Source of the DNA: Gemmatimonadaceae bacterium
GTDB taxonomy: Bacteria > Gemmatimonadota > Gemmatimonadetes > Gemmatimonadales > Gemmatimonadaceae
Length of the DNA stretch: 64,000 bases
Assembly: GCA_019637445.1 (NCBI GenBank)
Contig: JAHBVS010000001.1
Coordinates: 1,647,586 to 1,711,585 of the forward strand
Direction of reading: 5' to 3'
Positions 1 through 64,000 of this stretch are shown in pieces. A model generated the notes under the pieces. That model worked only from the letters and a program-made list of their open reading frames with translations, searched no databases and had not been told where the DNA came from. Position numbers and translations under genes: made by a program. Each line of letters starts with the position of its first letter. Positions within the stretch are counted from its first letter, which is position 1.

Positions 1-60
1 ATCGTCCGCAGAAGCTACGCCGGAAGGGGCGGAATCGCTTGCGCCGGGCTAACGTAAGGC

Positions 61-507
61 ATGGCCTCGGACCCCCTCGCACGCCTGCGTACCATCTGCC
101 TCGCGCTGCCGGACAGTGCGGAGGTGCCGGCCTGGGATACGTTCACGTATCGGCGCAAGGGAAAGATCTTCGCGATCTATGGGATGCCCGACGACGTGAT
201 CCATTCTGGCGGTCGGCCGAGTGTGTCGCTCAAGGCGGCCGCGGGAAACCAGCAGCTCATGGTCCGCGACAATCCCGACCGCTACTTCGTGCCGCCCTAC
301 GTGGGAAAGGCGGGCTGGATCGGCGTGCGGCTCGACAAGCGGGCGCCGTGGAAGGAGATCGAACAGCTGGTGGCGGAGTCCTGGGAGCTGGTGCTTTTGA
401 AGAAGACCAAGGACGGAGGACGAAGGACGAAGGCCGGTGCAAAGCCGCCACCGCAGCGAGAGCAGTCGGCCGCACGCAAGAAGCCCGCGACGAAGCGAAA
501 GGGGTGA
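61..507 (+). CDS. MmcQ/YjbR family DNA-binding-like protein
   Basis: This 148-residue protein has the MmcQ/YjbR fold signature: an N-terminal helix (LRTICLALPDSAE), a strand pair with FTYRRKGKIFAIYG, a basic SLKAA segment and GWIGVRLD towards the end. The family resembles a double-wing DNA-binding fold, but its cellular role is not established. The family domain ends near residue 120. The remaining tail is Lys/Arg/Pro-rich and is encoded by purine-rich heptad-like DNA (about 408-441) resembling short repeats elsewhere in the window, so it may be a repeat-derived extension. The ATG follows 60 bp in which I see no gene. The gene converges on glnN. Confidence 0.8.
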   Translation: MASDPLARLRTICLALPDSAEVPAWDTFTYRRKGKIFAIYGMPDDVIHSGGRPSVSLKAAAGNQQLMVRDNPDRYFVPPYVGKAGWIGVRLDKRAPWKEIEQLVAESWELVLLKKTKDGGRRTKAGAKPPPQREQSAARKKPATKRKG

Positions 508-530
508 GCCGATGCCGGCCCACCCCTTCC

Positions 531-552
531 TTCATCCTTCCACCTTCATCCT
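531..552. repeat. Short pyrimidine heptad repeat, copy 1
   Basis: A 22-nt run built from TTCATCC/TTCACC-like heptads lies between the convergent yjbR-like gene and glnN. The same 22 nt occur in reverse complement at 13372-13393, just after tRNA-Cys. It may be a dispersed intergenic repeat. Confidence 0.55.
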
Positions 553-562
553 TCGTCAGCCG

Positions 563-2782
563 TTAGACCGGGAACAGCATCTCCCGATACCGTGGCAACG
601 GCCAGTACTGGTCGCCGATGCTCAGCTCCAGCGCATCCGACGACTCGCGGCAGGCCGCCATCGCATCCGTGCCCGTCGTCGTGAGGAACATCGCGGCCTT
701 CACAAGATCCTCGTGCATGCCCTCGGCCTTGGCGATCGCCTTCTTGAGCGCCTCGGACTGGCCCTGCAGCTTGGCCACCAACGCGCCGGTCTTCTCGGCG
801 GCCGCCTTCTGCGGGATCGCCTTGATGCCCGCTTCCTTCGCCCGCGCCGCACCGTTGGCCAGTGCGCCGAGGTAGTCATAGGCGGCTGGGAGGATCATCG
901 TGTCCACCAGCTCGGCCATCGTGTACATCTCGATGAGCACGTCCTTGATGTAGCGCTCCATCCGGATGTGGAAGCGGCTCTCCACCTCAGCCTTGGTCAG
1001 GATGCCGGTGGACGTGAACAACTTCTTCGCCGCCGGCGTGTCGAGCTGCGCGAGCGCCTCGGGTGCGCGGCGCAGGTTGAGCAGGCCGCGCTTCTTGGCC
1101 TCCTTCACCCACTCCTCGCTGTAACCGTTGCCCTCGAAGCGGATGGCCGAGGTCTCCTTGAAGGCGGCGCGCACGACCTTCAATGCGGCGTCGTCCACGG
1201 ACTTGGTCTTCTTGAGCTCGGCCTTGAGGTCCGCAGTGATCTCGCCGATCGCCTCGGCGACCACCGTGTTCAGCACCGTGGCAGGGAAGGCGATCGACTG
1301 CGAGGATCCCACCGCACGGAACTCGAACTTCGCGCCCGTGAATGCGAACGGCGACGTCCGGTTGCGGTCCGTGTTGTCCTGCTCGATCTCGGGCAGCTTG
1401 GCCACGCCGAGCTTCAGCATCGCCTGCGCGGCGGAGCTTCCGGCGCGGCCGGCGATGATGTCCTCGATCATGTTCGTGAGCGTCGCGCCCATGAAGACCG
1501 AGATGATGGCCGGCGGCGCCTCGTTGGCGCCGAGGCGATGCTCGTTGCCCGAGGTGCCGATGCTGGCGCGCAGCACGCCCTGGTGCTTGTAGACACCCTT
1601 GAGCACCGCGGCGAGGAAGAGCAGGAAGCGGATGTTCTGGTGCGGCGTCTTGCCCGGCTTGAGCAGGTTGATGCCGTTCAGTGCGTTGTCCGCGTGGATG
1701 GCCATCGACCAGTTGCAGTGCTTGCCCGAACCGTTGATGCCGGCGAAGGGCTTCTCGTGCAAGAGCGCCTGCAGGCCGTGGCGGAGCGCGACGTCCTTCA
1801 GCACCGACATCACCATCTGGTTGTGGTCCGTGGCGATGTCCGTCTCCTCGAACACCGGTGCCATCTCGAACTGGCAAGGCGCGACCTCGTTGTGCCGCGT
1901 GACGATCGGCACGCCGAGCTTGTAGAGCTCGAACTCCACCTCGGCGATGCAGGCCTGCACGCGCTCGGGGATGCCACCGAAGTAGTGGTCCTCGAGCTGC
2001 TGGCCACGCGGCGGTGGGGCGCCGACGAGCGTGCGGCCACCCATCACCAGGTCTGGCCGCATCGCGAAGTGCGTGCGGTCAATGATGAAGTACTCCTGCT
2101 CGGCGCCTAGCGTCGTGTAGACGCGGCTCGCGCCCTTGTCGCCGATGGTCTCGAGCAGCGCCATCGCCTGCTCGGAGAGCACGTCGGAGGAGCGCAGCAG
2201 CGGCGTGACCTCGTCGAGCGCCTCGCCGTTGTAGCCGATGAACACCGACGGGATGCACATCGTCTTGGTGCCGGCGACATCCATGATGAAGAGCGGCGAG
2301 GCCGGGTTCCACGCGGTGTAGCCGCGGGCTTCCCAGGTCGCGCGCAGGCCGCCCGACGGGAACGACGAGGCATCGGGCTCCGACTGGATCAGCTGCTCGG
2401 CCGAGAAGGACTCGACGACGTTCTTGTGTTCGTCGAACGAGAGAAAGGCGTCGTGCTTCTCGGCGGTGAGACCGGTCTGCGGCTGGAACCAGTGGCAGAA
2501 GTGCGTCACGCCTCGCGAGACGGCCCACTCCTTCACGACCTGTGCGACGACGGGCGCGATGTCGCGATCGAGCTTCTTGCCGAGCTTGATGGACTCGACG
2601 AGTCGGGCATAGACGTCCTTCGGGAGCTTGTCGCGCATCTGGCGCGCGCCGAAGGTGTTGACGCCGAAGTAGGCGGACGTGGGCGTGCCCGAGTCGGTGG
2701 CGGTGGGGACGTCGGGCAGGATGGCGGGGCGCGTGGCGATGGCGCGGAGCGCGGCGACGCGTGGCGTTTCGGAGGCTGGCAT
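563..2782 (-). CDS. glnN: Glutamine synthetase type III
   Basis: The product catalyses ATP-dependent amidation of glutamate with ammonia in the cytoplasm. The sequence is a full-length GSIII. It has the N-terminal GSIII-type region (AYFGVNTFGARQMRDKLPK), catalytic-domain motifs such as GAEQEYF, the ammonia/glutamate segment RHNEVAPCQFE, and NGSGKHCNWS, followed by a long helical C-terminus. From the ATG at 2782 it is 739 residues, near the usual 700-730. A TTG at 2821 would add 13 residues, but it sits inside an iterated upstream motif, so I prefer 2782. The gene is monocistronic, and the cupredoxin gene's terminator lies upstream of it. Confidence 0.93.
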   Translation of the reverse strand: MPASETPRVAALRAIATRPAILPDVPTATDSGTPTSAYFGVNTFGARQMRDKLPKDVYARLVESIKLGKKLDRDIAPVVAQVVKEWAVSRGVTHFCHWFQPQTGLTAEKHDAFLSFDEHKNVVESFSAEQLIQSEPDASSFPSGGLRATWEARGYTAWNPASPLFIMDVAGTKTMCIPSVFIGYNGEALDEVTPLLRSSDVLSEQAMALLETIGDKGASRVYTTLGAEQEYFIIDRTHFAMRPDLVMGGRTLVGAPPPRGQQLEDHYFGGIPERVQACIAEVEFELYKLGVPIVTRHNEVAPCQFEMAPVFEETDIATDHNQMVMSVLKDVALRHGLQALLHEKPFAGINGSGKHCNWSMAIHADNALNGINLLKPGKTPHQNIRFLLFLAAVLKGVYKHQGVLRASIGTSGNEHRLGANEAPPAIISVFMGATLTNMIEDIIAGRAGSSAAQAMLKLGVAKLPEIEQDNTDRNRTSPFAFTGAKFEFRAVGSSQSIAFPATVLNTVVAEAIGEITADLKAELKKTKSVDDAALKVVRAAFKETSAIRFEGNGYSEEWVKEAKKRGLLNLRRAPEALAQLDTPAAKKLFTSTGILTKAEVESRFHIRMERYIKDVLIEMYTMAELVDTMILPAAYDYLGALANGAARAKEAGIKAIPQKAAAEKTGALVAKLQGQSEALKKAIAKAEGMHEDLVKAAMFLTTTGTDAMAACRESSDALELSIGDQYWPLPRYREMLFPV

Positions 2783-2807
2783 GTCGGCGGCGGTGGCGGT
2801 GGGTTTG

Positions 2808-2898
2808 TGCAGCAAACGCAAAATCTACAGTACATTCTGCAGAAAACAACGGTCAAAATCACCAGAACGGCCGTGGTGATTGCAGAAATCGCAAAATC
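2808..2898 (-). promoter_or_regulatory. Iterated TGCAG...AAAATC motif upstream of glnN
   Basis: Three direct copies of a motif starting TGCAG and ending AAAATC lie at 2808-2825, 2838-2860 and 2881-2898. The outer two contain TGC-N7-GCA dyads. They lie in a 150-bp AT-richer stretch just 5' of glnN and nowhere else that I noticed. A nitrogen-responsive operator is a reasonable guess, but the regulator is unknown. Confidence 0.4.
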
Positions 2899-2930
2899 AG
2901 TGCCACGTTTTGGCTACGATACAAGAACAA

Positions 2931-2952
2931 GGGGGCGCCGGTCGGCGCCCCC
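2931..2952 (-). terminator. Rho-independent terminator after the cupredoxin gene
   Basis: A perfect 9-bp GC stem (gggggcgcc / ggcgccccc) with a 4-nt ggtc loop is followed, on the minus strand, by a T-rich stretch (ttgttcttgt). It lies 31 bp past the cupredoxin stop codon and upstream of glnN. Confidence 0.75.
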
Positions 2953-2983
2953 TGTTGCAGATAACTCGTTGACTTGCAATGCT

Positions 2984-3310
2984 TTACTGAGCTGGCCTCA
3001 CCCGGACGCTTCCGCGCATCCGCGAGTGAATCGTGCACTCATAGCGGACTGTGCCGGTATCGCTGGGGACCCAGACAAAGCGCTCGCCCGGCCGCAGGTC
3101 GCCGGAGTCGAACAGTTCGGAGCGCACGGCGTTGTGCCGGACGATGTCGACGTTGAGCCAGGCCACGGTGTCGCCCAGCGTCACGGTCAACGTGCGTGGC
3201 GCAAAGGAGTTGCCGCGCATGCGCACCACGTGCGTCTCGGGGTCGCGCGCCGCCGTGGCACCGGCGAAGGCGGCGCCGGCCACGACCACAAGCAACATCC
3301 GCGCGAGCAC
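2984..3310 (-). CDS. Secreted cupredoxin (plastocyanin-like)
   Basis: This is a 108-residue periplasmic type I copper protein. A signal peptide (about residues 1-21) precedes a single cupredoxin domain. The four expected copper ligands are visible: His59 in VRHN, Cys92, His95 and Met98 in the C-x2-H-x2-M loop (YECTIHSRM). It probably carries electrons or binds copper, but the partner is unknown. The start is GTG at 3310, only two bases after the DUF4142 stop codon, so the two genes are probably translated from one mRNA. Confidence 0.87.
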   Translation of the reverse strand: MLARMLLVVVAGAAFAGATAARDPETHVVRMRGNSFAPRTLTVTLGDTVAWLNVDIVRHNAVRSELFDSGDLRPGERFVWVPSDTGTVRYECTIHSRMRGSVRVRPAQ

Positions 3311-3312
3311 GA

Positions 3313-3858
3313 TCAGCGCCTGCCGACTTGGGCTGACAGGTGACGCGCGTGCTCCAGGTGAGCCGCTACAGCTGGCCGCACCTGCACCAGCAGCGCCTTG
3401 AGCTCAGCGTTCTGCGCGCCCGGGATCAGCGCTTGGTCAATCGCGTCGAGCACCGTCTGATGGTAGCTGATTTCGTTGGCCGCGTACGCGCTGTCGAAGG
3501 CGATGCCCTCGAAGTCGCGCAGGGTCAGGCGCTTGGTCTCCGCATCGTCGCGCAGGTCGAACGCCAGTGTGTTCATGACCGGTGTCACGCCGAGTCGGGC
3601 GACGAGCGCACCGGCGGCCTCGTTCACCGACTGGTGATCGGTCTTCACCATCTGTGCGAACTGCCGCACGGCCGGTGTCTGCGACTTGGCCAGCGCCATG
3701 TCGGCGTAGAGGATGTCCGCCGTGTTCGCGGTGACGACGATGGCCGCGATGTTGGCGTCGGTGAGTGCGTCTGGCGCAGGCGCCTCGGCGACGGCGCCAC
3801 GGCATCCAACACTTCCAACAAACGCGACCAGCAAGAGCATGGAGAACGAGCGCTTCAT
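3313..3858 (-). CDS. DUF4142 lipoprotein
   Basis: The 181-residue protein starts at MKRSFSM (3858), followed by a hydrophobic segment and a lipobox-like SVGC, suggesting a periplasmic lipoprotein. The remainder matches the four-helix DUF4142 pattern (ANTADILYADMALAKSQTPAVRQFAQMV, then DHQSVN and YHQTVLDAID), a ferritin-like periplasmic family without a defined biochemical role. The open frame extends upstream to 3927, but only the internal ATG gives a proper signal peptide. It is first in a two-gene unit with the cupredoxin. Confidence 0.82.
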   Translation of the reverse strand: MKRSFSMLLLVAFVGSVGCRGAVAEAPAPDALTDANIAAIVVTANTADILYADMALAKSQTPAVRQFAQMVKTDHQSVNEAAGALVARLGVTPVMNTLAFDLRDDAETKRLTLRDFEGIAFDSAYAANEISYHQTVLDAIDQALIPGAQNAELKALLVQVRPAVAAHLEHARHLSAQVGRR

Positions 3859-3908
3859 ATCGAGAGGGCTGACTTTGGGAGCGAAGGGAGCGCGCGTTGC
3901 CGCGACGC

Positions 3909-5381
3909 TCAGCGACTGAAGAGCCAACGCACCACGTCGTCAATTCGTGCGCCAACAACGAGTGTATGGCCCCAACCCTCCGCCTCCTGATACTCGGCGA
4001 GCGCTCCCGCGGTGACCGCCTGCTGGTACGCCGCGCGCACCCTGGCCGGCGGGATCACGAGGTCGGTACCGGCGCCGATGAACAGCGTCGGTGACATCTG
4101 CCCGTTCGCCGGCACGGCACCCACGCCAGCAACGACCACGGCCGCGCGTACCGCTGCGCGTCGTTCCGAGGCGAGCTTCACCGCCGCGGCGCCGCCCATC
4201 GAGTGGCCAATCACGAACACCGCGTTGCGGTCGATCACGTAGAGGCGCTCGAGCGCAGTAAGTGCTGAGTCGAGCGCCGCGGCGTCGGCGCCAAAGGGTG
4301 TGGTCTGCGGCGTGAGCAGGATGAACCCCACGGAGTCCGCGAGCGCGCGCAGGCGACCGTTGCCGTAGCCTTCAAAAAAGATGTTCTCGTCCGCCCCGGC
4401 GCCGTGGAGCGCGATGACCACCGGCACCGCCGAACCAAGCGTCACCGCGCGCGGCGCAAAGAGTCGGGCGGGGATCGGTCCGCTCGGCCCGCCAATCACG
4501 CGCCAGTAGTCGCCGGTGCGCAACTCGTAGGCCTTCCGGCCCGCAGCCAATGCCGCGACCTCGCGACCGACCTCCGCCGCGAGCGCCGTCGGGCTCGCCA
4601 GGAACTGTGCGGACTGCGCGCTGTTCGGTGACTCGGTGATGAGCTCAGCGCGCGCGCGCACGGTGGCGCGGTCCTGCGGGTCGACGCTTGCAGGAAGCGC
4701 GGCGATCTGGCGCAGCAGCCGAGCCCGAATGTCGTCCGCGGACTCGCCCAGCACGTGGATGTCGGTGCCGATGGCGAGCGTGGTGCCTTCCATCGACGCT
4801 TCCAGGCGGTAGCGGCCGGCACCATTGATGATCGGTGCGGCGTCGAGCGTAATCGTAGCTGCGGCACCCGGACCGAACGCGGCCGGGACGACAAGCGTAC
4901 CTCGAATCAGGACGGCGCCCTGGGAGTCACGCACGCGCACGGTGAGTTCGCGCGGCACACGGGCCGTACCCGGCACTAGGTAGCGGACGGTCGCCGAGAC
5001 CTCGAGCGCGCGGTCACGACCCGTCACGAGGATGCGCTGGCCGGGTTCGATGCGTAGTGGCAGCACCTGGCGAGTGGGGCCCGCAGCCGCCGTGTCGCCA
5101 ATCATCTCGGCGACCAATCCGTGCATCTCACGCAGCGTCCGTCCGAGGTCGCCGCTGAGGAACGCGAGCGTCGTGCGATCGAAGCGCTGGTTCCAGTCGC
5201 TGCGACGGGCAGCAGGTATCGGTCGGACGGAGACCAAGCTGTCGACAAGCTGGTAGGCGTCGGCGAGGTCCTGTCGCGTGACGACCTGCGGCGCTGCGGC
5301 CTGGCTTGCCACGCTGACGGGCAGGGCAGCGAGCATCACTGCCGCCGCGATGCGGATCGGAAGAATCGGCAAGGAGCGCAT
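3909..5381 (-). CDS. Secreted alpha/beta hydrolase
   Basis: This is a 490-residue exported serine hydrolase. After a signal peptide (MRSLPILPIRIAAAVMLAALPVSVA) comes an N-terminal region of about 270 residues of unknown fold, partly beta-rich, then an alpha/beta-hydrolase domain. The likely triad is Ser394 in GHSMGG, Asp440 in GTDLVIPP and His472 in GWGHT. The HGAGADEN segment looks like the oxyanion-hole loop. The domain resembles esterase/feruloyl-esterase-like or prolyl-oligopeptidase-like enzymes; the substrate cannot be deduced. The ATG at 5381 is chosen because it starts the signal peptide. The gene diverges from the amidase. Confidence 0.82.
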   Translation of the reverse strand: MRSLPILPIRIAAAVMLAALPVSVASQAAAPQVVTRQDLADAYQLVDSLVSVRPIPAARRSDWNQRFDRTTLAFLSGDLGRTLREMHGLVAEMIGDTAAAGPTRQVLPLRIEPGQRILVTGRDRALEVSATVRYLVPGTARVPRELTVRVRDSQGAVLIRGTLVVPAAFGPGAAATITLDAAPIINGAGRYRLEASMEGTTLAIGTDIHVLGESADDIRARLLRQIAALPASVDPQDRATVRARAELITESPNSAQSAQFLASPTALAAEVGREVAALAAGRKAYELRTGDYWRVIGGPSGPIPARLFAPRAVTLGSAVPVVIALHGAGADENIFFEGYGNGRLRALADSVGFILLTPQTTPFGADAAALDSALTALERLYVIDRNAVFVIGHSMGGAAAVKLASERRAAVRAAVVVAGVGAVPANGQMSPTLFIGAGTDLVIPPARVRAAYQQAVTAGALAEYQEAEGWGHTLVVGARIDDVVRWLFSR

Positions 5382-5452
5382 TGTACGAATATCGCGCTTT
5401 GCATCGAAACGCGACACATTCCCGGCTCTCACTCCGTCACAGTGTGGTAGCC

Positions 5453-7153
5453 ATGTCCTCACCGCTTTCCGCGGCCCGCCGGGCCTTTCTGGGTCAGTTC
5501 TCGGCCCTCGGCGTCGGGTCGACCCTCCTTCCCGGCATTCTCTGGGCGCAAGCGTCGCAGGGGCAGGAGATCACGGCAGCCGGCATCGCCGCCGCGGCGG
5601 AACTGGCGGGCCTGTCCTTCACGGACGAGGAACGGGAGCAGATGCTCGCTGCCGTGCGGCGGCAATCGGCGCAGATCCGGGCGCTGCATCAAGTGCCGCT
5701 GGCGAACTCCACCGCGCCGGCCTTGCACTTCAACCCGTTGCCGCGGCCTGAGGCGCTGCCGAGTGGCCCGCAGCGACCGATCGTTGTCTCGCGACGAGCC
5801 GAGCGTCGGGCACCCGCAGTCCTGGAGGACTTGGCGTTTGAGCCGGTGACGGTGCTGGCCGAGCTGCTGCGGCGACGTGCAGTGACGAGCGTTCAGCTCA
5901 CGCAGATGTACCTGGGGCGACTCAAGCGACTGGACTCGCAGTTGCTCTGCGTCACCACGCTGCTCGAGGATCGCGCGATGGCGCAGGCGCGTGCGGCCGA
6001 CGCGGAGATTGCGCGCGGCAACTACCGAGGCCCGCTGCACGGCATCCCCTGGGGTGCGAAGGACCTGCTGGCGGTGCGGGGTGCGCCGACGACCTGGGGC
6101 ACGCCGCCATTTCGCGAGCAGCAATTCGCCGAGGACGCAACAGTTGTCCAGCGACTGGATGCCGCGGGCGCTGTGCTGATTGCAAAGCTGACGCTCGGCG
6201 AGTTGGCGATGGGCGATCGCTGGTACGGTGGGATGACGCGCAACCCTTGGAAGCTCGATCAGGGATCCAGCGGCTCGTCCGCCGGCTCGGCGTCCGCCAC
6301 CGCTGCCGGCTGCGTCGGCTTTGCGATCGGCTCGGAGACGCTGGGTTCGATCTCGTCGCCGAGCACGCGATGCGGCGCCACCGGCCTGCGCCCGACCTTT
6401 GGCCGCGTGCCCCGCACGGGCGCGATGGCGTTGAGTTGGTCGATGGACAAGCTGGGCCCCATCACGCGTTCCGTAGAGGACTGCGCCTTGGTGCTCGCGG
6501 CGATCCACGGCCCCGACGGTCGCGATCTCACGACACACGCGGCGCCGTTCAATTGGGACGGCAACGCCGGCATCCGCGGCCTTCGCGTCGCATTTGTGAA
6601 GAGCGCATTCGACGCGAGCGCTGCGCGCGGCGGCATTGGCGCGTTCGATACGGCCGCGCTTGAAGCACTGCGCGGTCTCGGCGTGGAGCTCGTGCCCGTG
6701 GAGGTTCCGGAGGCTGCGTACGACGCGATGCGCATCATCCTCGACTGCGAGGCGGCGGCGGCCTTCGACGAGTTTACGCGCAGTGGCAAGGTGCACGAGA
6801 TGGCGCAGCAGACGCCGAACGCCTGGCCCACGTTGTTCCGGCGCGCGCATCTCATTCCCGCGGCGGACTACATCAATGCCAACCGTGTGCGCACGCTGGC
6901 GATGCAGGACTGGGATCGCTTGATGCGCGATATCGATGTCATCGTCGCACCGACGAGCTCGTCTCAGTTGCTGGCAACGAACCTGACGGGACACCCGGCG
7001 GTTATCCTGCCGCACGGCTTCCGTGAGACGGACGGGACGCCGGTGTCGATCACCTTCCTCGGAAAGCTCTTCGGCGAGGAGGCGATGCTCCGGGTCGCAC
7101 AGGCGTACCAACAGGCATCAGGGCATCACCTCAAGCACCCGTCTTTGACCTAG
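5453..7153 (+). CDS. Tat-exported amidase (amidase signature family)
   Basis: This 566-residue amidase begins with a twin-arginine-like leader (ARRAFLGQFSALGVGS), implying folded export to the periplasm. The Ser-cisSer-Lys catalytic machinery is recognisable: Lys in GIPWGAKDLLAV and the Gly/Ser-rich signature DQGSSGSSAGSASA. The C-terminus carries the usual APTSSSQLLATNLTGHPAV segment. The family includes GatA, but export and the missing gatB/gatC neighbours argue for a stand-alone amidase of unknown substrate. The ATG at 5453 gives the leader its N-region. The 71-bp divergent spacer to the hydrolase gene must hold both promoters. Confidence 0.88.
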   Translation: MSSPLSAARRAFLGQFSALGVGSTLLPGILWAQASQGQEITAAGIAAAAELAGLSFTDEEREQMLAAVRRQSAQIRALHQVPLANSTAPALHFNPLPRPEALPSGPQRPIVVSRRAERRAPAVLEDLAFEPVTVLAELLRRRAVTSVQLTQMYLGRLKRLDSQLLCVTTLLEDRAMAQARAADAEIARGNYRGPLHGIPWGAKDLLAVRGAPTTWGTPPFREQQFAEDATVVQRLDAAGAVLIAKLTLGELAMGDRWYGGMTRNPWKLDQGSSGSSAGSASATAAGCVGFAIGSETLGSISSPSTRCGATGLRPTFGRVPRTGAMALSWSMDKLGPITRSVEDCALVLAAIHGPDGRDLTTHAAPFNWDGNAGIRGLRVAFVKSAFDASAARGGIGAFDTAALEALRGLGVELVPVEVPEAAYDAMRIILDCEAAAAFDEFTRSGKVHEMAQQTPNAWPTLFRRAHLIPAADYINANRVRTLAMQDWDRLMRDIDVIVAPTSSSQLLATNLTGHPAVILPHGFRETDGTPVSITFLGKLFGEEAMLRVAQAYQQASGHHLKHPSLT

Positions 7154-7162
7154 GCACGGCGC

Positions 7163-7200
7163 GCGAGTGGCGCGAGTGGCGAGAGCGGTGCGCGAGTGGC
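7163..7200. repeat. Three copies of gcgagtggc
   Basis: Nine-base units gcgagtggc occur at 7163-7171, 7172-7180 and 7192-7200, between the convergent amidase and VTT-protein genes. The first two are adjacent and the third is offset by 11 bases. No function is evident. Confidence 0.5.
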
Positions 7201-7236
7201 GCACGTGTCGGGCGAGGTCTGCGCTTGAGCGGGCGG

Positions 7237-7902
7237 CTATGCGCGCCGAAGCCGCTGCAGCACGCGCGCCAACACGATGAGCATCACGATTCCCGTCACG
7301 CTCACGGCGACGAGCGTGGTCGTGTCACGCTCCACGAAGCCGACGCCAAGCAACACGGTGCCGACGGCGTAGGGCAGCTCGGCGATCGCCATCGCGCCGA
7401 GGTAACGAAGCACGGGATAGCGCACGAGTCCCAGCAAGTAACCCGGAATCTCCGAGGGCAACGCGAGTTGGAAGAGCAGCACGCTGCTGAACCGCGGCTG
7501 CCGGTCGAGCAATCGCTCGTAGCGTCCAAGACTGCGATCCGGCACCAGCCAGCGGAGGATGGGTCGCCCGAAGTGCGTCGCGAGCTGATGCGCAAAGACG
7601 CCGCCGAGCATCCAGCCGACCCAGAGCATGGCCATGGTCGGGACGGCGCCCCAGGCAAACACGGCGGCGGGAACCAGCACCGCGCTCGAGACGAATCCGG
7701 CCATCGCCGAGAGCGCCGCGAGGGCCAGGAAGACCGCCGGGCCGGCCACCGGATGCGCCGCGATAATGCCGCGCGAGGCCTCCAGCACGCCAATGACGGC
7801 GTCGTGCAGCGTGTCCGCACTCACCAGCACGATGAGCGCGCCGACAAGCAACAGCAGCACGAGGGCGCGCAGGATTGGAAGGCGGGATCGAGTGGGCAGC
7901 AC
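7237..7902 (-). CDS. VTT-domain (DedA/SNARE-associated) membrane protein
   Basis: This is a polytopic inner-membrane protein with a VTT/DedA-type core: FVSSAVLVPAAVFAWGAVPTMAMLWVGWMLGG, then the re-entrant-loop region with FQLALPSEIPGYLLGLVRYP, where conserved Pro and Gly residues sit. DedA/VTT proteins are linked to lipid scrambling or undecaprenyl-phosphate recycling. The start is uncertain. The frame is open to 8223, but that would overlap the divergent DUF418 gene. No ATG lies between them, so GTG at 7902 (221 residues) is the best choice, with TTG at 7962 as an alternative. Confidence 0.78.
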   Translation of the reverse strand: MLPTRSRLPILRALVLLLLVGALIVLVSADTLHDAVIGVLEASRGIIAAHPVAGPAVFLALAALSAMAGFVSSAVLVPAAVFAWGAVPTMAMLWVGWMLGGVFAHQLATHFGRPILRWLVPDRSLGRYERLLDRQPRFSSVLLFQLALPSEIPGYLLGLVRYPVLRYLGAMAIAELPYAVGTVLLGVGFVERDTTTLVAVSVTGIVMLIVLARVLQRLRRA

Positions 7903-8011
7903 GTCGAGCGCAGTGGGAGGGGGTGCCGGAACGTACTGCGCGAGCCGACGCGCCGTTGACAACGGGACCGGCGGTCGCAGGTTCTGGCATCCCCCCACCC
8001 CCGAGAGTCCG

Positions 8012-9322
8012 ATGGAAGCCGGTACCACCGCTGGTCCGACGCAGGTCGAGGTGCGCATCACCGCGCTCGACGTCGCGCGCGGCATCGCCCTGTTCGGCAT
8101 CCTCCTGATGAACATCACGATGTTCGGGATGCCCTTCGCGTACTCAAACCCGGCGAACTTTGGCGGGTCCACCGGCGCCGATCTCTGGGCCTGGATCATC
8201 ACCGAGATGGGCTTCGAGGGCACGCAACGCGGCCTCTTCTCGCTGCTCTACGGCGCGGGCATCGCCATCATGACGGCCTCACTCGACAAGTCCACGCGCC
8301 CACACGCACAGGACCTGTTCTTCCGCCGAACGCTGTGGCTCGTGGTGTTCGGGATTGTCCACGGCTTTCTGCTGCTGTGGACGGGTGAGATCCTGTTCTT
8401 CTACGGTGCGACGGCGGTCTTCGTCTACGGTCTCCGCAATGCCACGCCGCGCACGATGATTGGGATCGCGCTCGGTGGGCTGCTGTTCAACGCCGGATGG
8501 AACTTGATTGATGCCAAAGGTCCGATCGACGCGCACCGTGCCTACGTCGCCGCGGACTCGGTGAAGCAGACGCTTGCCGAAGGGGACACGCTCAGCACGC
8601 AACAGAGCGACGCAATCAAGAAGTGGGAGGGGATGCTCAAGAACCACTCGCCCGACTCGGCGAAGATCGCCAAGGAGCTGGAGGTCTACCACGGCGGGTA
8701 CTGGGGGATCCTGAAGCATCAGGCGCCAAGCCTCACGCGCTGGCAGTCGTGGGGACTGTACCGCTACTTCTTCGACATCTTCTCCATCATGCTGCTGGGC
8801 ATCGCGCTGCTGCGGCTCGGCATCATTACGGGTGGCAAGCCTGCGTCCACCTACGCGCTGCTGATGCTGGTGGGCTACGTCGGCGGTCTCGCCGTGAACT
8901 ATTGGGAGCTGCGCACCATCCTCGACGGCGAGTTCGGATTGATCGCCTTCCGGCGCGCGGGCGTCACCTACGACCTCGGCCGCCTGCTGATGACTGTCGG
9001 GCACCTCGGCAGCATCATGCTCTTCTGCAAGAGCGGCATCCTGCCCTGGCTACAGCGCAGCCTGGCGGCCGTGGGGCGGATGGCGTTCACGAACTACATC
9101 TCGCACTCAATCATCTGCGCGATCGTGTTCTACGGCTTCGGCTTCGGGCTCTACGGCGAGCTGAGCCGGCACCAGCTCTACTACGTGGTCGGCTCCATCT
9201 GGCTGTTCCAGCTGATCACCAGTCCGATCTGGCTCCGTCACTTCCGCTTCGGTCCGCTCGAGTATCTCTGGCGTTGGCTTACCTACGGGGAGCGCCCGGC
9301 ATTCCGGGTTGCATCGCCTTGA
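8012..9322 (+). CDS. DUF418 (YeiB-like) membrane protein
   Basis: The 436-residue multi-pass membrane protein has the family opening RITALDVARGIALFGILLMN and a C-terminal DUF418 block with RMAFTNYISHSIICAIVFYG and GPLEYLWRWLTYG. DUF418 proteins are related to the acyltransferase-3/HGSNAT-like membrane families; the substrate is unknown. The ATG at 8012 lies about 110 bp from the divergent VTT-protein start. Its last 44 bp overlap the 3' end of the TonB receptor gene on the other strand. Confidence 0.86.
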   Translation: MEAGTTAGPTQVEVRITALDVARGIALFGILLMNITMFGMPFAYSNPANFGGSTGADLWAWIITEMGFEGTQRGLFSLLYGAGIAIMTASLDKSTRPHAQDLFFRRTLWLVVFGIVHGFLLLWTGEILFFYGATAVFVYGLRNATPRTMIGIALGGLLFNAGWNLIDAKGPIDAHRAYVAADSVKQTLAEGDTLSTQQSDAIKKWEGMLKNHSPDSAKIAKELEVYHGGYWGILKHQAPSLTRWQSWGLYRYFFDIFSIMLLGIALLRLGIITGGKPASTYALLMLVGYVGGLAVNYWELRTILDGEFGLIAFRRAGVTYDLGRLLMTVGHLGSIMLFCKSGILPWLQRSLAAVGRMAFTNYISHSIICAIVFYGFGFGLYGELSRHQLYYVVGSIWLFQLITSPIWLRHFRFGPLEYLWRWLTYGERPAFRVASP

Positions 9323-12300
9323 TGCGGGCCGGCACGCGCGCCCACTGCTCCGGGGAGAGCAGGGACTCGAGTGTCTTGAGGGATTCGCCGCGCAGCTTCT
9401 GGATGTCCTCCAGCGGCTGACGCATCAGTTGCAGCACGGCCTGCGGATCGGCGTTGTTGCCGATCCGCGCCGCGCGCTCCTGCACGGCGGTCGCCAAGGT
9501 GTTGACGCGACCCTCGTAGGCTTCCTGCTCGGCGGTCAGCCGCTGCACCTGTGCGCTGTCCAACGCCAGCGTGTCACGCAGGGCGAGCACCTGCTGGAAC
9601 GGGTTCGCGGCCATGCGACGCATCAGCGCGCCAGCGTTGGCCATCGGGTTGCCGCCCGCGGCGCCGCCTGCGCCACCGCCGCGCGCCGAGTTCTGCGCGG
9701 CGAGCATCGCCTGGCGCATGCGGTCCGGCCCGATGGTGTAGCGCGCCTGCAGCGCGACCTGGAAGGGATTGAGCTGCTGGCCCACGCCACGCCCGCCGCT
9801 CCCCGATCCGGTCGCGTCACCGAAGCGTTCGTTGACCGTGTAGCGATACGTGAGCGCGACGGAGTCGAAGCCGGTCACATACAACAGGTTCGGGTCCACG
9901 CGCCGCGGCTGGCCCCAGCCCTTCTGGTCGTTGCCATTGAGCAGTCGGTCGAGTCCGGCCAGCGGATTCACCAGCTGCAGCGAGATCATCAGGTTGCGCT
10001 TGAGTCCGAGGCGGTCGGGCCGGTAGTTGAGCCGGAAGTCGAGCGACGGGAACCACGGCGCGCGGCAGCTGTTGCGGCCGGCGACCTGATCGAACTGCGA
10101 CTCAAGGCACTCGCGCACTCGCGGGCTGGCGTTGTCGAGCACGGACTGCATTCCCGCTGCGAGCGCAGGATCCGACGCGGTCGCAGGATTGAAGACATAG
10201 GCGCGGTCATTGCGCGAGCCGTCGCCGTTGATGTCGTTGCCGACACGTGGCGTGAACGGCTGGCCCGAGGTCGCGCGACCAATCATCGTGAACTCCACCG
10301 ACGGATGCAGGGGCATCGTCGCCGTGGTGACGATCACGTGCCGGCGCTCAAGGTCGCTGGTGCCCCAGGGTGTGTCGTTCGGATTCCCGGACGTCGTCGG
10401 GGATGCGAAGGCCTGCTGCGCCGAGCAGCAGGAGAACGACGACTGGTCGCGGCTGCGCGCGTACGTGTAGTTCGCCGAGAGCAGCACGCCGTTGCGCAGG
10501 AAGCCGTTGATCCCGAGCGTGACCTGACGCGTGTCCGACCGAAGCCCGGAGCCCACGGCGTACACGGAACCATAGGTCGCCTCACGACGCGAGCCCAGGC
10601 TGTTCACCACGCCGGTGCTCGGCACGATTGCGCCCGGCACCACATAGACCGGACGGTTGCCTTCGTTGGCGAGCGTGAACTGCGGTGTGGCCACAAGGTT
10701 GAGATCACGCACCCCATACAGGTCCATGCCCAGGGCGTAGCCGAGGTCCAACGAGACGTTCAGGCGCTCGAAGAGCCGACGCTGCACGCCGAGCGATGCG
10801 CGCCAGGAGCGTGGCGCGCCGAAGTCGGAGTCGAAGGTCGTGACGTTCGGCCGCTGGTTGGTGAACGGTGTGGTGCCGCCGCCACCGTCGGCGCAGGCAG
10901 TCGGTACGGCCGCGGGGTTCGCGGCGTAGAGCGCCCAATCGGGCGTGGGCACCGCATCGCCGACACAGAGCAACTGCGTCTCGGCGCCCGGCAGGCCCGT
11001 GGCATCCACGGCGCCGGTGAGCAGCCCGCTGGGCGCGCGGCCGCGGAACTCGCCGATGCCACCGCGGATGATCGTTGTCGCGAGACCGGCGAAGGGGCCG
11101 CCTGCGCCGCCGCCACGAGCACCGCCACCTCCCATGCCGCCCATCGGTCCGCCACCGCCACCGCCGCGTGCGCCACCACCACCAGCGCCACCGCCTCCGC
11201 CAAAACCGCCGGCGCCGCCCGGACGCGCGCCCTGCCCGTTTGCCGCTTGCTCCGGAATGCCCAGCGTCCACGTGAAGCCAACGCGCGGGCTCGCGTGCGT
11301 CTCACTGGGGAAGACATCCGTGCGTCGGCCGAATCGTGCTTCGACGTCGGGGTTGTAGCGTGGCTCGCCGGAATACGAGGTGTGTTCCAGCCGCAGTCCG
11401 TAGGTCAGCTGGAAGGCGCGCGACTTCCGCCAGGTGTCGCCCAGATACACGGCACCGTTCCAGATCCCGCCGTTGCGCTCGGACGGGGCCAAGGTGCGCG
11501 AGAACTGCGACGGCGTGTTGTTCTCCAGGTCCTCCAACGAGTTGTAGAGGAAGGTGCCGTTGCGGTTCGTCGCGAAGTCCTGGTTGTAGCGGCTCACGTT
11601 GAGCATCGTGCCGAGCTTCACGCGATGCCGGCCGTCCTGCGAGATGTACGACAGCTCGTTGGTGGCCTCGAGCTGGTCGTTCTCGATGTCCTGTGGAAGC
11701 GCACCGTTGCCGCCGAAGCTCAGTGCCGAGACGCTGCGCGATCCGTCGTCGAAGTCGCTCACCACCTGCACACGCCCCGCAGGCGTCAGCAGGTAGGGTC
11801 GCGTGTCCCGCGTGTCGAGGGCGCCGTAGATGCGGAACTCGTTGATCACACCGTTGTCGAACTGCGAGATCAACGACGTGAGCACGCCGCCACCGAGCGA
11901 GTTGAGGTCACCGCCCGAGTGCGGCACGCTGAGCGCGGAGATGCGTTGGCCGTCCTGCACGCCAAAGCGCCAGTCGGCGCGCATCGTCAGGGTGTGCTTG
12001 TCGCTCAACACCCAGTCGAGGCGGCCCAGCGTGGAGAGGTTCTCCGAGAGGCGCCGCGACGGCACGCCGTCCACGCGCGGCGGCAGGCCGTAGCCCGTGA
12101 CGAGGTCAAGGAATCGCTGCGCCGAGTCCGGCGCGACGCCAAAACGCTGGAACATCACCTCGTTGGCGGAAAGCAGGCTCTGCAAGCCGTCCGATCGCGC
12201 GCGGAACTGCGCCGAGCCGAACCAGAAGATCTTGTTCTTCTTGAGGGGGCCGCCAAGTCCGAACGAGTACTGGTTCTGCGTGTACGGCTGCCCGAACTGG

Positions 12301-13109
12301 ATGGCCTCCTCGTCATAGAACTGCATCTCCGGCGTGCGGAGATCGTAGCCGAGTGAGCCCTGGATCTCGTTAGTGCCGCTGCGCGTGGTGCTGGCGACCT
12401 GGCCGCCGGTGAACTGGCCACGCGCGACGTCATACGTGGAAGTCACCACGCGACTCGCGCGCACGGCTTCCTGGGGGACCGAGCCCGTGCCGAACGAGAG
12501 CCCGTCGAGCGTAATCTGGTTCTGGTCGACGCGCTGGCCGGCCACGGAGAATGCGGAGGCGCTGGAATCGGTGCCACTGAGCGTGACGACGCCGGCGGAC
12601 AGTCCCGCGAGCGCCGTGGGATCGGTGGCGTCCACTGGCAGCCGATACAGTTGCTCGCCGGTGAGCACGCGCTCCTGCGTGCCGGGCGTCGGTCGGTCGG
12701 CATTGCTTTGCAGCGGCCCGCGGTTGGCGGTGACCACGTACTGCTGCAGTGTCTGCGCCGAGCGTTGGAGGCGAAGCGTGACCTCGAGGCGATCCTCATC
12801 GGATTGCCGGATGACGACTTGGGTCGCCGGGGCGTAGCCAATCGCCCTCGCGACGACCCGATACTGCCCCGAACCATCGGGAAAGAGGATCGTGAACTGA
12901 CCCTTGTCGTTCGTCGTGCGACCGCGCGTCGTCTGCGTTTCTATAGAAGTCGCTTCGACGCGTGCCCCCTCAACGGGCTTTCCTTCGGTGTCGAGCACAC
13001 GCCCAACGATGATTTCGGTGCCGTTGCCGGTCTGGGAGTCGACCGACTGGACGGGGAGGGCGAACAGGGCCGCGGCAAGCAGGGCCACGGACCGGAGGGC
13101 GGGACGCAT
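9279..13109 (-). CDS. TonB-dependent receptor with carboxypeptidase-like leader
   Basis: This 1276-residue outer-membrane protein has a signal peptide (about 1-25), a carboxypeptidase-regulatory-like domain (about 32-115, GRVLDTEGKPVEGARV...), a plug-like region with LDGLSFG and GGQVASTTRSG, then a large beta-barrel of Oar/SusC-like appearance. A Gly-rich low-complexity insert (about residues 630-680; DNA about 11080-11230) sits in a predicted extracellular loop. After the barrel-like strand ALQARYTIGPDR, 146 extra residues follow that resemble an LTxxQ/Spy-type helical domain (LTAEQEAYEGRV, LLSPEQW). Substrate is unknown. The ATG at 13109 starts the signal peptide. Confidence 0.88.
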   Translation of the reverse strand: MRPALRSVALLAAALFALPVQSVDSQTGNGTEIIVGRVLDTEGKPVEGARVEATSIETQTTRGRTTNDKGQFTILFPDGSGQYRVVARAIGYAPATQVVIRQSDEDRLEVTLRLQRSAQTLQQYVVTANRGPLQSNADRPTPGTQERVLTGEQLYRLPVDATDPTALAGLSAGVVTLSGTDSSASAFSVAGQRVDQNQITLDGLSFGTGSVPQEAVRASRVVTSTYDVARGQFTGGQVASTTRSGTNEIQGSLGYDLRTPEMQFYDEEAIQFGQPYTQNQYSFGLGGPLKKNKIFWFGSAQFRARSDGLQSLLSANEVMFQRFGVAPDSAQRFLDLVTGYGLPPRVDGVPSRRLSENLSTLGRLDWVLSDKHTLTMRADWRFGVQDGQRISALSVPHSGGDLNSLGGGVLTSLISQFDNGVINEFRIYGALDTRDTRPYLLTPAGRVQVVSDFDDGSRSVSALSFGGNGALPQDIENDQLEATNELSYISQDGRHRVKLGTMLNVSRYNQDFATNRNGTFLYNSLEDLENNTPSQFSRTLAPSERNGGIWNGAVYLGDTWRKSRAFQLTYGLRLEHTSYSGEPRYNPDVEARFGRRTDVFPSETHASPRVGFTWTLGIPEQAANGQGARPGGAGGFGGGGGAGGGGARGGGGGGPMGGMGGGGARGGGAGGPFAGLATTIIRGGIGEFRGRAPSGLLTGAVDATGLPGAETQLLCVGDAVPTPDWALYAANPAAVPTACADGGGGTTPFTNQRPNVTTFDSDFGAPRSWRASLGVQRRLFERLNVSLDLGYALGMDLYGVRDLNLVATPQFTLANEGNRPVYVVPGAIVPSTGVVNSLGSRREATYGSVYAVGSGLRSDTRQVTLGINGFLRNGVLLSANYTYARSRDQSSFSCCSAQQAFASPTTSGNPNDTPWGTSDLERRHVIVTTATMPLHPSVEFTMIGRATSGQPFTPRVGNDINGDGSRNDRAYVFNPATASDPALAAGMQSVLDNASPRVRECLESQFDQVAGRNSCRAPWFPSLDFRLNYRPDRLGLKRNLMISLQLVNPLAGLDRLLNGNDQKGWGQPRRVDPNLLYVTGFDSVALTYRYTVNERFGDATGSGSGGRGVGQQLNPFQVALQARYTIGPDRMRQAMLAAQNSARGGGAGGAAGGNPMANAGALMRRMAANPFQQVLALRDTLALDSAQVQRLTAEQEAYEGRVNTLATAVQERAARIGNNADPQAVLQLMRQPLEDIQKLRGESLKTLESLLSPEQWARVPARIKAMQPGMPGAPRR

Positions 13110-13211
13110 TGTTGGGATGGACAGGGTGGGAACCGCAGTATTGGACGCGGCTGCCGCCTGGAACGTTTAGGGCCCGGGCTGCGGGCTCGGGGGCGCCGGA
13201 GCGCCACCACT

Positions 13212-13229
13212 CCCGGACGCGAGTCCGGG
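13212..13229. other. Perfect GNRA-type hairpin in the receptor/tRNA spacer
   Basis: A 7-bp stem (cccggac / gtccggg) closes a GCGA tetraloop. It lies in the 183-bp spacer between the TonB receptor start and tRNA-Cys. On the minus strand it would be in the receptor's 5' region. No poly-T follows, so it is not a standard terminator. Function unknown. Confidence 0.4.
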
Positions 13230-13292
13230 CTCGGGGGCGGCCCGCTCCTTTCTATTGAGAAGGGCGCGTGCCGCGGCTAGCTTCCTCCCTAC

Positions 13293-13364
13293 GGCGCCGT
13301 GGCCAAGTGGTAAGGCGGCAGACTGCAAATCTGCTATTCGTCGGTTCGATTCCGACCGGCGCCT
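13293..13364 (+). tRNA. tRNA-Cys (anticodon GCA)
   Basis: A 72-nt cloverleaf is visible: acceptor GGCGCCG pairs with CGGCGCC, anticodon stem gcaga/tctgc encloses loop CTGCAAA (GCA), and the T-arm is gtcgg-TTCGATT-ccgac. The discriminator base is T (U73), the identity base of tRNA-Cys. CCA is not encoded. It is followed by a repeat and a strong terminator. Confidence 0.97.
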
Positions 13365-13371
13365 CTGGAAC

Positions 13372-13393
13372 AGGATGAAGGTGGAAGGATGAA
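13372..13393. repeat. Short purine heptad repeat, copy 2
   Basis: This is the reverse complement of the 22-nt unit at 531-552, built from GGATGAA/GGTGGAA heptads. It lies between the tRNA-Cys 3' end and its terminator. Confidence 0.55.
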
Positions 13394-13399
13394 GGTGAA

Positions 13400-13438
13400 A
13401 CGGTGGTAGGGGCTAACCCCTACCACCGTTCTCTTTTC
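13400..13438 (+). terminator. Strong intrinsic terminator after tRNA-Cys
   Basis: A perfect 13-bp stem (13400-13412 with 13417-13429) with a ctaa loop is followed by tctctttt. It ends the tRNA transcript. It also lies 20 bp past the stop of the opposing ArsR gene, so it could act in both directions, although the minus-strand T tract is weaker. Confidence 0.88.
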
Positions 13439-13458
13439 CGGCTTGTGCAGATCGTTGC

Positions 13459-13794
13459 CTAACGCGCGATACGAAGCGCCGCGCGGCGTTCCTTGGCCTC
13501 ATCCTCGATGTGTCCGCACATCACGTCGCAGAGCATGAACACGTCGGGGTTGGCGATCGTGTAGTACGCGAACGTCCCTTCCTTGCGCCGCGTGATGAAT
13601 CCGCACTGATGCAGCTGCTGCAGGTGCTTGGAGACGTTGGCCTGTCCGAGTCCGGTGCGCTCGACGAGGTCGCCGACCGCGCGCTCGCCACCGCGCAAGG
13701 CGAGCAGGAGCTGCAGGCGCGCCGGCTCGCCAAGGGCCTTGAAGCGCTCGGCGAGCGAATCCACCAATGCGGGTGTCATGTTCTGGCGTGCCAT
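13459..13794 (-). CDS. ArsR-family transcriptional repressor
   Basis: The 111-residue winged-helix protein has the ArsR recognition helix GLGQANVSKHLQQL and wing RRKEGTFAYYTIAN. Three Cys residues (LHQCGF and LCDVMC) could form a thiol or metal sensor. It is the last gene of an operon with the persulfide-dioxygenase/rhodanese protein and TauE-like exporter, which suggests a sulfide/persulfide-responsive repressor comparable in role to BigR/SqrR, although the Cys pattern is not identical. The start at 13794 is two bases past the upstream stop; the longer open frame upstream overlaps that gene and is not needed. Confidence 0.85.
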   Translation of the reverse strand: MARQNMTPALVDSLAERFKALGEPARLQLLLALRGGERAVGDLVERTGLGQANVSKHLQQLHQCGFITRRKEGTFAYYTIANPDVFMLCDVMCGHIEDEAKERRAALRIAR

Positions 13795-13796
13795 GG

Positions 13797-15239
13797 TCAG
13801 ACTCCAGCCCCGGCGGGGGCGTCTTCGGTGACGATGTCGAAGCCGGCGGCCTGCCACCCGACGTATCCATCCGTCAGATCGGAGACCTGCTCGATGCCAA
13901 GGCGCTGCAGCAACGAAGCGGCGATGGCCGAGCGGCTACCCGTCTGGCACTGTACGATGATGGGCTTGTCGCGCGGGATCTCGCCGAGTCGCGCGGGCAG
14001 GTAGCCGACGGGGATGTGCAGGGCGCCCGGCAGATGGCCGGCATCGAACTCGCTACGGTTCCGCACATCGAGCACCGTGACTTCCTCGCGGGCCACGCGC
14101 GGCGCCAGCGCCTTGCTCTCCGTCTTGGCCACGGTGCCGAGCGCGCCGCCCTGGTCCTTGAACTCGGTGATGATCCGCGGCTCGTAGCTCGCGGCGACGG
14201 CATCCAGACCGATCATCGCGAGCTCGCGCACGGCCTTGAGCGCGTCGCGCTCGTTGGCGATGAGGTGGATGGCTTGGTCGTACTTCACCAGCCAGCCGGC
14301 CCAGGTGGAGAAGCTCTTGTTGAGCGGGATGTTGAGCGTGCCGGGGATGTGCCCGCGGGCGAACTCCGCGGCAGGGCGCAGGTCGAGGACGGCCGCGCCA
14401 TCGGTGAGTGCGGTGCGAAGCTCGGCGAGCGATCCGCGGGCCGGTGCCTTGAAGCCGCCGAGGATCGGCGGGCCGTCGCGGTTGATGCGCTTCATCTCCG
14501 CGAAGTAGAGCGGTGGCTCCGGCTGGCCGGCGAGCACGGCGTCCACGAAGGTGGATTCGTCCGTCGTGCCCACGCCCCAGTTGAAGCGCTTCTCGTAGCC
14601 GACCGTCGAGGTCGGGACGGCGCCCAGTGACTTGCCGCAGGCAGAACCGGCGCCGTGACCGGGCCAGACCTGCAGGTAGTCGGGCAGGCCGCGGAAGCGG
14701 TCGAGTGACTTGAACAGCGTGCGGGCGCCGGCTTCCATCGTATTCGCCACCTTGGCCGCGCGCTCGAGCAGGTCCGGGCGCCCAACATCGCCGACGAACA
14801 CGAAGTCGCCGGTGGCGATGCCCATCGGCTCGTGCGCGGCGGCAGTGTCGGTGACGAGGAAGGACAGGTGCTCCGGGGTATGTCCCGGCGTGTGCAGCAC
14901 GTCGATCTTGATGTTGCCGACCTTGATCACGTCACCGTCGTGCAGCAGCGTGGCGCCATCCTGCTTGGCAAAGGCGTACTGCCAGTCCTTCCCGCCCTCG
15001 GCCGAGAGGAGCAGCTGGGCACCGGTGCGCTGCGCGAGCTCGCGCGAGCCGGACACGTAGTCCGCGTGGATGTGCGTCTCCGTCACGTGCGTGATGCCGA
15101 GCTTCTCGGCGGCCGCGGCATCGAGATACTGCTGGATGTCGCGATTGGCGTCGATCACGATGGCTTCGCCGGTGGCGGCGCAACCGATCAGGTACGAGGC
15201 CTGCGCAAGGCCGTCATCATAGAAGCGCTTGAGGAACAT
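13797..15239 (-). CDS. MBL-fold persulfide dioxygenase-like protein with two rhodanese domains
   Basis: This 480-residue cytoplasmic protein begins with a metallo-beta-lactamase domain of ETHE1 type. The metal motif THIHADYVSG (His56, His58, Asp60) and HTPGHTPEH are present. Two rhodanese domains follow. The first (about 260-350) has no Cys in its active loop (LIANERDA) and is probably structural. The second has active Cys431 in VQCQTGSRS. Known relatives oxidise glutathione persulfide to sulfite, with the rhodanese part moving sulfane sulfur. The neighbouring TauE-like exporter would remove the sulfite product. ATG at 15239; the frame further upstream runs into tauE. Confidence 0.9.
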   Translation of the reverse strand: MFLKRFYDDGLAQASYLIGCAATGEAIVIDANRDIQQYLDAAAAEKLGITHVTETHIHADYVSGSRELAQRTGAQLLLSAEGGKDWQYAFAKQDGATLLHDGDVIKVGNIKIDVLHTPGHTPEHLSFLVTDTAAAHEPMGIATGDFVFVGDVGRPDLLERAAKVANTMEAGARTLFKSLDRFRGLPDYLQVWPGHGAGSACGKSLGAVPTSTVGYEKRFNWGVGTTDESTFVDAVLAGQPEPPLYFAEMKRINRDGPPILGGFKAPARGSLAELRTALTDGAAVLDLRPAAEFARGHIPGTLNIPLNKSFSTWAGWLVKYDQAIHLIANERDALKAVRELAMIGLDAVAASYEPRIITEFKDQGGALGTVAKTESKALAPRVAREEVTVLDVRNRSEFDAGHLPGALHIPVGYLPARLGEIPRDKPIIVQCQTGSRSAIAASLLQRLGIEQVSDLTDGYVGWQAAGFDIVTEDAPAGAGV

Positions 15240-15252
15240 CAGGATCTCCCGA

Positions 15253-16005
15253 TCACAGCGAACCGCCGTTCTTGTAGATGATGTAGCCGGCCACGACGAC
15301 GAGCAGCACCGCAAAGGCGCGCTTGAGCAGCGACTGGCTGATGTGTTGGACGAGATAGGTGCCGCCGAGTAGCCCGGCGGCGGTGAAACCGGCAAACCAG
15401 AGCACGAGATTCCAGGGCACCGAGACGACGCCGTGGTAGCCGGCGTACCCCGCGGTGGTGTTGAGCACGATCACGAACAGCGAGGTGCCGACGGCCGAGC
15501 GCATCGGCAGTCCGGCGAGCAGTACGAATGCGGGCACGAGCAGGAATCCACCGCCGACGCCGACAAGCCCAGTCAGGACGCCGGTGAGCGCACCGATGAC
15601 CAGGACGCCGGCGCCCAGATGCGGCCGCTCGCCGGCCGCCGGCTCCGGCAGCTTGGCGTTGCGGAACATGGAGACGGAGGCGCCGAGCATCACGACGGCG
15701 AGGAGCAGGAGCTGCATCTCGCCGCTGAGGAAGCGCGCGGCGCGCGCACCGCCGAAGGCACCGACCATGGCGGCGAGGCCAAAGGGAATCGCCAGACGTA
15801 GGTCGATGTTGCCCATCCGCAGGTTGCGGACCACGCCGACCAGCGACGCTCCGCCCACGATGGGCAGGCTCATCACGACGGCCAGCTTGGGATCCACATT
15901 CATTGAATAGGCGATGACCGGCACCGTCAGGATGGACCCGCCACCGCCCAGGAGCCCCAGGGTGAGCCCGATGAGCAGGGCGAGGACGGCGGCGAGGGCT
16001 GTCAT
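15253..16005 (-). CDS. TauE/SafE-family sulfite/anion exporter
   Basis: The 250-residue membrane protein has two homologous halves typical of TauE/SafE, each with a Gly-rich motif: LTLGLLGGGGSILTVPVIAY near the N-terminus and LTGLVGVGGGFLLVPAFVLL in the second half. About eight membrane segments are expected. It is first in the operon with the MBL/rhodanese protein and ArsR, so sulfite or a related sulfur anion is the probable cargo. The ATG at 16005 overlaps the putative ArsR operator. Confidence 0.87.
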   Translation of the reverse strand: MTALAAVLALLIGLTLGLLGGGGSILTVPVIAYSMNVDPKLAVVMSLPIVGGASLVGVVRNLRMGNIDLRLAIPFGLAAMVGAFGGARAARFLSGEMQLLLLAVVMLGASVSMFRNAKLPEPAAGERPHLGAGVLVIGALTGVLTGLVGVGGGFLLVPAFVLLAGLPMRSAVGTSLFVIVLNTTAGYAGYHGVVSVPWNLVLWFAGFTAAGLLGGTYLVQHISQSLLKRAFAVLLVVVAGYIIYKNGGSL

Positions 16006-16027
16006 ATATGCCTGAATGGTAATATAT
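16004..16027. promoter_or_regulatory. Putative ArsR operator
   Basis: Two ATATAT half-sites (16004-16009 and 16022-16027) flank a 12-bp core in an otherwise GC-rich region. The dyad overlaps the tauE start codon and lies 11 bp from the divergent DUF1295 start. It resembles the AT-rich palindromes bound by ArsR/BigR-type repressors, one of which this operon encodes. Confidence 0.5.
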
Positions 16028-16038
16028 TCCCAGGTCTG

Positions 16039-16848
16039 ATGTCAACGGGATTTGCATCGCAGGAGACACTTCGACTGCTGGGGCAGGGCGCTGTGCTCGC
16101 CTCCGTGGTCATGCTGGCGCTCTGGGCCGTGCACCGACGGACGCGAAACGCGTCGTGGGTGGACGTGGGCTGGGCGCTCACGCTCGGGCTGCTGGCGGCG
16201 TTGTATGCCGTGCGGGCTGAGGGATATGCGCCGCGCCGACTGCTGATCGGCAGCGTGGTCGGGCTCTGGTCCCTTCGGCTGTCGACGCATCTCGCGCTGC
16301 GCTTGCTGCGCGATGGTGGCGAGGATCCGCGCTACGCGGAGATGCGGGAGCGCTGGGGCGGGCGCCTCGGCCTCAAGTTCTTCCTCTTGTTCGTCGGTCA
16401 GGGCGTGTTGGATGTCATCCTGGCCTGGCCATTCCTGGCGGTGAGCGTCGATCGCACGCCGAGCATCCATTGGCTGACGTGGGCGGGAGCGGTACTCGCC
16501 GTGCTGGGCATGGCCGGCGAGTCGCTTGCCGACGCGCAGTTGCGTTGGTTCAAGTCCAATGCGGCGAATCGCGGCACCGTCTGCCGGGTGGGACTCTGGG
16601 GATGGTCGCGCCATCCGAACTACTTCTTCGACTGGCTGGTCTGGTGCGGCTTCGCGCTGCTCGGCCTGGCCTCACCCTTGGGTTGGATCGGCCTGCTGTC
16701 GCCCGCGCTGATGCTGTACTTCCTCACGCGCGTGACGGGCATCGCGGCCACCGAGGCCCACGCGCTGCGCTCACGGGGCGAGGCGTACCGCCGCTATCAG
16801 CGGGAAGTCAGCGCCTTTGTGCCTTGGCCCCCTCGGTATCTTCCATAG
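16039..16848 (+). CDS. DUF1295 (steroid 5-alpha-reductase-like) membrane protein
   Basis: The 269-residue polytopic membrane protein has the DUF1295 hallmarks: NASWVDVGWALTLG near the N-terminus and the C-terminal RVGLWGWSRHPNYFFDWLVWCG ... YRRYQREVSAFVPWPP, related to the NADPH-binding end of 5-alpha-reductases and ICMT-like enzymes. Its reaction is unknown. It is first in a run of closely packed genes; its stop codon is followed directly by the SCO1 ATG. Confidence 0.85.
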   Translation: MSTGFASQETLRLLGQGAVLASVVMLALWAVHRRTRNASWVDVGWALTLGLLAALYAVRAEGYAPRRLLIGSVVGLWSLRLSTHLALRLLRDGGEDPRYAEMRERWGGRLGLKFFLLFVGQGVLDVILAWPFLAVSVDRTPSIHWLTWAGAVLAVLGMAGESLADAQLRWFKSNAANRGTVCRVGLWGWSRHPNYFFDWLVWCGFALLGLASPLGWIGLLSPALMLYFLTRVTGIAATEAHALRSRGEAYRRYQREVSAFVPWPPRYLP

Positions 16849-17436
16849 ATGCGAGTGTTGATGCGAACGGCTTCGCGCCTGTTGGGCGGCGCACTGGCGC
16901 TGACTGTGGGCTTGGCGTCCTGCGGCGAGCCGCAGCGCGGCGTGCGCATCCAGGATCCCGAGCCGGCGGCGCCGTTGCAGTTCACGGCGTTCGATGGCAC
17001 GGCGTTCGATCTCTCCGCCGAACGCGGCAAGGTCGTGCTGCTCTACTTCGGGTACACGCACTGTCCGGACGTCTGTCCGACGACGATGAGCGACTGGGCG
17101 CGGGCCAAGCGTGCCTTGGGCGAACGGGCGGCAAACGTGCGATTTGTGTTCGTGAGCGTCGACCCGGATCGCGACACGCCGGAGTTGGCGCTCAAGTACG
17201 CTCGCCAGTTTGACTCGACGTTCGTCGGTTGGGCGCCGGACACCGAAGGGCTCGAGGCGCTCAAGCGCTCGTGGAGTATCGCTGCGTATCCCGAGGGGGA
17301 CACGCGGGAACGGGACTACACCGTGGCACACCCGGCACACACCTACGTGGTGGACCGCCAGGGCCGGCTACGGGTGCTCTATGAACCGGGGGTTCGTGGT
17401 GAGGAACTGGCAGAGGATCTGCGCCGCCTGCTCTAG
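16849..17436 (+). CDS. SCO1/SenC copper chaperone lipoprotein
   Basis: This 195-residue thioredoxin-fold protein inserts copper into the CuA centre of cytochrome oxidase in the family. A lipobox LASC (Cys25) suggests a membrane-anchored periplasmic lipoprotein. The metal/redox residues are present: Cys72 and Cys76 in HCPDVCP, and the distal His161 (VAHPAHTYVVD). Length and domain are normal. It starts on the base after the DUF1295 stop codon and its 3' end overlaps the PCuAC gene. Confidence 0.92.
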   Translation: MRVLMRTASRLLGGALALTVGLASCGEPQRGVRIQDPEPAAPLQFTAFDGTAFDLSAERGKVVLLYFGYTHCPDVCPTTMSDWARAKRALGERAANVRFVFVSVDPDRDTPELALKYARQFDSTFVGWAPDTEGLEALKRSWSIAAYPEGDTRERDYTVAHPAHTYVVDRQGRLRVLYEPGVRGEELAEDLRRLL

Positions 17437-17842
17437 CGCGGTGCTGATGGCCTGCGGCGCGGAGCGCGCGGCGGTGCCGACATCGGAGCTGAGTGTGTGG
17501 GAGGCCTGGGCGCGGGCGGCCGACAGCGGCGCGAACGCCGCCGTCTACTTCACGCTGGGGAATGCCGGCTCGGTGGCCGATACTCTGAAGGGAGTGGCCA
17601 GCGAGGCCGCCGAGCTGACGCAGATGCACATCTCGATGCAGCACAACCGGACGATGCACATGTCGGAGGTCACCGCCTTGCCGGTGCCGGCGGACGACAG
17701 CGTGCAGTTCAAGCCGTTAGGCGCGCACGTGATGCTGACGCGGCTGCGCCGACCGCTGGTGGCCGGCGACACGGTGGTGACGACGCTCACGTTCGTCTCG
17801 GGCCAGACGGTCCAGGTGCGGGCCGGTGTCCGGCGGCCGTAG
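17381..17842 (+). CDS. PCuAC-type copper chaperone lipoprotein
   Basis: This is a periplasmic Cu(I)-binding chaperone of the PCu(A)C family, which supplies copper to SCO1 or the oxidase. The ligand motif H-M...M...H-x-M is seen in TQMHISMQHNRTMHMSEV and LGAHVMLTRL. The ATG at 17381 gives 153 residues with a lipobox LMAC (Cys25). It overlaps the end of the SCO1 gene by 56 bp; a later GTG near 17396 is an alternative start. The overlap supports coupled expression of the two chaperones. Confidence 0.85.
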   Translation: MNRGFVVRNWQRICAACSSAVLMACGAERAAVPTSELSVWEAWARAADSGANAAVYFTLGNAGSVADTLKGVASEAAELTQMHISMQHNRTMHMSEVTALPVPADDSVQFKPLGAHVMLTRLRRPLVAGDTVVTTLTFVSGQTVQVRAGVRRP

Positions 17843-18161
17843 CCTCGCGGTGGGACTGGTCGTCCTTGTCACGGGGGCGCTCGCCTACTGGATGTGGCCC
17901 AGGCCGTCGGTGGTGATCGAGATCGCACCTGGGGGCGTGGCGACGGTGGCTGGGCGCGCCCTGCCGGAAACGTTGTATGTGCAGGCCCGTGGTCGCAGTA
18001 CCGTGGTGCGTGTGGTGAACCGTGATTCCCTGCGGCACCAACTCGCGCTGTTCGGGGCGGCGGCCGGTGAGACGCGGGACTTCACGATTGCGTATCCTGG
18101 CACCTACGGGGGTACCTGTTCCGCACACCCCAGCGGCAATCTCGTTTACGTGGTGCAATGA
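17826..18161 (+). CDS. Cupredoxin-like small membrane-anchored protein
   Basis: This 111-residue protein has one N-terminal membrane anchor (LAVGLVVLVTGALAYWMW) and a periplasmic domain with a cupredoxin-like end. His71 (LRHQL), Cys98 and His101 (GTCSAHPSGNL) match three type I copper ligands. The usual axial Met after the second His is missing (Asn/Leu instead), so it may bind copper differently or not at all. The GTG start overlaps PCuAC by 17 bp and its stop overlaps the next ATG (atga), so it belongs to the same unit. Confidence 0.75.
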   Translation: MSGGRSLAVGLVVLVTGALAYWMWPRPSVVIEIAPGGVATVAGRALPETLYVQARGRSTVVRVVNRDSLRHQLALFGAAAGETRDFTIAYPGTYGGTCSAHPSGNLVYVVQ

Positions 18162-19759
18162 TCCGTTCGTTCTTCCGTTCGACAATCCTGGCGCTCGCGG
18201 CACTTGCTGCGGGATCGCCGCTATTGGCGCAGCCGACGTCCGGTGGCGCCGCCGCATCAACGCCGCCTGCCGCCGGCACGGTCGTGCGACCGCTTGCCTC
18301 CGGCGCTTCACCGGAGCCCTGCGCGCTGGATGACGTCTCGTGTTCGCCGCCACCACTGGCGCGCGAGTTTCGCGGCCTCTGGATCGCCTCTGTTGGGAAC
18401 ATCGATTGGCCCTCGCGGCCCGGGCTTCCCACGGACTCCGCGCAGCTGGAGCTGCGGCAACTGCTCGACAAGGCCAAGGCGACCGGACTGAACGCAGTGA
18501 TCCTGCAGGTGCGTCCGTCGGGTGACGCGCTGTACGCCTCGGAGTTGGAGCCTTGGAGCGAGTACCTCACCGGGCAGCAGGGCGTGGCCCCGCGCCCGTA
18601 CTGGGACCCGCTCAAGTTCGCAGTGGACGAGGCACACGCGCGTGGGCTCGAGTTGCACGCCTGGTTCAACCCCTATCGCGCCCGCCACACCTCGGCCAAG
18701 GGCGCGCTGTCGCCGAAGCACCTGGCCGTCGCGCGCCCGTCGTTGGTGCGCAACTACGGCCGCCAGCAGTGGATGGATCCGGGTGAGGTGGCGGTGCGTG
18801 CGCATACGGTGCGCGTGATTGTCGACGTCGTGAAGCGCTATGACATCGATGGCGTCCACATCGACGATTACTTCTATCCGTACAAGGAGCGCGATCGCAG
18901 CGGTCGCCTCGTCGACTTCCCAGATGCCTCCACGTTCCGGCGCTACTCGATGGGTGGTGGCACGCTCGCGCGCGACGACTGGCGCCGCGAGAACGTGAAT
19001 GCGTTGGTGAGCGAGCTGTACCGCAGCATCCACGCGGAGAAGCCGTGGGTGAAGTTCGGCGTGAGTCCGTTTGGGATCTGGCGACCGGGCTTCCCGGAGA
19101 CAGTGGTGGGCTTCGACGCCTACAACGAGCTCTATGCCGACGCGCGGAAGTGGCTGCACGAGGGTTGGCTCGACTACTTCTCGCCGCAGCTTTACTGGCC
19201 TGTGGCGCAGCGTGGGCAGGAATATCCGGTGCTGCTGCGCTGGTGGGCGGAGCAGAACGCCTTCGGCCGGCATCTCTGGCCAGGCAACTACACGAGCAAG
19301 GTGGGCGAGCAGTCGCGCACGGCCTGGCGCACGAGCGAGATCGAGGCGCAGATCCGGCTCACGCGCGCCGAGGCCGGTGCGAGCGGGAATGTGCACTTCT
19401 CGGCGAAGGCCTTCCTCGAGGATCGTGACTCGCTGGCCACGCGACTCGGTCGCCACGTGTACAGCGCACCGGCCTTGGTGCCGCCCTCGCCGTGGCTTGA
19501 TGTCGCGCCGCAGGGAGAGCCACAACTTGAGCTGCGTCGCAGCGGTACGCGCGTGACGCTCAAGGTCTCGCCCGCCGGGACGGAGTCGCCGCAGTTCTGG
19601 CTGGTGCAGACGCGGCGTCCCGACGGCTCCTGGCACAGCTCGTTGATGTCTGGCCGCGTGCGTGAGCTCTCCGTGCCGGCTGGCGCTGACCGTGTCGCGA
19701 TCCGTGCCGTGGACCGGGCGTCGGTTGAAGGGCCGATGATTGTGTTGCGGGTTCGATAA
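18158..19759 (+). CDS. GHL10-type (YngK-like) glycoside hydrolase
   Basis: The 533-residue secreted protein has a signal peptide (about 1-24), then a TIM-barrel domain of the GHL10/DUF187 family: LAREFRGLWIASVGNIDWPS, LNAVILQVRPSGDALY, ELHAWFNPYRARH, DGVHIDDYFYPY and KFGVSPFGIWRPG. A short C-terminal beta-domain follows. Relatives are putative glycosidases of surface polysaccharides; specificity is unknown. The ATG overlaps the previous stop codon, but its function looks unrelated to copper handling, so co-transcription may be incidental. Confidence 0.85.
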   Translation: MIRSFFRSTILALAALAAGSPLLAQPTSGGAAASTPPAAGTVVRPLASGASPEPCALDDVSCSPPPLAREFRGLWIASVGNIDWPSRPGLPTDSAQLELRQLLDKAKATGLNAVILQVRPSGDALYASELEPWSEYLTGQQGVAPRPYWDPLKFAVDEAHARGLELHAWFNPYRARHTSAKGALSPKHLAVARPSLVRNYGRQQWMDPGEVAVRAHTVRVIVDVVKRYDIDGVHIDDYFYPYKERDRSGRLVDFPDASTFRRYSMGGGTLARDDWRRENVNALVSELYRSIHAEKPWVKFGVSPFGIWRPGFPETVVGFDAYNELYADARKWLHEGWLDYFSPQLYWPVAQRGQEYPVLLRWWAEQNAFGRHLWPGNYTSKVGEQSRTAWRTSEIEAQIRLTRAEAGASGNVHFSAKAFLEDRDSLATRLGRHVYSAPALVPPSPWLDVAPQGEPQLELRRSGTRVTLKVSPAGTESPQFWLVQTRRPDGSWHSSLMSGRVRELSVPAGADRVAIRAVDRASVEGPMIVLRVR

Positions 19760-19772
19760 TCTTCGAACTGCT

Positions 19773-19979
19773 AACTGCTTTGCCACAGAGGCACAGAGAC
19801 ACAGAGGTGTCGGGACGCACATAAACCTCTGTGACTAGACCAACGGCAAACACTAGGGGGGCTCGGCGGACAGATCTGTCCGCCGAGCCCCCTTAGAAGT
19901 GTCGTTCAAGAAGACACAGAGCAGCAGGTACTACGCCACGAAATCCTCTGTGTCTCTGTGCCTCTGTGGCAAAGCAGTT
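19773..19979. repeat. 35-bp perfect inverted repeat of CTCTGTG type
   Basis: Left arm 19773-19807 and right arm 19945-19979 are perfect reverse complements over 35 nt, containing gccacagaggcacagagaca. They enclose 137 nt with a further palindrome (19853-19896). The element fills the spacer between two convergent genes, GHL10 and the VPS10-like protein. A related element occurs at 62885-62986, also between convergent genes. Confidence 0.9.
19853..19896. terminator. GC-rich palindrome nested in the inverted repeat
   Basis: The palindrome is centred on agatct, with uninterrupted arms 19857-19874 and 19875-19892. Pairing extends by a G-T wobble and three more pairs to 19853/19896. In RNA it gives a very stable hairpin and probably works as a bidirectional terminator, although neither side has a classical U-tract. 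Confidence 0.6.
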
Positions 19980-19983
19980 GTAG

Positions 19984-22900
19984 TTACTGCCTACGCAACC
20001 AGCGCTCGTACTCCTTCATCATCAGTTCGACTTCGAAGGGGAAGCCCGAGCCCTCGCCGCCGGTCATGCGCTCGACGCGCAGGGTCTGGCGGTGGGTCTG
20101 GCCATCGATCGTCGTGACGACCTGGTAATCACCGGCTTCGGCTGTGGGGATGCCGCCGCCGAAGAAGCGGCCGCCGCCACCCGTGACGCCGATGGCGCGC
20201 ATGATGCTGAACAGCTCGCCCTGGTCGATTCCCATGCCGGCACCGGCGCCGCCCGGGGGGCCACCCGCGCCACCAGGACCACGTCCACCAGCCGGACGCT
20301 GCGGCTGCACGGCCTGCTCGGCCGGGCGCTCCACCCAGCGCGGGGCCTGATTGCCACCGCCGAAGCCGCCGCCACCACCACCACCGCCGCCTCCAGCGAA
20401 GCCGAACGCGCGGGCCATCGCCTGCATGCCCTGCGCGCCGCCCTCGATGTTGCGACGGATCATATCGAGCGCCGGCTTCGGCACCTTGCCTTCCTTCTCG
20501 ATCGAGTCGAGCGCGGCCACCGTGCGGCGGGCGCCGAGGATCGAGTCGCGCAGCGCGGCACCCTTGAGCGCCGGACGCGGGGCGGGGCGACCGTTGAAGT
20601 TCCAGGTCACCTTGTGCAGGCCCACGCCACCCTGGCCCGTGAGCGTCTGCACCGTGTCGCCCATCGCGTCGAGGATGTGCAGGCGCACCGGGCCCACGCT
20701 CTTCGTCACGCGATAGTAGATGTCCGCGCCGTAGCCCGGGCTCGTGCCGGCGAACAGCGAGTTGCCGGTGGACTGGCCCTCGACGCGGCGGTCGCCGAAC
20801 TGGTAGCCCGTGCGCGGCTTGAAGACGTGCGCGGCCACCGTCGTGCTGATGTCCTTCATCTGCTGCAACGGCGAGATGTCGACGATCCAGAAGGAGCGCC
20901 CGTGCGTCGCCGCCACCAGCTCGGCCTCGCGCGGATGGATGACGAGATCGTGCACCGGCACGTTCGGCAGGCCCGTCATGAACTTCTGCCAGGTCTTGCC
21001 GCGGTCGCCCGAGGCGTAGGCCCCGACGTCCGTGCCAACGAAGAGCAGGTCCTCGTTCTTCAGGTCCTCGCGCACGACGTGCACGAAGTCCGCGGCGCCG
21101 CGCGGCAGGCCGCCGGCGATGCTGCTGAAGCTGCGGCCACCGTCATTGGACACGAACACATACGGCGTGAAGTCGCCGCGGCGGTGGTTGTCATAGGTGA
21201 CGTAGAAGCGATCGACGTCGAAGTGCGAGGGCTCGATGCGCGACACGTAGCTGCCAGCCGGCACGCCCGTGATGCGGCTGGTGAGCTCCGTCCAGGAGCC
21301 ACCGTCGTTGGCCGTCATCCACACGCGGCCGTCGTCCGTGCCGGCGTAGAGCTGGCCCGGCTTGATCGGCGACTCATTGAGCGAGACGATGGTGCCGAAA
21401 GTCTCGGCGCCCGTGGCGTCCGTCGTGATGCCACCGGTGGTCTGCGTCGACACGCGAACCTTCATCGTGTCGGCGTAGGTGAGGTCGGGCGAGATCGGGA
21501 ACATCTCGTCACCGCGCTTCACGGACTTGAGCACGCGGTTGGCCGCCAGGTACATCACCGACTGGTTGTGCGGGGAGAGGAAGAACGGCGTGTTCCAGTT
21601 CCAGCGCAGCGAGAGGTCCACCGAGTCCTTCTTCTGCTGCGCGCGCAGCGCGTCGACCTGCCGGCGCATCGCCGCGTTCATGGGCCGCGTGGTGTCGCCG
21701 CGGATGACCATGATGCTGTCTTCCCACTTCATGTACTGCTCACGGTAGTCGGGCTTCTGCAGTCGGTTGGACTGCCCCGCCGACACGATGAAGCGCGCGA
21801 TGTTGCCGCCCTGCGAAGTGCCGTAGATGATGTCCGGGTTCGTCAGGTCCTGCGCCGTGCCGAAGCCGTCACCACCGTTGTAGGTGAACCACATCGCGTT
21901 GGTGATGTCGCCCTGGCGGCGGCGCGACGGGCCGCACCACGAGCCGTTGTCCTGCAGGCCACCGCAGACGTTGTACGGCACGGCCATGTCCACCGACACG
22001 TTGTACGGCTGGCCGATGGCGAAGGTGTTCGGGAACCAGTAGTTGCCACCGTTGTCGAAGGAGATGCCGATGCCGCCGTCGTTGCCCATGATGTGGCGGT
22101 TCGGGTCCTTCGGGTCGATCCACATCGCGTGGTGATCCACGTGGATGCCGATCGTGGCGTTGCGGGCATTCTTGCCGCCCTCATCCGACACCTTCACCGG
22201 CGTGGACGAGAACCACACGCGGTCGGGGTTGGTCGGGTGCACGCGCACCTGCGAGTAGTAGAACGGCCGGACGTTGTCCGTGGACGTGCGCTCCCAGGTC
22301 TTGCCGCCGTCCGCTGAACGATACAGGCCGCTCAGACGCTCGGTCGAGCCGGCAGCCGGCTCGGCCTCGACCATCGTGTACATCACGTCCGGGTTGGACG
22401 CCGAGATGGCGATTGAGATGCGGCCCTTCATCGTCTCGGGGAATCCGCCGCCCTTGACCTCGGTCCAGGTCTCGCCGCCGTCCGTGGACGTCCACAGCGC
22501 CGAGCCACGGCCGCCCGACTGCAGGTAGTACGGCTGGCGCAGCCGGTGGTAACTCGCGGCAAACAGGATGTTCGGGTTCCGCGGATTGATCGCGACGTCC
22601 ACAAAGCCAGTGGTGTCGTTGATGTACTTCTTGTTCTGCCAGGTCGCACCGCCGTCGGTGGTCTTGTAGAGACCGCGCTCGCGGTTCGTGCGCCAGGCCG
22701 CGCCCAGCGCCGCCACCCAGGCGACGTTCGGGTTGGTCGGGTGCACGACGATGCGTCCGACGTGCTCCGTCTCCTTGAGGCCCGAGAACTTCCAGGTGAG
22801 GCCGCCGTCGGTGGACTTGTAGACGCCGCCGCCCGGGGAGATGGAGTTGCGCGAGTTCGGCTCGCCGGTGCCGAGGTAGATGACGTTCGTGTCGCTCGGC

Positions 22901-23184
22901 GCGATGGCGAGGTCGCCCATCGAGGGCACGCCGTACTCGTCGAAGACCGGACGGAAGGTGACGCCGCCGTTGGTGGTCTTCCAGAGACCGCCGCCCGCCG
23001 CCGCGACGAAGAACGTCGCGCTGCCGGGGATGCCTTCGACGTCAGAGATGCGACCCGACATGTTGGCGGGGCCGATGTTGCGCCAGCGAAGACCGTCGAT
23101 CATCGACTGGTCGATCGTCTGGGCGTGGAGGGTCGCGGTGCCGGCGACGAAGCCGGCAGCGACCAGGAGCCTCAGGGAGCGCAT
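19984..23184 (-). CDS. Secreted VPS10/sortilin-type beta-propeller protein
   Basis: The 1066-residue exported protein has a signal peptide (MRSLRLLVAAGFVAGTATLHA) and a long series of BNR/Asp-box repeats, recognisable as ADGGKTWERT, SDGGETWTE, TDGGATWQN and similar, in the style of sortilin/VPS10 domains and xyloglucanase-like propellers. A Gly-rich linker (about residues 935-1000) precedes a short C-terminal domain. Such proteins are abundant in Gemmatimonadota and Bacteroidota, and their ligands are unknown. The ATG at 23184 starts the signal peptide; the upstream open frame would overlap the HPF region. Confidence 0.86.
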   Translation of the reverse strand: MRSLRLLVAAGFVAGTATLHAQTIDQSMIDGLRWRNIGPANMSGRISDVEGIPGSATFFVAAAGGGLWKTTNGGVTFRPVFDEYGVPSMGDLAIAPSDTNVIYLGTGEPNSRNSISPGGGVYKSTDGGLTWKFSGLKETEHVGRIVVHPTNPNVAWVAALGAAWRTNRERGLYKTTDGGATWQNKKYINDTTGFVDVAINPRNPNILFAASYHRLRQPYYLQSGGRGSALWTSTDGGETWTEVKGGGFPETMKGRISIAISASNPDVMYTMVEAEPAAGSTERLSGLYRSADGGKTWERTSTDNVRPFYYSQVRVHPTNPDRVWFSSTPVKVSDEGGKNARNATIGIHVDHHAMWIDPKDPNRHIMGNDGGIGISFDNGGNYWFPNTFAIGQPYNVSVDMAVPYNVCGGLQDNGSWCGPSRRRQGDITNAMWFTYNGGDGFGTAQDLTNPDIIYGTSQGGNIARFIVSAGQSNRLQKPDYREQYMKWEDSIMVIRGDTTRPMNAAMRRQVDALRAQQKKDSVDLSLRWNWNTPFFLSPHNQSVMYLAANRVLKSVKRGDEMFPISPDLTYADTMKVRVSTQTTGGITTDATGAETFGTIVSLNESPIKPGQLYAGTDDGRVWMTANDGGSWTELTSRITGVPAGSYVSRIEPSHFDVDRFYVTYDNHRRGDFTPYVFVSNDGGRSFSSIAGGLPRGAADFVHVVREDLKNEDLLFVGTDVGAYASGDRGKTWQKFMTGLPNVPVHDLVIHPREAELVAATHGRSFWIVDISPLQQMKDISTTVAAHVFKPRTGYQFGDRRVEGQSTGNSLFAGTSPGYGADIYYRVTKSVGPVRLHILDAMGDTVQTLTGQGGVGLHKVTWNFNGRPAPRPALKGAALRDSILGARRTVAALDSIEKEGKVPKPALDMIRRNIEGGAQGMQAMARAFGFAGGGGGGGGGGFGGGNQAPRWVERPAEQAVQPQRPAGGRGPGGAGGPPGGAGAGMGIDQGELFSIMRAIGVTGGGGRFFGGGIPTAEAGDYQVVTTIDGQTHRQTLRVERMTGGEGSGFPFEVELMMKEYERWLRRQ

Positions 23185-23356
23185 TTTCAGGATGGAGGAG
23201 GGAGGTGGGAGGAGGAAGGTGGCTATCGCCCCAAGATACGGGCTCCACTGGCGAGCCGTTGGGACTGTCAGGGTTTCGCCGGGCGGGGTGGTCTGACCCT
23301 GTACGCGTGGGCAGATTACTGGTCCTTCGACACCCGATTCACGACGGAGTTGGCCG

Positions 23357-23776
23357 ATGGCAGCACGTGGCTCCAGGCAGGCCCGGCGCGCCCCGATGGG
23401 GACCGCCTCGAACGCCAAGCACAAGACCGAACGGGGCCGCACGACGGCGCCCGAGACCCCGCTGGCCGTCCGCGCGCGTGGCGTCGAGGTGGACGACCAG
23501 CTGCGCGACTACATCGCCAAGCGCTGCGGCTTCAAGCTCGGCAAGTTCGCACCGCGCATCGAGCGCACCAGCGTACGGCTCGAGGACATCAGCGGTCCCA
23601 AGGGTGCGCCGGCCCGACGCTGCGCCATCAAGGCGACGCTGACCCGGCACGAGAGCGTGGTGGTCGAAGTCGTCGACTACGACCATCGTGCTGCGTTCGA
23701 TCACGCCATCGACGCCCTGGAGCGCGCCGTACGCCGCGCGCTCGAGCGCAGCAAGTCAAATTCGCGGCGCGCGTAG
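23357..23776 (+). CDS. HPF/RaiA-family ribosome-hibernation-like protein
   Basis: This 139-residue protein matches the short HPF/RaiA fold: LAVRARGVEVDDQLRDYIAKR, two central strands including CAIKATLTRHESVVVEVVD, then DHAIDALERAVRRALERSK. Such proteins bind the 30S A/P sites and stall ribosomes in stationary phase. It lacks the long C-terminal dimerisation domain of long HPF. An unusual basic N-terminal extension of about 35 residues precedes the domain; an internal ATG near residue 14 is an alternative start. Its end overlaps the convergent GH20 gene by 21 bp. Confidence 0.78.
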   Translation: MAARGSRQARRAPMGTASNAKHKTERGRTTAPETPLAVRARGVEVDDQLRDYIAKRCGFKLGKFAPRIERTSVRLEDISGPKGAPARRCAIKATLTRHESVVVEVVDYDHRAAFDHAIDALERAVRRALERSKSNSRRA

Positions 23777-25837
23777 CGTCGGGGGCAATCGGAACTCCTC
23801 GGGCGTCGGCAGCTTTCGCTCGCGCGTGAAGCGCCGACGCGCCGCATCCATCTGGTTGATGCGGCCCACCCAGGTGGCGATCTCCACGTCGTAGCGCGCC
23901 AGGTTGTTCTGCAGCCAGTAGGGCCGGTTCTCCTGGCGCCAGCTGCGTTCGAACAACTCGCGCGTGAGCACGTAGCCATCGCGCATGTCCTGCAGCTTGC
24001 CGTTGATGCCCGTGAACTCGGCGAGTTCCTTCCAGGTCACGGTGTCGAGCGACGCCAGCGCGTAGATACCCTGCGCGATCTCATCGGCGATCTGGAACTT
24101 CATTGCCAGCCAGTCCATGCGGCGCGCGCCGAGCTCCATCGCATCGATTGCTGCCTGTTCGCGGATGTGCCGCTGCGTCCGTGCGCGCGCGATCTGTACC
24201 AAGGCGCTCTCGGCGTGAATGCGCATCTGCGCGAGCTTCGGACGCAGGCGCACGGTCTCGATGGCGCCTTCCTCGGACCAGGGGTCCACGAAGAAGAGCC
24301 AGGTACCGGCGTCGATGGCGCGGTGCGCTTCCATTAGATGGCGCTGTGCGGCGTCGATCGCACCAAGCGTATCGCCGTGGAACACTGTGCCATACGCTGC
24401 CTGGAACTGCGGGATGCTGGCCTCGCCCGGTTGCCAGGCGGCGGCCGCGCCAAAGTAGATGCCGTACCACACCTGCTCGAAGATCGCGTCGCCGTCGTCG
24501 TCCCAGCTGGTGTTGATCATGCCGGTCGCACCGCCGCGTTGCCCGTCGCGCACGAAGCCTTGGATGTTCGAGAGCGCCGAAATGTTGTTCGGGTAGACGC
24601 GAAGCCAGGAGTTCACGCCGGGTGCGACCCAGGTCTCCATGCCGGCATCGCGGAAGGGCTTGAGGTAGCGGTCGAAGTTCGAGCGCGACCAGTAGTCCCA
24701 ACCCACCGCGATGAGATCCTTGGGCAGCCCCTTCACGAGGTCGGGGTGGTTCATCGCGATATCGCCCCAGAACAGGTAGCGCTTGCCGGGCACGCGCACC
24801 GTCTCGACGATCTGCTTGAGGTAGTCCACGTACACGGGGCCGATGCCGCGCGTGTCCACGTCCGGCTTGGTGCGGCCCTTGCCGAGTTCGAAGGTCTCGT
24901 CCGCGCCGAGGTGCACGAAGGGCGACGGGAACATCGAGTCGATCTCGGCGAAGACACCCTTGGTGAAGGCCAGCGTGCCCGGCTGGCCGGGTGCGAGGAC
25001 GTGGCCGTGCGGCGTCTCCGACAGATCGGCGTAGAGCTCGAGCTTGAGCGCGTGGTGCAGGTGGCCGAAGGTCTGCTGGTGCGGGATGATCGTGATGTGG
25101 TACTGCTTGGCGTAGGCGACGAGCGCGCGCACGTCCTCGCGCGACATCGCGCCGCCCGGCGGGGCAATGACCGGCTGTGAGGCGTAGGCCAGCGTATGCT
25201 CGAACTGCAGCGTGAACGTGTTGAGCTTCACGGCCGCGAGGCGTCGCACCTGGCTCTTCTGGTACTCGAGCGTGGGCAGCGGTCCGCGCGAGACATCGTC
25301 CTGCGCGCCGCGCCAGCGCATGGCGGGCCAGTCGCGGATGGTAACGGGGTGCAGTTGCGTGCGGTCGCCGGCGCCGGTGAAGAGCTGCTTGAGCGTCTGC
25401 AGCCCGTAGAAGATGCCGGTGGCGTTGTCGGCGATGACCGTGGCGCCGTCGGTGCTGGCGAGGAGGATGTAGCCCTCGTCGTGCATCGCGCGGTCAAAGC
25501 GCAGGCGTTCGCGCTCGAGGATCTGGCGGGCGGCGTCGGACTCGCGGCGGAGCAGCGTGACGTGCCAGCCGCGGCTGTTCGAGGTGACAGCGGCGCTCAA
25601 GCCTCGCGCACGCATCGACTCGGCGAACTCGCCGGCGGCCCAGCGGTCCTGTTCGTCGGCGCCGGGCGCGATGGTGATCTCGGCGCGGAAGAGCGCGGCC
25701 GGTGCGGACCGGACCAGCTCGCGCGGGGCGGGGATGAGACGCGGGCCGTTCGTGGCCTGGGCGGCGAGCGGCGCGGCGGCACTGGCGGCCAACGCTGCGG
25801 CCGCGGCGGAGACGAGGGCAACCAGACGGAGGCGCAT
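23756..25837 (-). CDS. GH20-family beta-N-acetylhexosaminidase
   Basis: The 693-residue secreted glycosidase has a signal peptide (about 1-27), an N-terminal GH20b-like alpha/beta domain (LIPAPRELVRS ... GWHVTLLRR) and a GH20 TIM barrel starting near IRDWPAMRWRGAQDDVSRGP. The catalytic Asp-Glu pair is Asp313-Glu314 in HLGADETFEL. A helical C-terminal region of about 180 residues follows. It would release GlcNAc-type residues from chitin, peptidoglycan or glycans. ATG at 25837. Confidence 0.85.
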   Translation of the reverse strand: MRLRLVALVSAAAAALAASAAAPLAAQATNGPRLIPAPRELVRSAPAALFRAEITIAPGADEQDRWAAGEFAESMRARGLSAAVTSNSRGWHVTLLRRESDAARQILERERLRFDRAMHDEGYILLASTDGATVIADNATGIFYGLQTLKQLFTGAGDRTQLHPVTIRDWPAMRWRGAQDDVSRGPLPTLEYQKSQVRRLAAVKLNTFTLQFEHTLAYASQPVIAPPGGAMSREDVRALVAYAKQYHITIIPHQQTFGHLHHALKLELYADLSETPHGHVLAPGQPGTLAFTKGVFAEIDSMFPSPFVHLGADETFELGKGRTKPDVDTRGIGPVYVDYLKQIVETVRVPGKRYLFWGDIAMNHPDLVKGLPKDLIAVGWDYWSRSNFDRYLKPFRDAGMETWVAPGVNSWLRVYPNNISALSNIQGFVRDGQRGGATGMINTSWDDDGDAIFEQVWYGIYFGAAAAWQPGEASIPQFQAAYGTVFHGDTLGAIDAAQRHLMEAHRAIDAGTWLFFVDPWSEEGAIETVRLRPKLAQMRIHAESALVQIARARTQRHIREQAAIDAMELGARRMDWLAMKFQIADEIAQGIYALASLDTVTWKELAEFTGINGKLQDMRDGYVLTRELFERSWRQENRPYWLQNNLARYDVEIATWVGRINQMDAARRRFTRERKLPTPEEFRLPPTLRAPRI

Positions 25838-25899
25838 CGCCAGAATCTAATGATTGCGAGAGGGCGGCGAAGCCGCGGACGCCAGGCTAGCTTCGGGGC

Positions 25900-26733
25900 G
25901 TGACCAAGACCGCTGCATCGCCAAGCGCGCGCGAGTACTGGCGCCGCGTGATCTTCGACCACGACACGCGCGCCGGCAACCTCTTCGACGTCATCCTGAT
26001 CATCGCCATCGTCGGCAGCGTGGCGGTGGTGATTCTCGATTCGATGAGCGGCCTGTCGGCGCGGGCACACCAAGTGCTGATGCTGTTCGAGTGGGTGTTC
26101 ACTCTCCTGTTCACCATCGAATACGCGATGCGGCTCTGGTGCGCGGCCGACCGGCTGCGCTACGCCAGGAGCTTCTATGGCGTGGTGGACCTGGCGGCGA
26201 CGCTGCCGACGTACATCTCGCTGCTCTTCCCCGAAGGGCGCTTCCTCGCGCTGGTGCGCATCCTCCGCGTACTGCGGGTGTTCCGGATCCTCAAGCTCAC
26301 GGAATACGTGAGCGAGGCTAACACGATCCTGGCGGCGCTGAGCGCCAGCCGTGCGAAGATCACGGTATTCATGTTCACCGTGGTCACGTCGGTGAGCGTG
26401 GTCGGCTCACTCATGTATCTGATCGAGGGACCGGAGCACGGGTTCACGAACATCCCCGTGGCCATGTACTGGGCGATCGTGACGCTGACGACGGTGGGGT
26501 ACGGCGACATCGCGCCGGCGACACCCCTCGGCCAGATGCTCGCCAGCTTCCTGATGATCCTCGGCTACGCCATCATCGCCGTGCCGACGGGCATCGTGAC
26601 GATGGAGATGCAGAAGGCCTCGCTGGTGCCGCGCGGGGTGAGTTGCGGCAAGTGCGGGCGCGAGCGGCACGATGCCGACGCGAAGTTCTGCAAGGAGTGC
26701 GGCGAGGCGTTGCCGCGGAAAGGGCGGATGTAG
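25900..26733 (+). CDS. Voltage-gated-type potassium channel with zinc-ribbon tail
   Basis: The 277-residue protein has six membrane segments. S4 carries regularly spaced arginines (Arg120, 123, 126, 129 in VRILRVLRVFRIL). The selectivity filter TVGYGD lies at 198-203 between S5 and S6. After S6, the short cytoplasmic tail has two Cys pairs (Cys249/252 and Cys264/267; SCGKCG, FCKECG), a zinc-ribbon-like module. It is similar in size to KvAP/Kch-like channels. The start is GTG at 25900. No neighbour suggests a specific role. Confidence 0.9.
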   Translation: MTKTAASPSAREYWRRVIFDHDTRAGNLFDVILIIAIVGSVAVVILDSMSGLSARAHQVLMLFEWVFTLLFTIEYAMRLWCAADRLRYARSFYGVVDLAATLPTYISLLFPEGRFLALVRILRVLRVFRILKLTEYVSEANTILAALSASRAKITVFMFTVVTSVSVVGSLMYLIEGPEHGFTNIPVAMYWAIVTLTTVGYGDIAPATPLGQMLASFLMILGYAIIAVPTGIVTMEMQKASLVPRGVSCGKCGRERHDADAKFCKECGEALPRKGRM

Positions 26734-26760
26734 CCGCCGCGCTGCCGCCGCGCCGAGACG

Positions 26761-26780
26761 GTGGCGCGTGGCCGCGCCAC
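26761..26780. terminator. Hairpin between convergent genes
   Basis: A perfect 8-bp stem (gtggcgcg / cgcgccac) with a tggc loop lies in the 46-bp spacer between the channel gene and the aminotransferase gene, touching the latter's stop codon. No T tract follows, so its use as a terminator is inferred from position. Confidence 0.5.
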
Positions 26781-28111
26781 TAGGCGCGTGCGATCACCCG
26801 CAGCGCCGCCACCAGCTTCGCCGTGTCCGCCGGCGAGTTGTACAGTGCCGGCGTCACACGCACGCAGTCACCCTTGGCCAGTCCCGAGCGCGCCACGGTG
26901 AAGATCCCGAACTCATCAAGCAGCCGTCGTGCGAGGTTTGCATTGAACGCCCGGTCGCCGTTGCCGCGGATGCGGAAACTCGTGATGGCGCCTGCGGTCA
27001 CGGGGTCATCGTTCAACAGCAGGTCAACGCCGGCGATCTCCCGCGCGGGCTTCACCCAGGAGTCGCGCAGGTAGCGCAAACGTGCCGCCTTGCGTGGAAC
27101 ACCGATCCGGTCCTGGAAGGCCAGCGCGTCGGGTACGGTCATGACAGCGGCGAAGTCCGTGGTTCCCGTATGGATACGACTGTCGATGCGATCCAGCGGC
27201 CCGTCATCACCGTGCGCGCGGTCGATGCGATCCAGCGCGTCACGCCGGATGTAGAGTGCCGCCACGCCGATCGGCGCGGCCACCCACTTGTGCAGGTTCA
27301 CGCCGGCGAAGGTCGCACCTGACTCGCTGAGCGACAGCGGCACCTGACCGAAGGCGTGCGCCGCATCCACCACCGTGTCCACGCCGCGCGCCGTCGCCAG
27401 CGCGGTGATGTCGCGCAGCGGCAGCATCAGCCCGCTCTTGTTGCTCGGGTGCGTGAGCAGCAACAGCCGCGTGCGCGGATTGGCATCGAGCGCACGCGTG
27501 TAGGTCTCGACCAGCGACTCGCGTGTCGGTGGCTCCGGCAGGTCAATGGTCACGACCCTGGCCCCGCGCCGTTCGGCCAGTGCGTTCATCGCCATCTGCA
27601 TCGCCGGATAGTCCAGGTCGGCGTAGATGATCGTGTCACCCGGCTGCAGGCGATTGTACTGCCCGATGATGTGTTGCAGCGCCTCGGTGGCGTTGCGCGC
27701 GAAGGCGATCTCACCGGCGTCGACGCCGAGTGCGGTGGCGGTCTTCTGTCGTGCGTCGGCCGTGATGGCCGGGAACGAGCGCCGCGCGAAGTAGGAGCTC
27801 TCGCGGTTCACACGGTCCACGTTGCGGTGGTAGGCCGCGAGCGTGGGCGCCGGCATCATGCCCCAGTAACCGGCTTCGAGATTCGTGGCGGCGTCGGTGA
27901 CGGCGAACTGGGCGGCGATCTCGCGCCAGTAGGCCTCGTCCTGGGCGACCTGCTCGGGCGTGCCGAGCGGAGGGGCGGGCATGGGGCGTCGCGCACGCGC
28001 GCTCTCGAGCACTTCACGCGACGGTGCTGTCGCAGCGAGGCCGGTCGGGACGAGGACGGAGGCCGCCGAGGCAGCGGCGGCGTGGCGAAGGAATGCGCGG
28101 CGGGAGGTCAT
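26780..28111 (-). CDS. Tat-exported class V aminotransferase (isopenicillin-N-epimerase-like)
   Basis: This 443-residue PLP enzyme has a twin-arginine leader (SRRAFLRHAAAASAASVL). The fold-type I core is clear: FARNATEALQHIIGQYN binds the phosphate, DTVVDAAHAFGQ holds the cofactor Asp, and the Schiff-base Lys275 is in GVNLHKWVAAP. It belongs to the group annotated as aminotransferase V, cysteine desulfurase-like or isopenicillin epimerase-like; the true reaction is unknown. The ATG at 28111 gives the Tat leader; the open frame upstream only overlaps the DUF302 gene. Confidence 0.87.
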   Translation of the reverse strand: MTSRRAFLRHAAAASAASVLVPTGLAATAPSREVLESARARRPMPAPPLGTPEQVAQDEAYWREIAAQFAVTDAATNLEAGYWGMMPAPTLAAYHRNVDRVNRESSYFARRSFPAITADARQKTATALGVDAGEIAFARNATEALQHIIGQYNRLQPGDTIIYADLDYPAMQMAMNALAERRGARVVTIDLPEPPTRESLVETYTRALDANPRTRLLLLTHPSNKSGLMLPLRDITALATARGVDTVVDAAHAFGQVPLSLSESGATFAGVNLHKWVAAPIGVAALYIRRDALDRIDRAHGDDGPLDRIDSRIHTGTTDFAAVMTVPDALAFQDRIGVPRKAARLRYLRDSWVKPAREIAGVDLLLNDDPVTAGAITSFRIRGNGDRAFNANLARRLLDEFGIFTVARSGLAKGDCVRVTPALYNSPADTAKLVAALRVIARA

Positions 28112-28131
28112 GCCCGAACCTAGCGCCCTCG

Positions 28132-28533
28132 CTAGAGCGCGGCCATCACCCGCTTGAGCCGTGCCTCGGCGTCCGCCGCCACCTCGTTCAGCGCGGCGTT
28201 GTTGGTCATCAGCATCATCGCGCGCGGATCGAGAATGGACACCGTGCTGCCCTTGCCGTCCTCGGCGCCCTGCACGAGCACGTTGCACGGCAGGAGCAAT
28301 CCGATGTGCGGCTCGGCGGCCAGCGCCTTGTTGGCCAGTGTCGGGTTGCAGGCGCCGAGGATTGTGTAAGGGCGCACGTCGACGTCGAGCTTCTTCTTGA
28401 GCGTCGCGGACACGTCGATGGTGGAGAGGATGCCGAAGCCCTCGGCGGCGAGCGCGTCGGTCACCTTGGTGACGGCGTCGGCGAAGGCGGTGGTGGGGAG
28501 GGTCTTGGCGAAGCCGTAGCTGGGAGTCGTCAT
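28132..28533 (-). CDS. DUF302 protein
   Basis: This 133-residue cytoplasmic protein has no signal peptide and matches DUF302: YGFAKTLPTTAFADAVTKVTDAL, EGFGILSTIDV, YTILGACNPTLANKAL and HIGLLLPCNVLVQ. The family's role is unresolved; a heme or thiol function has been suggested from the conserved Cys. It lies 20 bp upstream of the aminotransferase on the same strand, so the two are probably co-transcribed. Confidence 0.88.
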   Translation of the reverse strand: MTTPSYGFAKTLPTTAFADAVTKVTDALAAEGFGILSTIDVSATLKKKLDVDVRPYTILGACNPTLANKALAAEPHIGLLLPCNVLVQGAEDGKGSTVSILDPRAMMLMTNNAALNEVAADAEARLKRVMAAL

Positions 28534-28631
28534 GGCGGTCTCGAGATTCTGTGTACTTGAGCAATACGCAGGCGTGGTCGCGGGTTCTCCCGGCGACCCG
28601 CAGCTCTGTCAGGCGATGTCTGACGACATCG

Positions 28632-30368
28632 CTAGTACCGCCAGCTCCGCACATCCGCCCCCGGCGGCGCCGTCAACAGGATCCGCTCCAACGCCCAGGG
28701 CAGCACCATCTGCGGATACCGCAGCCGCGAGTACGCATTGCTGCGCGTGTGGTCGCCGTTCCAGCAGTGCTCGTCGCGATCACCATAGTCCACCACGGCA
28801 TCCGCCGGCGGGCTGGCCGTGCGCAGGAACTTCTCGGTCTCGTAGACCGCGTTGTTGAGATAGTAGTTGTCCATGTCGCCCACATAGATGCGCAGCTTGC
28901 CGCGCAGCTTGGGACCGAGCGTTGCCCAGTCGCGTTGCAGGATGTGGTTGAGGTCCCAGTTGTCGCGCCAGTGCCGCGCGACCGCGGTGTCGATCACGCC
29001 CGTACGCTTGTCCCAGATCGGCTTTGGGTAGCCATCGGGGCCGACCGGCGAGTAGACGCTCTCCCAGACATCGAACTGGTCGCCCGAGCGCGTGCGTGTG
29101 CCGAGTGCGAGCTCGCGGAGGTTCATATCCTCGACCGTGGCGAGGATGTGTCCGAGATAGTTGCGGTACGCCGGCCGTCGCGTTCGACGGAACGGCCCCT
29201 CCGTGTAGTACGCGTTGCGATCCTCATAGATGTTGATCGACGTGTAGTGGCGGAAGTCGATCGGATCCGGGCAGGCGATCCACGCACCATTGAAGAAGTC
29301 CGGATAGAACATCTGCACGGCCATCGCTTCCCAACCGCCGGTGGACCCGCCGTACGTGAAGCGGGCCCAGCCCTGGCCGATGCCGCGGAAGCGGCGCTCG
29401 ATCTCGGGGATCAGCTCATAGTTGATGGCGTCGCCATACGGGCCGTTGTTCGCGGAGTTCACCGCGTACGAATCGTCGTAGAACGGCGTGGCGTGCTGCA
29501 CCTGCACGACGAGCATGCGAGGGAAACCGGGGCCGGTCCAATCCTTGTAGAGCTGATGCGCCAACTGCTGCTGGATGCGGTTGTAGCCGGCGAGGCTGAA
29601 GCGCGTGGAGTAGTCGGGCGCGAGCGTCGTGTCCGGCGGCGTCTCGCGCCAGCCGTCCACACCCGAGGGGAAATGCCCGTGATTCAGCACCAGCGGATAC
29701 CGCGCATCCGGATGCGAATCGAACCCTTCGGGCAGCAACACCCAGGCGCCGAGGTACATGTCGGTGCCCCAGAACTGCGACAGCCGCTCCGAGCGGATGC
29801 GGACGTACTTCACGTACTTGGTTTCCTTGAGCGCGAAGTCCGCGACCGGCGGGATCTCCTCGCTGAGTTCGAGGCTGATGCGACTGCGCGCGTCGAGGCT
29901 CACCGTCACGGGCTTCGAGTACAGGTTGCCCGGCTTGCGCGCGAACTGCTGCCCTTCCCAGTGGTCCGGCGGCAGCTTGACGGTGAAGCCGTCGCTGCGA
30001 CGGAAGGTCTGGTAGCGGTTCACCAGCGCCTGCACGCGGTAGCGGCCCGGCGGCAGGTCGCGCAGCGACGCCACGGGATAGCCGAAGGCAATCGCGTCGA
30101 CCACCGTTGGCGCACCCGGTCGCCAGCCGTCCACGTCCACGCCGGTCACCTGTGCCGTGCCGACGTTGAAGCTCGAGGCGAAGCGCGGCTCGCCTGTCGT
30201 GTCCGCGGAGATGAACAGCAGTACGCGTCCGTCGATCGGCGCTGCGGAGCGCGCGGCGGGGAAGGTGACGGTGAAGCGCGGGCCCTGGGCGCTGGCGTTC
30301 GGCGATATGCCGAGCGAGGCGGCGAGGAAGAGCAGGGTCGGGACGAGCGAGCGGCGGCGAGTCGACAT
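28632..30368 (-). CDS. Secreted esterase-like protein
   Basis: The 578-residue protein has a signal peptide (about 1-28) followed by a beta-rich N-terminal half and a C-terminal alpha/beta-hydrolase-like half. The candidate nucleophile is Ser in FTYGGSTGGWEA, and the late GDRDEHCWNGDH holds candidate Asp/His residues. The central VLNHGHFPSGV may be the oxyanion-loop strand. It resembles putative esterase-like proteins of unknown substrate. ATG at 30368, monocistronic on the minus strand, downstream of a kinase gene with a 66-bp gap. Confidence 0.72.
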   Translation of the reverse strand: MSTRRRSLVPTLLFLAASLGISPNASAQGPRFTVTFPAARSAAPIDGRVLLFISADTTGEPRFASSFNVGTAQVTGVDVDGWRPGAPTVVDAIAFGYPVASLRDLPPGRYRVQALVNRYQTFRRSDGFTVKLPPDHWEGQQFARKPGNLYSKPVTVSLDARSRISLELSEEIPPVADFALKETKYVKYVRIRSERLSQFWGTDMYLGAWVLLPEGFDSHPDARYPLVLNHGHFPSGVDGWRETPPDTTLAPDYSTRFSLAGYNRIQQQLAHQLYKDWTGPGFPRMLVVQVQHATPFYDDSYAVNSANNGPYGDAINYELIPEIERRFRGIGQGWARFTYGGSTGGWEAMAVQMFYPDFFNGAWIACPDPIDFRHYTSINIYEDRNAYYTEGPFRRTRRPAYRNYLGHILATVEDMNLRELALGTRTRSGDQFDVWESVYSPVGPDGYPKPIWDKRTGVIDTAVARHWRDNWDLNHILQRDWATLGPKLRGKLRIYVGDMDNYYLNNAVYETEKFLRTASPPADAVVDYGDRDEHCWNGDHTRSNAYSRLRYPQMVLPWALERILLTAPPGADVRSWRY

Positions 30369-30434
30369 GCGGCTATTCTCGCGACGGAGGCGGTTCTTGG
30401 CTAGCCGCGCCGGGGACGCCGCGCTGGGGCGCCG

Positions 30435-33323
30435 CTAACGCCCCACCGGCCCCAAGTATCGGTCATACCACTCCAACGTCTCCGCCACCCAGCGATTCCG
30501 CGGGAAGTAGTGCCCGCCGTCCCAGATCACCTGCATCTTCTGCGATGCCGGGCTGCCAAGGAACTCGAAGAACGGCCGCGCCGAGGTCTCGAGCGGGAAG
30601 GTGCTGTCGAGCCGGCCGCTCAGCATCAGCACCGGGATGCGAATCCGCGGCAGGAAATTCACGGGATCCGTCTCCGGCCGCTGTTCCTGCGCGGGCAGCC
30701 CCGCCACCAACAGCGACGACACCTTGAAGCGCGACTCCAACGCCAGCGCGATGCCGGCCATCCGCCCGCCCCAGCTGACGCCCATATGCGCGAGGCGCGT
30801 CGTGTCGACGTCGGGGCGCGTCACCACATAGTCGACGCTGCGACGGAACTCGTACATCCATCGGATGGTCTGGTCGCGGCTGGCCACTGAGTTTGTGGGG
30901 ACGTGCCGTTCCATCGGCGTCCCGCGGCCGTAGGTGTGCTCGAGGATCGGGTGTACCACCGCACGGCCGCTGCGCACGAGATAGTCCACGAAGGTCATCG
31001 TGATGTGCTGCGGACTGCTCCCGCTGAACGCCTCGGAGGCCGGCCAGAGTATCGCCGTCTGGTAGGGCGGCGTGCCGCGCTTCGGCAGGAACACGGCGAC
31101 CTGCATCGGACCGCTTTCCCCCTCGATCGGGAAGCTGACATCCTCGCGGATCCAGTCCGCGGCACTCGTGTCGCGCGAAATCAGCGTCGGCTCGATCGGC
31201 GTGCGGTCGTACTCGTAGAGCGCCAGCAGCGCGCGGAAGGTGGCATCGTCCACGGGTCGCGCCCCGCGATAGTCGCGGCGCTGGCCGATGACCTGCGCAC
31301 TCGCGACGGCGAGGCCCGGCATCTCGCGCAGTCGCCGGACGAGGCGAATGCCGTTGATGGCGCTGCGATCGAATTCCGGTTGCGCCACGGCCTCGGTGAA
31401 GAAGTAGCGCGGATCGCTCCAGCCGCCGCCGACGATGAAACGCGTGCCGGGTTCGCGCGGATTCACGAGCCACTCGCGCACGTTGCCGGCCACGTCGAAC
31501 ACGCCGCGCGGGCCGATGCTGCTGCCGCCGCGCACGGGGCCCGAGGACTCGAGGCGTCCGGTGAACGCAATCCAGCGCGCCGCCTCAGGCACTGCCGCGT
31601 TGCTCCACTCCGGCAGCGTCGGCAGCTCCTTGCCGGCGAAGCGCGCGTACGCGCGCGCCTCGTACCAGCTCACGCCGCCTACGGGGAAGTCCTCCTGTCC
31701 CTGTGGCGGTGCGCTGCCTTCCCAGGTGGATGGCCCGCGCCGCCCCGTGCGATCGGTGAAGCGTGCGACCGCGGCCTCCCATGCGAGGGCGCGTCCATTG
31801 AGCGTGATGGTCGAGTCCCACAACTCGCGGCGCGTGTAGCCGCCAGCGTCCACGAAGGCCTTGAACTCGCGATTCGTCACCTCGAGGCGGTCCATCAGGT
31901 ACTCTGACAACTCCGCCGGTTCGGTCGACGCCCCGAAGAGCGCGCTGCGCAACTCGCCGCCCGGCAGGAGCACCATCCCGGTATCGGGATCCGTGATGCG
32001 CTGCAACCGTACGGGATTCGGCAGATCCACGTTCTCGCCACCCATGCGCCCAGACAGCACGGTCTCGCTGCGATACCCAGGCAGCGAGTAGCGATACAGC
32101 CACGGCGTGTTGGGGACTCGCGTCGCTGCGGTGGGTGTCGTGCCGACCGGGACCCAGGTCGTTGTATCGGTGAGCGGGGCACGCGTGACGACTGCACCGG
32201 CGGGCTCGCTGCGGAACTCGCGCAGCGTGGAGATCCCCCGCACGCGCAGCGCCAGCACCGAGTCGCCGGGCACGCGTCGTTCCGCCAACTCTGCAAGGGA
32301 GAATGCCGAGTCGAGCTGATCGGCTTCGAACATCCGGACGAACTCCGGGAAGACCTCCTCGTGCAGCCATCGCGCCCGGCGGTCCTTCACCACGAGGTAC
32401 GACGCGACGGCAATCACCAGCACCGCCGCTGCTGCGGCGATGATGGGGACGCGCGACTTCGCCGCCACGGGCGCGCTCTTCGGGGCCGCTAGCTCACGCA
32501 GCTCGCCGAGCAGTGCCTCGGCGGTCTGCGGCCGTCCGTCTGGACTGCGTGCCAGGCAACGTGCGACGAGAGACACCAGCGCTGGTGAAGCATTCGGTGC
32601 CTTGTCAGCAAGCGACGGCGCGTCCTCGACGATCTTCCGGGCCACCACCTTTTGCCACGAGCCCGAGAAGGGCGGCTCGCCGCTCACCATCTCGAACAGC
32701 ATTGCCCCCAGTGCATAGATGTCGGCGCGGTGGTCCACGTTCGCCTCGCCAGCGGCTTGCTCCGGCGCCATGTAGCCCGGTGTGCCCAGCGACATGCCTT
32801 CACTGGTGAGTGCGGCCACGTCGCGCGCATCACCCAGTGCCTTGGCGATGCCGAAATCCGCCACGATCGCGTGGCCCGCTGAGAGCAGCACGTTCGAGGG
32901 CTTGATGTCGCGGTGCACCACGCCCTGCGCGTGCGCGTGCACCAGCGCCTCGGCCACATCTACAGATACGCGCAGCGCCTCGTCCACCGGCAGCGCGCCG
33001 GTGCGCGTGAGTCGGTCCTGCACCGACTCGCCGGTGGCCACGGGCATCACGTAGTAGAGCAGGGCGCCGTCGAGCGCGGCGCCCGAGTCGAGCAGTGCGA
33101 GAATGTGCGGATGGTTGAGCCGCGCCGTAATGGCGATCTCGCGGAGGAAACGCTCGCTGGTGAGCGACTGTGCGAGGTCCGGCTGCAGGACCTTGATGGC
33201 GACTTCGCGGCCGTGCTTGAGGTCGGTAGCGAGATAGACCGTGGCCATGCCGCCCTGCCCAAGTTCACGCTCGATGCGGTAGCGGTCGGCGAGGGCCTGC
33301 ACGAGGCGGTCCGGAACGGGCAT
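30435..33323 (-). CDS. Ser/Thr kinase fused to FGE-sulfatase and hydrolase domains
   Basis: This 962-residue membrane protein has an active-looking Hanks-type kinase (about 15-275; LGQGGMATVY, Lys44, HRDIKPSN 137-144, DFG 156-158, SLGTPGYMAPEQA). A transmembrane segment (about 292-312) follows. Outside, an FGE-sulfatase/SUMF1 domain (about 445-675; VTNREFKAFVD, FPVGGVSWYEARAYARFAG, GVFDVAGNVREW) leads to a C-terminal alpha/beta-hydrolase-like domain with GVSWGG and a late GHYFP. The periplasmic part may sense or modify a ligand. It is divergent from the kinase at 33377 with a 53-bp spacer. Confidence 0.9.
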   Translation of the reverse strand: MPVPDRLVQALADRYRIERELGQGGMATVYLATDLKHGREVAIKVLQPDLAQSLTSERFLREIAITARLNHPHILALLDSGAALDGALLYYVMPVATGESVQDRLTRTGALPVDEALRVSVDVAEALVHAHAQGVVHRDIKPSNVLLSAGHAIVADFGIAKALGDARDVAALTSEGMSLGTPGYMAPEQAAGEANVDHRADIYALGAMLFEMVSGEPPFSGSWQKVVARKIVEDAPSLADKAPNASPALVSLVARCLARSPDGRPQTAEALLGELRELAAPKSAPVAAKSRVPIIAAAAAVLVIAVASYLVVKDRRARWLHEEVFPEFVRMFEADQLDSAFSLAELAERRVPGDSVLALRVRGISTLREFRSEPAGAVVTRAPLTDTTTWVPVGTTPTAATRVPNTPWLYRYSLPGYRSETVLSGRMGGENVDLPNPVRLQRITDPDTGMVLLPGGELRSALFGASTEPAELSEYLMDRLEVTNREFKAFVDAGGYTRRELWDSTITLNGRALAWEAAVARFTDRTGRRGPSTWEGSAPPQGQEDFPVGGVSWYEARAYARFAGKELPTLPEWSNAAVPEAARWIAFTGRLESSGPVRGGSSIGPRGVFDVAGNVREWLVNPREPGTRFIVGGGWSDPRYFFTEAVAQPEFDRSAINGIRLVRRLREMPGLAVASAQVIGQRRDYRGARPVDDATFRALLALYEYDRTPIEPTLISRDTSAADWIREDVSFPIEGESGPMQVAVFLPKRGTPPYQTAILWPASEAFSGSSPQHITMTFVDYLVRSGRAVVHPILEHTYGRGTPMERHVPTNSVASRDQTIRWMYEFRRSVDYVVTRPDVDTTRLAHMGVSWGGRMAGIALALESRFKVSSLLVAGLPAQEQRPETDPVNFLPRIRIPVLMLSGRLDSTFPLETSARPFFEFLGSPASQKMQVIWDGGHYFPRNRWVAETLEWYDRYLGPVGR

Positions 33324-33376
33324 TCCGATATTCTGGCCTCTTTCCGCCTAGTGGGCTAGGCGTAGGTTTCCCCGGG

Positions 33377-36013
33377 ATGTCCCACTCGACCGAACGCCTC
33401 ACCGCCGCGCTCGACGGACGCTATCGCATCGAACGCCAGTTGGGCGCGGGCGGCATGGCGACCGTTTACCTGGCGCACGACATCAAGCACGACCGTAAAG
33501 TCGCGGTGAAGGTGCTCAAGCCGGAGTTGGCCGCGGTGCTCGGCGCCGAGCGCTTCGTGGTCGAGATCAAGACGACGGCGGCACTGCAGCATCCGCACAT
33601 CCTGCCGCTGTTCGATTCGGGCGAGGCGGACGGCTTCCTCTACTATGTGATGCCGTTCATCGATGGCGAGACGTTGCGCGACCGCTTGAATCGCGAGTCC
33701 CAGCTCGGCGTGGACGAGGCCATTCGGATGACCTGCGACATTGCCGACGCGCTGCACTACGCGCACCAGCACGGGGTCATCCACCGCGACATCAAGCCCG
33801 AGAACATCCTGTTGCAGAACGGCCGGCCGATGGTGGCCGACTTTGGAATTGCCCTGGCGGTATCAGCGGCCGCCGGTGGGCGGATGACGGAGACCGGTCT
33901 CAGTCTCGGCACGCCGCATTACATGTCGCCCGAGCAGGCCACGGCAGAGAAGGAGATCACCGCGCGCAGCGATGTCTATTCGTTGGCGAGCGTGCTGTAC
34001 GAGATGCTGACCGGCAACCCGCCGCACACGGGATCGACCGCGCAGCAGATCATCATGAAGATCATCACCGAGCAAGCGCAGGATGTGACCAGCCTGCGCA
34101 AAACGGTGCCGCCACACGTGGCTGACGCAGTGGCGCAGGCGTTGGAGAAGCTGCCGGCGGACCGTTTTGGCTCGGCGGCGGAGTTCGCGGCGGCGTTGCA
34201 AGGTGGCGGCGGCACGCGTGCGCAGGCCGGCAATCGCACGACGGCGCGCAGGGCAGTGGCTGCGCAGGGCTCCACGCGTTGGCGCGCCATCGCGATTGCG
34301 GCTGCCGCCGTAGCTGTCGTTGCGACCGCTGCGGCGCTGTGGGCGTTGCAGCGCGAGCAGCCCGCCGAGCGTGTGGAGTTCACGTATCGGCCGATCCTGT
34401 CGCGCAACGACCGTCCCTTCGTCAGCATCTCGCGCGACGGCCGTCAGATCTTGGAAGTAGTCCGTGACTCGAACGGCTTGGATCTCGTCGCCACGCGGTC
34501 GCTGGGCTCCGCGACGATGCAGCCGGTGCAAGGCACCGCCGGCGCGCGCGACCCGAGGTTCAGCCTCGACGGCCAGTGGATCCTGTTCCAGTCGGAAGGC
34601 AAGATGAAGCGGGTGCCGGTGGGCGGCGGGCCGGCCAGCGTCGTCATGGAAGCCGGCGTCAACGCCGGCTTCATCGAGCATCCGGACGGGAGTCTGATCT
34701 ACTCGTCGCTGACCACGGGACTAGTGCGCCTGTCTCCCGGTGGACTCACGGCGGATACGCTGACGTCGATTAGTGCGGCCGAGCGAGAGTTCGCGCACTG
34801 GTATCCGCAGGTCCTGCCGGGTGGCGATGCGCTGATCTATACCAGCTACCGCAGTCCGGTGGACGCCTCGCGGATTGAGGCATTGAACCTCAAGACCGGC
34901 GCGCGTAGCGTGCTGGCCACCAACGCCATCCATGGAAAGTTCGTCGCGCCGGACATCCTATTGTTCGCGCGTTCGGCGGCGGTCTTTGCGCAGCGATTCG
35001 ATCCCAAAACGCTCCGCACTCTTGGCGAGGCCGTGCCTGTGGTCGAGGACGTGGCGTGGACGCAGACGGACGGTGTTGCGGCGTATGATGTCTCGGCGAA
35101 CGGCACGCTGGTCTACGTCAAAGGCTCCGAAGCTAGCGTCGCGCGACAGGTAGTCTGGTCCGATCGGAGCGGGCGAACCACGCCATTGCTTCCGGAGGCC
35201 GGGAGCTGGTCCGAGCCGCGGCTTTCGCCAGATGGCCGCTGGATCGCCCTGACGCGTACCGCGCCGACGCGACAGATCTGGCTCTACGACAACGGCCGCG
35301 CGGTGCTGACGCAGCTGACGCGTTTCACCGACGGTGTGGCGTTCTCGCCGGTGTGGGCCTGGGACTCGAAGTCGCTGATCATCGCGCGCGAGGTCCCGCA
35401 GTACAACATCCACCGCCAGCCGATCGATGGGCGCCCGGACGAAGAGTTGGTGAACACGAAGTACGACAAGGTGCCGACGGCCATCTCACGGGACGGGCGG
35501 CAGGTGTTCTACTACGAGGTCATCGCCGATGCGCGGCTGACGGTGGCCACCGTCGGCGACACGGCTTCGCGCAGGTTCAACACCGGCAGCGATGCCTTCA
35601 ACGCCGACCTGACGCCGGACGGCCGCTGGATCGTGCATGACGAATCCGATCGCGCGGGGAACTCGGCGGTCTACGTGCGACTGGCGGATGGCACGGGCGG
35701 CCGTCGACAGGTCTCGTCCGACGGCGGCGACCAGCCGCGCTTCACGCGCGCAGGGCGGGAGATCGTGTACCGCAAGGGCGACGCGATGTACGCGGCGTCG
35801 TTCAATCCTGGGACCGGCGAGATCGGCACCCCCATGCAGTTGTTCCGCGTGAAGGACGGCGGGCGGCTCGCGGGCGGTCGCACGCGCGGGTACGACGTGT
35901 CGCCGGACGGGCAACGGTTCCTGCTGGTGACCCCCGTCGAGCGGCCAGGTGCGGCACCGAACGTGGTGATCACGAACTGGATCGAGGAGCTGGAGCGGAA
36001 GCTGCCGCGGTAG
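33377..36013 (+). CDS. Ser/Thr kinase with PD40 beta-propeller
   Basis: The 878-residue protein has an N-terminal Hanks-type kinase (LGAGGMATVYLAHDIKHDRK, HRDIKPENILL, DFGIALAVSAAAGGRMTETGLSLGTPHYMSPEQ split here for reference: nucleotide about 33430-34160). A transmembrane helix lies near residues 302-324, and about 550 periplasmic residues show repeated TolB/PD40-like blades (SPDGRWIALTR, TPDGRWIVHDES, SPDGQRFLLVTP). All kinase catalytic residues appear present. Ligand and targets are unknown. The ATG is at 33377. Confidence 0.9.
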   Translation: MSHSTERLTAALDGRYRIERQLGAGGMATVYLAHDIKHDRKVAVKVLKPELAAVLGAERFVVEIKTTAALQHPHILPLFDSGEADGFLYYVMPFIDGETLRDRLNRESQLGVDEAIRMTCDIADALHYAHQHGVIHRDIKPENILLQNGRPMVADFGIALAVSAAAGGRMTETGLSLGTPHYMSPEQATAEKEITARSDVYSLASVLYEMLTGNPPHTGSTAQQIIMKIITEQAQDVTSLRKTVPPHVADAVAQALEKLPADRFGSAAEFAAALQGGGGTRAQAGNRTTARRAVAAQGSTRWRAIAIAAAAVAVVATAAALWALQREQPAERVEFTYRPILSRNDRPFVSISRDGRQILEVVRDSNGLDLVATRSLGSATMQPVQGTAGARDPRFSLDGQWILFQSEGKMKRVPVGGGPASVVMEAGVNAGFIEHPDGSLIYSSLTTGLVRLSPGGLTADTLTSISAAEREFAHWYPQVLPGGDALIYTSYRSPVDASRIEALNLKTGARSVLATNAIHGKFVAPDILLFARSAAVFAQRFDPKTLRTLGEAVPVVEDVAWTQTDGVAAYDVSANGTLVYVKGSEASVARQVVWSDRSGRTTPLLPEAGSWSEPRLSPDGRWIALTRTAPTRQIWLYDNGRAVLTQLTRFTDGVAFSPVWAWDSKSLIIAREVPQYNIHRQPIDGRPDEELVNTKYDKVPTAISRDGRQVFYYEVIADARLTVATVGDTASRRFNTGSDAFNADLTPDGRWIVHDESDRAGNSAVYVRLADGTGGRRQVSSDGGDQPRFTRAGREIVYRKGDAMYAASFNPGTGEIGTPMQLFRVKDGGRLAGGRTRGYDVSPDGQRFLLVTPVERPGAAPNVVITNWIEELERKLPR

Positions 36014-36066
36014 GCGGCTCGCGCGCCACGACGGGTACGTCGCGCGGCTCTGGCGTAGATTTCGGC

Positions 36067-37245
36067 GTGCTCCGTCTCCTCCTCAACGCCGATCTCCACG
36101 CCCCAGAGCCACGCGGCATCTGCCACGTCCTCGTCGCTGGCGGGCGCATCGCCTGGATCGGCCACGAGCGCCCGAGCTTGGACGCATCACTCGGCGCCGA
36201 GGTCGTCGACCTTGAGGGCCTGCGCCTCGTCCCCGGCCTGATCGACCCGCACGTGCACCTCACGGGCGGCGGCGGTGAGGCCGGCGCGCATACCAAGGTC
36301 CCGCCGCTGCCGCTTTCGCAGTTCACTCGCGGCGGAGTCACTACCGTCGTTGCCGTGCTCGGCACCGACGACGCCACCCGCCATCCACGCGAACTCGTTG
36401 CCGCCGTGCACGGCCTCCGCACCGAGGGACTCTCGGCCTGGAGCTGGACCGCCGGCTACCACCTGCCCCCAGTGACCATCACCGGCAGCGTGCGTGGCGA
36501 CCTGGCGATGATCGACTGCATCATCGGCTGCAAGACCGCCATCAGTGACCACCGCAGCAGCCAGCCAACCCGCGACGATCTGCTGCGCCTCGCCAGCGAG
36601 GTGCACGTCGGCGGCCTGATGACGGGCAAGGCGGGCATCCTGCACCTGCACGTCGGCGACGGCCCCCGCGGGCTCGAACCCATCCGCGACGCGCTCGCGC
36701 ACTCGGAGCTGCCGCCGCGCGTGTTCCACCCCACGCACGTGAACCGGCGACGCGCACTCTTCGAAGAAGCCATCGCCATCGCACGCAGCGGTGTAGCCGT
36801 GGACCTCACGGCGTTCCCCGTGGCGGAGGGCGAGGACGCGTGGAGCGCCGAGGACGCGCTGCAGCGATACCTCGATGCCGGCGCCCCGCCGGAGCGCATC
36901 ACCATCAGCTCCGACGGTGGCGGCTGCCTGCCGACCTTCGATGCCGACGGCCGCGTGGCTTCTATGGATGTGGGATCGCCCGGCGCGCTGGCCTACACGC
37001 TGCGCCGCCTGCTCGACGCCGGCGTGCCGCTCGCGCGGGCGCTGCCGGCCTTCACCAGCAACACGGCGACGTTGCTCCGCCTGCCTCGCAAGGGACAGCT
37101 CACCGCGGATGCCGATGCCGACCTCGTGGTACTCGACCCCAACGGAGGAATTCGGGACGTGATGGCGATGGGAACTTGGATGCTACGCGATGGCCAGCCC
37201 ACACAGCGCGGCACCTTTGAACCGCAGCCCGCGGAGCGCGCGTGA
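36067..37245 (+). CDS. iadA: Beta-aspartyl (isoaspartyl) dipeptidase
   Basis: This 392-residue amidohydrolase matches IadA. Metal ligands are seen in LIDPHVHLTGGGGEAG, the bridging Lys in IIGCKTAISDHRSS, metal His residues in LHLHVGD and FHPTHVNRR, and the final Asp in ISSDGGGCLP. It hydrolyses beta-Asp dipeptides, and here most likely beta-Asp-Arg released from cyanophycin by the next gene. The start is GTG at 36067, and its stop overlaps the cphB start. It is first in the cyanophycin operon. Confidence 0.92.
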   Translation: MLRLLLNADLHAPEPRGICHVLVAGGRIAWIGHERPSLDASLGAEVVDLEGLRLVPGLIDPHVHLTGGGGEAGAHTKVPPLPLSQFTRGGVTTVVAVLGTDDATRHPRELVAAVHGLRTEGLSAWSWTAGYHLPPVTITGSVRGDLAMIDCIIGCKTAISDHRSSQPTRDDLLRLASEVHVGGLMTGKAGILHLHVGDGPRGLEPIRDALAHSELPPRVFHPTHVNRRRALFEEAIAIARSGVAVDLTAFPVAEGEDAWSAEDALQRYLDAGAPPERITISSDGGGCLPTFDADGRVASMDVGSPGALAYTLRRLLDAGVPLARALPAFTSNTATLLRLPRKGQLTADADADLVVLDPNGGIRDVMAMGTWMLRDGQPTQRGTFEPQPAERA

Positions 37246-38084
37246 CGCCCTCACAAACACCGGACGGCGCGACCCGCGGCTGGATCATCCCCATCGGCGG
37301 CGGTGAGGAGAAGGAGAACAACCCGCACATCCTCGAGCGCTTCGTGCAGCTCTGCGGTGGGCGCGACGCCAAGCTCGTCGTAATTCCCACGGCCTCCAAG
37401 CTCGCCGACACCGGCGACCGCTACCGCAGCATCTTCCGCGAACTCGGTGCCGCCGAAGTCGAGGTGATGGACTTCGACACGCGCCGCGACGGCAACGAGC
37501 TCGGACGCGTGGCCGCCATCAAGGCCTGCGACGGCGTCTTCCTCACCGGTGGAAACCAGATGCGCCTTGCGACCACCATCGGCGGCACCGCGGTGGCCAA
37601 GGCGCTGCGCGAACACAATGCCAACGGCGGACACGTCGCGGGCACCAGCGCCGGCGCGAGCTTTCTCAGTGAGCACATGATCGCCTTCGGCGACGACAAC
37701 CGGACGCCGCACGCTGGGTCCGTCACCCTTGCGCCCGGACTCGGCCTCACCAATCGCGTGGTGATCGACCAGCACTTCACGCAGCGGGGCCGGCTCGGCC
37801 GGCTCATCACCGCGCTGGCGTTCAATCCCTTCCTCATTGGGATGGGGATCGACGAGGACACCGCGGCGTTCATCGGCCCTGACCAGACCGTCGAGGTGGA
37901 GGGCAGCGGCACGATCACCATCGTGGACTCGTCCAAGCTCACCTTCTCGTCGATGGACCGCGCCGACGCCGACGACTCCGTAGCGATGCTCAGCCTCATC
38001 ATGCACGTCCTCGTCCGCGGCACCACTTTCAACCTCCACACCCGCATCGCCTCGGCAGGATCGCTCGCGGTGAGCAAGGGTTAG
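37242..38084 (+). CDS. cphB: Cyanophycinase
   Basis: This 280-residue serine exopeptidase of the S51 family cuts cyanophycin to beta-Asp-Arg dipeptides. The nucleophile lies in HVAGTSAGASFLSE. Other family blocks are IIPIGGGEEKEN, VVIPTASK, GVFLTGGNQMRL, VVIDQHFTQRGRLGRL and GIDEDTAAF. No signal peptide is seen, so it acts in the cytoplasm. The GTG start shares four bases (gtga) with the iadA stop codon, implying coupled translation. cphA starts 15 bp downstream. Confidence 0.94.
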   Translation: MTPSQTPDGATRGWIIPIGGGEEKENNPHILERFVQLCGGRDAKLVVIPTASKLADTGDRYRSIFRELGAAEVEVMDFDTRRDGNELGRVAAIKACDGVFLTGGNQMRLATTIGGTAVAKALREHNANGGHVAGTSAGASFLSEHMIAFGDDNRTPHAGSVTLAPGLGLTNRVVIDQHFTQRGRLGRLITALAFNPFLIGMGIDEDTAAFIGPDQTVEVEGSGTITIVDSSKLTFSSMDRADADDSVAMLSLIMHVLVRGTTFNLHTRIASAGSLAVSKG

Positions 38085-38099
38085 CGGCAGGTTCCCACG

Positions 38100-40889
38100 A
38101 TGCGAATCCTCGAACGCTCCGTCTACGTCGGTCCGTCGCTGTACGCGCACTTCCCGGTAATCCGGCTCACGCTGGACCTCGGCGCGCTGGAGCAGTGGCC
38201 CACCAGCCGGCTCGGGGCCCCGTTCATCGAGGGACTGCTCGAGGTGCTGCCCGGGCTGCGCGAGCACGGCTGCTCGTATGGTGAGCCTGGCGGATTCGTC
38301 CGCCGCATGACGGAGGACGAGGGCACCTGGCTAGGCCACGTGCTGGAGCACGTCGCCATCGAGGTGCAGAACATCGCCGGCGTTCCGGTGACCTTCGGCA
38401 AGACCCGCGGCACCGGCGTCGAAGGCCAGTATCACGTCGTCTACGAGTACGAGGAGCGCGACCAAGGTCTCGAGGCCGGCGAGATGGCGATGAAGCTGCT
38501 CGGCTCGCTGCTGCCCGAGGAGATCCGGCCGGAGGGCCTTGTGCCTGCGGACTGGAGCTGGACGGCCGAGCGCGATCAGTTCATCCGCTACGAACAGCGC
38601 CGCGCGCTGGGTCCGAGCACCGCCGCGTTGGTGCACGCCGCCGAGGCGCGCGGCATCCCGTTCATGCGCCTCAACAACCAGTCGTTGGTGCAGCTCGGGC
38701 ACGGGAAGTTCCAGCAACGCATCCATGCCACGGTCACCGGCCGCACGCCGCACATCGCCGTGGAATTGGCGGGTGACAAAGAGGAGACCAACAGAATCCT
38801 CGGGCGCATCGGGTTGCCGGTGCCCAAGCAGGAGCTGGTGCAGAGCGAGGCGGGGGCGCTGCGCGCGGCGCGGCGCATCGGCTTCCCTGTGGTGGTGAAG
38901 CCCTACAACGGCAATCACGGCCGCGCGGTGGCCATCCACCTCACCACCGACGAGCAGGTGCGCGCGGCTTTCCACGCTGCGCAAGAGGTCTCGCGCTCGG
39001 TGATCGTCGAGAGCTTCCAGGTGGGCGACGACCACCGACTCCTCGTGGTGAACGGTACGCTCATCGCTGCCACGCGCCGCACGCCGGGCCACGTCGTCGG
39101 CGATGGCAGCCAGAGCATTGCGCAGTTGGTGGACATCGTGAACGCCGATCCGCGACGCGGCGTCGGCCACGAGAAGGTCCTCACTCGGCTCGCGCTCGAC
39201 GAGCAGGCCCTGGGCTTGCTCGAGCGGAAGGGCTACACGCCCGAGACCGTGCCGCCCGCCGGCGAGACGGTGTACCTGCGCTCCACCGCCAATCTCTCCA
39301 CCGGCGGCACCGCCACCGATGTCACCGACATCATCCATCCCGACAACCGCGAGATGGCCGAGCGCGCCATCAAGGCCATCGGGCTCGATGTGGGCGGCGT
39401 GGACTTCCTCACGCCCGACATCACGGAATCGTACCGCAAGCACGGCGGTGCCATCTGCGAGGTGAACGCCGCGCCTGGCTTCCGGATGCACAGCGCGCCC
39501 AGTGACGGGAAGCCGCGCGATGTCGCCGGACCGGTGATCGACATGCTTTTCCCGCCGGGCACGCCGGCCACCGTGCCCATCGCCGCCGTCACCGGCACCA
39601 ACGGCAAGACGACGACGTCGCGGATGCTCGCGCACATCTGCAAGATGGCCGGCCTCACACCGGGCCTCACCACCACCGACGGTGTGTACATCGACGGCCA
39701 ACGCACCGTCGAGGGCGACATGACCGGCCCCGTCGCGACGCGGCTGGTGCTCGCCGACCCGACCATCGATGTCGCCGTGCTCGAGATTGCGCGCGGCGGC
39801 TTGTTGCGCGCGGGGATGGGCACGCCCTACGTGGACGTGGGCGCCGTGCTCAACGTGCGCTCCGACCATTTGGGGATGAAGGGCATCGACACGCTCGAGG
39901 CCCTGGCCGAGGTCAAGCGCATCATCGTCGAGGTGGCCCGCGACACGGCGGTGCTCAATGCCGATGATCCGCTGGTGCTGCGCATGGCCGATTACACCGA
40001 CGCCAAGCATCTCTGCTACGTGACCACCAACCCCGGCCACGCGCTGGTGCGCGAACACATTCGTGCGGGCGGTCGCGCCGTGTCGTTGGAGAGCGGCGTC
40101 AACGGGCAGATGATCACCATCTACGACAAGGGCGCGCACATCCCGCTGCTGTGGACGCACTTGATCCCGGCGACGATCGAAGGCCGCGCGATGCACAACG
40201 TGCAGAACGCGATGGTCGCCGCCGCGATGGCCTTCTCGATGGGCCTCAAGCTCGAGACCATCCGACAGGGCCTGCGCACCTTCGACACCACGTTCTTCCA
40301 GGCGCCGGGGCGCGCGAACGTCTTCAGCGAGCATCCGTTCAAGGTCATCCTCGACTACGGCCACAACGCGCACGCCATCGAGGCGATGTGCCAACTCGCG
40401 CAGCGCCTGGACGTGAATGGCCGCCGCTTGGTCGTGCTCGCCGGTCCCGGTGATCGCCGTGACGAGGACCTGCGGGAGATCGCCCGAGTGGCCGCCGGCA
40501 AGTTCGACCACTACATCTGCCGCCGCGATGACGGGCTGCGCGGCCGCGCGGGCGACGAAGTCCCGCGCATCATGGCGCAGGCGCTGCGCGATGCCGGCGT
40601 GCCGGACGCGCAGATCACGATCATCCCTGACGAGCAGGAGGCCGTTGATGCCGGCCTGCGGATGGCGCGCGCCGGCGACCTGCTGCTCGTCTTCGGCGAC
40701 GAGATCACGCGCACGTGGAAGCAGATCATCCACTTCCGTCCGGACGGCGCGCAGCGGCCCGTGACGGCCGAGCACGCCATCCCGCGCGTGGTCGAACCCG
40801 CGCCGCCGCCCGAGCCGACGCTCACCGACCTCTCGTCGTTGGTGCGCGACGAGCGCGGCGTGCGCCTCGCGCGCGAGAGCGACGACTGA
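38100..40889 (+). CDS. cphA: Cyanophycin synthetase
   Basis: The 929-residue enzyme polymerises Asp and Arg into multi-L-arginyl-poly-L-aspartate with ATP. An N-terminal domain (about 1-160; ERSVYVGPSLYAHFPV) precedes an ATP-grasp domain (about 210-480; VVKPYNGNHGRAV, CEVNAAPGFRMH) that adds Asp. The Mur-ligase-like domain adds Arg; its P-loop GTNGKTT is at 499-505, with LEIARGGLLRAG and LDYGHNAHAIEAM later. All three domains look intact. It runs directly into a Mur-ligase paralogue. Confidence 0.95.
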   Translation: MRILERSVYVGPSLYAHFPVIRLTLDLGALEQWPTSRLGAPFIEGLLEVLPGLREHGCSYGEPGGFVRRMTEDEGTWLGHVLEHVAIEVQNIAGVPVTFGKTRGTGVEGQYHVVYEYEERDQGLEAGEMAMKLLGSLLPEEIRPEGLVPADWSWTAERDQFIRYEQRRALGPSTAALVHAAEARGIPFMRLNNQSLVQLGHGKFQQRIHATVTGRTPHIAVELAGDKEETNRILGRIGLPVPKQELVQSEAGALRAARRIGFPVVVKPYNGNHGRAVAIHLTTDEQVRAAFHAAQEVSRSVIVESFQVGDDHRLLVVNGTLIAATRRTPGHVVGDGSQSIAQLVDIVNADPRRGVGHEKVLTRLALDEQALGLLERKGYTPETVPPAGETVYLRSTANLSTGGTATDVTDIIHPDNREMAERAIKAIGLDVGGVDFLTPDITESYRKHGGAICEVNAAPGFRMHSAPSDGKPRDVAGPVIDMLFPPGTPATVPIAAVTGTNGKTTTSRMLAHICKMAGLTPGLTTTDGVYIDGQRTVEGDMTGPVATRLVLADPTIDVAVLEIARGGLLRAGMGTPYVDVGAVLNVRSDHLGMKGIDTLEALAEVKRIIVEVARDTAVLNADDPLVLRMADYTDAKHLCYVTTNPGHALVREHIRAGGRAVSLESGVNGQMITIYDKGAHIPLLWTHLIPATIEGRAMHNVQNAMVAAAMAFSMGLKLETIRQGLRTFDTTFFQAPGRANVFSEHPFKVILDYGHNAHAIEAMCQLAQRLDVNGRRLVVLAGPGDRRDEDLREIARVAAGKFDHYICRRDDGLRGRAGDEVPRIMAQALRDAGVPDAQITIIPDEQEAVDAGLRMARAGDLLLVFGDEITRTWKQIIHFRPDGAQRPVTAEHAIPRVVEPAPPPEPTLTDLSSLVRDERGVRLARESDD

Positions 40890-42451
40890 GCGCGCCACCC
40901 ACCGGCGCGCCCTCCGCCAGCGCGCCGCCGCTCTTCACCGACTCCAGGCGCCTGCTCGGCCCGAGTCTCTGGCTCGATGCACCCGGTGTGATCCTCGAGG
41001 CGCCGCGCCCGCACGGCAGCGACGCCGCGCTGCTGCGCGGCTGGGGCGCCGAGGTCACGTGGATGTGCGCCGCACTCGGCTGGACCGACACCGCGCTCAC
41101 CGTGCGCACGCACGCAGCGGGGAGCAGTCTCGCATTCACTGCGCCTCGTGAAGCATTGATGAGCGCCACCAGTCTCAATGAATGGGCGCTGGAGCGCGCG
41201 GCCGAGGCCTGCGACGTGACATACGATCCCGCGTCGCTGGAGGAAGAGCGGCTGCCGTTGGAGCAGACGGCGGCGCTTGCGCGTCTGCGGGAGCTACTCG
41301 ATGCCGAGCGCGAGACACCGCCGGATGACGCCGCGGCGATTGAAGCGCGCGACATCCCAGTTGCCCTCGTCACCGGCTCCAACGGCAAGACCACCACCGT
41401 ACGATTGATCGCCGCCATGCTGCGTGCGGCGGGACACCGCGCGGGCTTCACGTGCACCGACGGCGTGTTCATTGATGGCGAGGCGGTCGAGCGTGGCGAC
41501 TGGAGCGGACCCGCCGGGGCGCGGCGTGTGCTCGAGGACGCGAGCGTGACGGCGGCGGTGTTGGAAAGCGCGCGCGGCGGCCTGCTCCGGCGCGGCCTCG
41601 TGGCACCGCGGGCCGACGTCGCGGTGATCACCAACGTTGCCGCCGATCACTTCGGCGAATACGGCATCGACTCACTGGCCGATATCGCCACCGCCAAGGG
41701 TGTCGTGGCGCACACGCTCTCGGCGCGCGGCACGCTCATACTCGGCGCCGACGATCCCACGCTGCGCGCGCATCCGCCGCACACGGACGCGAAGGTGGAG
41801 TGGTTCGGAAGTGGCGAGCACGCCTCGGGACTGTTGCCGACGCTCGAGGAAATGCCGATCGCGATGGCCGGTCAGGCCGCGTACAACATCGCCAACGCCG
41901 AGGCGGCCGCACGTGCGGCGCGAGCGCTTGGCCTGCCGGATGCGGTGATCACCGAGACCCTGCGGCAGTTCGGCCGCGACAACCGCGACAACCCGGGCCG
42001 GCTGGAGCGCTACGAACTCGACGGCCGCCGCATCTGGCTGGACTACGCGCACAATCCGCACGGGCTCGCGGCGCTGCTGGCGCTGGCGCAGGAGGCGCGC
42101 GGAAGCGGACGGCTGGGGCTGCTCCTTGGTCAGGCGGGCGACCGACCGGACGAATCCCTGCGTGCGCTGGCGCGAACGGCCTGGGCAGCCGCGCCCGACT
42201 GCGTAATGCTGCAGGAGATGACGCACTACCTACGCGGGCGCGCGCCCGGCGAGGTGCCCGCGATCCTGCGCGATGAGCTGCTGCGCAGTGGGGCGCGTGA
42301 GGAGCAGGTGCTGCTCGGCGGAAGCGAGGTGGAGGCCGCGGAGGCGCTGTTGGCGTGGAGCGCGCCGGGGGACCTGCTCGTGATGCCCGTGCACGCCTTG
42401 GAGGAGCGCGAGGTGCTTCGGCGCCGGATTGGGGTTCGGGCCGACGGGTAG
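40886..42451 (+). CDS. Mur-ligase-type paralogue of cyanophycin synthetase
   Basis: This protein of about 521 residues resembles the Mur-ligase half of CphA but has no ATP-grasp domain. The P-loop GSNGKTT lies at about 164-170. LESARGGLLRRG, ITNVAADHFGEYGI and LDYAHNPHGLAAL correspond to the CphA segments. The substrate is probably a peptide or cyanophycin-like chain, but this is inferred from context. The start is unclear: no ATG or GTG lies near, and a CTG at 40886 overlaps the cphA stop (ctga), which would fit coupled translation. The upstream open frame is antisense-like shadow of cphA. Confidence 0.82.
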   Translation: MSAPPTGAPSASAPPLFTDSRRLLGPSLWLDAPGVILEAPRPHGSDAALLRGWGAEVTWMCAALGWTDTALTVRTHAAGSSLAFTAPREALMSATSLNEWALERAAEACDVTYDPASLEEERLPLEQTAALARLRELLDAERETPPDDAAAIEARDIPVALVTGSNGKTTTVRLIAAMLRAAGHRAGFTCTDGVFIDGEAVERGDWSGPAGARRVLEDASVTAAVLESARGGLLRRGLVAPRADVAVITNVAADHFGEYGIDSLADIATAKGVVAHTLSARGTLILGADDPTLRAHPPHTDAKVEWFGSGEHASGLLPTLEEMPIAMAGQAAYNIANAEAAARAARALGLPDAVITETLRQFGRDNRDNPGRLERYELDGRRIWLDYAHNPHGLAALLALAQEARGSGRLGLLLGQAGDRPDESLRALARTAWAAAPDCVMLQEMTHYLRGRAPGEVPAILRDELLRSGAREEQVLLGGSEVEAAEALLAWSAPGDLLVMPVHALEEREVLRRRIGVRADG

Positions 42452-42464
42452 GGCCGAACCCAGC

Positions 42465-45161
42465 TCAGCGGCGCGGCACCAGCCGCTTGAGCTCCTCAAA
42501 GAAGTTCTCCACGACGATCAGCTCCAGCGGCGTGTTCCCGGCAACGTTGTCCTGCGCCAGCATCACGAAGCGCCTGCCGTCCGGCGACACGCCATACGCG
42601 CGCTGCTGCTGGTCCGTCGCGTACGCCGTCGCGTCGAACAGCACGCGCTGCAGCCCCGTCGGCGGGGCGCCGCCGCCCGCGGACACCGCCACCGCCACCA
42701 TCTCGCCCTTGCCGTTCCTATAGAAGAGCTCGCGTCCGTTCGGGGCCCAGAGCGGTTCGGTGCCGCCATCGACGGAGATCAGCCACTTGCCGGTCGAGAC
42801 GTCAGGGAACGGGCGGACATAGACCTCGTAGCGGCCAGTTTCGGAAGACGCATAGGCGACCCAACGCCCGTCGGGCGAGACCGTCACCGAGTTCTCGGGG
42901 TGGATGCTGTTGGCGAGGATGACCGGCGTCGTGTCGCCCACCGTGCGGCGCGCATAGAGATTGGCGGCGGTCCCCCCTCCCGCGCGGTACACGAGCCAGG
43001 CGCCGTCGTTGGTGAGGAGCGCCTCCTGCACCGCCTGCTCCTCGCCCATCGAGGGTGGGAAGCGCAGGATCGGCTCGCTGTTCCCTGTGCCGTCGGCCCG
43101 TCGCGCGAACGCAGATCGGATGCCGTCGGTCTGGCTGATGAACAGGATGCGGCGTCCGTCCGGCGACCATGAGGGTCGGATATCGAGGCCGCCCTCGAAC
43201 GTGAGTTTCGAGGCGTTGCCGGACTGGTTCAGGCGCCGCACCCAAAGATTGGTCACGCCGGCGTCCTGAATTGCGATGGCGAGTTGTGAACCGTCCGGCG
43301 AGACGGACACATGACTGGCGCGCGGTGCCCATCCCTCGGCGATGGGCGATGCCTTGCCATCGCGGTCTACCCAGACGGGTGCGCCGCCGTCGGAGGCGCC
43401 GGCGCCTGTCGTGTACACCAGCGTTCCATCCGAGGAGATGGCGAGGTCAGGCACGGCGAGGTTGCCGCGTAGCTCGACGTCACGGGCGAGCACCACCGGT
43501 TCGCCGGAGACCGTCATCTCGTCCTGGTCGAACGCGACTGCCATCAATGCGCGGTCCGCCGTCACGTAGAGCAGGTGGCCAGTCTCCGCGTAGCGCGCGT
43601 AGACGCCGCGGACCAGCACCTTGTGGGCTCCGGTCGCCGTGGAGGCAACGGCAATCACTCGCGACGCGACACCACCCTCGCCCTGGATCACCGTAAAGAG
43701 CACCCCTTCGCCATTTGGCAGCGCGGACGGCGCGATGTGGTCGCGTTCCCCGCGCGCCGAATCCAGCTGCGTGAACCATTCCGTCTTGCCACCCTCCGCG
43801 ACTGACACGCGGACGAGCGAGACCGGGCCGAGCCCGTCGGCGTAGATGAACCCATCGGGGCTCCACGTCGCGCCCGCCGCTCCGACCCGGGCGTCGTCCA
43901 GCACCATCGGCGGGCCGCCACTGAGCGTCATGAGATGCAGCCCGCTACTCCGCTCAAACCCAATCCTGCTTCCGTCCGGGGAGAAGAACGGCGCCACCGG
44001 ATTCTCGGTGCCGGCGAGTGCGCGGCTCTCCAGCGCGTTCCGCTCGCGCACCCACAGGTTGACCTGCGGCGGCACGCCACCGGTGTAGACGATCCGCGAT
44101 CCGTCCGGCGACAGTGCCAGGCGCAGCCATAGGCCGGTGATGCGGCCGTCATCTGGCAGTCGGATGCTGTACCGAGAGACCGGCTGCGAAGGCGCGGGGC
44201 GAGTCAGCAACCAGGCGGCAACTCCTCCGACCAACACCAGGGCGGCAGCCAGGCTGGTCGCGAGACGATTCAACTGCCAGGGCGCGGCGGAACGCATTCC
44301 AGCAGCTGTGCGAGTCGCAACAGTGAACGTCGTGTTCCCGAGTGCCTCGGCGAATGCTTGCGCCGAGGCAAAGCGGTCCGCCGGCAGCTTGGCCAGCGCC
44401 TTCTCCAACGCCGCTGCGACATTCTCGGGTACAGCACTCCGCAGTTCCGTCACCGGCTGCGCCCGCTCGGCGATGATCTTCATGATGATCTGCTGCGCGC
44501 TGCCGCCCGTGTGCGGCGGCTCGCCGGCGAGCATCTCGTAGCACACGCTGGCCAGCGAGTACACGTCGCTGCGCGCGGTAATCGACTTGTCAGCGGTCGC
44601 CTGCTCCGGCGACATGTAGTGCGGCGTGCCGAGACTGAGCCCGGTCTCCGTCATGCGCCCGCCGGCCGCCGCGCTGACCGCGAGCGCGATGCCGAAGTCC
44701 GCGACCATCGGGCGTCCGCCCTGCAGAAGAATGTTCTCCGGCTTGATGTCGCGGTGGATGACGCCGCGGCTGTGCGCGTAGTGGAGGGCGTCGGCGATCT
44801 CTCGCGTGATGCGGATGGCCTCGTCCACCCCGAGTTGCGTCTCGCGGTTGAGCCGGTCGCGGAGCGTCTCGCCGTCGATGAACGGCATCACATAGAACAG
44901 GAAGCCGTCGGCCTCGCCGGAGTCGAAGAGCGGCAGGATGTGCGGATGCGACAGCGCCGCGGTGGTCTTGATCTCGACCACGAAGCGTTCGGCGCCCAGC
45001 ACGGCGGCCAGCTCCGGCTTGAGGACCTTGAGGGCAACCTTGCGGTCGTGCTTGAGGTCCTCGGCCAGGTACACGGTGGCCATGCCGCCGGCGCCGAGTT
45101 CGCGCTCGATGCGGTAGCGGTCGGCCAGCGCGGCCACGAGACGGCTGGGAATTTCAGGCAT
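42465..45161 (-). CDS. Ser/Thr kinase with PD40 beta-propeller
   Basis: This 898-residue membrane kinase is closely similar to the one at 33377. The kinase domain has LGAGGMATVYLAEDLKHD, HRDIKPENILL, DFGIAL and a GLSLGTPHYMSPEQ activation loop. The helix LATSLAAALVLVGGVAAWLL crosses the membrane, and the periplasmic PD40 blades (LSPDGSRIVYTGG, SPDGSQLAIAI, SPDGRWVAYASS) form a propeller. ATG at 45161 is chosen because MPEIPSRLVAALADRYRIE matches the other kinases; the open frame runs further to 45293 with no similarity. It is convergent with the Mur-ligase gene. Confidence 0.9.
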   Translation of the reverse strand: MPEIPSRLVAALADRYRIERELGAGGMATVYLAEDLKHDRKVALKVLKPELAAVLGAERFVVEIKTTAALSHPHILPLFDSGEADGFLFYVMPFIDGETLRDRLNRETQLGVDEAIRITREIADALHYAHSRGVIHRDIKPENILLQGGRPMVADFGIALAVSAAAGGRMTETGLSLGTPHYMSPEQATADKSITARSDVYSLASVCYEMLAGEPPHTGGSAQQIIMKIIAERAQPVTELRSAVPENVAAALEKALAKLPADRFASAQAFAEALGNTTFTVATRTAAGMRSAAPWQLNRLATSLAAALVLVGGVAAWLLTRPAPSQPVSRYSIRLPDDGRITGLWLRLALSPDGSRIVYTGGVPPQVNLWVRERNALESRALAGTENPVAPFFSPDGSRIGFERSSGLHLMTLSGGPPMVLDDARVGAAGATWSPDGFIYADGLGPVSLVRVSVAEGGKTEWFTQLDSARGERDHIAPSALPNGEGVLFTVIQGEGGVASRVIAVASTATGAHKVLVRGVYARYAETGHLLYVTADRALMAVAFDQDEMTVSGEPVVLARDVELRGNLAVPDLAISSDGTLVYTTGAGASDGGAPVWVDRDGKASPIAEGWAPRASHVSVSPDGSQLAIAIQDAGVTNLWVRRLNQSGNASKLTFEGGLDIRPSWSPDGRRILFISQTDGIRSAFARRADGTGNSEPILRFPPSMGEEQAVQEALLTNDGAWLVYRAGGGTAANLYARRTVGDTTPVILANSIHPENSVTVSPDGRWVAYASSETGRYEVYVRPFPDVSTGKWLISVDGGTEPLWAPNGRELFYRNGKGEMVAVAVSAGGGAPPTGLQRVLFDATAYATDQQQRAYGVSPDGRRFVMLAQDNVAGNTPLELIVVENFFEELKRLVPRR

Positions 45162-45247
45162 CGCGGAAAAAGATGCAGCGCCTTCGGGCGGGCCGCGACC
45201 AGCGGGCGCAGCCGACCCGCGCGGCTCGAAGCCCGATACAATGTCAG

Positions 45248-45286
45248 TACATATGTATTGACAAAGGGATCTTTGATTTGTACGCT
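45248..45286 (+). promoter_or_regulatory. Promoter and operator of the RHH/nucleotidyltransferase pair
   Basis: A perfect TTGACA -35 box (45258-45263) is 17 bp from a weaker TACGCT -10 box (45281-45286). Transcription would start at about 45292-45294, which is the ATG itself, so the mRNA may be leaderless. A perfect palindrome tacatatgta (45248-45257) directly abuts the -35 box and is a likely operator for autoregulation. Confidence 0.6.
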
Positions 45287-45291
45287 CCAGC

Positions 45292-45783
45292 ATGCCCGCC
45301 CGGACCCTTCAGCTGCAGATCCGCGTGACCCCCCAGCAGAAGGCCGCGTTGCGCGCCCGCGCCCGCGCCGCCGGCGTCGGCATGTCGGAGTACGTATTGG
45401 CGCGTGTGCTGCCGGAGTCGCGCGATCGCTTCCGCGCGCTGGTCGCCGCCCTCGCCAACACCGCGGACGCGCGTGCGGTGCTAGCCGAGTTGAACGAAAT
45501 GTTGACCGGACTGTCGGCCAGTGAGTTGGCAGCAGCCGTCGAGCAGGCCGAGCTGCGCGGTCTCTCGCTGTACCTCGCCAACTACCTGGCGGCGATGGTG
45601 GAGAAGGCCGCCGACCGCAAGCGCGTGATGCCACCGGCGTGGACGCGACGCGTCGAACCGCTCGAGTCGCCGCACTTCGCCAGCTCGCTCGTGAGTCTTC
45701 GCCCCCACCTGCTCCGCAACGCCCCGGTGCCCTTCAAGCGTCGCAACATCTTCGTGGACGCCAGCATCGGCGATCGGGTCTGA
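45292..45783 (+). CDS. Ribbon-helix-helix-like regulator, possible antitoxin
   Basis: The 163-residue protein opens with a ribbon-helix-helix-like segment: a basic strand (TLQLQIRVTPQQKAALRARA) and a second helix (GVGMSEYVLARVL), as in relaxosome or antitoxin RHH proteins. The following 110 residues are helical and unrecognised. It lies three bp before a nucleotidyltransferase gene. Its promoter has a palindrome over the -35 box. The size and pairing fit a toxin-antitoxin-like module, but this is inference. Confidence 0.65.
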   Translation: MPARTLQLQIRVTPQQKAALRARARAAGVGMSEYVLARVLPESRDRFRALVAALANTADARAVLAELNEMLTGLSASELAAAVEQAELRGLSLYLANYLAAMVEKAADRKRVMPPAWTRRVEPLESPHFASSLVSLRPHLLRNAPVPFKRRNIFVDASIGDRV

Positions 45784-45786
45784 GCC

Positions 45787-46314
45787 GTGGCGCGTCACGC
45801 CTTCACGGCCGCCGAGATCCATCGGCTGTTCGCGCTGCTCAACGACGAACTCGCCACGACAGACACGCAGGCCGAGCTCTACTTGGTTGGCGGCGCGGTG
45901 ATGTGCCTGGCCTTCGGTGCGCGCGAGTCGACGCGGGACGTCGATGCGATGTTCGTGCCCACGCGCGAGGTCCGCAGCGCAGCAGCACGCGTCGCGGCCC
46001 AGGCCGGGGTGCCCGAGACCTGGCTCAACGATGCGGTGAAGTCCTTCCTCGGCGACCGCGGCGAGTTCGATCCGTTCCTCGAACTCCCACAGCTACGCGT
46101 ATTCACCGCGCGCCCGGAGTATCTGCTCGCCCTCAAGTGCGCCGCGATGCGGCTCGGCGAGGAGTTCAGTGATCTCGACGACGTGCGCTACCTGCTGCGC
46201 TATCTCAATCTCACGTCGTCGCGCGAGGCTTTGGAGATCGTCGCCCGCTACGTCGGCGAGGACGCCATCCCGGTGAAGACGCGGCTGGCGCTTGAGGAGT
46301 TGCTCGACGCCTGA
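45787..46314 (+). CDS. Nucleotidyltransferase-fold protein (DUF6036-like), possible toxin
   Basis: This 175-residue protein has the minimal nucleotidyltransferase motif: LVGGAVMCLAFGARESTRDVDAMF contains the GG, the Thr and the Asp-x-Asp metal pair, and a third acidic residue may lie in the following strand. The rest is helical (YLLALKCAAMRLG, DLDDVRYLLRYLNL), as in DUF6036/AbiEii-like proteins. Some relatives are toxins that modify tRNA or proteins. It starts GTG at 45787, three bp after the RHH gene, and converges on a kinase gene with no spacer. Confidence 0.75.
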   Translation: MARHAFTAAEIHRLFALLNDELATTDTQAELYLVGGAVMCLAFGARESTRDVDAMFVPTREVRSAAARVAAQAGVPETWLNDAVKSFLGDRGEFDPFLELPQLRVFTARPEYLLALKCAAMRLGEEFSDLDDVRYLLRYLNLTSSREALEIVARYVGEDAIPVKTRLALEELLDA

Positions 46315-48939
46315 CTAGCGAGAGCGCTGCGCAAGCCGCGCCCGCACATCCTCGATCCAATGCAGCATCACCTCGACCTGCAGCTGCGCGCCGCGCACGG
46401 GCCGCAACATCAGGAAGCGCCCGTCGCGTGCAATGTCCCAGCTGATGTCGCCGAAGTGGTCGCGGAGATACGTGCCACGGAACAGTTCACGCGGCGGGGT
46501 GCGCTCCAGCGTATTGCCTTGCACGGAAATGCCCACCGCGTAGACGACGCCGCTCCGGCGGTAGTAGAGCGTGCGGCCGTCGTTCGACCACGTGGGTTCC
46601 TCGCCACCATCCGTGCTAATCACCCAATTGTCGTCGAGGGCAGGGAAGGGGCGCACGTGGATGCCCTGCCGTCCGCTCTCGGTGGACTGATACGCGAGCC
46701 ATCGCCCGTCGGGCGAGAATCGCGCAGCGCGTTGTTCGCCCTGGATCGGGATGCGGCGTGACTCACGGGTCGCGAGGTCCATCACGAAGAGATCGTTCGC
46801 GTCCTTGGACACACCCGAGCCTCCATCGCCGAACGTCGCACCGTACCAGGCCAACCACTTGCCGTCGCGGGACACGTCGGTGGGCCAGGCGTCACCATTG
46901 CTGGTGGTCATCAGCGTGTCGAGGTCCTGCGTGCCATCGGCGCGCACCACGCCCAAGCCTCCGAAGGGTCGATTGCCGAGCGAGGTGATGATGGCCCGCT
47001 CGTCCGGCAGCCACACCGGCTCGGTGTATCCGGCAATCGACACCTGCGTGCCGTTGCGCAGGTTGTAGACCACCATGCCGGACTCGCGGTGGGGACTCGC
47101 CACGATACGCGCGCCGCTCGGCGACACGCGCGGCCAGCGGAACGGGTGTCTCGGCAGTCCGAGCGACGTGGCCACACCGGACGGCGACACCCACACCATC
47201 TCCAGCGGCACGGCGGTGCTGGAGTCCGTCCAGGCAATGGATCGGCCCACGCGCAGGACCGACGGCAGCACGAGCCCCAGCGGCTCGCCACGCAGCTGCA
47301 GGCTGCGCGCGTCGTAGCGCGAGGCACGCTGTTGGCCAGCCTGCTCGAAGAAGAGGATATCGTCGACGACGCGCACCCGTGACAGTCCTGCCAGCACGCT
47401 GCGCTCGCCCCTGCCGTCGGCATCAAAGACGCGGACCCGCACGCCCGCGGGCGATTCCCCCTCGAGCAACAGACGGCCGTCCGGCAGCACGTTGATGCCG
47501 TCGAGCCGCTCGCGCAGTCCCGAGTCCGCGGCAATCAGCAGGCTCGGCTCGCCTCCCCCGGCCGGCAACGCCCACACGCCGAGTGCGCCCGTCACCAGGA
47601 TCCGTCCATCGGGATGCCACACCGCCGCCGTCAGGTCCCAAGGGCGCTCGTCGATCGCGCCGATGCGCGTCGGTTGCTCGGCGTCGAGCTCGAACCGCCA
47701 GATCTCCGATTCCCGGAAGAAGGCGAGGGCCCTCGAGTCCGGCGAGAAGACGGGCCAGAACCCTCCGCCGGGAATCTCGCGGACCTCGGTGCCGGCCATT
47801 GGTCGGACGTAGAGACGCGCGCCGTTCCAAGCAGCCGCACCGAAGGCGAGATATCGCGCGTCCGGCGACACCACGGGTTCGGCAAGGTCGCTGCCGGCGC
47901 GCGCCATCAGGCTGACGAGGTTGCTGTCGAACGGCAGCGGGACCGCGAAGCGTGCCACGACCGGTGTGGTGGGCGATGCAGGTTTGAGCGCGAAGCCCGC
48001 GGCAACGCCGGCCAGCAGCACCAGCGCGGTTCCGGCGACCATCACGGCGCGGCTCGGACCGCGCGGCGCGGCTTTGCCTGCCGGGCTCAGGGTTGTCGAG
48101 CTGGTGAAGCCTGGGTCCCGCAGCGCGTGTGCGAAGGCGTCGGCACTGTTGAAGCGGTCGGCGGGCAGCTTCTCGAGCGCCTGCGCCAGGGCGGCGGCCA
48201 CGTGCGGCGGCACGTTCTTGCGATACCGCGTCACCGGCTCCACCGGCTCGGCGATGATCTTCATGATGATCTGTTGCGCGCTGCCGCCGAGGTGCGGGGG
48301 CTGGCCGGCGAGCATCTCGTAGCAGACGCTGGCGAGCGAGTAGACGTCGCTGCGGCCGGTGATCTCCTTCTCGGCCGTGGCCTGCTCCGGCGACATGTAG
48401 TGCGGGGTGCCGAGGCTTAAGCCAGTTTCGGTCATCCGTCCGCCGGCGGCGGCGCTCACCGCCAGCGCGATGCCGAAGTCGGCCACCATGGGGCGGCCGT
48501 TGTGGAGGAGGATGTTCTCCGGCTTGATGTCGCGGTGGATGACGCCGTTGCCGTGGGCGTAGTGGAGGGCGTCGGCGATCTCCCTGGTGATTCTGACTGC
48601 CTCGTCTACTCCCAGTTGGGATTCGCGGTTGAGCTTGTCGCGGAGCGTCTCGCCGTCGATGAACGGCATGACGTAGTAGAGGAAGCCGTCGGCTTCGCCG
48701 GAGTCGAAGAGGGGGAGGATGTGGGGGTGTTGAAGCGCTGCTGTGGTCTTGATCTCCACCACGAACCGCTCGGCGCCGAGGACTGCTGCCAGCTCAGGCT
48801 TGAGGACCTTGAGGGCGACTTTGCGGGAGTGCTTGAGGTCCTCGGCGAGGTAGACGGTGGCCATGCCGCCGGCGCCGAGTTCGCGCTCGATGCGGTAGCG
48901 GTCGGCTAGGGCGGTGGTGAGGCGGATGGGGATTGGCAC
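46315..48939 (-). CDS. Ser/Thr kinase with PD40-like beta-propeller
   Basis: This 874-residue protein is the fourth kinase of this design in the window: LGAGGMATVYLAEDLKHS, HRDIKPENILL, DFGIAL, then helix VMVAGTALVLLAGVAAGFAL and a periplasmic propeller with SPDARYLAFGA, HPDGRILVTG, SPDGRWLAYQS repeats. The GTG at 48939 gives PIPIRLTTALADRYRIE, matching the paralogues' starts; an ATG at 49008 is possible. The upstream 245 bp to the restriction endonuclease hold only a short dyad (tgggacc/ggtccca, 48982-48996). Confidence 0.88.
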   Translation of the reverse strand: MPIPIRLTTALADRYRIERELGAGGMATVYLAEDLKHSRKVALKVLKPELAAVLGAERFVVEIKTTAALQHPHILPLFDSGEADGFLYYVMPFIDGETLRDKLNRESQLGVDEAVRITREIADALHYAHGNGVIHRDIKPENILLHNGRPMVADFGIALAVSAAAGGRMTETGLSLGTPHYMSPEQATAEKEITGRSDVYSLASVCYEMLAGQPPHLGGSAQQIIMKIIAEPVEPVTRYRKNVPPHVAAALAQALEKLPADRFNSADAFAHALRDPGFTSSTTLSPAGKAAPRGPSRAVMVAGTALVLLAGVAAGFALKPASPTTPVVARFAVPLPFDSNLVSLMARAGSDLAEPVVSPDARYLAFGAAAWNGARLYVRPMAGTEVREIPGGGFWPVFSPDSRALAFFRESEIWRFELDAEQPTRIGAIDERPWDLTAAVWHPDGRILVTGALGVWALPAGGGEPSLLIAADSGLRERLDGINVLPDGRLLLEGESPAGVRVRVFDADGRGERSVLAGLSRVRVVDDILFFEQAGQQRASRYDARSLQLRGEPLGLVLPSVLRVGRSIAWTDSSTAVPLEMVWVSPSGVATSLGLPRHPFRWPRVSPSGARIVASPHRESGMVVYNLRNGTQVSIAGYTEPVWLPDERAIITSLGNRPFGGLGVVRADGTQDLDTLMTTSNGDAWPTDVSRDGKWLAWYGATFGDGGSGVSKDANDLFVMDLATRESRRIPIQGEQRAARFSPDGRWLAYQSTESGRQGIHVRPFPALDDNWVISTDGGEEPTWSNDGRTLYYRRSGVVYAVGISVQGNTLERTPPRELFRGTYLRDHFGDISWDIARDGRFLMLRPVRGAQLQVEVMLHWIEDVRARLAQRSR

Positions 48940-49184
48940 TGGGAGAAGGTCGCGAAGGGACGTTGGGTTCGCCACTGACCCTGGGACCCGGTCCCACAGG
49001 CGGCCCACATCAAGGACGCAGTTCCGAAATCGCCCGCCTAGGTCAAGCGAGTTGCGAGCAGACGGTCCGAACCGAAGAATTCAACAGCGCGAGTCGCACT
49101 CTGTGGAACACGATGCGCGGCTCTCAAGCACTTCACGCGACGTCGCTCGAGTGATTTGAGGACGTCCCAACTAGGTGAGCTCGA

Positions 49185-50579
49185 TTGGCGGAGCTTCGTT
49201 ACGGCGCATTTAACGGTAGAACCGCGAGCGAGGAGGAGATTCTCGCGTTCGCGCGCAAGTTGCGCGGTAAGTCGCTGCGCGAGGTGCTGCCAGCCAGCGG
49301 TCGCATGATGGAATCGTCGGCCGGCGACAAGGGACGAGTCGGCCAGCTTGTCGAGCGCGCGTTCGGCCTTCCCCGAAGCAGCGAACAAGGGCCGGACTTC
49401 ACGCATTCGGGCATCGAACTGAAAGCCGTTCCGCTCAAGCGCAGCTCCCGGTCAGTGCGAGCGAAGGAGCGCACCAGCGTGACGATGATTGACTACGACG
49501 CGCTGGTGGATGAGACGTGGCAGAAGGCGAAAGTCCGACAGAAGCTGCACAAGATTCTCTTCGTGTTCTTCTTTCACTTGGATGCCGGGCATCCGCTGGA
49601 CACTGTGATTGAAGAGGTCGTGCTTTGGACGCCACCGCAAGACCTCGTTCCGCAGCTTGAGACGGATTGGTCGGCGGTTCAGCAGAAGGTGCTCGATGGT
49701 CTCGCACATGAAATCTCGGAGGGCGACGGTCGGGTGCTCGGTGCAGCCACGAAGGGAGCGGGGCGTGGCCAGCTCGTGCGCCAGCCAAAGAGCTCCGTGC
49801 GGGCGAGGCCTCGTGTCTGGGCTCTCAAGCCTTCGCTGACCACATGGCTCTGGGAGCGGGAGCGGCTCGGCAATCGCGAGGTGGTTGACCTTCGGAGCGC
49901 CTTGAAGCTCACCGCCAAGCAGAGCTTCGAAGAAGTGGTGATTCAACGCCTCGACGGATACCGTGGCAGGACACTGGCAGGAATATCAGAGGCGCTGGGT
50001 GTACCGCTCAGCAGAGCGAAGTCTGGCGCCGCGGTTCTTGTTCGACGCGCCATCGGTGTGCTCGACGACCGCGCTGCGATTCGCGAGTTCAAGGAGCGCG
50101 GTATTCAAGTCAAGATTGTTCCGATCTCGCCGGCTGGGCGTCCGTATGAGGCGATGTCATTTCCGAAGTTCAATCATATGGAGGTATGGAAGGAGGAGTG
50201 GGACGAAAGCGAGTTCCTTCAGCACCTCAGCCGTCTGCTCATAGTGCCCTTGATTCGGGAGAAGCGGTCTTCTCCGAAAGAGACTCAACTGTGGGGCTCT
50301 GCATTCTTCTGGTCACCATCGCCCACGGAGCTTGCCGGCATAGAGGATGAGTGGCGCATGTACGCCAAGCTGATTGAGGATGGCAAAGCAAATGACCTGC
50401 CGGGGAGCGGAGAGACTCGGTTCATTCACGTAAGGCCGCATGGCAGGGACGGAAGCGACACCGAGGAAGCTCCGCGAGTGGGGCACGTCGTGAAGAAGTG
50501 CTTCTGGCTGAATACCGACTTCGTCGCGCGGCTCGTACAGGAGAATCACGGCGCGGGGGTCTCGCCGCGGAGATCTTGA
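49185..50579 (+). CDS. Sau3AI/MutH-like type II restriction endonuclease
   Basis: This 464-residue protein matches the Sau3AI family in length and two-part design. The N-terminal MutH-like domain has Glu57 (VGQLVERAFG) and the catalytic Asp71-x6-Glu78-x-Lys80 (PDFTHSGIELK), the same spacing as E. coli MutH Asp70/Glu77/Lys79. The C-terminal half would be the second, non-catalytic MutH-like domain. GATC is the expected target by family. The start is TTG at 49185 with an AGGTGA upstream. Its cognate methyltransferase is probably at 53690-55024, on the other strand. Confidence 0.87.
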   Translation: MAELRYGAFNGRTASEEEILAFARKLRGKSLREVLPASGRMMESSAGDKGRVGQLVERAFGLPRSSEQGPDFTHSGIELKAVPLKRSSRSVRAKERTSVTMIDYDALVDETWQKAKVRQKLHKILFVFFFHLDAGHPLDTVIEEVVLWTPPQDLVPQLETDWSAVQQKVLDGLAHEISEGDGRVLGAATKGAGRGQLVRQPKSSVRARPRVWALKPSLTTWLWERERLGNREVVDLRSALKLTAKQSFEEVVIQRLDGYRGRTLAGISEALGVPLSRAKSGAAVLVRRAIGVLDDRAAIREFKERGIQVKIVPISPAGRPYEAMSFPKFNHMEVWKEEWDESEFLQHLSRLLIVPLIREKRSSPKETQLWGSAFFWSPSPTELAGIEDEWRMYAKLIEDGKANDLPGSGETRFIHVRPHGRDGSDTEEAPRVGHVVKKCFWLNTDFVARLVQENHGAGVSPRRS

Positions 50580-50657
50580 TCTTTCGCGAGTTGAGTTGTA
50601 TATTCCGCGCGATTCCGGGCCCTGCGACTCTCCAGCCTGTACCAAGGAGAGTGAAGG

Positions 50658-50918
50658 ATGCGGTGGCGCCCTTATAGTGGGTTTCGGATTGAGAAGCCGG
50701 GGTTCCGGACCTCCGTGGCGATTCGGGCGGCCTACTGGTATTGGCCGCCTACACGGGTCTACGGATGTGTGTGGCAAGCCGCCGACGGGTGGAGAGCCTA
50801 CTGCGAACGGCATCTGCCCGGTCAGGTCGAGGATGTCGAGCTCGGTCTGTACGCTACTCAGCGTGATGCGAGAGTTGCGGTTGTTGCAGCGCTCAAGAAG
50901 CGATTGCTTAAGTCTTAA
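50658..50918 (+). CDS. Small hypothetical protein, 86 residues
   Basis: A short basic and aromatic-rich protein (RWRPYSGFRIEKPGF, AYWYWPPTRVYGCVW, LKKRLLKS). A good ribosome-binding site (aaggagagtgaagg) lies just before ATG 50658, and the stop is TAA. No family is recognised. It lies between the restriction endonuclease and the nuclease-like gene, in the lower-GC island. The ribosome-binding site makes it a credible gene; function unknown. Confidence 0.6.
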   Translation: MRWRPYSGFRIEKPGFRTSVAIRAAYWYWPPTRVYGCVWQAADGWRAYCERHLPGQVEDVELGLYATQRDARVAVVAALKKRLLKS

Positions 50919-51034
50919 GATCTTCAGCCGCTGAGCGGTGCAGTTCGCTCTGTTGATCTGACGCCTCCTCGCGGTTCGTCGAGTGGCGGTTCTCGAAATA
51001 CTGGATCAAGACCCGCCGTCCGCGGCATTCGTCG

Positions 51035-51496
51035 TCATGCGCCCGCTCCGCGACGCTTCTTCTTCGCCTTGCCGAGCGCAGCGTCGATTAGGTCCCAGCG
51101 CTCGCGGTACTGATCGAGGTTCTTGACATCACGGTTCATCACGCGCGTCCCCCACACCTTGTCCGTGCTTAAGGCTCGCTTGATGACTCGTATAGGCAGA
51201 ACGTGATAGTCGGGCGGCTTCACCACTCCCGTTCCCTGCTTGTTCCCGCGGTTGAGTCGCACGTAAACGACGAAGTCACAGTCAAGATTGCGGATTGCGA
51301 ACCCGCGAGCCGTCGTGCTCCAGCGGCTCTTAACCTGAATCTTGACCGACTTGCCGGCTGCCGGGTTGGTCGCGACTAGGTCGTACCCCGGCATATTCGT
51401 GTACGTCTTGTATGCGACGACGCGATGCAGTAGGAGCTGCCCGAGCACCAGGAACTCAGCTCCCTCTGACTCAAGTCGAGTATCCAGTCTTGTCAT
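51035..51496 (-). CDS. PD-(D/E)XK-nuclease-like protein
   Basis: The 153-residue protein starts at MTRLDTRLESEG (51496). It carries a plausible PD-(D/E)XK core: EGAEF, then MPGYDLVATNP with Asp39, and VKIQVKSRW with Gln54-x-Lys56. A basic tail (GKAKKKRRGAGA) follows. It resembles restriction-endonuclease-fold proteins of unknown specificity. A similar motif layout is seen in the gene at 53232. The open frame upstream of 51496 has no similarity and is not used. Confidence 0.62.
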   Translation of the reverse strand: MTRLDTRLESEGAEFLVLGQLLLHRVVAYKTYTNMPGYDLVATNPAAGKSVKIQVKSRWSTTARGFAIRNLDCDFVVYVRLNRGNKQGTGVVKPPDYHVLPIRVIKRALSTDKVWGTRVMNRDVKNLDQYRERWDLIDAALGKAKKKRRGAGA

Positions 51497-52099
51497 CGCA
51501 CTCAAGAGATAGATAGGACTGAGGGCACGGGCCTGCTTCTGTGCGCATAAGCTTTGCTTTAGCTGCGGACGCTTCAACAAAATGCGGGAGCGAGGCGCGC
51601 GCCAGGCCAACCGAGGGCAGTCGGCGCGCGCCGCGCTCTCGCTTTCCTACCGCGGCCCGTCAGCTGCAAGCTTCGTTACTCGGCATCTCGGTGCATGCCT
51701 GCGCCGTCTCGGATGAAGATCATGACGTCGGCTGGATTCACAGCTGTTCGTGTTGCTGGCCTGCCAGAGTGAGCGCGCGGCATCGTCATCACCGTCATGA
51801 TTCTCTTCTTCTTCCTCTTCTTCTTACCCTCCTTCTTCTCGCTCCTCTCGTTCCTCTCCTTCTACGCACCGAACTTCCGGTCCTTCTTGTTGCATGAGTC
51901 GCGGTAGAACTCTGACCATCCGCTCCAGCAGCCCGTTTCCGCCAGTCACCAGGTTCCATCGTAAGTGCTTGCGTAATAGGGAATTACCATTTCGTAGTGT
52001 ATACACTGTTGCGTTGACTTGTATTAACAGTCTATAAGCTGTAAATATAGCAAATGATTACAGTTCGTAAGCTGTTAACTGGCTTCTGAAGAGAAAACC
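51497..52099. other. Gene-free spacer with polypyrimidine tract
   Basis: This 603-bp spacer between divergent genes contains no convincing gene. Short open frames give low-complexity Leu/Pro strings. At 51801-51864 the plus strand is nearly all pyrimidine (ttctcttcttcttcctcttc and on), an extended homopurine-homopyrimidine stretch. From about 51960 it becomes AT-rich and holds the promoter and operators of the XRE gene. Confidence 0.7.
52009..52078 (+). promoter_or_regulatory. Promoter with two tandem operator dyads
   Basis: Two matching inverted repeats lie 33 bp apart centre to centre: ttaacag-N8-ctgtaaa (52024-52045) and attacag-N8-ctgttaa (52057-52078). A TATAAG -10 box (52033-52038) lies inside the first, with a possible TTGCGT -35 (52009-52014) 18 bp before it. 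The spacing is about three helical turns, so cooperative binding of the XRE protein encoded just downstream is likely. Confidence 0.65.
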
Positions 52100-52576
52100 G
52101 TGAAAAGAGCTATGAGATCCCCACGAAAGTCTCCAGAGATGCTCGCCCTACAAAGACGGCAGCTTGATGGTCGGCTAAAGCGGCTGCCAAATATGGAAGC
52201 GCCAAGGGACGGCTGGATTCGTACGATTCGCGAAGCCCTGGGGATGACGATGACGCAGCTTGCAAAGCGCATGGGGATATCCCCTCAGTCGCTCAGGAGC
52301 CTCGAGGAACGAGAACGGGCAGGCACAATCTCGATTTCGAAGTTGATTAAAGCTGCGGAAGCGATGGACTGTGAACTCAAGCTTGTTCTCGCACCGAAAA
52401 CCTCACTCGAAGAGACGGTGCACCAGCAGGCTGTACGCAAGGCAAGGCAGCAGCGGAATCGCCTGCTCCACACGATGCATTTGGAGTCGCAAGCGGAAGG
52501 GGTAAGCGAGGTGTTGGAGGAGGAGCGTGCCGTCGACCTGTGGAAAACCAAGCGAGCAAGCCGGCTGTGGGATTGA
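52100..52576 (+). CDS. XRE-family regulator (mobile mystery protein A type)
   Basis: The 158-residue protein has a helix-turn-helix XRE domain (GMTMTQLAKRMGISPQSLRSLEERERAGTI) and a basic C-terminal helix. Its layout matches the family called mobile mystery protein A, usually next to a Fic protein. It likely represses its own operon through the dyads upstream and may neutralise the Fic partner. The start is GTG at 52100 or ATG at 52112. The next gene starts four bp after the stop. Confidence 0.82.
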   Translation: MKRAMRSPRKSPEMLALQRRQLDGRLKRLPNMEAPRDGWIRTIREALGMTMTQLAKRMGISPQSLRSLEERERAGTISISKLIKAAEAMDCELKLVLAPKTSLEETVHQQAVRKARQQRNRLLHTMHLESQAEGVSEVLEEERAVDLWKTKRASRLWD

Positions 52577-52579
52577 CCT

Positions 52580-53191
52580 ATGGAACGCGAGGCTCTCGGT
52601 GAATCGCACTCGGGCGATGGCAACACAACGCTAGATGAAGACGAGGTCGACGGGCTCATTCCAGCACATCTGCAGACTCGCGCAGAACTCAATCAGTGGG
52701 AGGGGAAGAACATTGAACTCGCTATAGACTGGATTGCTGGTCGAACACTCGACGTCTTGGATATTGCGATACTGAAGGAGTTGCACCGCCGGATGTTTGG
52801 GCAGACGTGGGAGTGGGCGGGGAAATACAGGAAGACAATGAAAACCGTCTCGCCGTTCTCCGCACCGGAAGTTCCACGGCTTATGGTGGACCTCATCAAT
52901 AACACGAAGGCCCAGTACGAAGCTTGCAACGGCGATGGCGACGAGCTCGACCGTACTGCAGCGCGATTCCACCACGAACTTGTAAGAATCCATCCGTGGC
53001 CTAACGGCAATGGTAGGCACGGGCGGATGGCGACAGATCTTCTGCTAAAGATGTGGAAGCGCGCCCCGTTCAGTTGGGGTGCAATGAGCGAAGATACGGA
53101 GCCGGCGATAACGCGAGCTCGCTATCTCAAGGCTTTGGTTCGGGCGGACGCGAACGAGTATGCAGAGCTCTACGAGTTTGTGCGCTCTTAG
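52580..53191 (+). CDS. Fic-domain protein (mobile mystery protein B type)
   Basis: This 203-residue protein has the Fic motif HPWPNGNGRHGR at 138-149, which is complete (His138 catalytic, GNGR phosphate loop). The flap and N-terminal helices are typical (GQTWEWAGKYRKTMKTVS). Fic enzymes transfer AMP or similar groups to target proteins. No canonical inhibitory motif (S/T-x3-E-G/N) is obvious here, so the upstream XRE protein may control it. It is paired with the XRE gene and converges on the nuclease-like gene at 53232. Confidence 0.87.
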   Translation: MEREALGESHSGDGNTTLDEDEVDGLIPAHLQTRAELNQWEGKNIELAIDWIAGRTLDVLDIAILKELHRRMFGQTWEWAGKYRKTMKTVSPFSAPEVPRLMVDLINNTKAQYEACNGDGDELDRTAARFHHELVRIHPWPNGNGRHGRMATDLLLKMWKRAPFSWGAMSEDTEPAITRARYLKALVRADANEYAELYEFVRS

Positions 53192-53231
53192 GATAGAGAT
53201 CGCACAACGTATGCTTCTGCTGAGGGCCAAC

Positions 53232-53666
53232 CTAGAAGCGCCTCAGGTCCCAGTTGTCTTCATACTGCAAGAGTGGCTCCTGCTGGAGTTTCCGCCAGGA
53301 TATTTCGCGGTACCACGCGTCCTTACGGCGCGGACCGGGAACGTTTGCATTCGCCAACGCGACGTCGAAGGGCACCACCCATGCGCGTGGCTTCTCCTTG
53401 CGCGCCTTGAAGATGAGCACAATCCATTCGACGGTCTGACGGTCATCGAAGTTGAACCAACTGTTCGCATCCCAGCTCTTGGTGTCGCTTCGAGTCTTGA
53501 CGCTAATCCGAAGAAGGCCTGACCCTCCCTCGACTGCTAGGTCATAGCCCTCCCAGTTGTCTGGCATCTTCGCGGCCGATTTGCCCGAAAAGCTGAACTG
53601 GCTGAGCGCGTAGTGCTCGCCGGCGTCACCAAGCAGCTTGGAGGATGTCGATACTCGCGGCTTCAT
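53232..53666 (-). CDS. PD-(D/E)XK-nuclease-like protein downstream of the methyltransferase
   Basis: This 144-residue protein starts at MKPRVSTSSK (53666). It carries a candidate nuclease core: GDAGEHYALSQ with Glu17, WEGYDLAVEGG with Asp42, and LRISVKTRSD with Lys57, reminiscent of the protein at 51035. It begins 23 bp after the methyltransferase stop on the same strand, so both are probably co-expressed. It may be a companion nuclease or an accessory factor of the R-M system; function is not known. Confidence 0.6.
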   Translation of the reverse strand: MKPRVSTSSKLLGDAGEHYALSQFSFSGKSAAKMPDNWEGYDLAVEGGSGLLRISVKTRSDTKSWDANSWFNFDDRQTVEWIVLIFKARKEKPRAWVVPFDVALANANVPGPRRKDAWYREISWRKLQQEPLLQYEDNWDLRRF

Positions 53667-53689
53667 CTGGGCAATCGGGAGAACGTGGA

Positions 53690-55024
53690 TCAGCCAGCAA
53701 GCGCACCGGACCGCCCGGAACAACTAAGATGCGCGCGCACCGCAACCTCAGCCGCGATGGCTTCGACAAGCCCAATAACGAGCGCGTTACCCATGCAGAA
53801 CGCCCGCTGGCCGTCACTCATGCCCGTGGCAGTGTGGTTGTCTGGAAATCCGCTCAACCTTTCGAGCTCAACCGGCGTCAGTCGCCGGTATCCTCCGCCT
53901 TTCGCGGGGACTATGTGCTTTGACCGGCTAGGCGACGCGCCACCTTCAGATGTGAGGATGGTCCGAGATGCTTTGTCCGCCGGATCCGGAAAGGGCAGCG
54001 CCCCTTCCGTATAGAAGTACGTGAAGCCACTAGCCTTGTGGACGCGGTGTTCGGCCTTTGCACCCTTCGCCTTTTTCCACTTCGGTAACGCCGCGTCATC
54101 GACAAGGAACTGCTCCGGCACGTCTCCACGCTCCAGCACGTCGCGCAACGTCTGGTAGCGCCCGTTGAACTTCGGCTTCGGGTTGTAAGTCCACACGACC
54201 CGCTTCCGGTGCTTTCCGACGCCGACCGTGCGCACGAAACCCGCCTGGCCAAACCGAGTCCGCTCCACACCGCGCCCGAACTCGGCAGAGATCTCGTGTA
54301 CTTCCCCCGTCAGCTCAAAGTGCTCAGGCTCCGATAGGTCGAGCCGGTTTTCCGCCTGCACAGGCAGTGCGCGCGCGAATACACCATTCTCGTAGGCGAC
54401 GCTCGCGCCATTTGCCTTTCCCTTCGACTGCCGCCGCGCAACGATGAACACGCGCCGACGTCGCTGCGGAAATCCGTAGTCCGCGGCATTCACGACGCGC
54501 CACTCAACCTCGTATCCGAGATCGCAGAGACTCGCGAGCATGATGGCGAAGTCGCGCCCGCGCTGATTCGCGGGAGACTTGATCAGTCGGTCAACGTTCT
54601 CGAGGAACACCCACTCGGCCGGACGCTTCTTGTCCTTAAGCAGGCGGAGCAGCCGGTGAATCTCCCACCAAAGCACGCCCTTCTTGCCGATGAGACCGGC
54701 TGACTGGTTCAGCGGCTTCGCGACAGAGTAGTCCTGACAGGGGAAGCCACCGACAACCATGTCGATGAGGGGCAGCTTCCGTTCGCCGCGCTCGACAGCA
54801 TCGAGAACCTTGGCAATGTCTTCGTTGCTGTGGCCGTTGGGACCAAAACGCTCGACATAGCATCGCGACGCGAATTGCTTCGCGTCCGTTCCCGGTGGCT
54901 CCCACTGACTGCTGAACACGGTGACGAAGTCCTTCGACACCCGCTCCAAGCCGATGCGGAACCCACCGACCCCCGCGAATAGTTCGGCAACACGAAGCTG
55001 CTTCTTCTTTCCCTTCGTCGGCAT
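53690..55024 (-). CDS. DNA cytosine-5 methyltransferase, probable GATC
   Basis: The 444-residue enzyme shows the C5-methyltransferase motifs in order: ELFAGVGGFRIGLE (SAM), GGFPCQDYS with catalytic Cys96, FLENVDRLI, QRRRRVFIVAR, and the C-terminal RRLTPVELERLSGFPD and GNALV. Segments such as GLIGKKGVLWWEI and KSPANQRGRDFAIMLASL recall M.Sau3AI. Together with the Sau3AI-like endonuclease at 49185, a GATC specificity is inferred. ATG at 55024. It diverges from the MarR gene. Confidence 0.88.
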   Translation of the reverse strand: MPTKGKKKQLRVAELFAGVGGFRIGLERVSKDFVTVFSSQWEPPGTDAKQFASRCYVERFGPNGHSNEDIAKVLDAVERGERKLPLIDMVVGGFPCQDYSVAKPLNQSAGLIGKKGVLWWEIHRLLRLLKDKKRPAEWVFLENVDRLIKSPANQRGRDFAIMLASLCDLGYEVEWRVVNAADYGFPQRRRRVFIVARRQSKGKANGASVAYENGVFARALPVQAENRLDLSEPEHFELTGEVHEISAEFGRGVERTRFGQAGFVRTVGVGKHRKRVVWTYNPKPKFNGRYQTLRDVLERGDVPEQFLVDDAALPKWKKAKGAKAEHRVHKASGFTYFYTEGALPFPDPADKASRTILTSEGGASPSRSKHIVPAKGGGYRRLTPVELERLSGFPDNHTATGMSDGQRAFCMGNALVIGLVEAIAAEVAVRAHLSCSGRSGALAG

Positions 55025-55146
55025 TCGACCTCAGTGGTGCACAAAGTGGACGGCTCAATATAGGCCCGAGATCAACCCCGGCGAAACACCGAAGCAACGA
55101 GTGCGCAGCGAAGGAAATTTCGAAGCGATGTTAGCTTTGTCCTGAG

Positions 55147-55623
55147 ATGTCACTTGCACACCGATCAGACCCCCTCCACCTCTACATCGTCCTCTCCCGG
55201 GCGTCCGAAACCCTGCACGCCCACACCAAGGCCGACATCGAATCCCACGGCCTGACCCAAACCGAGTTCGCCATCCTCGAGGCCCTCTACCACAAGGGCC
55301 CGATGCTCCTCAACGAGGTCCAAAAGAAGATCCTCGTGAGCTCCGGCGGCATCACCTTCCTTATAGACAAGCTCGAGAAGCGCGGCCTGGTCGAACGCCG
55401 CCCCTGCGAGTCCGATCGCCGAGCCCGCTGGGCCGCCCTCACCGCCGAGGGTGAGCAGCTCATGAAGGAGATCTTCCCCGGCCACGCCGAGGTCATTCGC
55501 CGTGTGGTCTCCGGCCTGACTCCCGAGGAGCAGGAGCAGCTCGCGGCCCTGGCCAAGAAGCTCGGCCTCAGCGCCGCCGCCCTCCCGGTCGAACCCTCCG
55601 GAACCGCCAAGGCCGGGAACTGA
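55147..55623 (+). CDS. MarR-family regulator
   Basis: This 158-residue winged-helix protein is MarR-type: LTQTEFAILEALYHKGPMLLNEVQKKILVSSGGITFLIDKLEKRGLVERR. It resembles regulators such as MhqR/HosA that control aromatic or quinone responses. The next genes are an MhqO-like ring-cleaving dioxygenase and YceI, and the likely operator lies before the dioxygenase. It may be co-transcribed or separately promoted. Cys89 in RRPCESDRR is a possible sensor. Confidence 0.87.
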   Translation: MSLAHRSDPLHLYIVLSRASETLHAHTKADIESHGLTQTEFAILEALYHKGPMLLNEVQKKILVSSGGITFLIDKLEKRGLVERRPCESDRRARWAALTAEGEQLMKEIFPGHAEVIRRVVSGLTPEEQEQLAALAKKLGLSAAALPVEPSGTAKAGN

Positions 55624-55678
55624 CCCCGCCCGTCCAGGCCTTCACCAGCTGGACAAACCGAGAAAACCTGGACAACTC

Positions 55679-55719
55679 TTGACAGAACCTTTCGCGGTAT
55701 TAGTATCTTAGTGGTAAGA
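55679..55719 (+). promoter_or_regulatory. Promoter and MarR-type operator
   Basis: A consensus TTGACA (55679-55684) is 16 bp from TAGTAT (55701-55706). A dyad tctta-gtgg-taaga (55706-55719) covers the predicted start of transcription, about 55713. This is an ideal site for repression of the dioxygenase-YceI genes by the adjacent MarR protein. Confidence 0.65.
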
Positions 55720-55738
55720 CATTCACCGGTAGGTTATT

Positions 55739-56809
55739 ATGCCAGGCCCCACAACTCTCGGATTCCACCACATCACACTCGTCGCCTCGGACGCGCGCCG
55801 CACGCTCGCGTTCTACCACGAGGTGCTGGGGCTCAAGCTGGTCAAGCAGACGGTCAACTTCGACGACCCGTCGTCGTACCACCTCTACTTCGGCAACGCC
55901 ACCGGCGCGCCTGGCACGCTGGTCACGTTCTTCGAGTGGCCCACGGCGCCCCGCGGTCGCTACGGCGTCGGCGGCGTGCACCATCTCGCCTTCTCGACGC
56001 CCACCTACGAGACGCTGCTCAAGTGGAAGCGCCGTCTCCAGGACCTTGGGCTACCGGTCTCGGGGCCAATGCCGCGCGGCTACTTCAACTCGCTCTACTT
56101 CCGCGATCCCGATGGCCAGGTGCTCGAGATCGCGACCGCCGGCCCCGGCTACGACATCGACGAACCCATTTCCGAACTCGGCCAGCACGTGCTCGGCCAG
56201 CAGCCACACCAGCTACCGGGCACGCGCGATGAGCGCGCTATCGCTGCGACCACCCACCCGGACCCCGTCCCGCACATCACCGAGGACATGGCCCTCACCG
56301 GCCTGCACCACATCACGGGGATGACGGACGACATCGCACGCAGCAGCGACTTCTATGAAGAGGCGCTGGGCCTGCGGCTGGTGAAGAAGACCATCAATCA
56401 GGACGACCCGGACACCCCGCATTGGTTCTGGGCCAACTACGACGGCTCGCGCGTGCTGCCGGGCTCGTCGTGGACCCTCTTCGGCTGGTCGCCGCGGCAT
56501 CCGCACGCGCGCCACGGCATCGGCCAAACGCACCACGTCGCCTTCCGCGCCAAGGACGACGACGAACAGCTCAGCTGGCGCGATCACCTCATGTCAATCG
56601 GGCTGCAGGTCTCGCCCGTGATGGATAGGCAGTACTTCAAGTCGATCTACTTCCAGGCGCCCGATGGGCAGCTGCTGGAGATCGCCACTGATGGGCCTGG
56701 GTTCTCGATCGACGAGAAGCCCGAGGCACTCGGCGAGGAGCTGCAGCTCCCGCCGTGGTTGCAGAAGGAGAAGGAAGAAATCGCAGCAGCACTCGGACCA
56801 CTCAAATAG
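55739..56809 (+). CDS. MhqO-like ring-cleaving dioxygenase (VOC family)
   Basis: The 356-residue protein contains two glyoxalase/VOC halves. Each half shows an HHIT metal histidine: GFHHITLVASDARRTLAFYHEVLGL and LHHITGMTDDIARSSDFYEEALGL. Further ligands are VHHLAFS, THHVAFR, and Glu in VLEIATAGPG and LLEIATDGPG. Relatives cleave hydroquinone-type rings with Fe(II) or detoxify quinones. The ATG is 26 bp after the putative operator. YceI follows 12 bp downstream. Confidence 0.87.
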   Translation: MPGPTTLGFHHITLVASDARRTLAFYHEVLGLKLVKQTVNFDDPSSYHLYFGNATGAPGTLVTFFEWPTAPRGRYGVGGVHHLAFSTPTYETLLKWKRRLQDLGLPVSGPMPRGYFNSLYFRDPDGQVLEIATAGPGYDIDEPISELGQHVLGQQPHQLPGTRDERAIAATTHPDPVPHITEDMALTGLHHITGMTDDIARSSDFYEEALGLRLVKKTINQDDPDTPHWFWANYDGSRVLPGSSWTLFGWSPRHPHARHGIGQTHHVAFRAKDDDEQLSWRDHLMSIGLQVSPVMDRQYFKSIYFQAPDGQLLEIATDGPGFSIDEKPEALGEELQLPPWLQKEKEEIAAALGPLK

Positions 56810-56821
56810 GACACCCCTACC

Positions 56822-57370
56822 ATGCTCTGGAATCTCGATACCACCCACGCCAACGTCGACTTCACCGTGAAGCACATGGCGATCTCCACCGTCCGCGGCT
56901 CGTTCAAGCTCTTCTCGGCTTCCGGCGAGACGGACGACACCACCGACCTGCCCACCAAGCTCTCGATGGAGCTCGATGCGGCCTCGGTCTCGACCAACAA
57001 CGAACAGCGCGATGGGCACCTGAAGTCGGCCGACTTCTTCGACGTCGCCAACTACCCGAAGCTCAGCTTCGAGTCCACGAAAGTCTCGGGCGATGCCGAC
57101 GCGCTCACGATCGAGGGCAACCTCACGATCCGCGGCGTCACCAAGCCCATCACGCTCAAGGGCGAGCTGTCCAGCGTCGTGAAGGATCCCTGGGGCCTGC
57201 AGCGCCGCTCGATCGCCGTCACCGGCAAGATCAAGCGCTCGGAGTTCGGCCTCACCTGGAACCAGGCGCTTGAGATGGGCGGAGTGCTGGTCTCCGACGA
57301 GGTGAAGCTGGAGATCGAGGCGCAGGCGGTTGCCGCCAAGCCCGAGCAGAAGGAGTCGGCGGCGGCGTAA
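56822..57370 (+). CDS. YceI-family lipocalin-like protein
   Basis: The 182-residue beta-barrel protein has the YceI pattern WNLDTTHANVDFTVKHMAISTVRGSF, HLKSADFFDVANYPKLSFESTKV, GNLTIRGVTKPITLKGEL and RSEFGLTWNQALEMGGVLVSDEVKLEIEAQ. The family binds isoprenoid-like lipids in periplasmic members. No signal peptide is present, so this one is cytoplasmic, as in other MarR-dioxygenase-YceI clusters. The last ten residues are a Lys/Ala-rich tail. Confidence 0.9.
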   Translation: MLWNLDTTHANVDFTVKHMAISTVRGSFKLFSASGETDDTTDLPTKLSMELDAASVSTNNEQRDGHLKSADFFDVANYPKLSFESTKVSGDADALTIEGNLTIRGVTKPITLKGELSSVVKDPWGLQRRSIAVTGKIKRSEFGLTWNQALEMGGVLVSDEVKLEIEAQAVAAKPEQKESAAA

Positions 57371-57402
57371 GGCCGCTGCCTCCCACTCATTCGGGATGCA
57401 TT

Positions 57403-57434
57403 GAGGGCCAGGTCGCGCTAGCGGCCTGGCCCTC
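57403..57434. terminator. Hairpin terminator between convergent genes
   Basis: Ten-bp arms gagggccagg (57403-57412) and cctggccctc (57425-57434) surround a second small palindrome cgctagcg (57416-57423). It ends the yceI transcript and faces the opposing gene at 57462, so it may act on both. A clear poly-T is missing. Confidence 0.6.
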
Positions 57435-57461
57435 GTGCGTTGGCTGCGGCTCCTGCTGCCG

Positions 57462-57995
57462 TCAGGGATCAGGCCTGACAGTCCGCACGGGCACGATGCG
57501 ATACTCGGCGAAGGAACGCCAGCCGTTGGGCGTCTGCGCGTCTACCGCGAGGCGCCAGGTCCCGTCGGCATTCGCGCTGAACACATCGCGGAACGTGCTG
57601 CGGGAATACGCAATCGTGAACTGGATGCTGTCGCCCCGCGCCGTGCCGTAGCCAGCGGGCACGGAGTACGCCGCGCCAAAGGAATCCATCCAGTGCGCGA
57701 TCACCCGTGGCGCCACCGTGTCCGCACCGATGACCACACGCGCTTCGTAGGTGGGCGGCGTGGCGTCCTCGAGCATATGCAGACTCACGTAACGACCCTG
57801 CAGTGTGCGAGTCACGCGCAGCGTGTAGCGCACGGAGTCCCCCGCAACCTGGCCGATCATCGTCCAATCGCCGAGCAGCCGGCCGAGGACGGAGTCGGCG
57901 GCGGCGTTCGGCGGCACGCCATCCTGGGCGGCGACCGATGACCACGCGGTGGCGGAAACCGCGATGGCGACGGCGAGGCGGCGAACACTGCGCAT
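57462..57995 (-). CDS. Secreted hypothetical protein, DUF1579-like
   Basis: This 177-residue protein has a signal peptide (RSVRRLAVAIAVSATAWSSVAA) and a beta-barrel-like region. The LGRLLGDWTMIGQ start followed by alternating strands (YVSLHMLEDATPP, YEARVVIGADT, WRLAVDAQTPNGW) is typical of lipocalin-like DUF1579 proteins, but the match is by pattern only. ATG at 57995; the longer frame to 58091 is not needed. It is divergent from the amidohydrolase. Confidence 0.62.
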   Translation of the reverse strand: MRSVRRLAVAIAVSATAWSSVAAQDGVPPNAAADSVLGRLLGDWTMIGQVAGDSVRYTLRVTRTLQGRYVSLHMLEDATPPTYEARVVIGADTVAPRVIAHWMDSFGAAYSVPAGYGTARGDSIQFTIAYSRSTFRDVFSANADGTWRLAVDAQTPNGWRSFAEYRIVPVRTVRPDP

Positions 57996-58138
57996 CTCGA
58001 CAGATCCCTCAGCAGCTGGGGTTCCCTCGAAACTAGCGAACACCCGCCCTCGGCACAGCGGCGGTGTGCTGCGGCGTAGCGGCCCGTGCACTCGGCGCGT
58101 AACCTTCGAGACCCTCGCTCCCTCGGAGAACCTGCGTC

Positions 58139-59680
58139 GTGCGTCCCACCCGCCCGCTTCACGCCCGCTTCGCGGTGGCCCTCGCGGCCGCCACCCTCGC
58201 GCCCTTCGTCGCCGAGGCCCAAGGCACCGGCAGTGCCCCCGCCCGCCACAACGCCCGCACCACCTCGCTCGCCATCCGCAACGCGACGATCGTGGACGGC
58301 AACGGCACCCCGGCGCGCGGCCCTGCCGACATCCTCATCGTTAACGACACGATCGCCTCGGTCACCTGGCTGGATCCGGTCGCCGTGCGCGCCGGCCGTG
58401 CACGGCGCCCGCAGGCGGACGCCGAGATCGACGCGACGGGCAAGTTCGTGCTGCCGGGCTTGATCAACGCCCACGCCCACCTGCAGCACGAGCGCTCCAA
58501 CTACCCGCAGCCATACGAGTACACACTCAAGCTGTGGCTCGCCTCGGGCATCACGAGCTTCCGCGAAGTCGGTACGGACTCGAATCCGGGCCTGCTCGCC
58601 GTGCGCGCCGCGCAGCGCAACGGCTCGATGGCCTCGCCGCGCGCCTTCGCGTATCTGCGATTCGGCAACGCGCGCACGCCTGAGCTCGCGCGCGCACGCG
58701 TACGCGCACTGAAGGCGCAGGGCGCCGATGGCATCAAGATCACGGGCCTGGACCGCGACATCCTGATGGCGATGCTCGACGAGGCCAAGAAGCAGGGCCT
58801 GCCGGTCGCGCACCACGTGGGCGTCGAGGAGACGAACGTCTGGGACGACATCGCCGGCGGCACGACGACCATCGAGCACTGGTACGGCATTCCCGACGCG
58901 GCGATCAAGGACAAGCGGCAGCACTTCCCCTCGGACTACAACTACAACGACGAAACAGACCGCTTCCGCTGGGCCGGCCGGCTGTGGCGCGAGGCGGACT
59001 CAATGCTGCTCGACAGCGTGCTGACCTCGATGGTGCGCGCGAATGTGTCCTGGGTGCCGACGCTGGACATCTATGAAGCCTCGCGCGACCTGCAGCGCGC
59101 GCAGAACCAGCCCTGGTTCCGCGACTACCTGCATCCGGCGCTGGAGGAGTACTTCAAGCCGGATCCTGCCAACCACGGCTCGTACTTCATCGGTTGGAGC
59201 TCCACGGACGAGATCTTCTGGAAGGAGAACTACCGCATCTGGATGGCCGCGCTGCGCAGCTACGAACAGAAGGGCGGCACGATTGCCTGCGGCGACGACG
59301 CGGGCTTCATCTATCAGATGTATGGCTTCGGCCTTATCCGCGAGATGGAACTGCACCAGGAAGCGGGCTTCCATCCGCTCAAGGTCATCGAGCACTGCAC
59401 CGGCAACGGTGCGCGCGTGCTCGGCGAGTCCTCGCGGCTCGGCCGCGTGCGCGCGGGCTGGAAGGCGGATCTCATTGTCGTGGACGGCAACCCGCTCGAG
59501 GACATGAAGGTGCTGTATCCCGGCGGCACGACGCGGATCGTGGACGGCGCCGAGCAGCGCACGCTTGGTGTGGAGTGGACGCTGGTCGGCGGGCTGCCGT
59601 ACCACGGGCCGACACTGATGGCGGAGATCAAGGAGATGGTGTCCGCCGCGCGTGCGCGGCGCGCTGCTGGCGGGCGCTAG
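58139..59680 (+). CDS. Secreted amidohydrolase (imidazolonepropionase-like)
   Basis: The 513-residue protein has a signal peptide (ends near residue 27) and a metal-dependent hydrolase barrel: LINAHAHLQHER supplies metal His residues, and HHVGVEE, EHWYGI and CGDDAGF supply further ligands. The C-terminal small beta domain (GKADLIVVDGNP-type end: WKADLIVVDGNPLEDM) is present. It belongs to the amidohydrolase family that includes imidazolonepropionase-like and Pro-dipeptidase-type enzymes. GTG start at 58139; the SDR gene follows 2 bp after the stop. Confidence 0.85.
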   Translation: MRPTRPLHARFAVALAAATLAPFVAEAQGTGSAPARHNARTTSLAIRNATIVDGNGTPARGPADILIVNDTIASVTWLDPVAVRAGRARRPQADAEIDATGKFVLPGLINAHAHLQHERSNYPQPYEYTLKLWLASGITSFREVGTDSNPGLLAVRAAQRNGSMASPRAFAYLRFGNARTPELARARVRALKAQGADGIKITGLDRDILMAMLDEAKKQGLPVAHHVGVEETNVWDDIAGGTTTIEHWYGIPDAAIKDKRQHFPSDYNYNDETDRFRWAGRLWREADSMLLDSVLTSMVRANVSWVPTLDIYEASRDLQRAQNQPWFRDYLHPALEEYFKPDPANHGSYFIGWSSTDEIFWKENYRIWMAALRSYEQKGGTIACGDDAGFIYQMYGFGLIREMELHQEAGFHPLKVIEHCTGNGARVLGESSRLGRVRAGWKADLIVVDGNPLEDMKVLYPGGTTRIVDGAEQRTLGVEWTLVGGLPYHGPTLMAEIKEMVSAARARRAAGGR

Positions 59681-59682
59681 GC

Positions 59683-60570
59683 GTGCGCGACGCGACCTTC
59701 AACGATGGATTGCTGACCGGCAAGATCGCGCTCGTCACGGGCGGCGGCACCGGACTCGGTCGCGCGATGGCCGAGAGATTCCTGCAACTCGGCGCGAACG
59801 TCGTGATCTGTGGGCGTCGCGAGGCGGTGCTCACCGAGGCCGCCGAGCAGATGATGGCCGAGGAACCGGGTGAGGTGCTGGCGATTCCCTGCGATATCCG
59901 TGATCCGGACGCGGTGGACGCGATGATCGCGCGCGCCTGGGAGCACTTCGGGCACGTGGACATCCTGGTGAACAACGCCGCCGGCAACATTGCCTCGCCG
60001 ACGGAGCGGCTCTCGCACCGCGCAGTGGATGCGGTGCTGGGCATCGTGTTGCACGGGTCTTTTTACTGCACGCTCGCGCTGGGCAAGAAGTGGATCGCCG
60101 AGGGCAGGAAGGGTCGTGTGCTGAGCATCGTCACGACCTACTCGGTGGGCGGCAGTGCGTACGTCGTACCGAGTGCGGCGGCGAAGGCGGGTGTGTTGGC
60201 GATGACGCAATCGCTGGCGGTGGAGTGGGGACCGAAGGGCATCACCTGCAACGCGATTGCGCCGGGGCCGTTTCCCACCAAGGGCGCTTGGGATCGGTTG
60301 TTGCCGGATCCGTCGCTGCTGCACGAAGCATTGGATCGGATTCCGATGCGGCGCCCGGGTGAGTTGATCGAGCTCTCGAACCTCGCGGCGTTCTTGGTGT
60401 CGGACGCGGCGTCGTACATCAATGGCGAGTGCATCGGCATTGACGGCGGCGAGAAGTTGAAGGGGGCGGGGCAGTTCTCGTGGATGTCGTCGCTGGCACC
60501 GGAGCAGTGGGCGGCGCTCGAGGCCTCGGCGCGCGGCGCGACGGCGAAGGACAAGGAGAAGCAGTCGTGA
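59683..60570 (+). CDS. 2,4-dienoyl-CoA-reductase-like SDR
   Basis: This 295-residue short-chain dehydrogenase has the Rossmann motif VTGGGTGLGRAMAERF, ILVNNAAGN, and the catalytic region SAYVVPSAAAKAGVLAMTQ. The last shows the Lys of an S-A-A-A-K block without the normal YxxxK Tyr, as in peroxisomal-type dienoyl-CoA reductases. The NADP-type CGRR follows strand two. It starts GTG at 59683, just after the amidohydrolase. In context with ACAD and APH genes it may work on hydroxy- or oxo-acyl-CoA. Confidence 0.87.
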   Translation: MRDATFNDGLLTGKIALVTGGGTGLGRAMAERFLQLGANVVICGRREAVLTEAAEQMMAEEPGEVLAIPCDIRDPDAVDAMIARAWEHFGHVDILVNNAAGNIASPTERLSHRAVDAVLGIVLHGSFYCTLALGKKWIAEGRKGRVLSIVTTYSVGGSAYVVPSAAAKAGVLAMTQSLAVEWGPKGITCNAIAPGPFPTKGAWDRLLPDPSLLHEALDRIPMRRPGELIELSNLAAFLVSDAASYINGECIGIDGGEKLKGAGQFSWMSSLAPEQWAALEASARGATAKDKEKQS

Positions 60571-60631
60571 GGCTTGTGTCGGCAGGCGGTCGTTCAAACG
60601 GCGACGTTGCCCTGCTTGTGAGGCGCGTGAC

Positions 60632-61831
60632 GTGACGACGCGCTCGTTGCCGACGCTTGTCGGCGAGATCCGCGCATTCCTGCTGGAGCGCGCGCAGCCG
60701 ATGGAGCCGCGCTTCCTCTCGGAGCCCTTCGCCGAGCTGGTGCCAGAACTCGCCGCGCTGCGTGAGGAGGTGAAGCGCCTCAAGCTGTGGACGCCGCATC
60801 TTCCGGTGTCGATGGGCGGCCTTGGCCTCACGCTGCCTCAGTTCGCCGAGGTGAGTGCGGCGCTCGGGGAGAGCCCGATCGGCCACTACCTCTTCAACTG
60901 CAACGCGCCGGACATCGGCAACCAGGAGTTGCTGCACGCACACGGCTCGCCAGCACAGCAGGAGCGCTGGCTGGCGCCGCTGGTGCGCGGCGAGATCCGC
61001 AGCTGCTTCGCGATGACGGAGCCCGCGCGCGCCGGGTCCAATCCCGTGTGGATGGACACGACGGCCGTGCGCGAGGGCGAGGAGTACGTCATCACAGGTG
61101 ACAAGTGGTTCACCTCGAGCGCGGACGGTGCGGCGTTCACCATCGTGATGGCCGTGACGGATCCCGCCGCGCCGGCGCACAGGCGCGCGAGCCAGATCAT
61201 CGTGCCGATGGACACGCCGGGCGTCACCTTGGTGCGCAACATCCCGGTGATGGGCGAAGGCGGCTCGGACTACGCGAGCCACTCGGAGCTGGCCTTCCGT
61301 GGCGTGCGCGTGCCGGTCACGAATCGCATTGGTGACGAAGGCGCGGGGTTCGCGCTGGCGCAGGAGCGACTCGGCCCTGGCCGCATCCATCACTGCATGC
61401 GCTGGATCGGCATCTGTGAACGTGCGTTCCGGCTGATGGTGCAGCGCGCGGCCACGCGCGAGCTCGCGCCCGGCGAGGTGCTCGGGCAGCAGCAGGTGGT
61501 GCAGCATTGGATCGCCGAGTGTCGCGCGGAAATCGATGCATCGCGCCTGCTGGTGCTCGACGTGGCGCGACAAATCGACGCCGAGGGCGCGCAGGCGGCG
61601 CGCGATGGGATCTCGCTGATCAAGTTCCACGTGGCGGGCGTGTTGCAGCGTGTGTTGGATCGCGCGATCCAGGTGCACGGAGCCTACGGAATGACGGATG
61701 AGACGCCGCTGGCGTACTGGTACCGGCACGAGCGCGGCGCGCGGATCTATGACGGACCCGACGAAGTGCACAAGTCATCGGTGGCGCGGCGGATCCTTCA
61801 GGCGGCGGGGATGAAGCGGGGCGCGTCGTGA
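60632..61831 (+). CDS. Acyl-CoA dehydrogenase (ACAD10/11-type)
   Basis: The 399-residue FAD enzyme has canonical acyl-CoA dehydrogenase segments: CFAMTEPARAGSNP, ITGDKWFTSSADGA, GPGRIHHCMRWIG, and C-terminal HGAYGMTDETPLAYWYR and RIYDGPDEVHKSSVARRIL. The last resembles ACAD10/11 and LvaC-type enzymes. In these systems the enzyme works with an APH-type kinase to remove a phosphate from a 4-phospho-acyl-CoA. GTG start at 60632; 31 bp to the kinase gene. Confidence 0.89.
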   Translation: MTTRSLPTLVGEIRAFLLERAQPMEPRFLSEPFAELVPELAALREEVKRLKLWTPHLPVSMGGLGLTLPQFAEVSAALGESPIGHYLFNCNAPDIGNQELLHAHGSPAQQERWLAPLVRGEIRSCFAMTEPARAGSNPVWMDTTAVREGEEYVITGDKWFTSSADGAAFTIVMAVTDPAAPAHRRASQIIVPMDTPGVTLVRNIPVMGEGGSDYASHSELAFRGVRVPVTNRIGDEGAGFALAQERLGPGRIHHCMRWIGICERAFRLMVQRAATRELAPGEVLGQQQVVQHWIAECRAEIDASRLLVLDVARQIDAEGAQAARDGISLIKFHVAGVLQRVLDRAIQVHGAYGMTDETPLAYWYRHERGARIYDGPDEVHKSSVARRILQAAGMKRGAS

Positions 61832-61862
61832 GCGTGCGTGCCACGGACAACTCGTTGGCGCG

Positions 61863-62888
61863 ATGACCGACACGCTCCCCCTCAAGCTGCTGAACGCCTG
61901 GCTCGCCGAGCACGCGCCCGCTGTCGGTGCCGTGAAGTCGGTGGAGCGATTCCCCGGCGGCTTCTCGAACCTCACATACAAGCTCACAACGAGCACGGGC
62001 ACATTCGTGCTGCGTCGCCCACCCGCGGGCGAGCGCTCCGGCACTGCCCACGACATGCCTCGCGAAGCCGGCATCCTCTCGGTCTGCGAACTGCGTGGCA
62101 TCCCGGCGCCGAAGGCGCTCGGCGTGTCCACGGACGAGTCCGTGATTGGCGCGCCGTTCTATGTAATGGAGTTCGTCGACGGCGTGGTGCTGCGCGGCCC
62201 CAAGCTGCCCGCCGGATACGACGCCGACACTTTCGCCAAGCTCAGCGAGCGATTTCTCGACACGATGGTCGCGATCCACGGTGCCACGCCAAGCGATCCA
62301 GTGGTCGGCGGGCTCGGGAAGCCGATGGGCTACGTACAGCGACAGGTCGAAGGCTGGACGGCGCGCTGGGAGAAGTCGAAGTCGAGCGAGGTGCCGTCGG
62401 TGGACTCACTCGCCAAGTGGCTGGACGCGAACCAGCCGAGCGAGAGCGGGGCCTGCTTGATTCACAACGACTTCAAGTACGACAACCTGGTCCTGGACCC
62501 GAAGCAACCCGGCAAGATCGTCGCGGTGCTGGACTGGGAGATGGCGACACTCGGCGATCCGTTGCTCGACGTGGGCACGTCACTCGGCTACTGGATCGAA
62601 GCCGGCGACCACCCCGCGTTCAAGGCACTGGGCCTTGGAATGACGGCGCTCCCCGGCAATCACAGCCGGGCCCAACTCTGGGAGCGCTACCTCAAGAAGA
62701 GCGGCCGCGCGTCACGCTCGGCGACTTGGTACCACGCGTATGGTGTCTTCAAGATCGCGGTGATTGCCCAACAGATCTATGCACGCCATCTCGCCGGCCA
62801 CGCGCCTGATCCCCGATTCGCCTCGCTGGGGGATGCGGTGCGGTTGCTAGGAGAGTTTGGCGGCGGTGTAGCCGGCGCTGGCACCTAG
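61863..62888 (+). CDS. APH-family phosphotransferase (ACAD11-kinase-like)
   Basis: This 341-residue protein has the APH kinase fold: FPGGFSNLTYKLTTSTGTFVLRRP (nucleotide-binding loop and Lys/Arg), catalytic LIHNDFKYDNLVL and metal Asp in VAVLDWEMATLGDP. The family includes the kinase halves of ACAD10/11 and LvaA, which phosphorylate 4-hydroxyacyl-CoA. Its place right after the ACAD gene supports this role over antibiotic resistance. ATG 61863. Confidence 0.87.
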   Translation: MTDTLPLKLLNAWLAEHAPAVGAVKSVERFPGGFSNLTYKLTTSTGTFVLRRPPAGERSGTAHDMPREAGILSVCELRGIPAPKALGVSTDESVIGAPFYVMEFVDGVVLRGPKLPAGYDADTFAKLSERFLDTMVAIHGATPSDPVVGGLGKPMGYVQRQVEGWTARWEKSKSSEVPSVDSLAKWLDANQPSESGACLIHNDFKYDNLVLDPKQPGKIVAVLDWEMATLGDPLLDVGTSLGYWIEAGDHPAFKALGLGMTALPGNHSRAQLWERYLKKSGRASRSATWYHAYGVFKIAVIAQQIYARHLAGHAPDPRFASLGDAVRLLGEFGGGVAGAGT

Positions 62889-62986
62889 GAAGGAACGACT
62901 TTGCCACAGAGGCACAGAGACACAGAGGGTTCGCTCGCCGCGGATGCCCTCTGTGTCTCTGTGCCTCTGTGGCAATCAGTTCCTAG
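62885..62986. repeat. CTCTGTG-type hairpin repeat, second copy
   Basis: Perfect 29-nt arms 62901-62929 and 62947-62975 enclose a 17-nt loop, and outer ctaggaa/ttcctag bases (62885-62891 and 62980-62986) pair further. The core is the same cacagaggcacagagaca unit as at 19773. It forms a strong hairpin between convergent genes and overlaps both stop codons' neighbourhood, consistent with a two-way terminator. Confidence 0.9.
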
Positions 62987-63681
62987 CCTTGTTGAGAACT
63001 ATCAGAACCGGACGTGAGCGCGAGCAGTGAGTCGCCGAGCCGCTGCATCTGGGAGGAACGGAGGCGCCGCCAGCCGGGGATGCGGGAGAGGTTGAAGCCC
63101 GTGTAGGCAGCGCCGGCGATGACCATTGGGGTGAGCACGCTGGCCAGGCGCACGGCCTTCTCGGGGTTCACGAAGGAGACGCCGAAGGCCATCAAGCCGA
63201 AGAAGCCGGCCATGCTCGCGCCGATGGCGACGAAGGCCTTGGTGTCGCGCTTGTCCGTCTTGAAGCGCACACGCTGGCCGTTGCCGCTGGGCTCGACGAG
63301 CACCTGTAGGTGGCCGTTCTGCCACTGCCGAAACGAACCGTGGCTCGAGACCTTGCCCTGGGCGTCGAAGGTCTCGCGCAGCTGGACCACGAAGAGTTCC
63401 CACTCGCGGTCCGTGAGGGCCCGCGGCAGTTCGACCGTGTGCGCAGCGCCGATGGGCAGCCCAAGCAGCGTCGGCACCGGCGGCGCCGAGGGTTGGTCGA
63501 TCTCGCGGGCGGCCCGGGCAATGAGCTCCGCGGAGATCCCTGCTTCCACGCCGATGGCCTGCAGCTCGCCGAGGCTCATCCCTTCGCTGCGGACCAGCGC
63601 CTTGGGTTGGTGGTCGCGCACCTCGGTGGCCCGCGCGAAGATCGCGGCCACTTCGTCATCGGAGAATCGACGCTCGCTCAT
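62983..63681 (-). CDS. Hypothetical membrane protein
   Basis: The 232-residue protein has an N-terminal SHOCT-like helical region (RFSDDEVAAIFARATEV, GMSLGELQAIGVEAGIS) and a central unknown alpha/beta segment (TDREWELFVVQLRETFDAQG). It ends with two close membrane segments (AFVAIGASMAGFFGLMAFGV and ASVLTPMVIAGAAYTGF). Proteins of this make-up are common in the phylum; no function is known. ATG at 63681 is chosen over a longer frame. Confidence 0.7.
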   Translation of the reverse strand: MSERRFSDDEVAAIFARATEVRDHQPKALVRSEGMSLGELQAIGVEAGISAELIARAAREIDQPSAPPVPTLLGLPIGAAHTVELPRALTDREWELFVVQLRETFDAQGKVSSHGSFRQWQNGHLQVLVEPSGNGQRVRFKTDKRDTKAFVAIGASMAGFFGLMAFGVSFVNPEKAVRLASVLTPMVIAGAAYTGFNLSRIPGWRRLRSSQMQRLGDSLLALTSGSDSSQQG

Positions 63682-63727
63682 ACAGGGAATCTCGCCCACA
63701 TTACAGCCATCTCGCAAACGGAGTGAG

Positions 63728-64000
63728 GGATGGACGTTCGACTGGGGAGAATCCAGCAGATCGCGCTGGTTCAACACGATGTGGACCGCGCGGTCCCCTT
63801 CTATAGAGATGGGCTGGGGCTGACGCTGCAGTTCGCGATGGCGGGGATGGCGTTTTTCGACGCGGGCGGCGTTCGGCTGATGCTCACCAAGCCGTCATCG
63901 CCGGAGGTGGACCACAAGAACTCGATCCTCTACTTCGACGTGGCGTCGATTGACGATGCCTATGCCTCGCTCTCATCTCGAGGCGTGACGTTCGAGGACA
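63728..64000 (+). CDS. VOC/glyoxalase-family protein, cut by the window end
   Basis: The start MDVRLGRIQQIALVQHDVDRA followed by VPFYRDGLGL, MAFFDAGGVRLMLTKP and SILYFDVASIDDAYASLSSRG is a typical VOC domain (one beta-alpha-beta-beta-beta unit and part of the second). Ninety-one codons lie in the window; the 3' end is missing. The substrate is not identifiable. The ATG at 63728 follows gtgaggg. Confidence 0.78.

Follow-up and report, generated by a model that had tools for sequence, protein, structure and literature searches.

A conserved outside module with a predicted esterase, fused to exchangeable signalling outputs, in a Gemmatimonadaceae bacterium

A single open reading frame of 962 residues fills positions 30435-33323 on the minus strand (ATG start, 33323..30435) of the 64,000-nucleotide stretch of Gemmatimonadaceae DNA analyzed here (the window). 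It joins a Hanks-type kinase to an outside module with an FGE-like and a hydrolase domain, and across relatives the inside output domain has been exchanged on this conserved outside module. From sequence and modelled structure, we favour by a modest degree the reading that the protein is a one-piece transmembrane receptor, with a putatively competent esterase module as its sensory half. The original prediction had placed a kinase, one membrane helix, a SUMF1-like domain and a hydrolase on one polypeptide; Pfam, a transmembrane segment at residues 292-312 and the structure models agree with it, its coordinates were right, and the gene lies on the minus strand. The features of the gene are as follows.

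30435..33323, minus strand: whole open reading frame, in the order kinase, transmembrane segment, stalk, PEGA-like, FGE-like and hydrolase (open reading frame, Pfam, model)
32511..33281, minus strand: Hanks Ser/Thr kinase domain, residues 15-271 (Pfam, fold, motifs)
32388..32450, minus strand: single transmembrane segment, residues 292-312 (hydrophobic sequence; helix 294-333 in the model)
32226..32318, minus strand: predicted helical juxtamembrane stalk, residues 336-366 (model)
32034..32225, minus strand: PEGA-like beta domain, residues 367-430 (model, and Pfam PEGA in relatives)
31332..31982, minus strand: FGE/EgtB-like domain, residues 448-664, copper-site cysteines absent, first Cys column at D637 (Pfam, profile alignment, fold)
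30450..31274, minus strand: alpha/beta hydrolase, residues 684-958, with a CE7 acetyl-xylan-esterase-like fold (model, fold)
30774..30776, minus strand: predicted nucleophile S850 (GVSWGG), AGC codon (alignment)
30606..30608, minus strand: predicted acid D906 (alignment)
30510..30512, minus strand: predicted base H938 (alignment)

In the window protein Pfam recognized Pkinase (residues 15-271, 7.6e-50), FGE-sulfatase (PF03781, 448-577, 1.5e-22) and, weakly yet above the cut-off, Peptidase_S9 (826-868, 6.9e-6); further alpha/beta-hydrolase families fell below the cut-off. PEGA went uncalled there and exceeded the cut-off in relatives such as L071, L068, L115, L149 and L119. AlphaFold modelled the full 962 residues with a pLDDT of 92.1 and a pTM of 0.70. 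Because a fold comparison with this whole-protein model listed kinases alone, the outside module was modelled and compared separately. Residues 366-962, which we infer to be the part of this membrane protein lying outside the cytoplasm, gave a confident fold (pLDDT 95.1, pTM 0.92), so the PEGA-like, FGE-like and hydrolase domains are predicted to pack as a single unit; structure prediction of the periplasmic part was one of the checks that the original prediction had proposed. Relatives with the same domain order, at 29-60% identity, occur across many genomes, which confirms that the open reading frame and its layout are genuine and not a product of chance.

The module is widespread. Its outside part was matched at E <= 0.001 in 244 of 395 genomes of the window's phylum, many of these being short FGE-like matches; by hand count, about 65 of the 395 have a match with E < 1e-30 that reaches the end of the hydrolase. 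A scan of named genomes with two FGE-like peptide patterns returned at least 80 loci and placed the module under at least 14 phylum-level names, although phylum shares among these are not frequencies, since the scan used two patterns and the shares cover just the 80 loci listed. Named isolates that carry the module include Povalibacter uvarum DSM 26723 (L163) and Eudoraea adriatica DSM 19308 (L166); the relatives are mostly metagenome bins, with gene outlines drawn as mechanical open reading frames. The original prediction had also proposed to search other genomes for this domain order; contrary to its view of the C-terminal hydrolase as less usual, the same order is common within the family. 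The distribution is patchy: within the same genus, one of 12 other genomes among the matches listed (G205) has the module, in two pieces of one shortened frame. The G205 protein (L084, 527 aa) has neither an in-frame kinase nor part of the FGE/hydrolase junction and is apparently decaying. In a plasmid collection 31 records matched, none to 80% of the query, and the 10 listed among them match the FGE-like part alone.

Comparisons among relatives drew on two samples. An alignment of 82 rows was made from 90 open reading frames of the phylum minus eight (L027 and L084-L090). The named loci numbered 80, of which L169 and L171 had no match to the module and were dropped. In 152 of 168 proteins the sequence extended to the C-terminal end of the module; removal of 8 near-copies left 144, and removal of 3 short sequences left 141 non-redundant modules.

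These 141 modules share one outside part and six kinds of inside part. The inside part is a kinase in 92, a three-TM anchor in 23, a TIR or TIR-like domain in four, a class III cyclase in three, a winged helix in three, a TM segment only in three, a BTAD domain in two, a kinase with a winged helix in one and three TM segments with a kinase in one; it is cut or unassigned in the remaining nine. Pfam confirmed Guanylate_cyc in three proteins (L132, L149, L166), Trans_reg_C in four (L153, L157, L163, L115), BTAD in two (L037, L038) and TIR_2 in one (L139). The other three of the four TIR labels (L130, L131 and L134) were not called as TIR by Pfam, and the inside domain of L131 had no PADLOC match, with weak TIR matches only in NCBIfam and PDB sequences. 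By eye, the N-termini of these three Bacteroidota proteins look TIR-like (FISYR) and perhaps represent a divergent TIR family.

A FastTree phylogeny of all 141 rows required 25 output changes. As this tree joins long branches, the analysis was repeated as a more careful tree of the FGE and hydrolase part, with 54 of the 141 rows hand-chosen for diversity and the TM and stalk columns removed. On the careful tree, whose deep branches are without resolution and whose bootstrap had not settled, 21 output changes were required; the kinase label changed 14-16 times over the bootstraps, and at least six times on starred branches alone. Close neighbors with unlike outputs include L051 (kinase) with L060 (three-TM) and L071 (kinase) with L075 (TM only), each pair at 100/100, and a single clade, also at 100/100, holds TIR-like, TIR and cyclase members. 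The inside output domain has thus been exchanged on a conserved outside module. Unrelated signalling outputs swapped on one outside module are the pattern expected of an input module.

The hydrolase has the layout of an alpha/beta-hydrolase serine hydrolase. In the model, strand 839-849 and helix 851-862 flank S850 at the nucleophile elbow, D906 follows strand 898-903 and H938 follows strand 929-934. The original prediction had proposed to check for an intact hydrolase triad, and these three residues are in place; the corresponding positions read Ser-Asp-His in 139 of the 141 modules, irrespective of output. One of the two exceptions, L124, looks frameshifted in the C-terminal residues before the His. 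The other, L119 (positions 980-4675, plus strand), reads N, D, Q at the triad in a complete protein that keeps intact kinase motifs and both the kinase and FGE-like domains, and it is possibly a natural binding-only receptor. The best fold match was to the CE7 family of carbohydrate esterases, comprising acetyl-xylan esterases and cephalosporin C deacetylases (5fdf; Z 25.7, rmsd 2.8, 263 residues aligned, 16% identity), with other esterases, lipases and S9 peptidases close behind (Z 21-23). In sequence comparison, PET46 (8b4u) and an MHETase come closest among solved chains. The window hydrolase thus has its fold and Ser-Asp-His residues in common with CE7 enzymes, whereas the CE7 entries are stand-alone esterases and the window hydrolase is fused and has low sequence identity to them. 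We suggest, from residues and fold, that the hydrolase is probably catalytically competent and cleaves esters.

In the FGE-like domain, by contrast with the hydrolase, the catalytic site has been lost. Its fold is supported by the PF03781 match, by profile matches to solved FGEs and by a best fold match to the FGE-like half of EgtB (6o6m; Z 22.1, rmsd 2.3, 192 residues aligned, 30% identity). The sole cysteine of the whole window protein is C256, in the kinase. In a profile alignment to the solved FGE 6s07, the first cysteine of the CxxxxC stretch, a pair that we take to be the copper ligands of FGE, falls at D637; among the 141 relatives this column holds Asp in 104 and Glu in 28. The original prediction had also proposed to look for the copper-binding cysteine pair: it is absent here, and none of the 141 relatives has two cysteines within residues 630-660. 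With no cysteine in the domain and no pair at this site in any relative, the domain cannot be a copper FGE (FGE/SUMF1). A sulfoxide synthase of the EgtB type was rejected as well, since Pfam finds no DinB-like domain with its iron-binding His in the window protein, and what lies upstream of the FGE-like domain is the PEGA-like domain, the TM segment and the kinase. EgtB and OvoA share the FGE-like fold; unlike them, the module has no DinB iron domain, is presumably outside the cytoplasm and is fused to a hydrolase and a signalling output. Residues such as D524, W534, E555, N614 and E617 are invariant in all 152 proteins, and so many invariant residues argue that the domain is maintained for something. 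Having lost its copper site, it most likely serves as a binding or scaffold surface. By its own terms the original prediction would have been refuted had both periplasmic domains lost their catalytic residues; the FGE-like domain has lost them, and the hydrolase keeps its own. Of its proposed coupling between outside and inside, the kinase joined to a hydrolase with an intact triad stands, and substrate modification by the FGE domain, which has no cysteine, falls.

The inside half of the window protein has the marks of a Hanks-type transmembrane receptor kinase: the catalytic residues K44, D139 (HRD) and D156 (DFG) are all present, and a single TM helix leads to a domain that probably lies outside. 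Across the 54 kinase-bearing rows of the 82-row alignment both aspartates are conserved in all 54, and the lysine in 52, the other two rows having gaps. The closest fold is PknB (5u94; Z 32.4, rmsd 2.5, 258 residues aligned). The protein resembles the PASTA receptor kinases, of which M. tuberculosis PknB is one, in kinase fold, single TM helix and outside sensor; the outside part of PknB consists of PASTA repeats, whereas that of the window protein is a module of enzyme folds. Pfam found no PASTA repeats in the window protein, and a match to NF033483 is confined to the kinase part (273 bits, below the cut-off of 450). A role in anti-phage defence was considered and rejected: the 25 PADLOC matches listed, of 33, are to the kinase domain (positions 2-319, best PD-T4-6) and do not touch the outside module, which shows that they mark a Hanks kinase rather than a defence system.

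Among the named-scan loci listed, four of the 30 full kinase-type loci with more than 1 kb of upstream sequence are directly preceded, on the same strand, by an ECF sigma gene (PF07638). So is L150, a locus in which the contig end truncates the module. Among the window open reading frames examined, none beside the window gene is an ECF gene. The arrangement in some relatives, a transmembrane Hanks kinase with an ECF gene, recalls the ECF43 sigma factor-kinase pairs PknS/EcfK and PknT/EcfP; in contrast to those, the window gene has no adjoining ECF gene, and the relatives' sigma genes are identified here by PF07638. A precedent for signalling from a kinase to an ECF factor is described in PMC13147305, where EcfK is phosphorylated by PknS, a kinase whose autophosphorylation is restrained by its own periplasmic region.

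Beside the module, no gene related to metabolism or to a ligand recurs clearly, in a comparison where most phylum loci had flanks of 1.5 kb only; this speaks against the receptor reading. On the same strand, 66 bp downstream of the window gene, positions 28632-30368 (minus strand) encode a 578-aa, probably secreted protein with a GGSTGG motif and a sub-threshold PF00756 match, possibly of an esterase family so far unrecognized. By tblastn this esterase-like gene (30368..28632) lies beside no other member among the loci compared (again mostly with 1.5-kb flanks), so an operon with it was rejected and we do not count it as part of the module. Three more Hanks kinases lie nearby (33377-36013, plus strand; 42465-45293 and 46315-49008, both minus strand) and make up a local receptor-kinase cluster. 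Their outside parts are TolB/PD40-like propellers, recognized by Pfam and NCBIfam at 33377 and by eye at 42465 and 46315, and they show the converse of output exchange, in which a single output is joined to many inputs. Positions 36067-42451 (plus strand) hold a cyanophycin-type cluster, with an amidohydrolase (iso-aspartyl dipeptidase-like by eye), a peptidase S51 (cyanophycinase-like), a cyanophycin synthetase (PF18921 and Mur ligase domains) and, by eye, a second Mur-ligase-like gene.

Output exchange together with a nearly universal triad led us to propose an enzyme that acts as a receptor. The rigid module of PEGA-like, FGE/EgtB-like and CE7-like esterase domains would recognize, and probably hydrolyze, an ester-bearing ligand outside the cytoplasm. 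The ligand ester would enter the esterase, perhaps with the FGE-like domain holding it, and occupancy or turnover of the esterase would alter the module or its dimerization. The stalk and the single TM helix would relay this change to the Hanks kinase. The kinase would in turn phosphorylate regulators, perhaps the ECF sigma factor that some relatives encode next door. An active esterase, an ester as its ligand, control of the kinase by binding or turnover, and the identity of the kinase target are what we infer here; from the fold alone, the ligand may perhaps be an ester of a polysaccharide. The six kinds of output, the 21 changes on the tree, the conserved triad, the single packed unit, the ECF neighbors and L119 all speak for a receptor.

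Much the same residues would serve a membrane-anchored surface hydrolase with a metabolic role, whose inside domain anchors the enzyme or sets its level or place and sends no inward signal. Near-absolute triad conservation is equally expected of such a plain enzyme, the CE7-like fold suits it, and 26 of the 141 modules, which have a bare TM or three-TM anchor in place of a recognized output and which a pure receptor leaves unexplained unless it has a partner, fit it directly. We nevertheless regard it as unlikely: the inside partners are unrelated signalling outputs (kinase, cyclase, winged helix, BTAD, TIR), as for input modules, the kinase residues are intact, and L119 has given up the triad and kept the rest. 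That same protein, which has lost the triad Ser and His and nothing else, favours a receptor that only binds, with the alpha/beta hydrolase as a ligand pocket and catalysis incidental. Hydrolase-fold hormone receptors are a precedent, and FGE-like folds have been proposed as sensors elsewhere, as FGE/C-lectin domains in DGR systems (PMC10907252). Retention of the triad in 139 of 141 very diverged sequences makes this quite doubtful, since it implies a need for catalysis, or for the nucleophile at the least, in nearly every member; for the enzyme-receptor that we prefer, it suggests an input that includes turnover or acylation.

Chance fusion is a very improbable account. Promiscuous shuffling or mis-assembly, giving accidental fusions with no common function, might be suspected where relatives come mostly from metagenome bins with mechanically drawn gene outlines, but the in-frame fusions recur in many genomes, including the isolates L163 and L166, and the invariant residues span all outputs. 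Slighter still is the chance that the FGE-like domain is an oxidase making formylglycine or another modification, with the hydrolase as an auxiliary. The Pfam FGE-sulfatase match invites that idea, and the window's own genome has sulfatase-family matches at seven places, with the window gene as its only FGE-domain match. It is already contradicted by a domain free of cysteine, by a Cys column that is Asp or Glu in 132 of the 141 relatives, and by a closest fold in the FGE-like half of EgtB with no iron-carrying DinB by Pfam.

Fusions of Ser/Thr kinases to a C-terminal DUF323/FGE-sulfatase domain are known, as the original prediction had said, from Chlamydiae (PMC1262709) and cyanobacteria (PMC2176072). 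Those proteins share with ours a Hanks kinase and a C-terminal FGE-like domain; neither report names a hydrolase after the FGE domain (the term occurs 0 times in either text), and here PEGA-like, FGE-like and esterase domains form one module that is also found without a kinase. The original prediction had held that an architecture both common and already characterized would count against it: this one is common, and we found no characterization in the open-access PMC literature. Nor did we find there a description of the three-part module or its output exchange, and the available texts of PMC13147305, PMC10907252, PMC8436480, PMC1262709 and PMC2176072 describe neither kinase-FGE-hydrolase proteins nor output exchange. 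Modular transmembrane receptors are well known; what appears to be new is the proposed use of an apparently active esterase as the input, as judged from residues and models.

To our knowledge, no ligand is known for most of the outside domains that bacterial Hanks kinases carry. The outside domain of the window protein is a predicted enzyme whose chemistry can be tested, so the signal could be uncovered with activity-based probes and ester libraries. The same module sits on kinases, cyclases and DNA-binding domains, and identifying the ligand of one member would therefore be informative for all of them, in phyla where signalling has been little studied (Gemmatimonadota, Acidobacteriota, Planctomycetota and Bacteroidota). 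It is misleading to annotate such proteins as enzymes that generate formylglycine or modify sulfatases. We put forward tentatively, and with less assurance than our reading of the window protein itself, that they may represent a new class of bacterial enzyme-receptor: the active esterase of one conserved module would sense an ester on the outside, by hydrolyzing it or by becoming acylated, and would drive the fused output. If so, protein phosphorylation, cyclic-nucleotide synthesis, TIR signalling and direct DNA binding would all be driven in this way.

Follow-up and report, generated by a model that had tools for sequence, protein, structure and literature searches.

A Sau3AI-type restriction-modification pair probably brackets an exchangeable cargo slot holding an integron cassette remnant

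What occupies the space between a restriction endonuclease and a methyltransferase that face each other across more than 3 kb, and how did it come to be there? The locus that raises this question lies in a window of 64,000 nucleotides, the whole stretch of DNA analysed here, from a Gemmatimonadaceae bacterium with a genome of 3.35 Mb in 7 contigs. An earlier note had described the two genes as facing and about 3.1 kb apart, with an orphan gene, two PD-(D/E)XK-like genes and an XRE/Fic pair between them, and had proposed either a mosaic defence island or a restriction-modification (R-M) pair opened by insertion. The explanation that we consider probable is that a convergent Sau3AI-type R-M pair brackets an exchangeable cargo slot, which here contains an integron cassette remnant.

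The endonuclease R (positions 49185–50579, plus strand; 464 aa, TTG start) aligns with the solved Sau3AI structure 4PXG over 425 residues (E 3e-45) and matches the MutH domain (E 1e-35) with both of its MutH-like halves; its score against NF040973 (271.9 bits, E 1e-80) is slightly below the curated cut-off of 300 bits. The MutH-like catalytic residues E57, D71, E78 and K80 (D-ExK) are conserved across all three homologues found in the genus. The m5C methyltransferase M (53690–55024, minus strand; 444 aa) exceeds the cut-off of TIGR00675 (DNA cytosine-5 methyltransferase) with 202 bits, and its catalytic motifs are intact, PCQ, ENV, QRRRR and GNAL all being present. Consistent with the earlier description, the open reading frames and their strands place R and M in convergent orientation, 3110 bp apart. 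When 84,980 species genomes were scanned with an alignment of R, 74 loci emerged, from which 65 R-M pairs were tabulated, and in these 65 loci R is partnered by a methyltransferase of M's family in convergent, tandem, divergent or fused order. This same-family pairing is the main support for regarding M as the cognate enzyme of R and, together with family membership, points to GATC as the likely specificity of both. Given the homology of R over both halves and the paired m5C methyltransferase, the locus is assigned by sequence to the Sau3AI-type type II R-M systems.

The segment had also been noted as AT-richer than its neighbours, and it is: GC is not uniform, lying between 54 and 63% in 1-kb bins from 49 to 56 kb against 0.678 in the rest of the window, and third-position GC is 63–74% in the island (49.0 to ~55.1 kb) against ~87% in flanking genes. 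All of the open reading frames described between R and M were recovered. The first encodes an 86-aa product (50658–50918, plus strand) preceded by a good Shine-Dalgarno (AAGGAGAGTGAAGG-ATG); its function is unassigned, family searches having given no match and a viral search no relative. PD1, a small PD-(D/E)XK-like protein of ~153 aa with the signature GYDL...IQVK, occupies 51035–51496 on the minus strand within a longer frame (51035–51610), its probable start being the ATG at 51496; its relatives, which align from about residue 35–39, are 55–58% identical and located in prophage contigs, where in two of the three inspected they run antisense to the surrounding structural genes. PD2, a second such protein (53232–53666, minus strand), follows closely after M in the same orientation, and its probable start within the frame 53232–53723 is the ATG at 53666, 23 bp past the M stop, instead of one overlapping M. 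Mesorhizobium plasmid relatives of PD2 share ~31% identity with it, and both PD1 and PD2 match PF11645 only weakly, under the cut-off (E ~0.002).

Between these two genes lie an XRE-type, antitoxin-like regulator, mobile mystery protein A (52100–52576, plus strand; TIGR02612, 131.6 bits against a cut-off of 122.6), and a Fic protein, mobile mystery protein B (52580–53191, plus strand; TIGR02613, 155.3 bits against 124.4). The two are adjacent and both score above their cut-offs, which identifies them as a mobile mystery A/B pair. The Fic protein matches the PADLOC candidate family PDC-S04 (E 2e-23), and its motif HPWPNGNGRHGR carries N in place of the classical Fic D/E. Upstream of the XRE gene, the palindrome AGTGTATACACT (51996–52007) is a candidate operator. 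XRE-Fic relatives are present in 25 other genomes of the phylum, and a genus-specific attC model found no site in their 1.5-kb flanks. The cargo as a single travelling block was rejected, PD2 being absent from every other genome among 200 of the phylum and PD1 being found weakly in one. Rejected likewise was a transposon or an insertion bounded by direct repeats, as no notable flanking repeats and no transposase frame were recognised in the interval.

A repeat within the cargo, at 51545–51681 on the minus strand, matched sites elsewhere in the same genome, where contig C2 ends and contig C3 begins. The C2 and C3 sites form an integron array in which an attC follows soon after most genes, all in the same direction, and which is adjoined by an IntI integrase (C2:622959–623900; 394.8 bits against a curated cut-off of 265). 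A covariance model built from 17 sites of this array, none of them from the window, assigns the repeat at 51545–51681 to the same type of attC (100.6 bits, E 6.2e-24), with 81–87% identity to the best array copies; its folded strand is more stable than shuffled sequences (z −3.1, compared with −4.4 to −8.5 for three array sites). One of its cores is changed from AAC to AAG, so that its activity may be reduced or lost. The region has no match on plasmids. A half attC (53202–53225, minus strand), consisting of the L'–R' end with the central hairpin absent, lies 7 bp past the PD2 stop; this 20-mer has 3 mismatches, where 0.01 such matches would be expected in the whole 64 kb, and its score with the full-length covariance model is non-significant. 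Its spacing from PD2 resembles that in the array, where genes also end just upstream of their own attC. A strongly degenerate sequence abutting the PD1 stop (50911–51037, minus strand; an 18-mer half-site with 5 mismatches) is a possible further attC, non-significant alone. As a second complete site it is unsupported by the covariance model (7.4 bits, E 0.46) or the fold (z −2.05).

Along M's strand the order is M, PD2, half attC, Fic-XRE in antisense, attC, PD1, the doubtful attC trace, the 86-aa frame in antisense and R. The feature that characterizes integron cassettes and CALINs, an attC with hairpin structure, is represented by one complete site. Compared with the IntegronFinder 2 default of at least two attC sites per CALIN cluster, the cargo holds one full site and one half-site; according to the authors of that program, single-attC CALINs can be genuine. 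The attC at 51545–51681 and the half-site just after PD2 indicate that at least part of the cargo consists of integron cassettes. It counts against the preferred explanation that the sole complete attC has a mutated core and that, besides it, there is one half-site and one trace that lacks significance.

Comparison with related genomes, which the earlier note had recommended, shows that the interior of the pair is not constant. Of 298 genomes searched in the phylum, 3 certainly encode R, and they belong to a single genus: the window genome (G000), G005 and G010; among the other 295, the sole match to R had E = 1e-3. In G005, R and M are 71% and 82% identical at the amino-acid level to those of G000, with the same orientation, and alignment is unbroken from M through the promoter, the conserved M–MarR intergenic stretch, into marR (55147–55623, plus strand), the first gene of a conserved right flank. 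The cargo is different, comprising a gene for a 680-aa GHKL ATPase and a DUF4145 gene. In G010 the pair occupies a different site, and 393 bp, with Vsr alone, separate R from M. Uniform gene order among relatives and uniform GC, which would have spoken against the earlier proposal, were not observed, and both halves of that proposal, the mosaic island and the opened pair, gain support from G005, G010 and the clostridial changes described below.

An old R-M pair with a replaced interior is the simplest reading of G000 and G005. Independent arrival is conceivable because the two genomes differ to the left of R, and because in each of them R and M are richer in AT than the flanking DNA; G000 and G005 might then have gained, at one hotspot, R-cargo-M blocks that are related yet were put together separately, with no replacement of cargo in place. 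We regard this as unlikely, however, since R and M (71/82%) have diverged to about the same extent as the flanking MarR, glyoxalase and YceI orthologues (75/89/72%), and since orientation and the continuous alignment from M into marR are conserved.

Replacement and loss of cargo are both directly seen in Clostridia. R-M pairs that are ~90–95% identical there have nothing, one gene or a wholly unlike multi-gene cargo between their stop codons, and in one cluster with R ~78–99% identical the interval measures −4, 17, 39, 1132, 5354 bp or ~6.6 kb. Loci L034 and L084, for example, are 95.4% identical in R up to the last base and 93.5% in M, and hold one gene in 1.1 kb and two helicases in 5.4 kb, respectively; between the two stop codons L031 carries 6.6 kb and L052 nothing. 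In both comparisons nucleotide homology stops at or near the R stop and restarts at or near the M stop. In L053 the 39-bp gap consists of the first and last ~20 bp of a gene present in L049, and is a deletion scar. Across the tabulated loci, the statement that Sau3AI-type genes are usually adjacent holds for 45 of the 65 pairs (gap of at most 300 bp) and fails for the other 20 (gap >300 bp). The genes found between R and M include Vsr, a recurrent ~375-aa family (eight Sau3AI-type loci), GHKL ATPases, a PLD-SNF2 helicase, NERD and DEAD helicases, and others, with Vsr (in loci other than G010), ParB-like and Z1 proteins assigned by reading sequences. The PLD-SNF2 helicase, which has ParB-like partners in the slot, matches PADLOC PbeA.

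These observations also bear on an ordinary defence island, formed by successive unrelated insertions at a hotspot upstream of marR, in which the attC is incidental and the R-M slot nothing special. The position left of marR is indeed a hotspot: the left flank of R is unshared, and the spot varies in every genus member examined, relatives devoid of R-M holding a DUF262-like gene (G012), a protease (G003) or a decarboxylase (G006) there. The presence of an attC in the island could moreover be coincidence, because attC sites are dispersed across genomes of the genus, in which IntI was detected in 11 and attC in 12 of 17 genomes surveyed; in G010 one lies ~2.2 kb upstream of M. Such an island nevertheless appears unlikely, given that G000, G005, G010 and many Clostridia hold different genes between the R and M stops and that homology resumes at both ends. 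A reading of the cargo genes not as passengers but as functional components of a single multi-gene restriction system is very improbable: GHKL ATPases, Vsr and helicases have been linked with R-M genes (Iyer et al. 2008, PMC2292703), and PD2 lies directly downstream of M, the position of Vsr in G010 and L018, but cargo is totally unlike between near-identical R-M pairs and often absent, and XRE-Fic is found on plasmids apart from R-M pairs (none beside it in five plasmid examples).

Under the preferred reading of a bracketed, exchangeable slot, M would protect host DNA while R would cut unmethylated GATC in incoming DNA, as expected from their families. The interval between the stop codons would accept insertions with neither gene harmed, so that genes there could be gained, lost or replaced as R and M persist. 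As an addiction pair, R-M may make loss of either gene costly and thereby shield the slot from deletion while its interior stays free to change. The remnant in the present slot would comprise PD2 with the half attC, XRE-Fic in antisense before the complete attC, and PD1. The most likely supplier of this remnant is the integron of the same genome, either because IntI inserted cassettes off target or through rearrangement of the array; off-target insertion by an IntI encoded at another place in the genome is among the proposed origins of such orphan cassettes (review 'The Natural History of Integrons', PMC8618304). Integron supply cannot explain the swap in G005, because no attC was found in its cargo or fetched flanks. 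Cassettes on M's strand could be transcribed by read-through from M; XRE-Fic, which has its own upstream region with the palindrome, would contribute addiction or abortive infection as a further function. An antiphage effect of the locus is putative.

More tentatively, and with the balance of our judgement somewhat against it, convergent Sau3AI-type R and M genes might serve as a general docking site, in which homology arms and addiction bookends allow defence or repair cargo to be swapped among carriers of the same specificity and integrons feed in cassettes. Cargo >300 bp occurs in 12 of 22 convergent pairs against 8 of 43 in other arrangements (Fisher p 0.005), a difference that ignores kinship, 13 of the 22 belonging to one 80% cluster, and is not taken as proof.

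Each component of this locus has precedents. The R and M families are shared with Sau3AI and the Listeria Sau3AI-like R-M cassettes, and the Listeria cassette, which also lies in a chromosomal hotspot, was described as a plain R-M pair (PMC10059834), whereas here 3.1 kb of other genes separate convergent R and M. Defence systems embedded in others are known from DarTG2 nested within a type I R-M system (PMC12255303) and from guilt-by-embedding work and the PADLOC PDC families (PMC12255303, PMC12988326). The present locus similarly nests a toxin-antitoxin-like pair, with its PDC-S04 match, in an R-M locus, but the host pair is a type II Sau3AI system with a convergent slot and attC-bearing cargo. 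Chromosomal integrons that store antiphage cassettes have been described (Darracq 2025 and Kieffer 2025, as cited in PMC12409362). The present case resembles these integrons and CALIN elements in that the genome encodes an IntI, the attC type is the same and the cassette genes are toxin-antitoxin-like and nuclease-like, although the remnant lies between two R-M genes on a contig other than that of IntI and the array. MORC/GHKL, Vsr and helicase genes have been described as R-M operon partners (Iyer 2008, PMC2292703), and GHKL, Vsr or helicases do lie between R and M in G005, Clostridia and other relatives; the difference is that in closely related R-M pairs one and the same slot holds one or another of these partners. 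A search of open-access text found no report of integron cassettes joined with nested defence genes in one type II R-M locus. Nested defence genes, R-M partner genes and integron defence cassettes are each already known, and what is new is attC-bearing cargo inside a type II R-M system.

R-M islands and chromosomal integrons, two stores of defence genes that are commonly considered in isolation from each other, meet at this locus. With flanking genes nearly constant and cargo replaced, lost or emptied, such slots offer a natural experiment on defence-gene exchange, and a hunting ground for defence or repair genes yet to be recognised, the ~375-aa family being an example. The attC in the cargo and the question of generality among convergent Sau3AI-type pairs both lay beyond the reach of the earlier note.

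Proteins of a family about 375 residues long recur between or beside the endonuclease (R) and m5C methyltransferase (M) genes of Sau3AI-type loci, with members at L034:8790-9920 and L016:7165-8271 and further ones in L041, L049, L050, L075, L077 and L078. A Pfam search gave no match to the family. On a low-confidence structure model (pLDDT 66) with weak Foldseek E-values, the N-terminus would resemble modified-base readers of the EVE/YTH type, and a likeness to EndoMS/MspJI-like nucleases is also predicted. The family may substitute for Vsr, as a predicted mismatch or modification-dependent nuclease.

In five related clostridial loci (L040, L049, L053, L078 and L084) the M gene consists of two ORFs, an arrangement reminiscent of two-subunit m5C methyltransferases. 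The break falls at the target-recognition region, the two parts covering model positions up to 202 and from about 275. On a Lactiplantibacillus plasmid (L159:10614-14907), a Sau3AI R gene and a fragment with the annotation DNA cytosine methyltransferase enclose ParB-like and SNF2 genes, which resemble the clostridial cargo. The same-genus genome G005 has, to the left of its Sau3AI pair, another gene of m5C methyltransferase type together with AbiEii-like genes (L117:9957-15125; gene names assigned by eye).

Several large Ser/Thr kinase-type genes occupy 26.7-49.0 kb of the window. This stretch is absent from the corresponding place in the same-genus genomes G003, G005 and G006, and the variable region therefore extends beyond the R-M island. 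Within the island's cargo, the small PD-(D/E)XK-like protein PD1 (51035..51496, minus strand) has relatives of 55-58% identity amid the structural genes of prophage contigs (L160-L165). In L160 and L163, two of three contigs inspected, they are oriented opposite to the neighbouring genes, a placement typical of morons.

The genome under study, G000, carries a chromosomal integron, comprising an integrase (IntI) and an array of at least 17 attC sites (C2:622959-626553 and C3:532-11051), in which IntI and the cassettes share one reading direction. Elsewhere in the genome, isolated attC sites occur at C2:144394 and at C2:382505, and several cluster around C1:1061193. Whole-genome matches to attC, in several clusters, number 118 in G005 and 91 in its congener G012 (both strands counted), an abundance that indicates an integron-rich genus.
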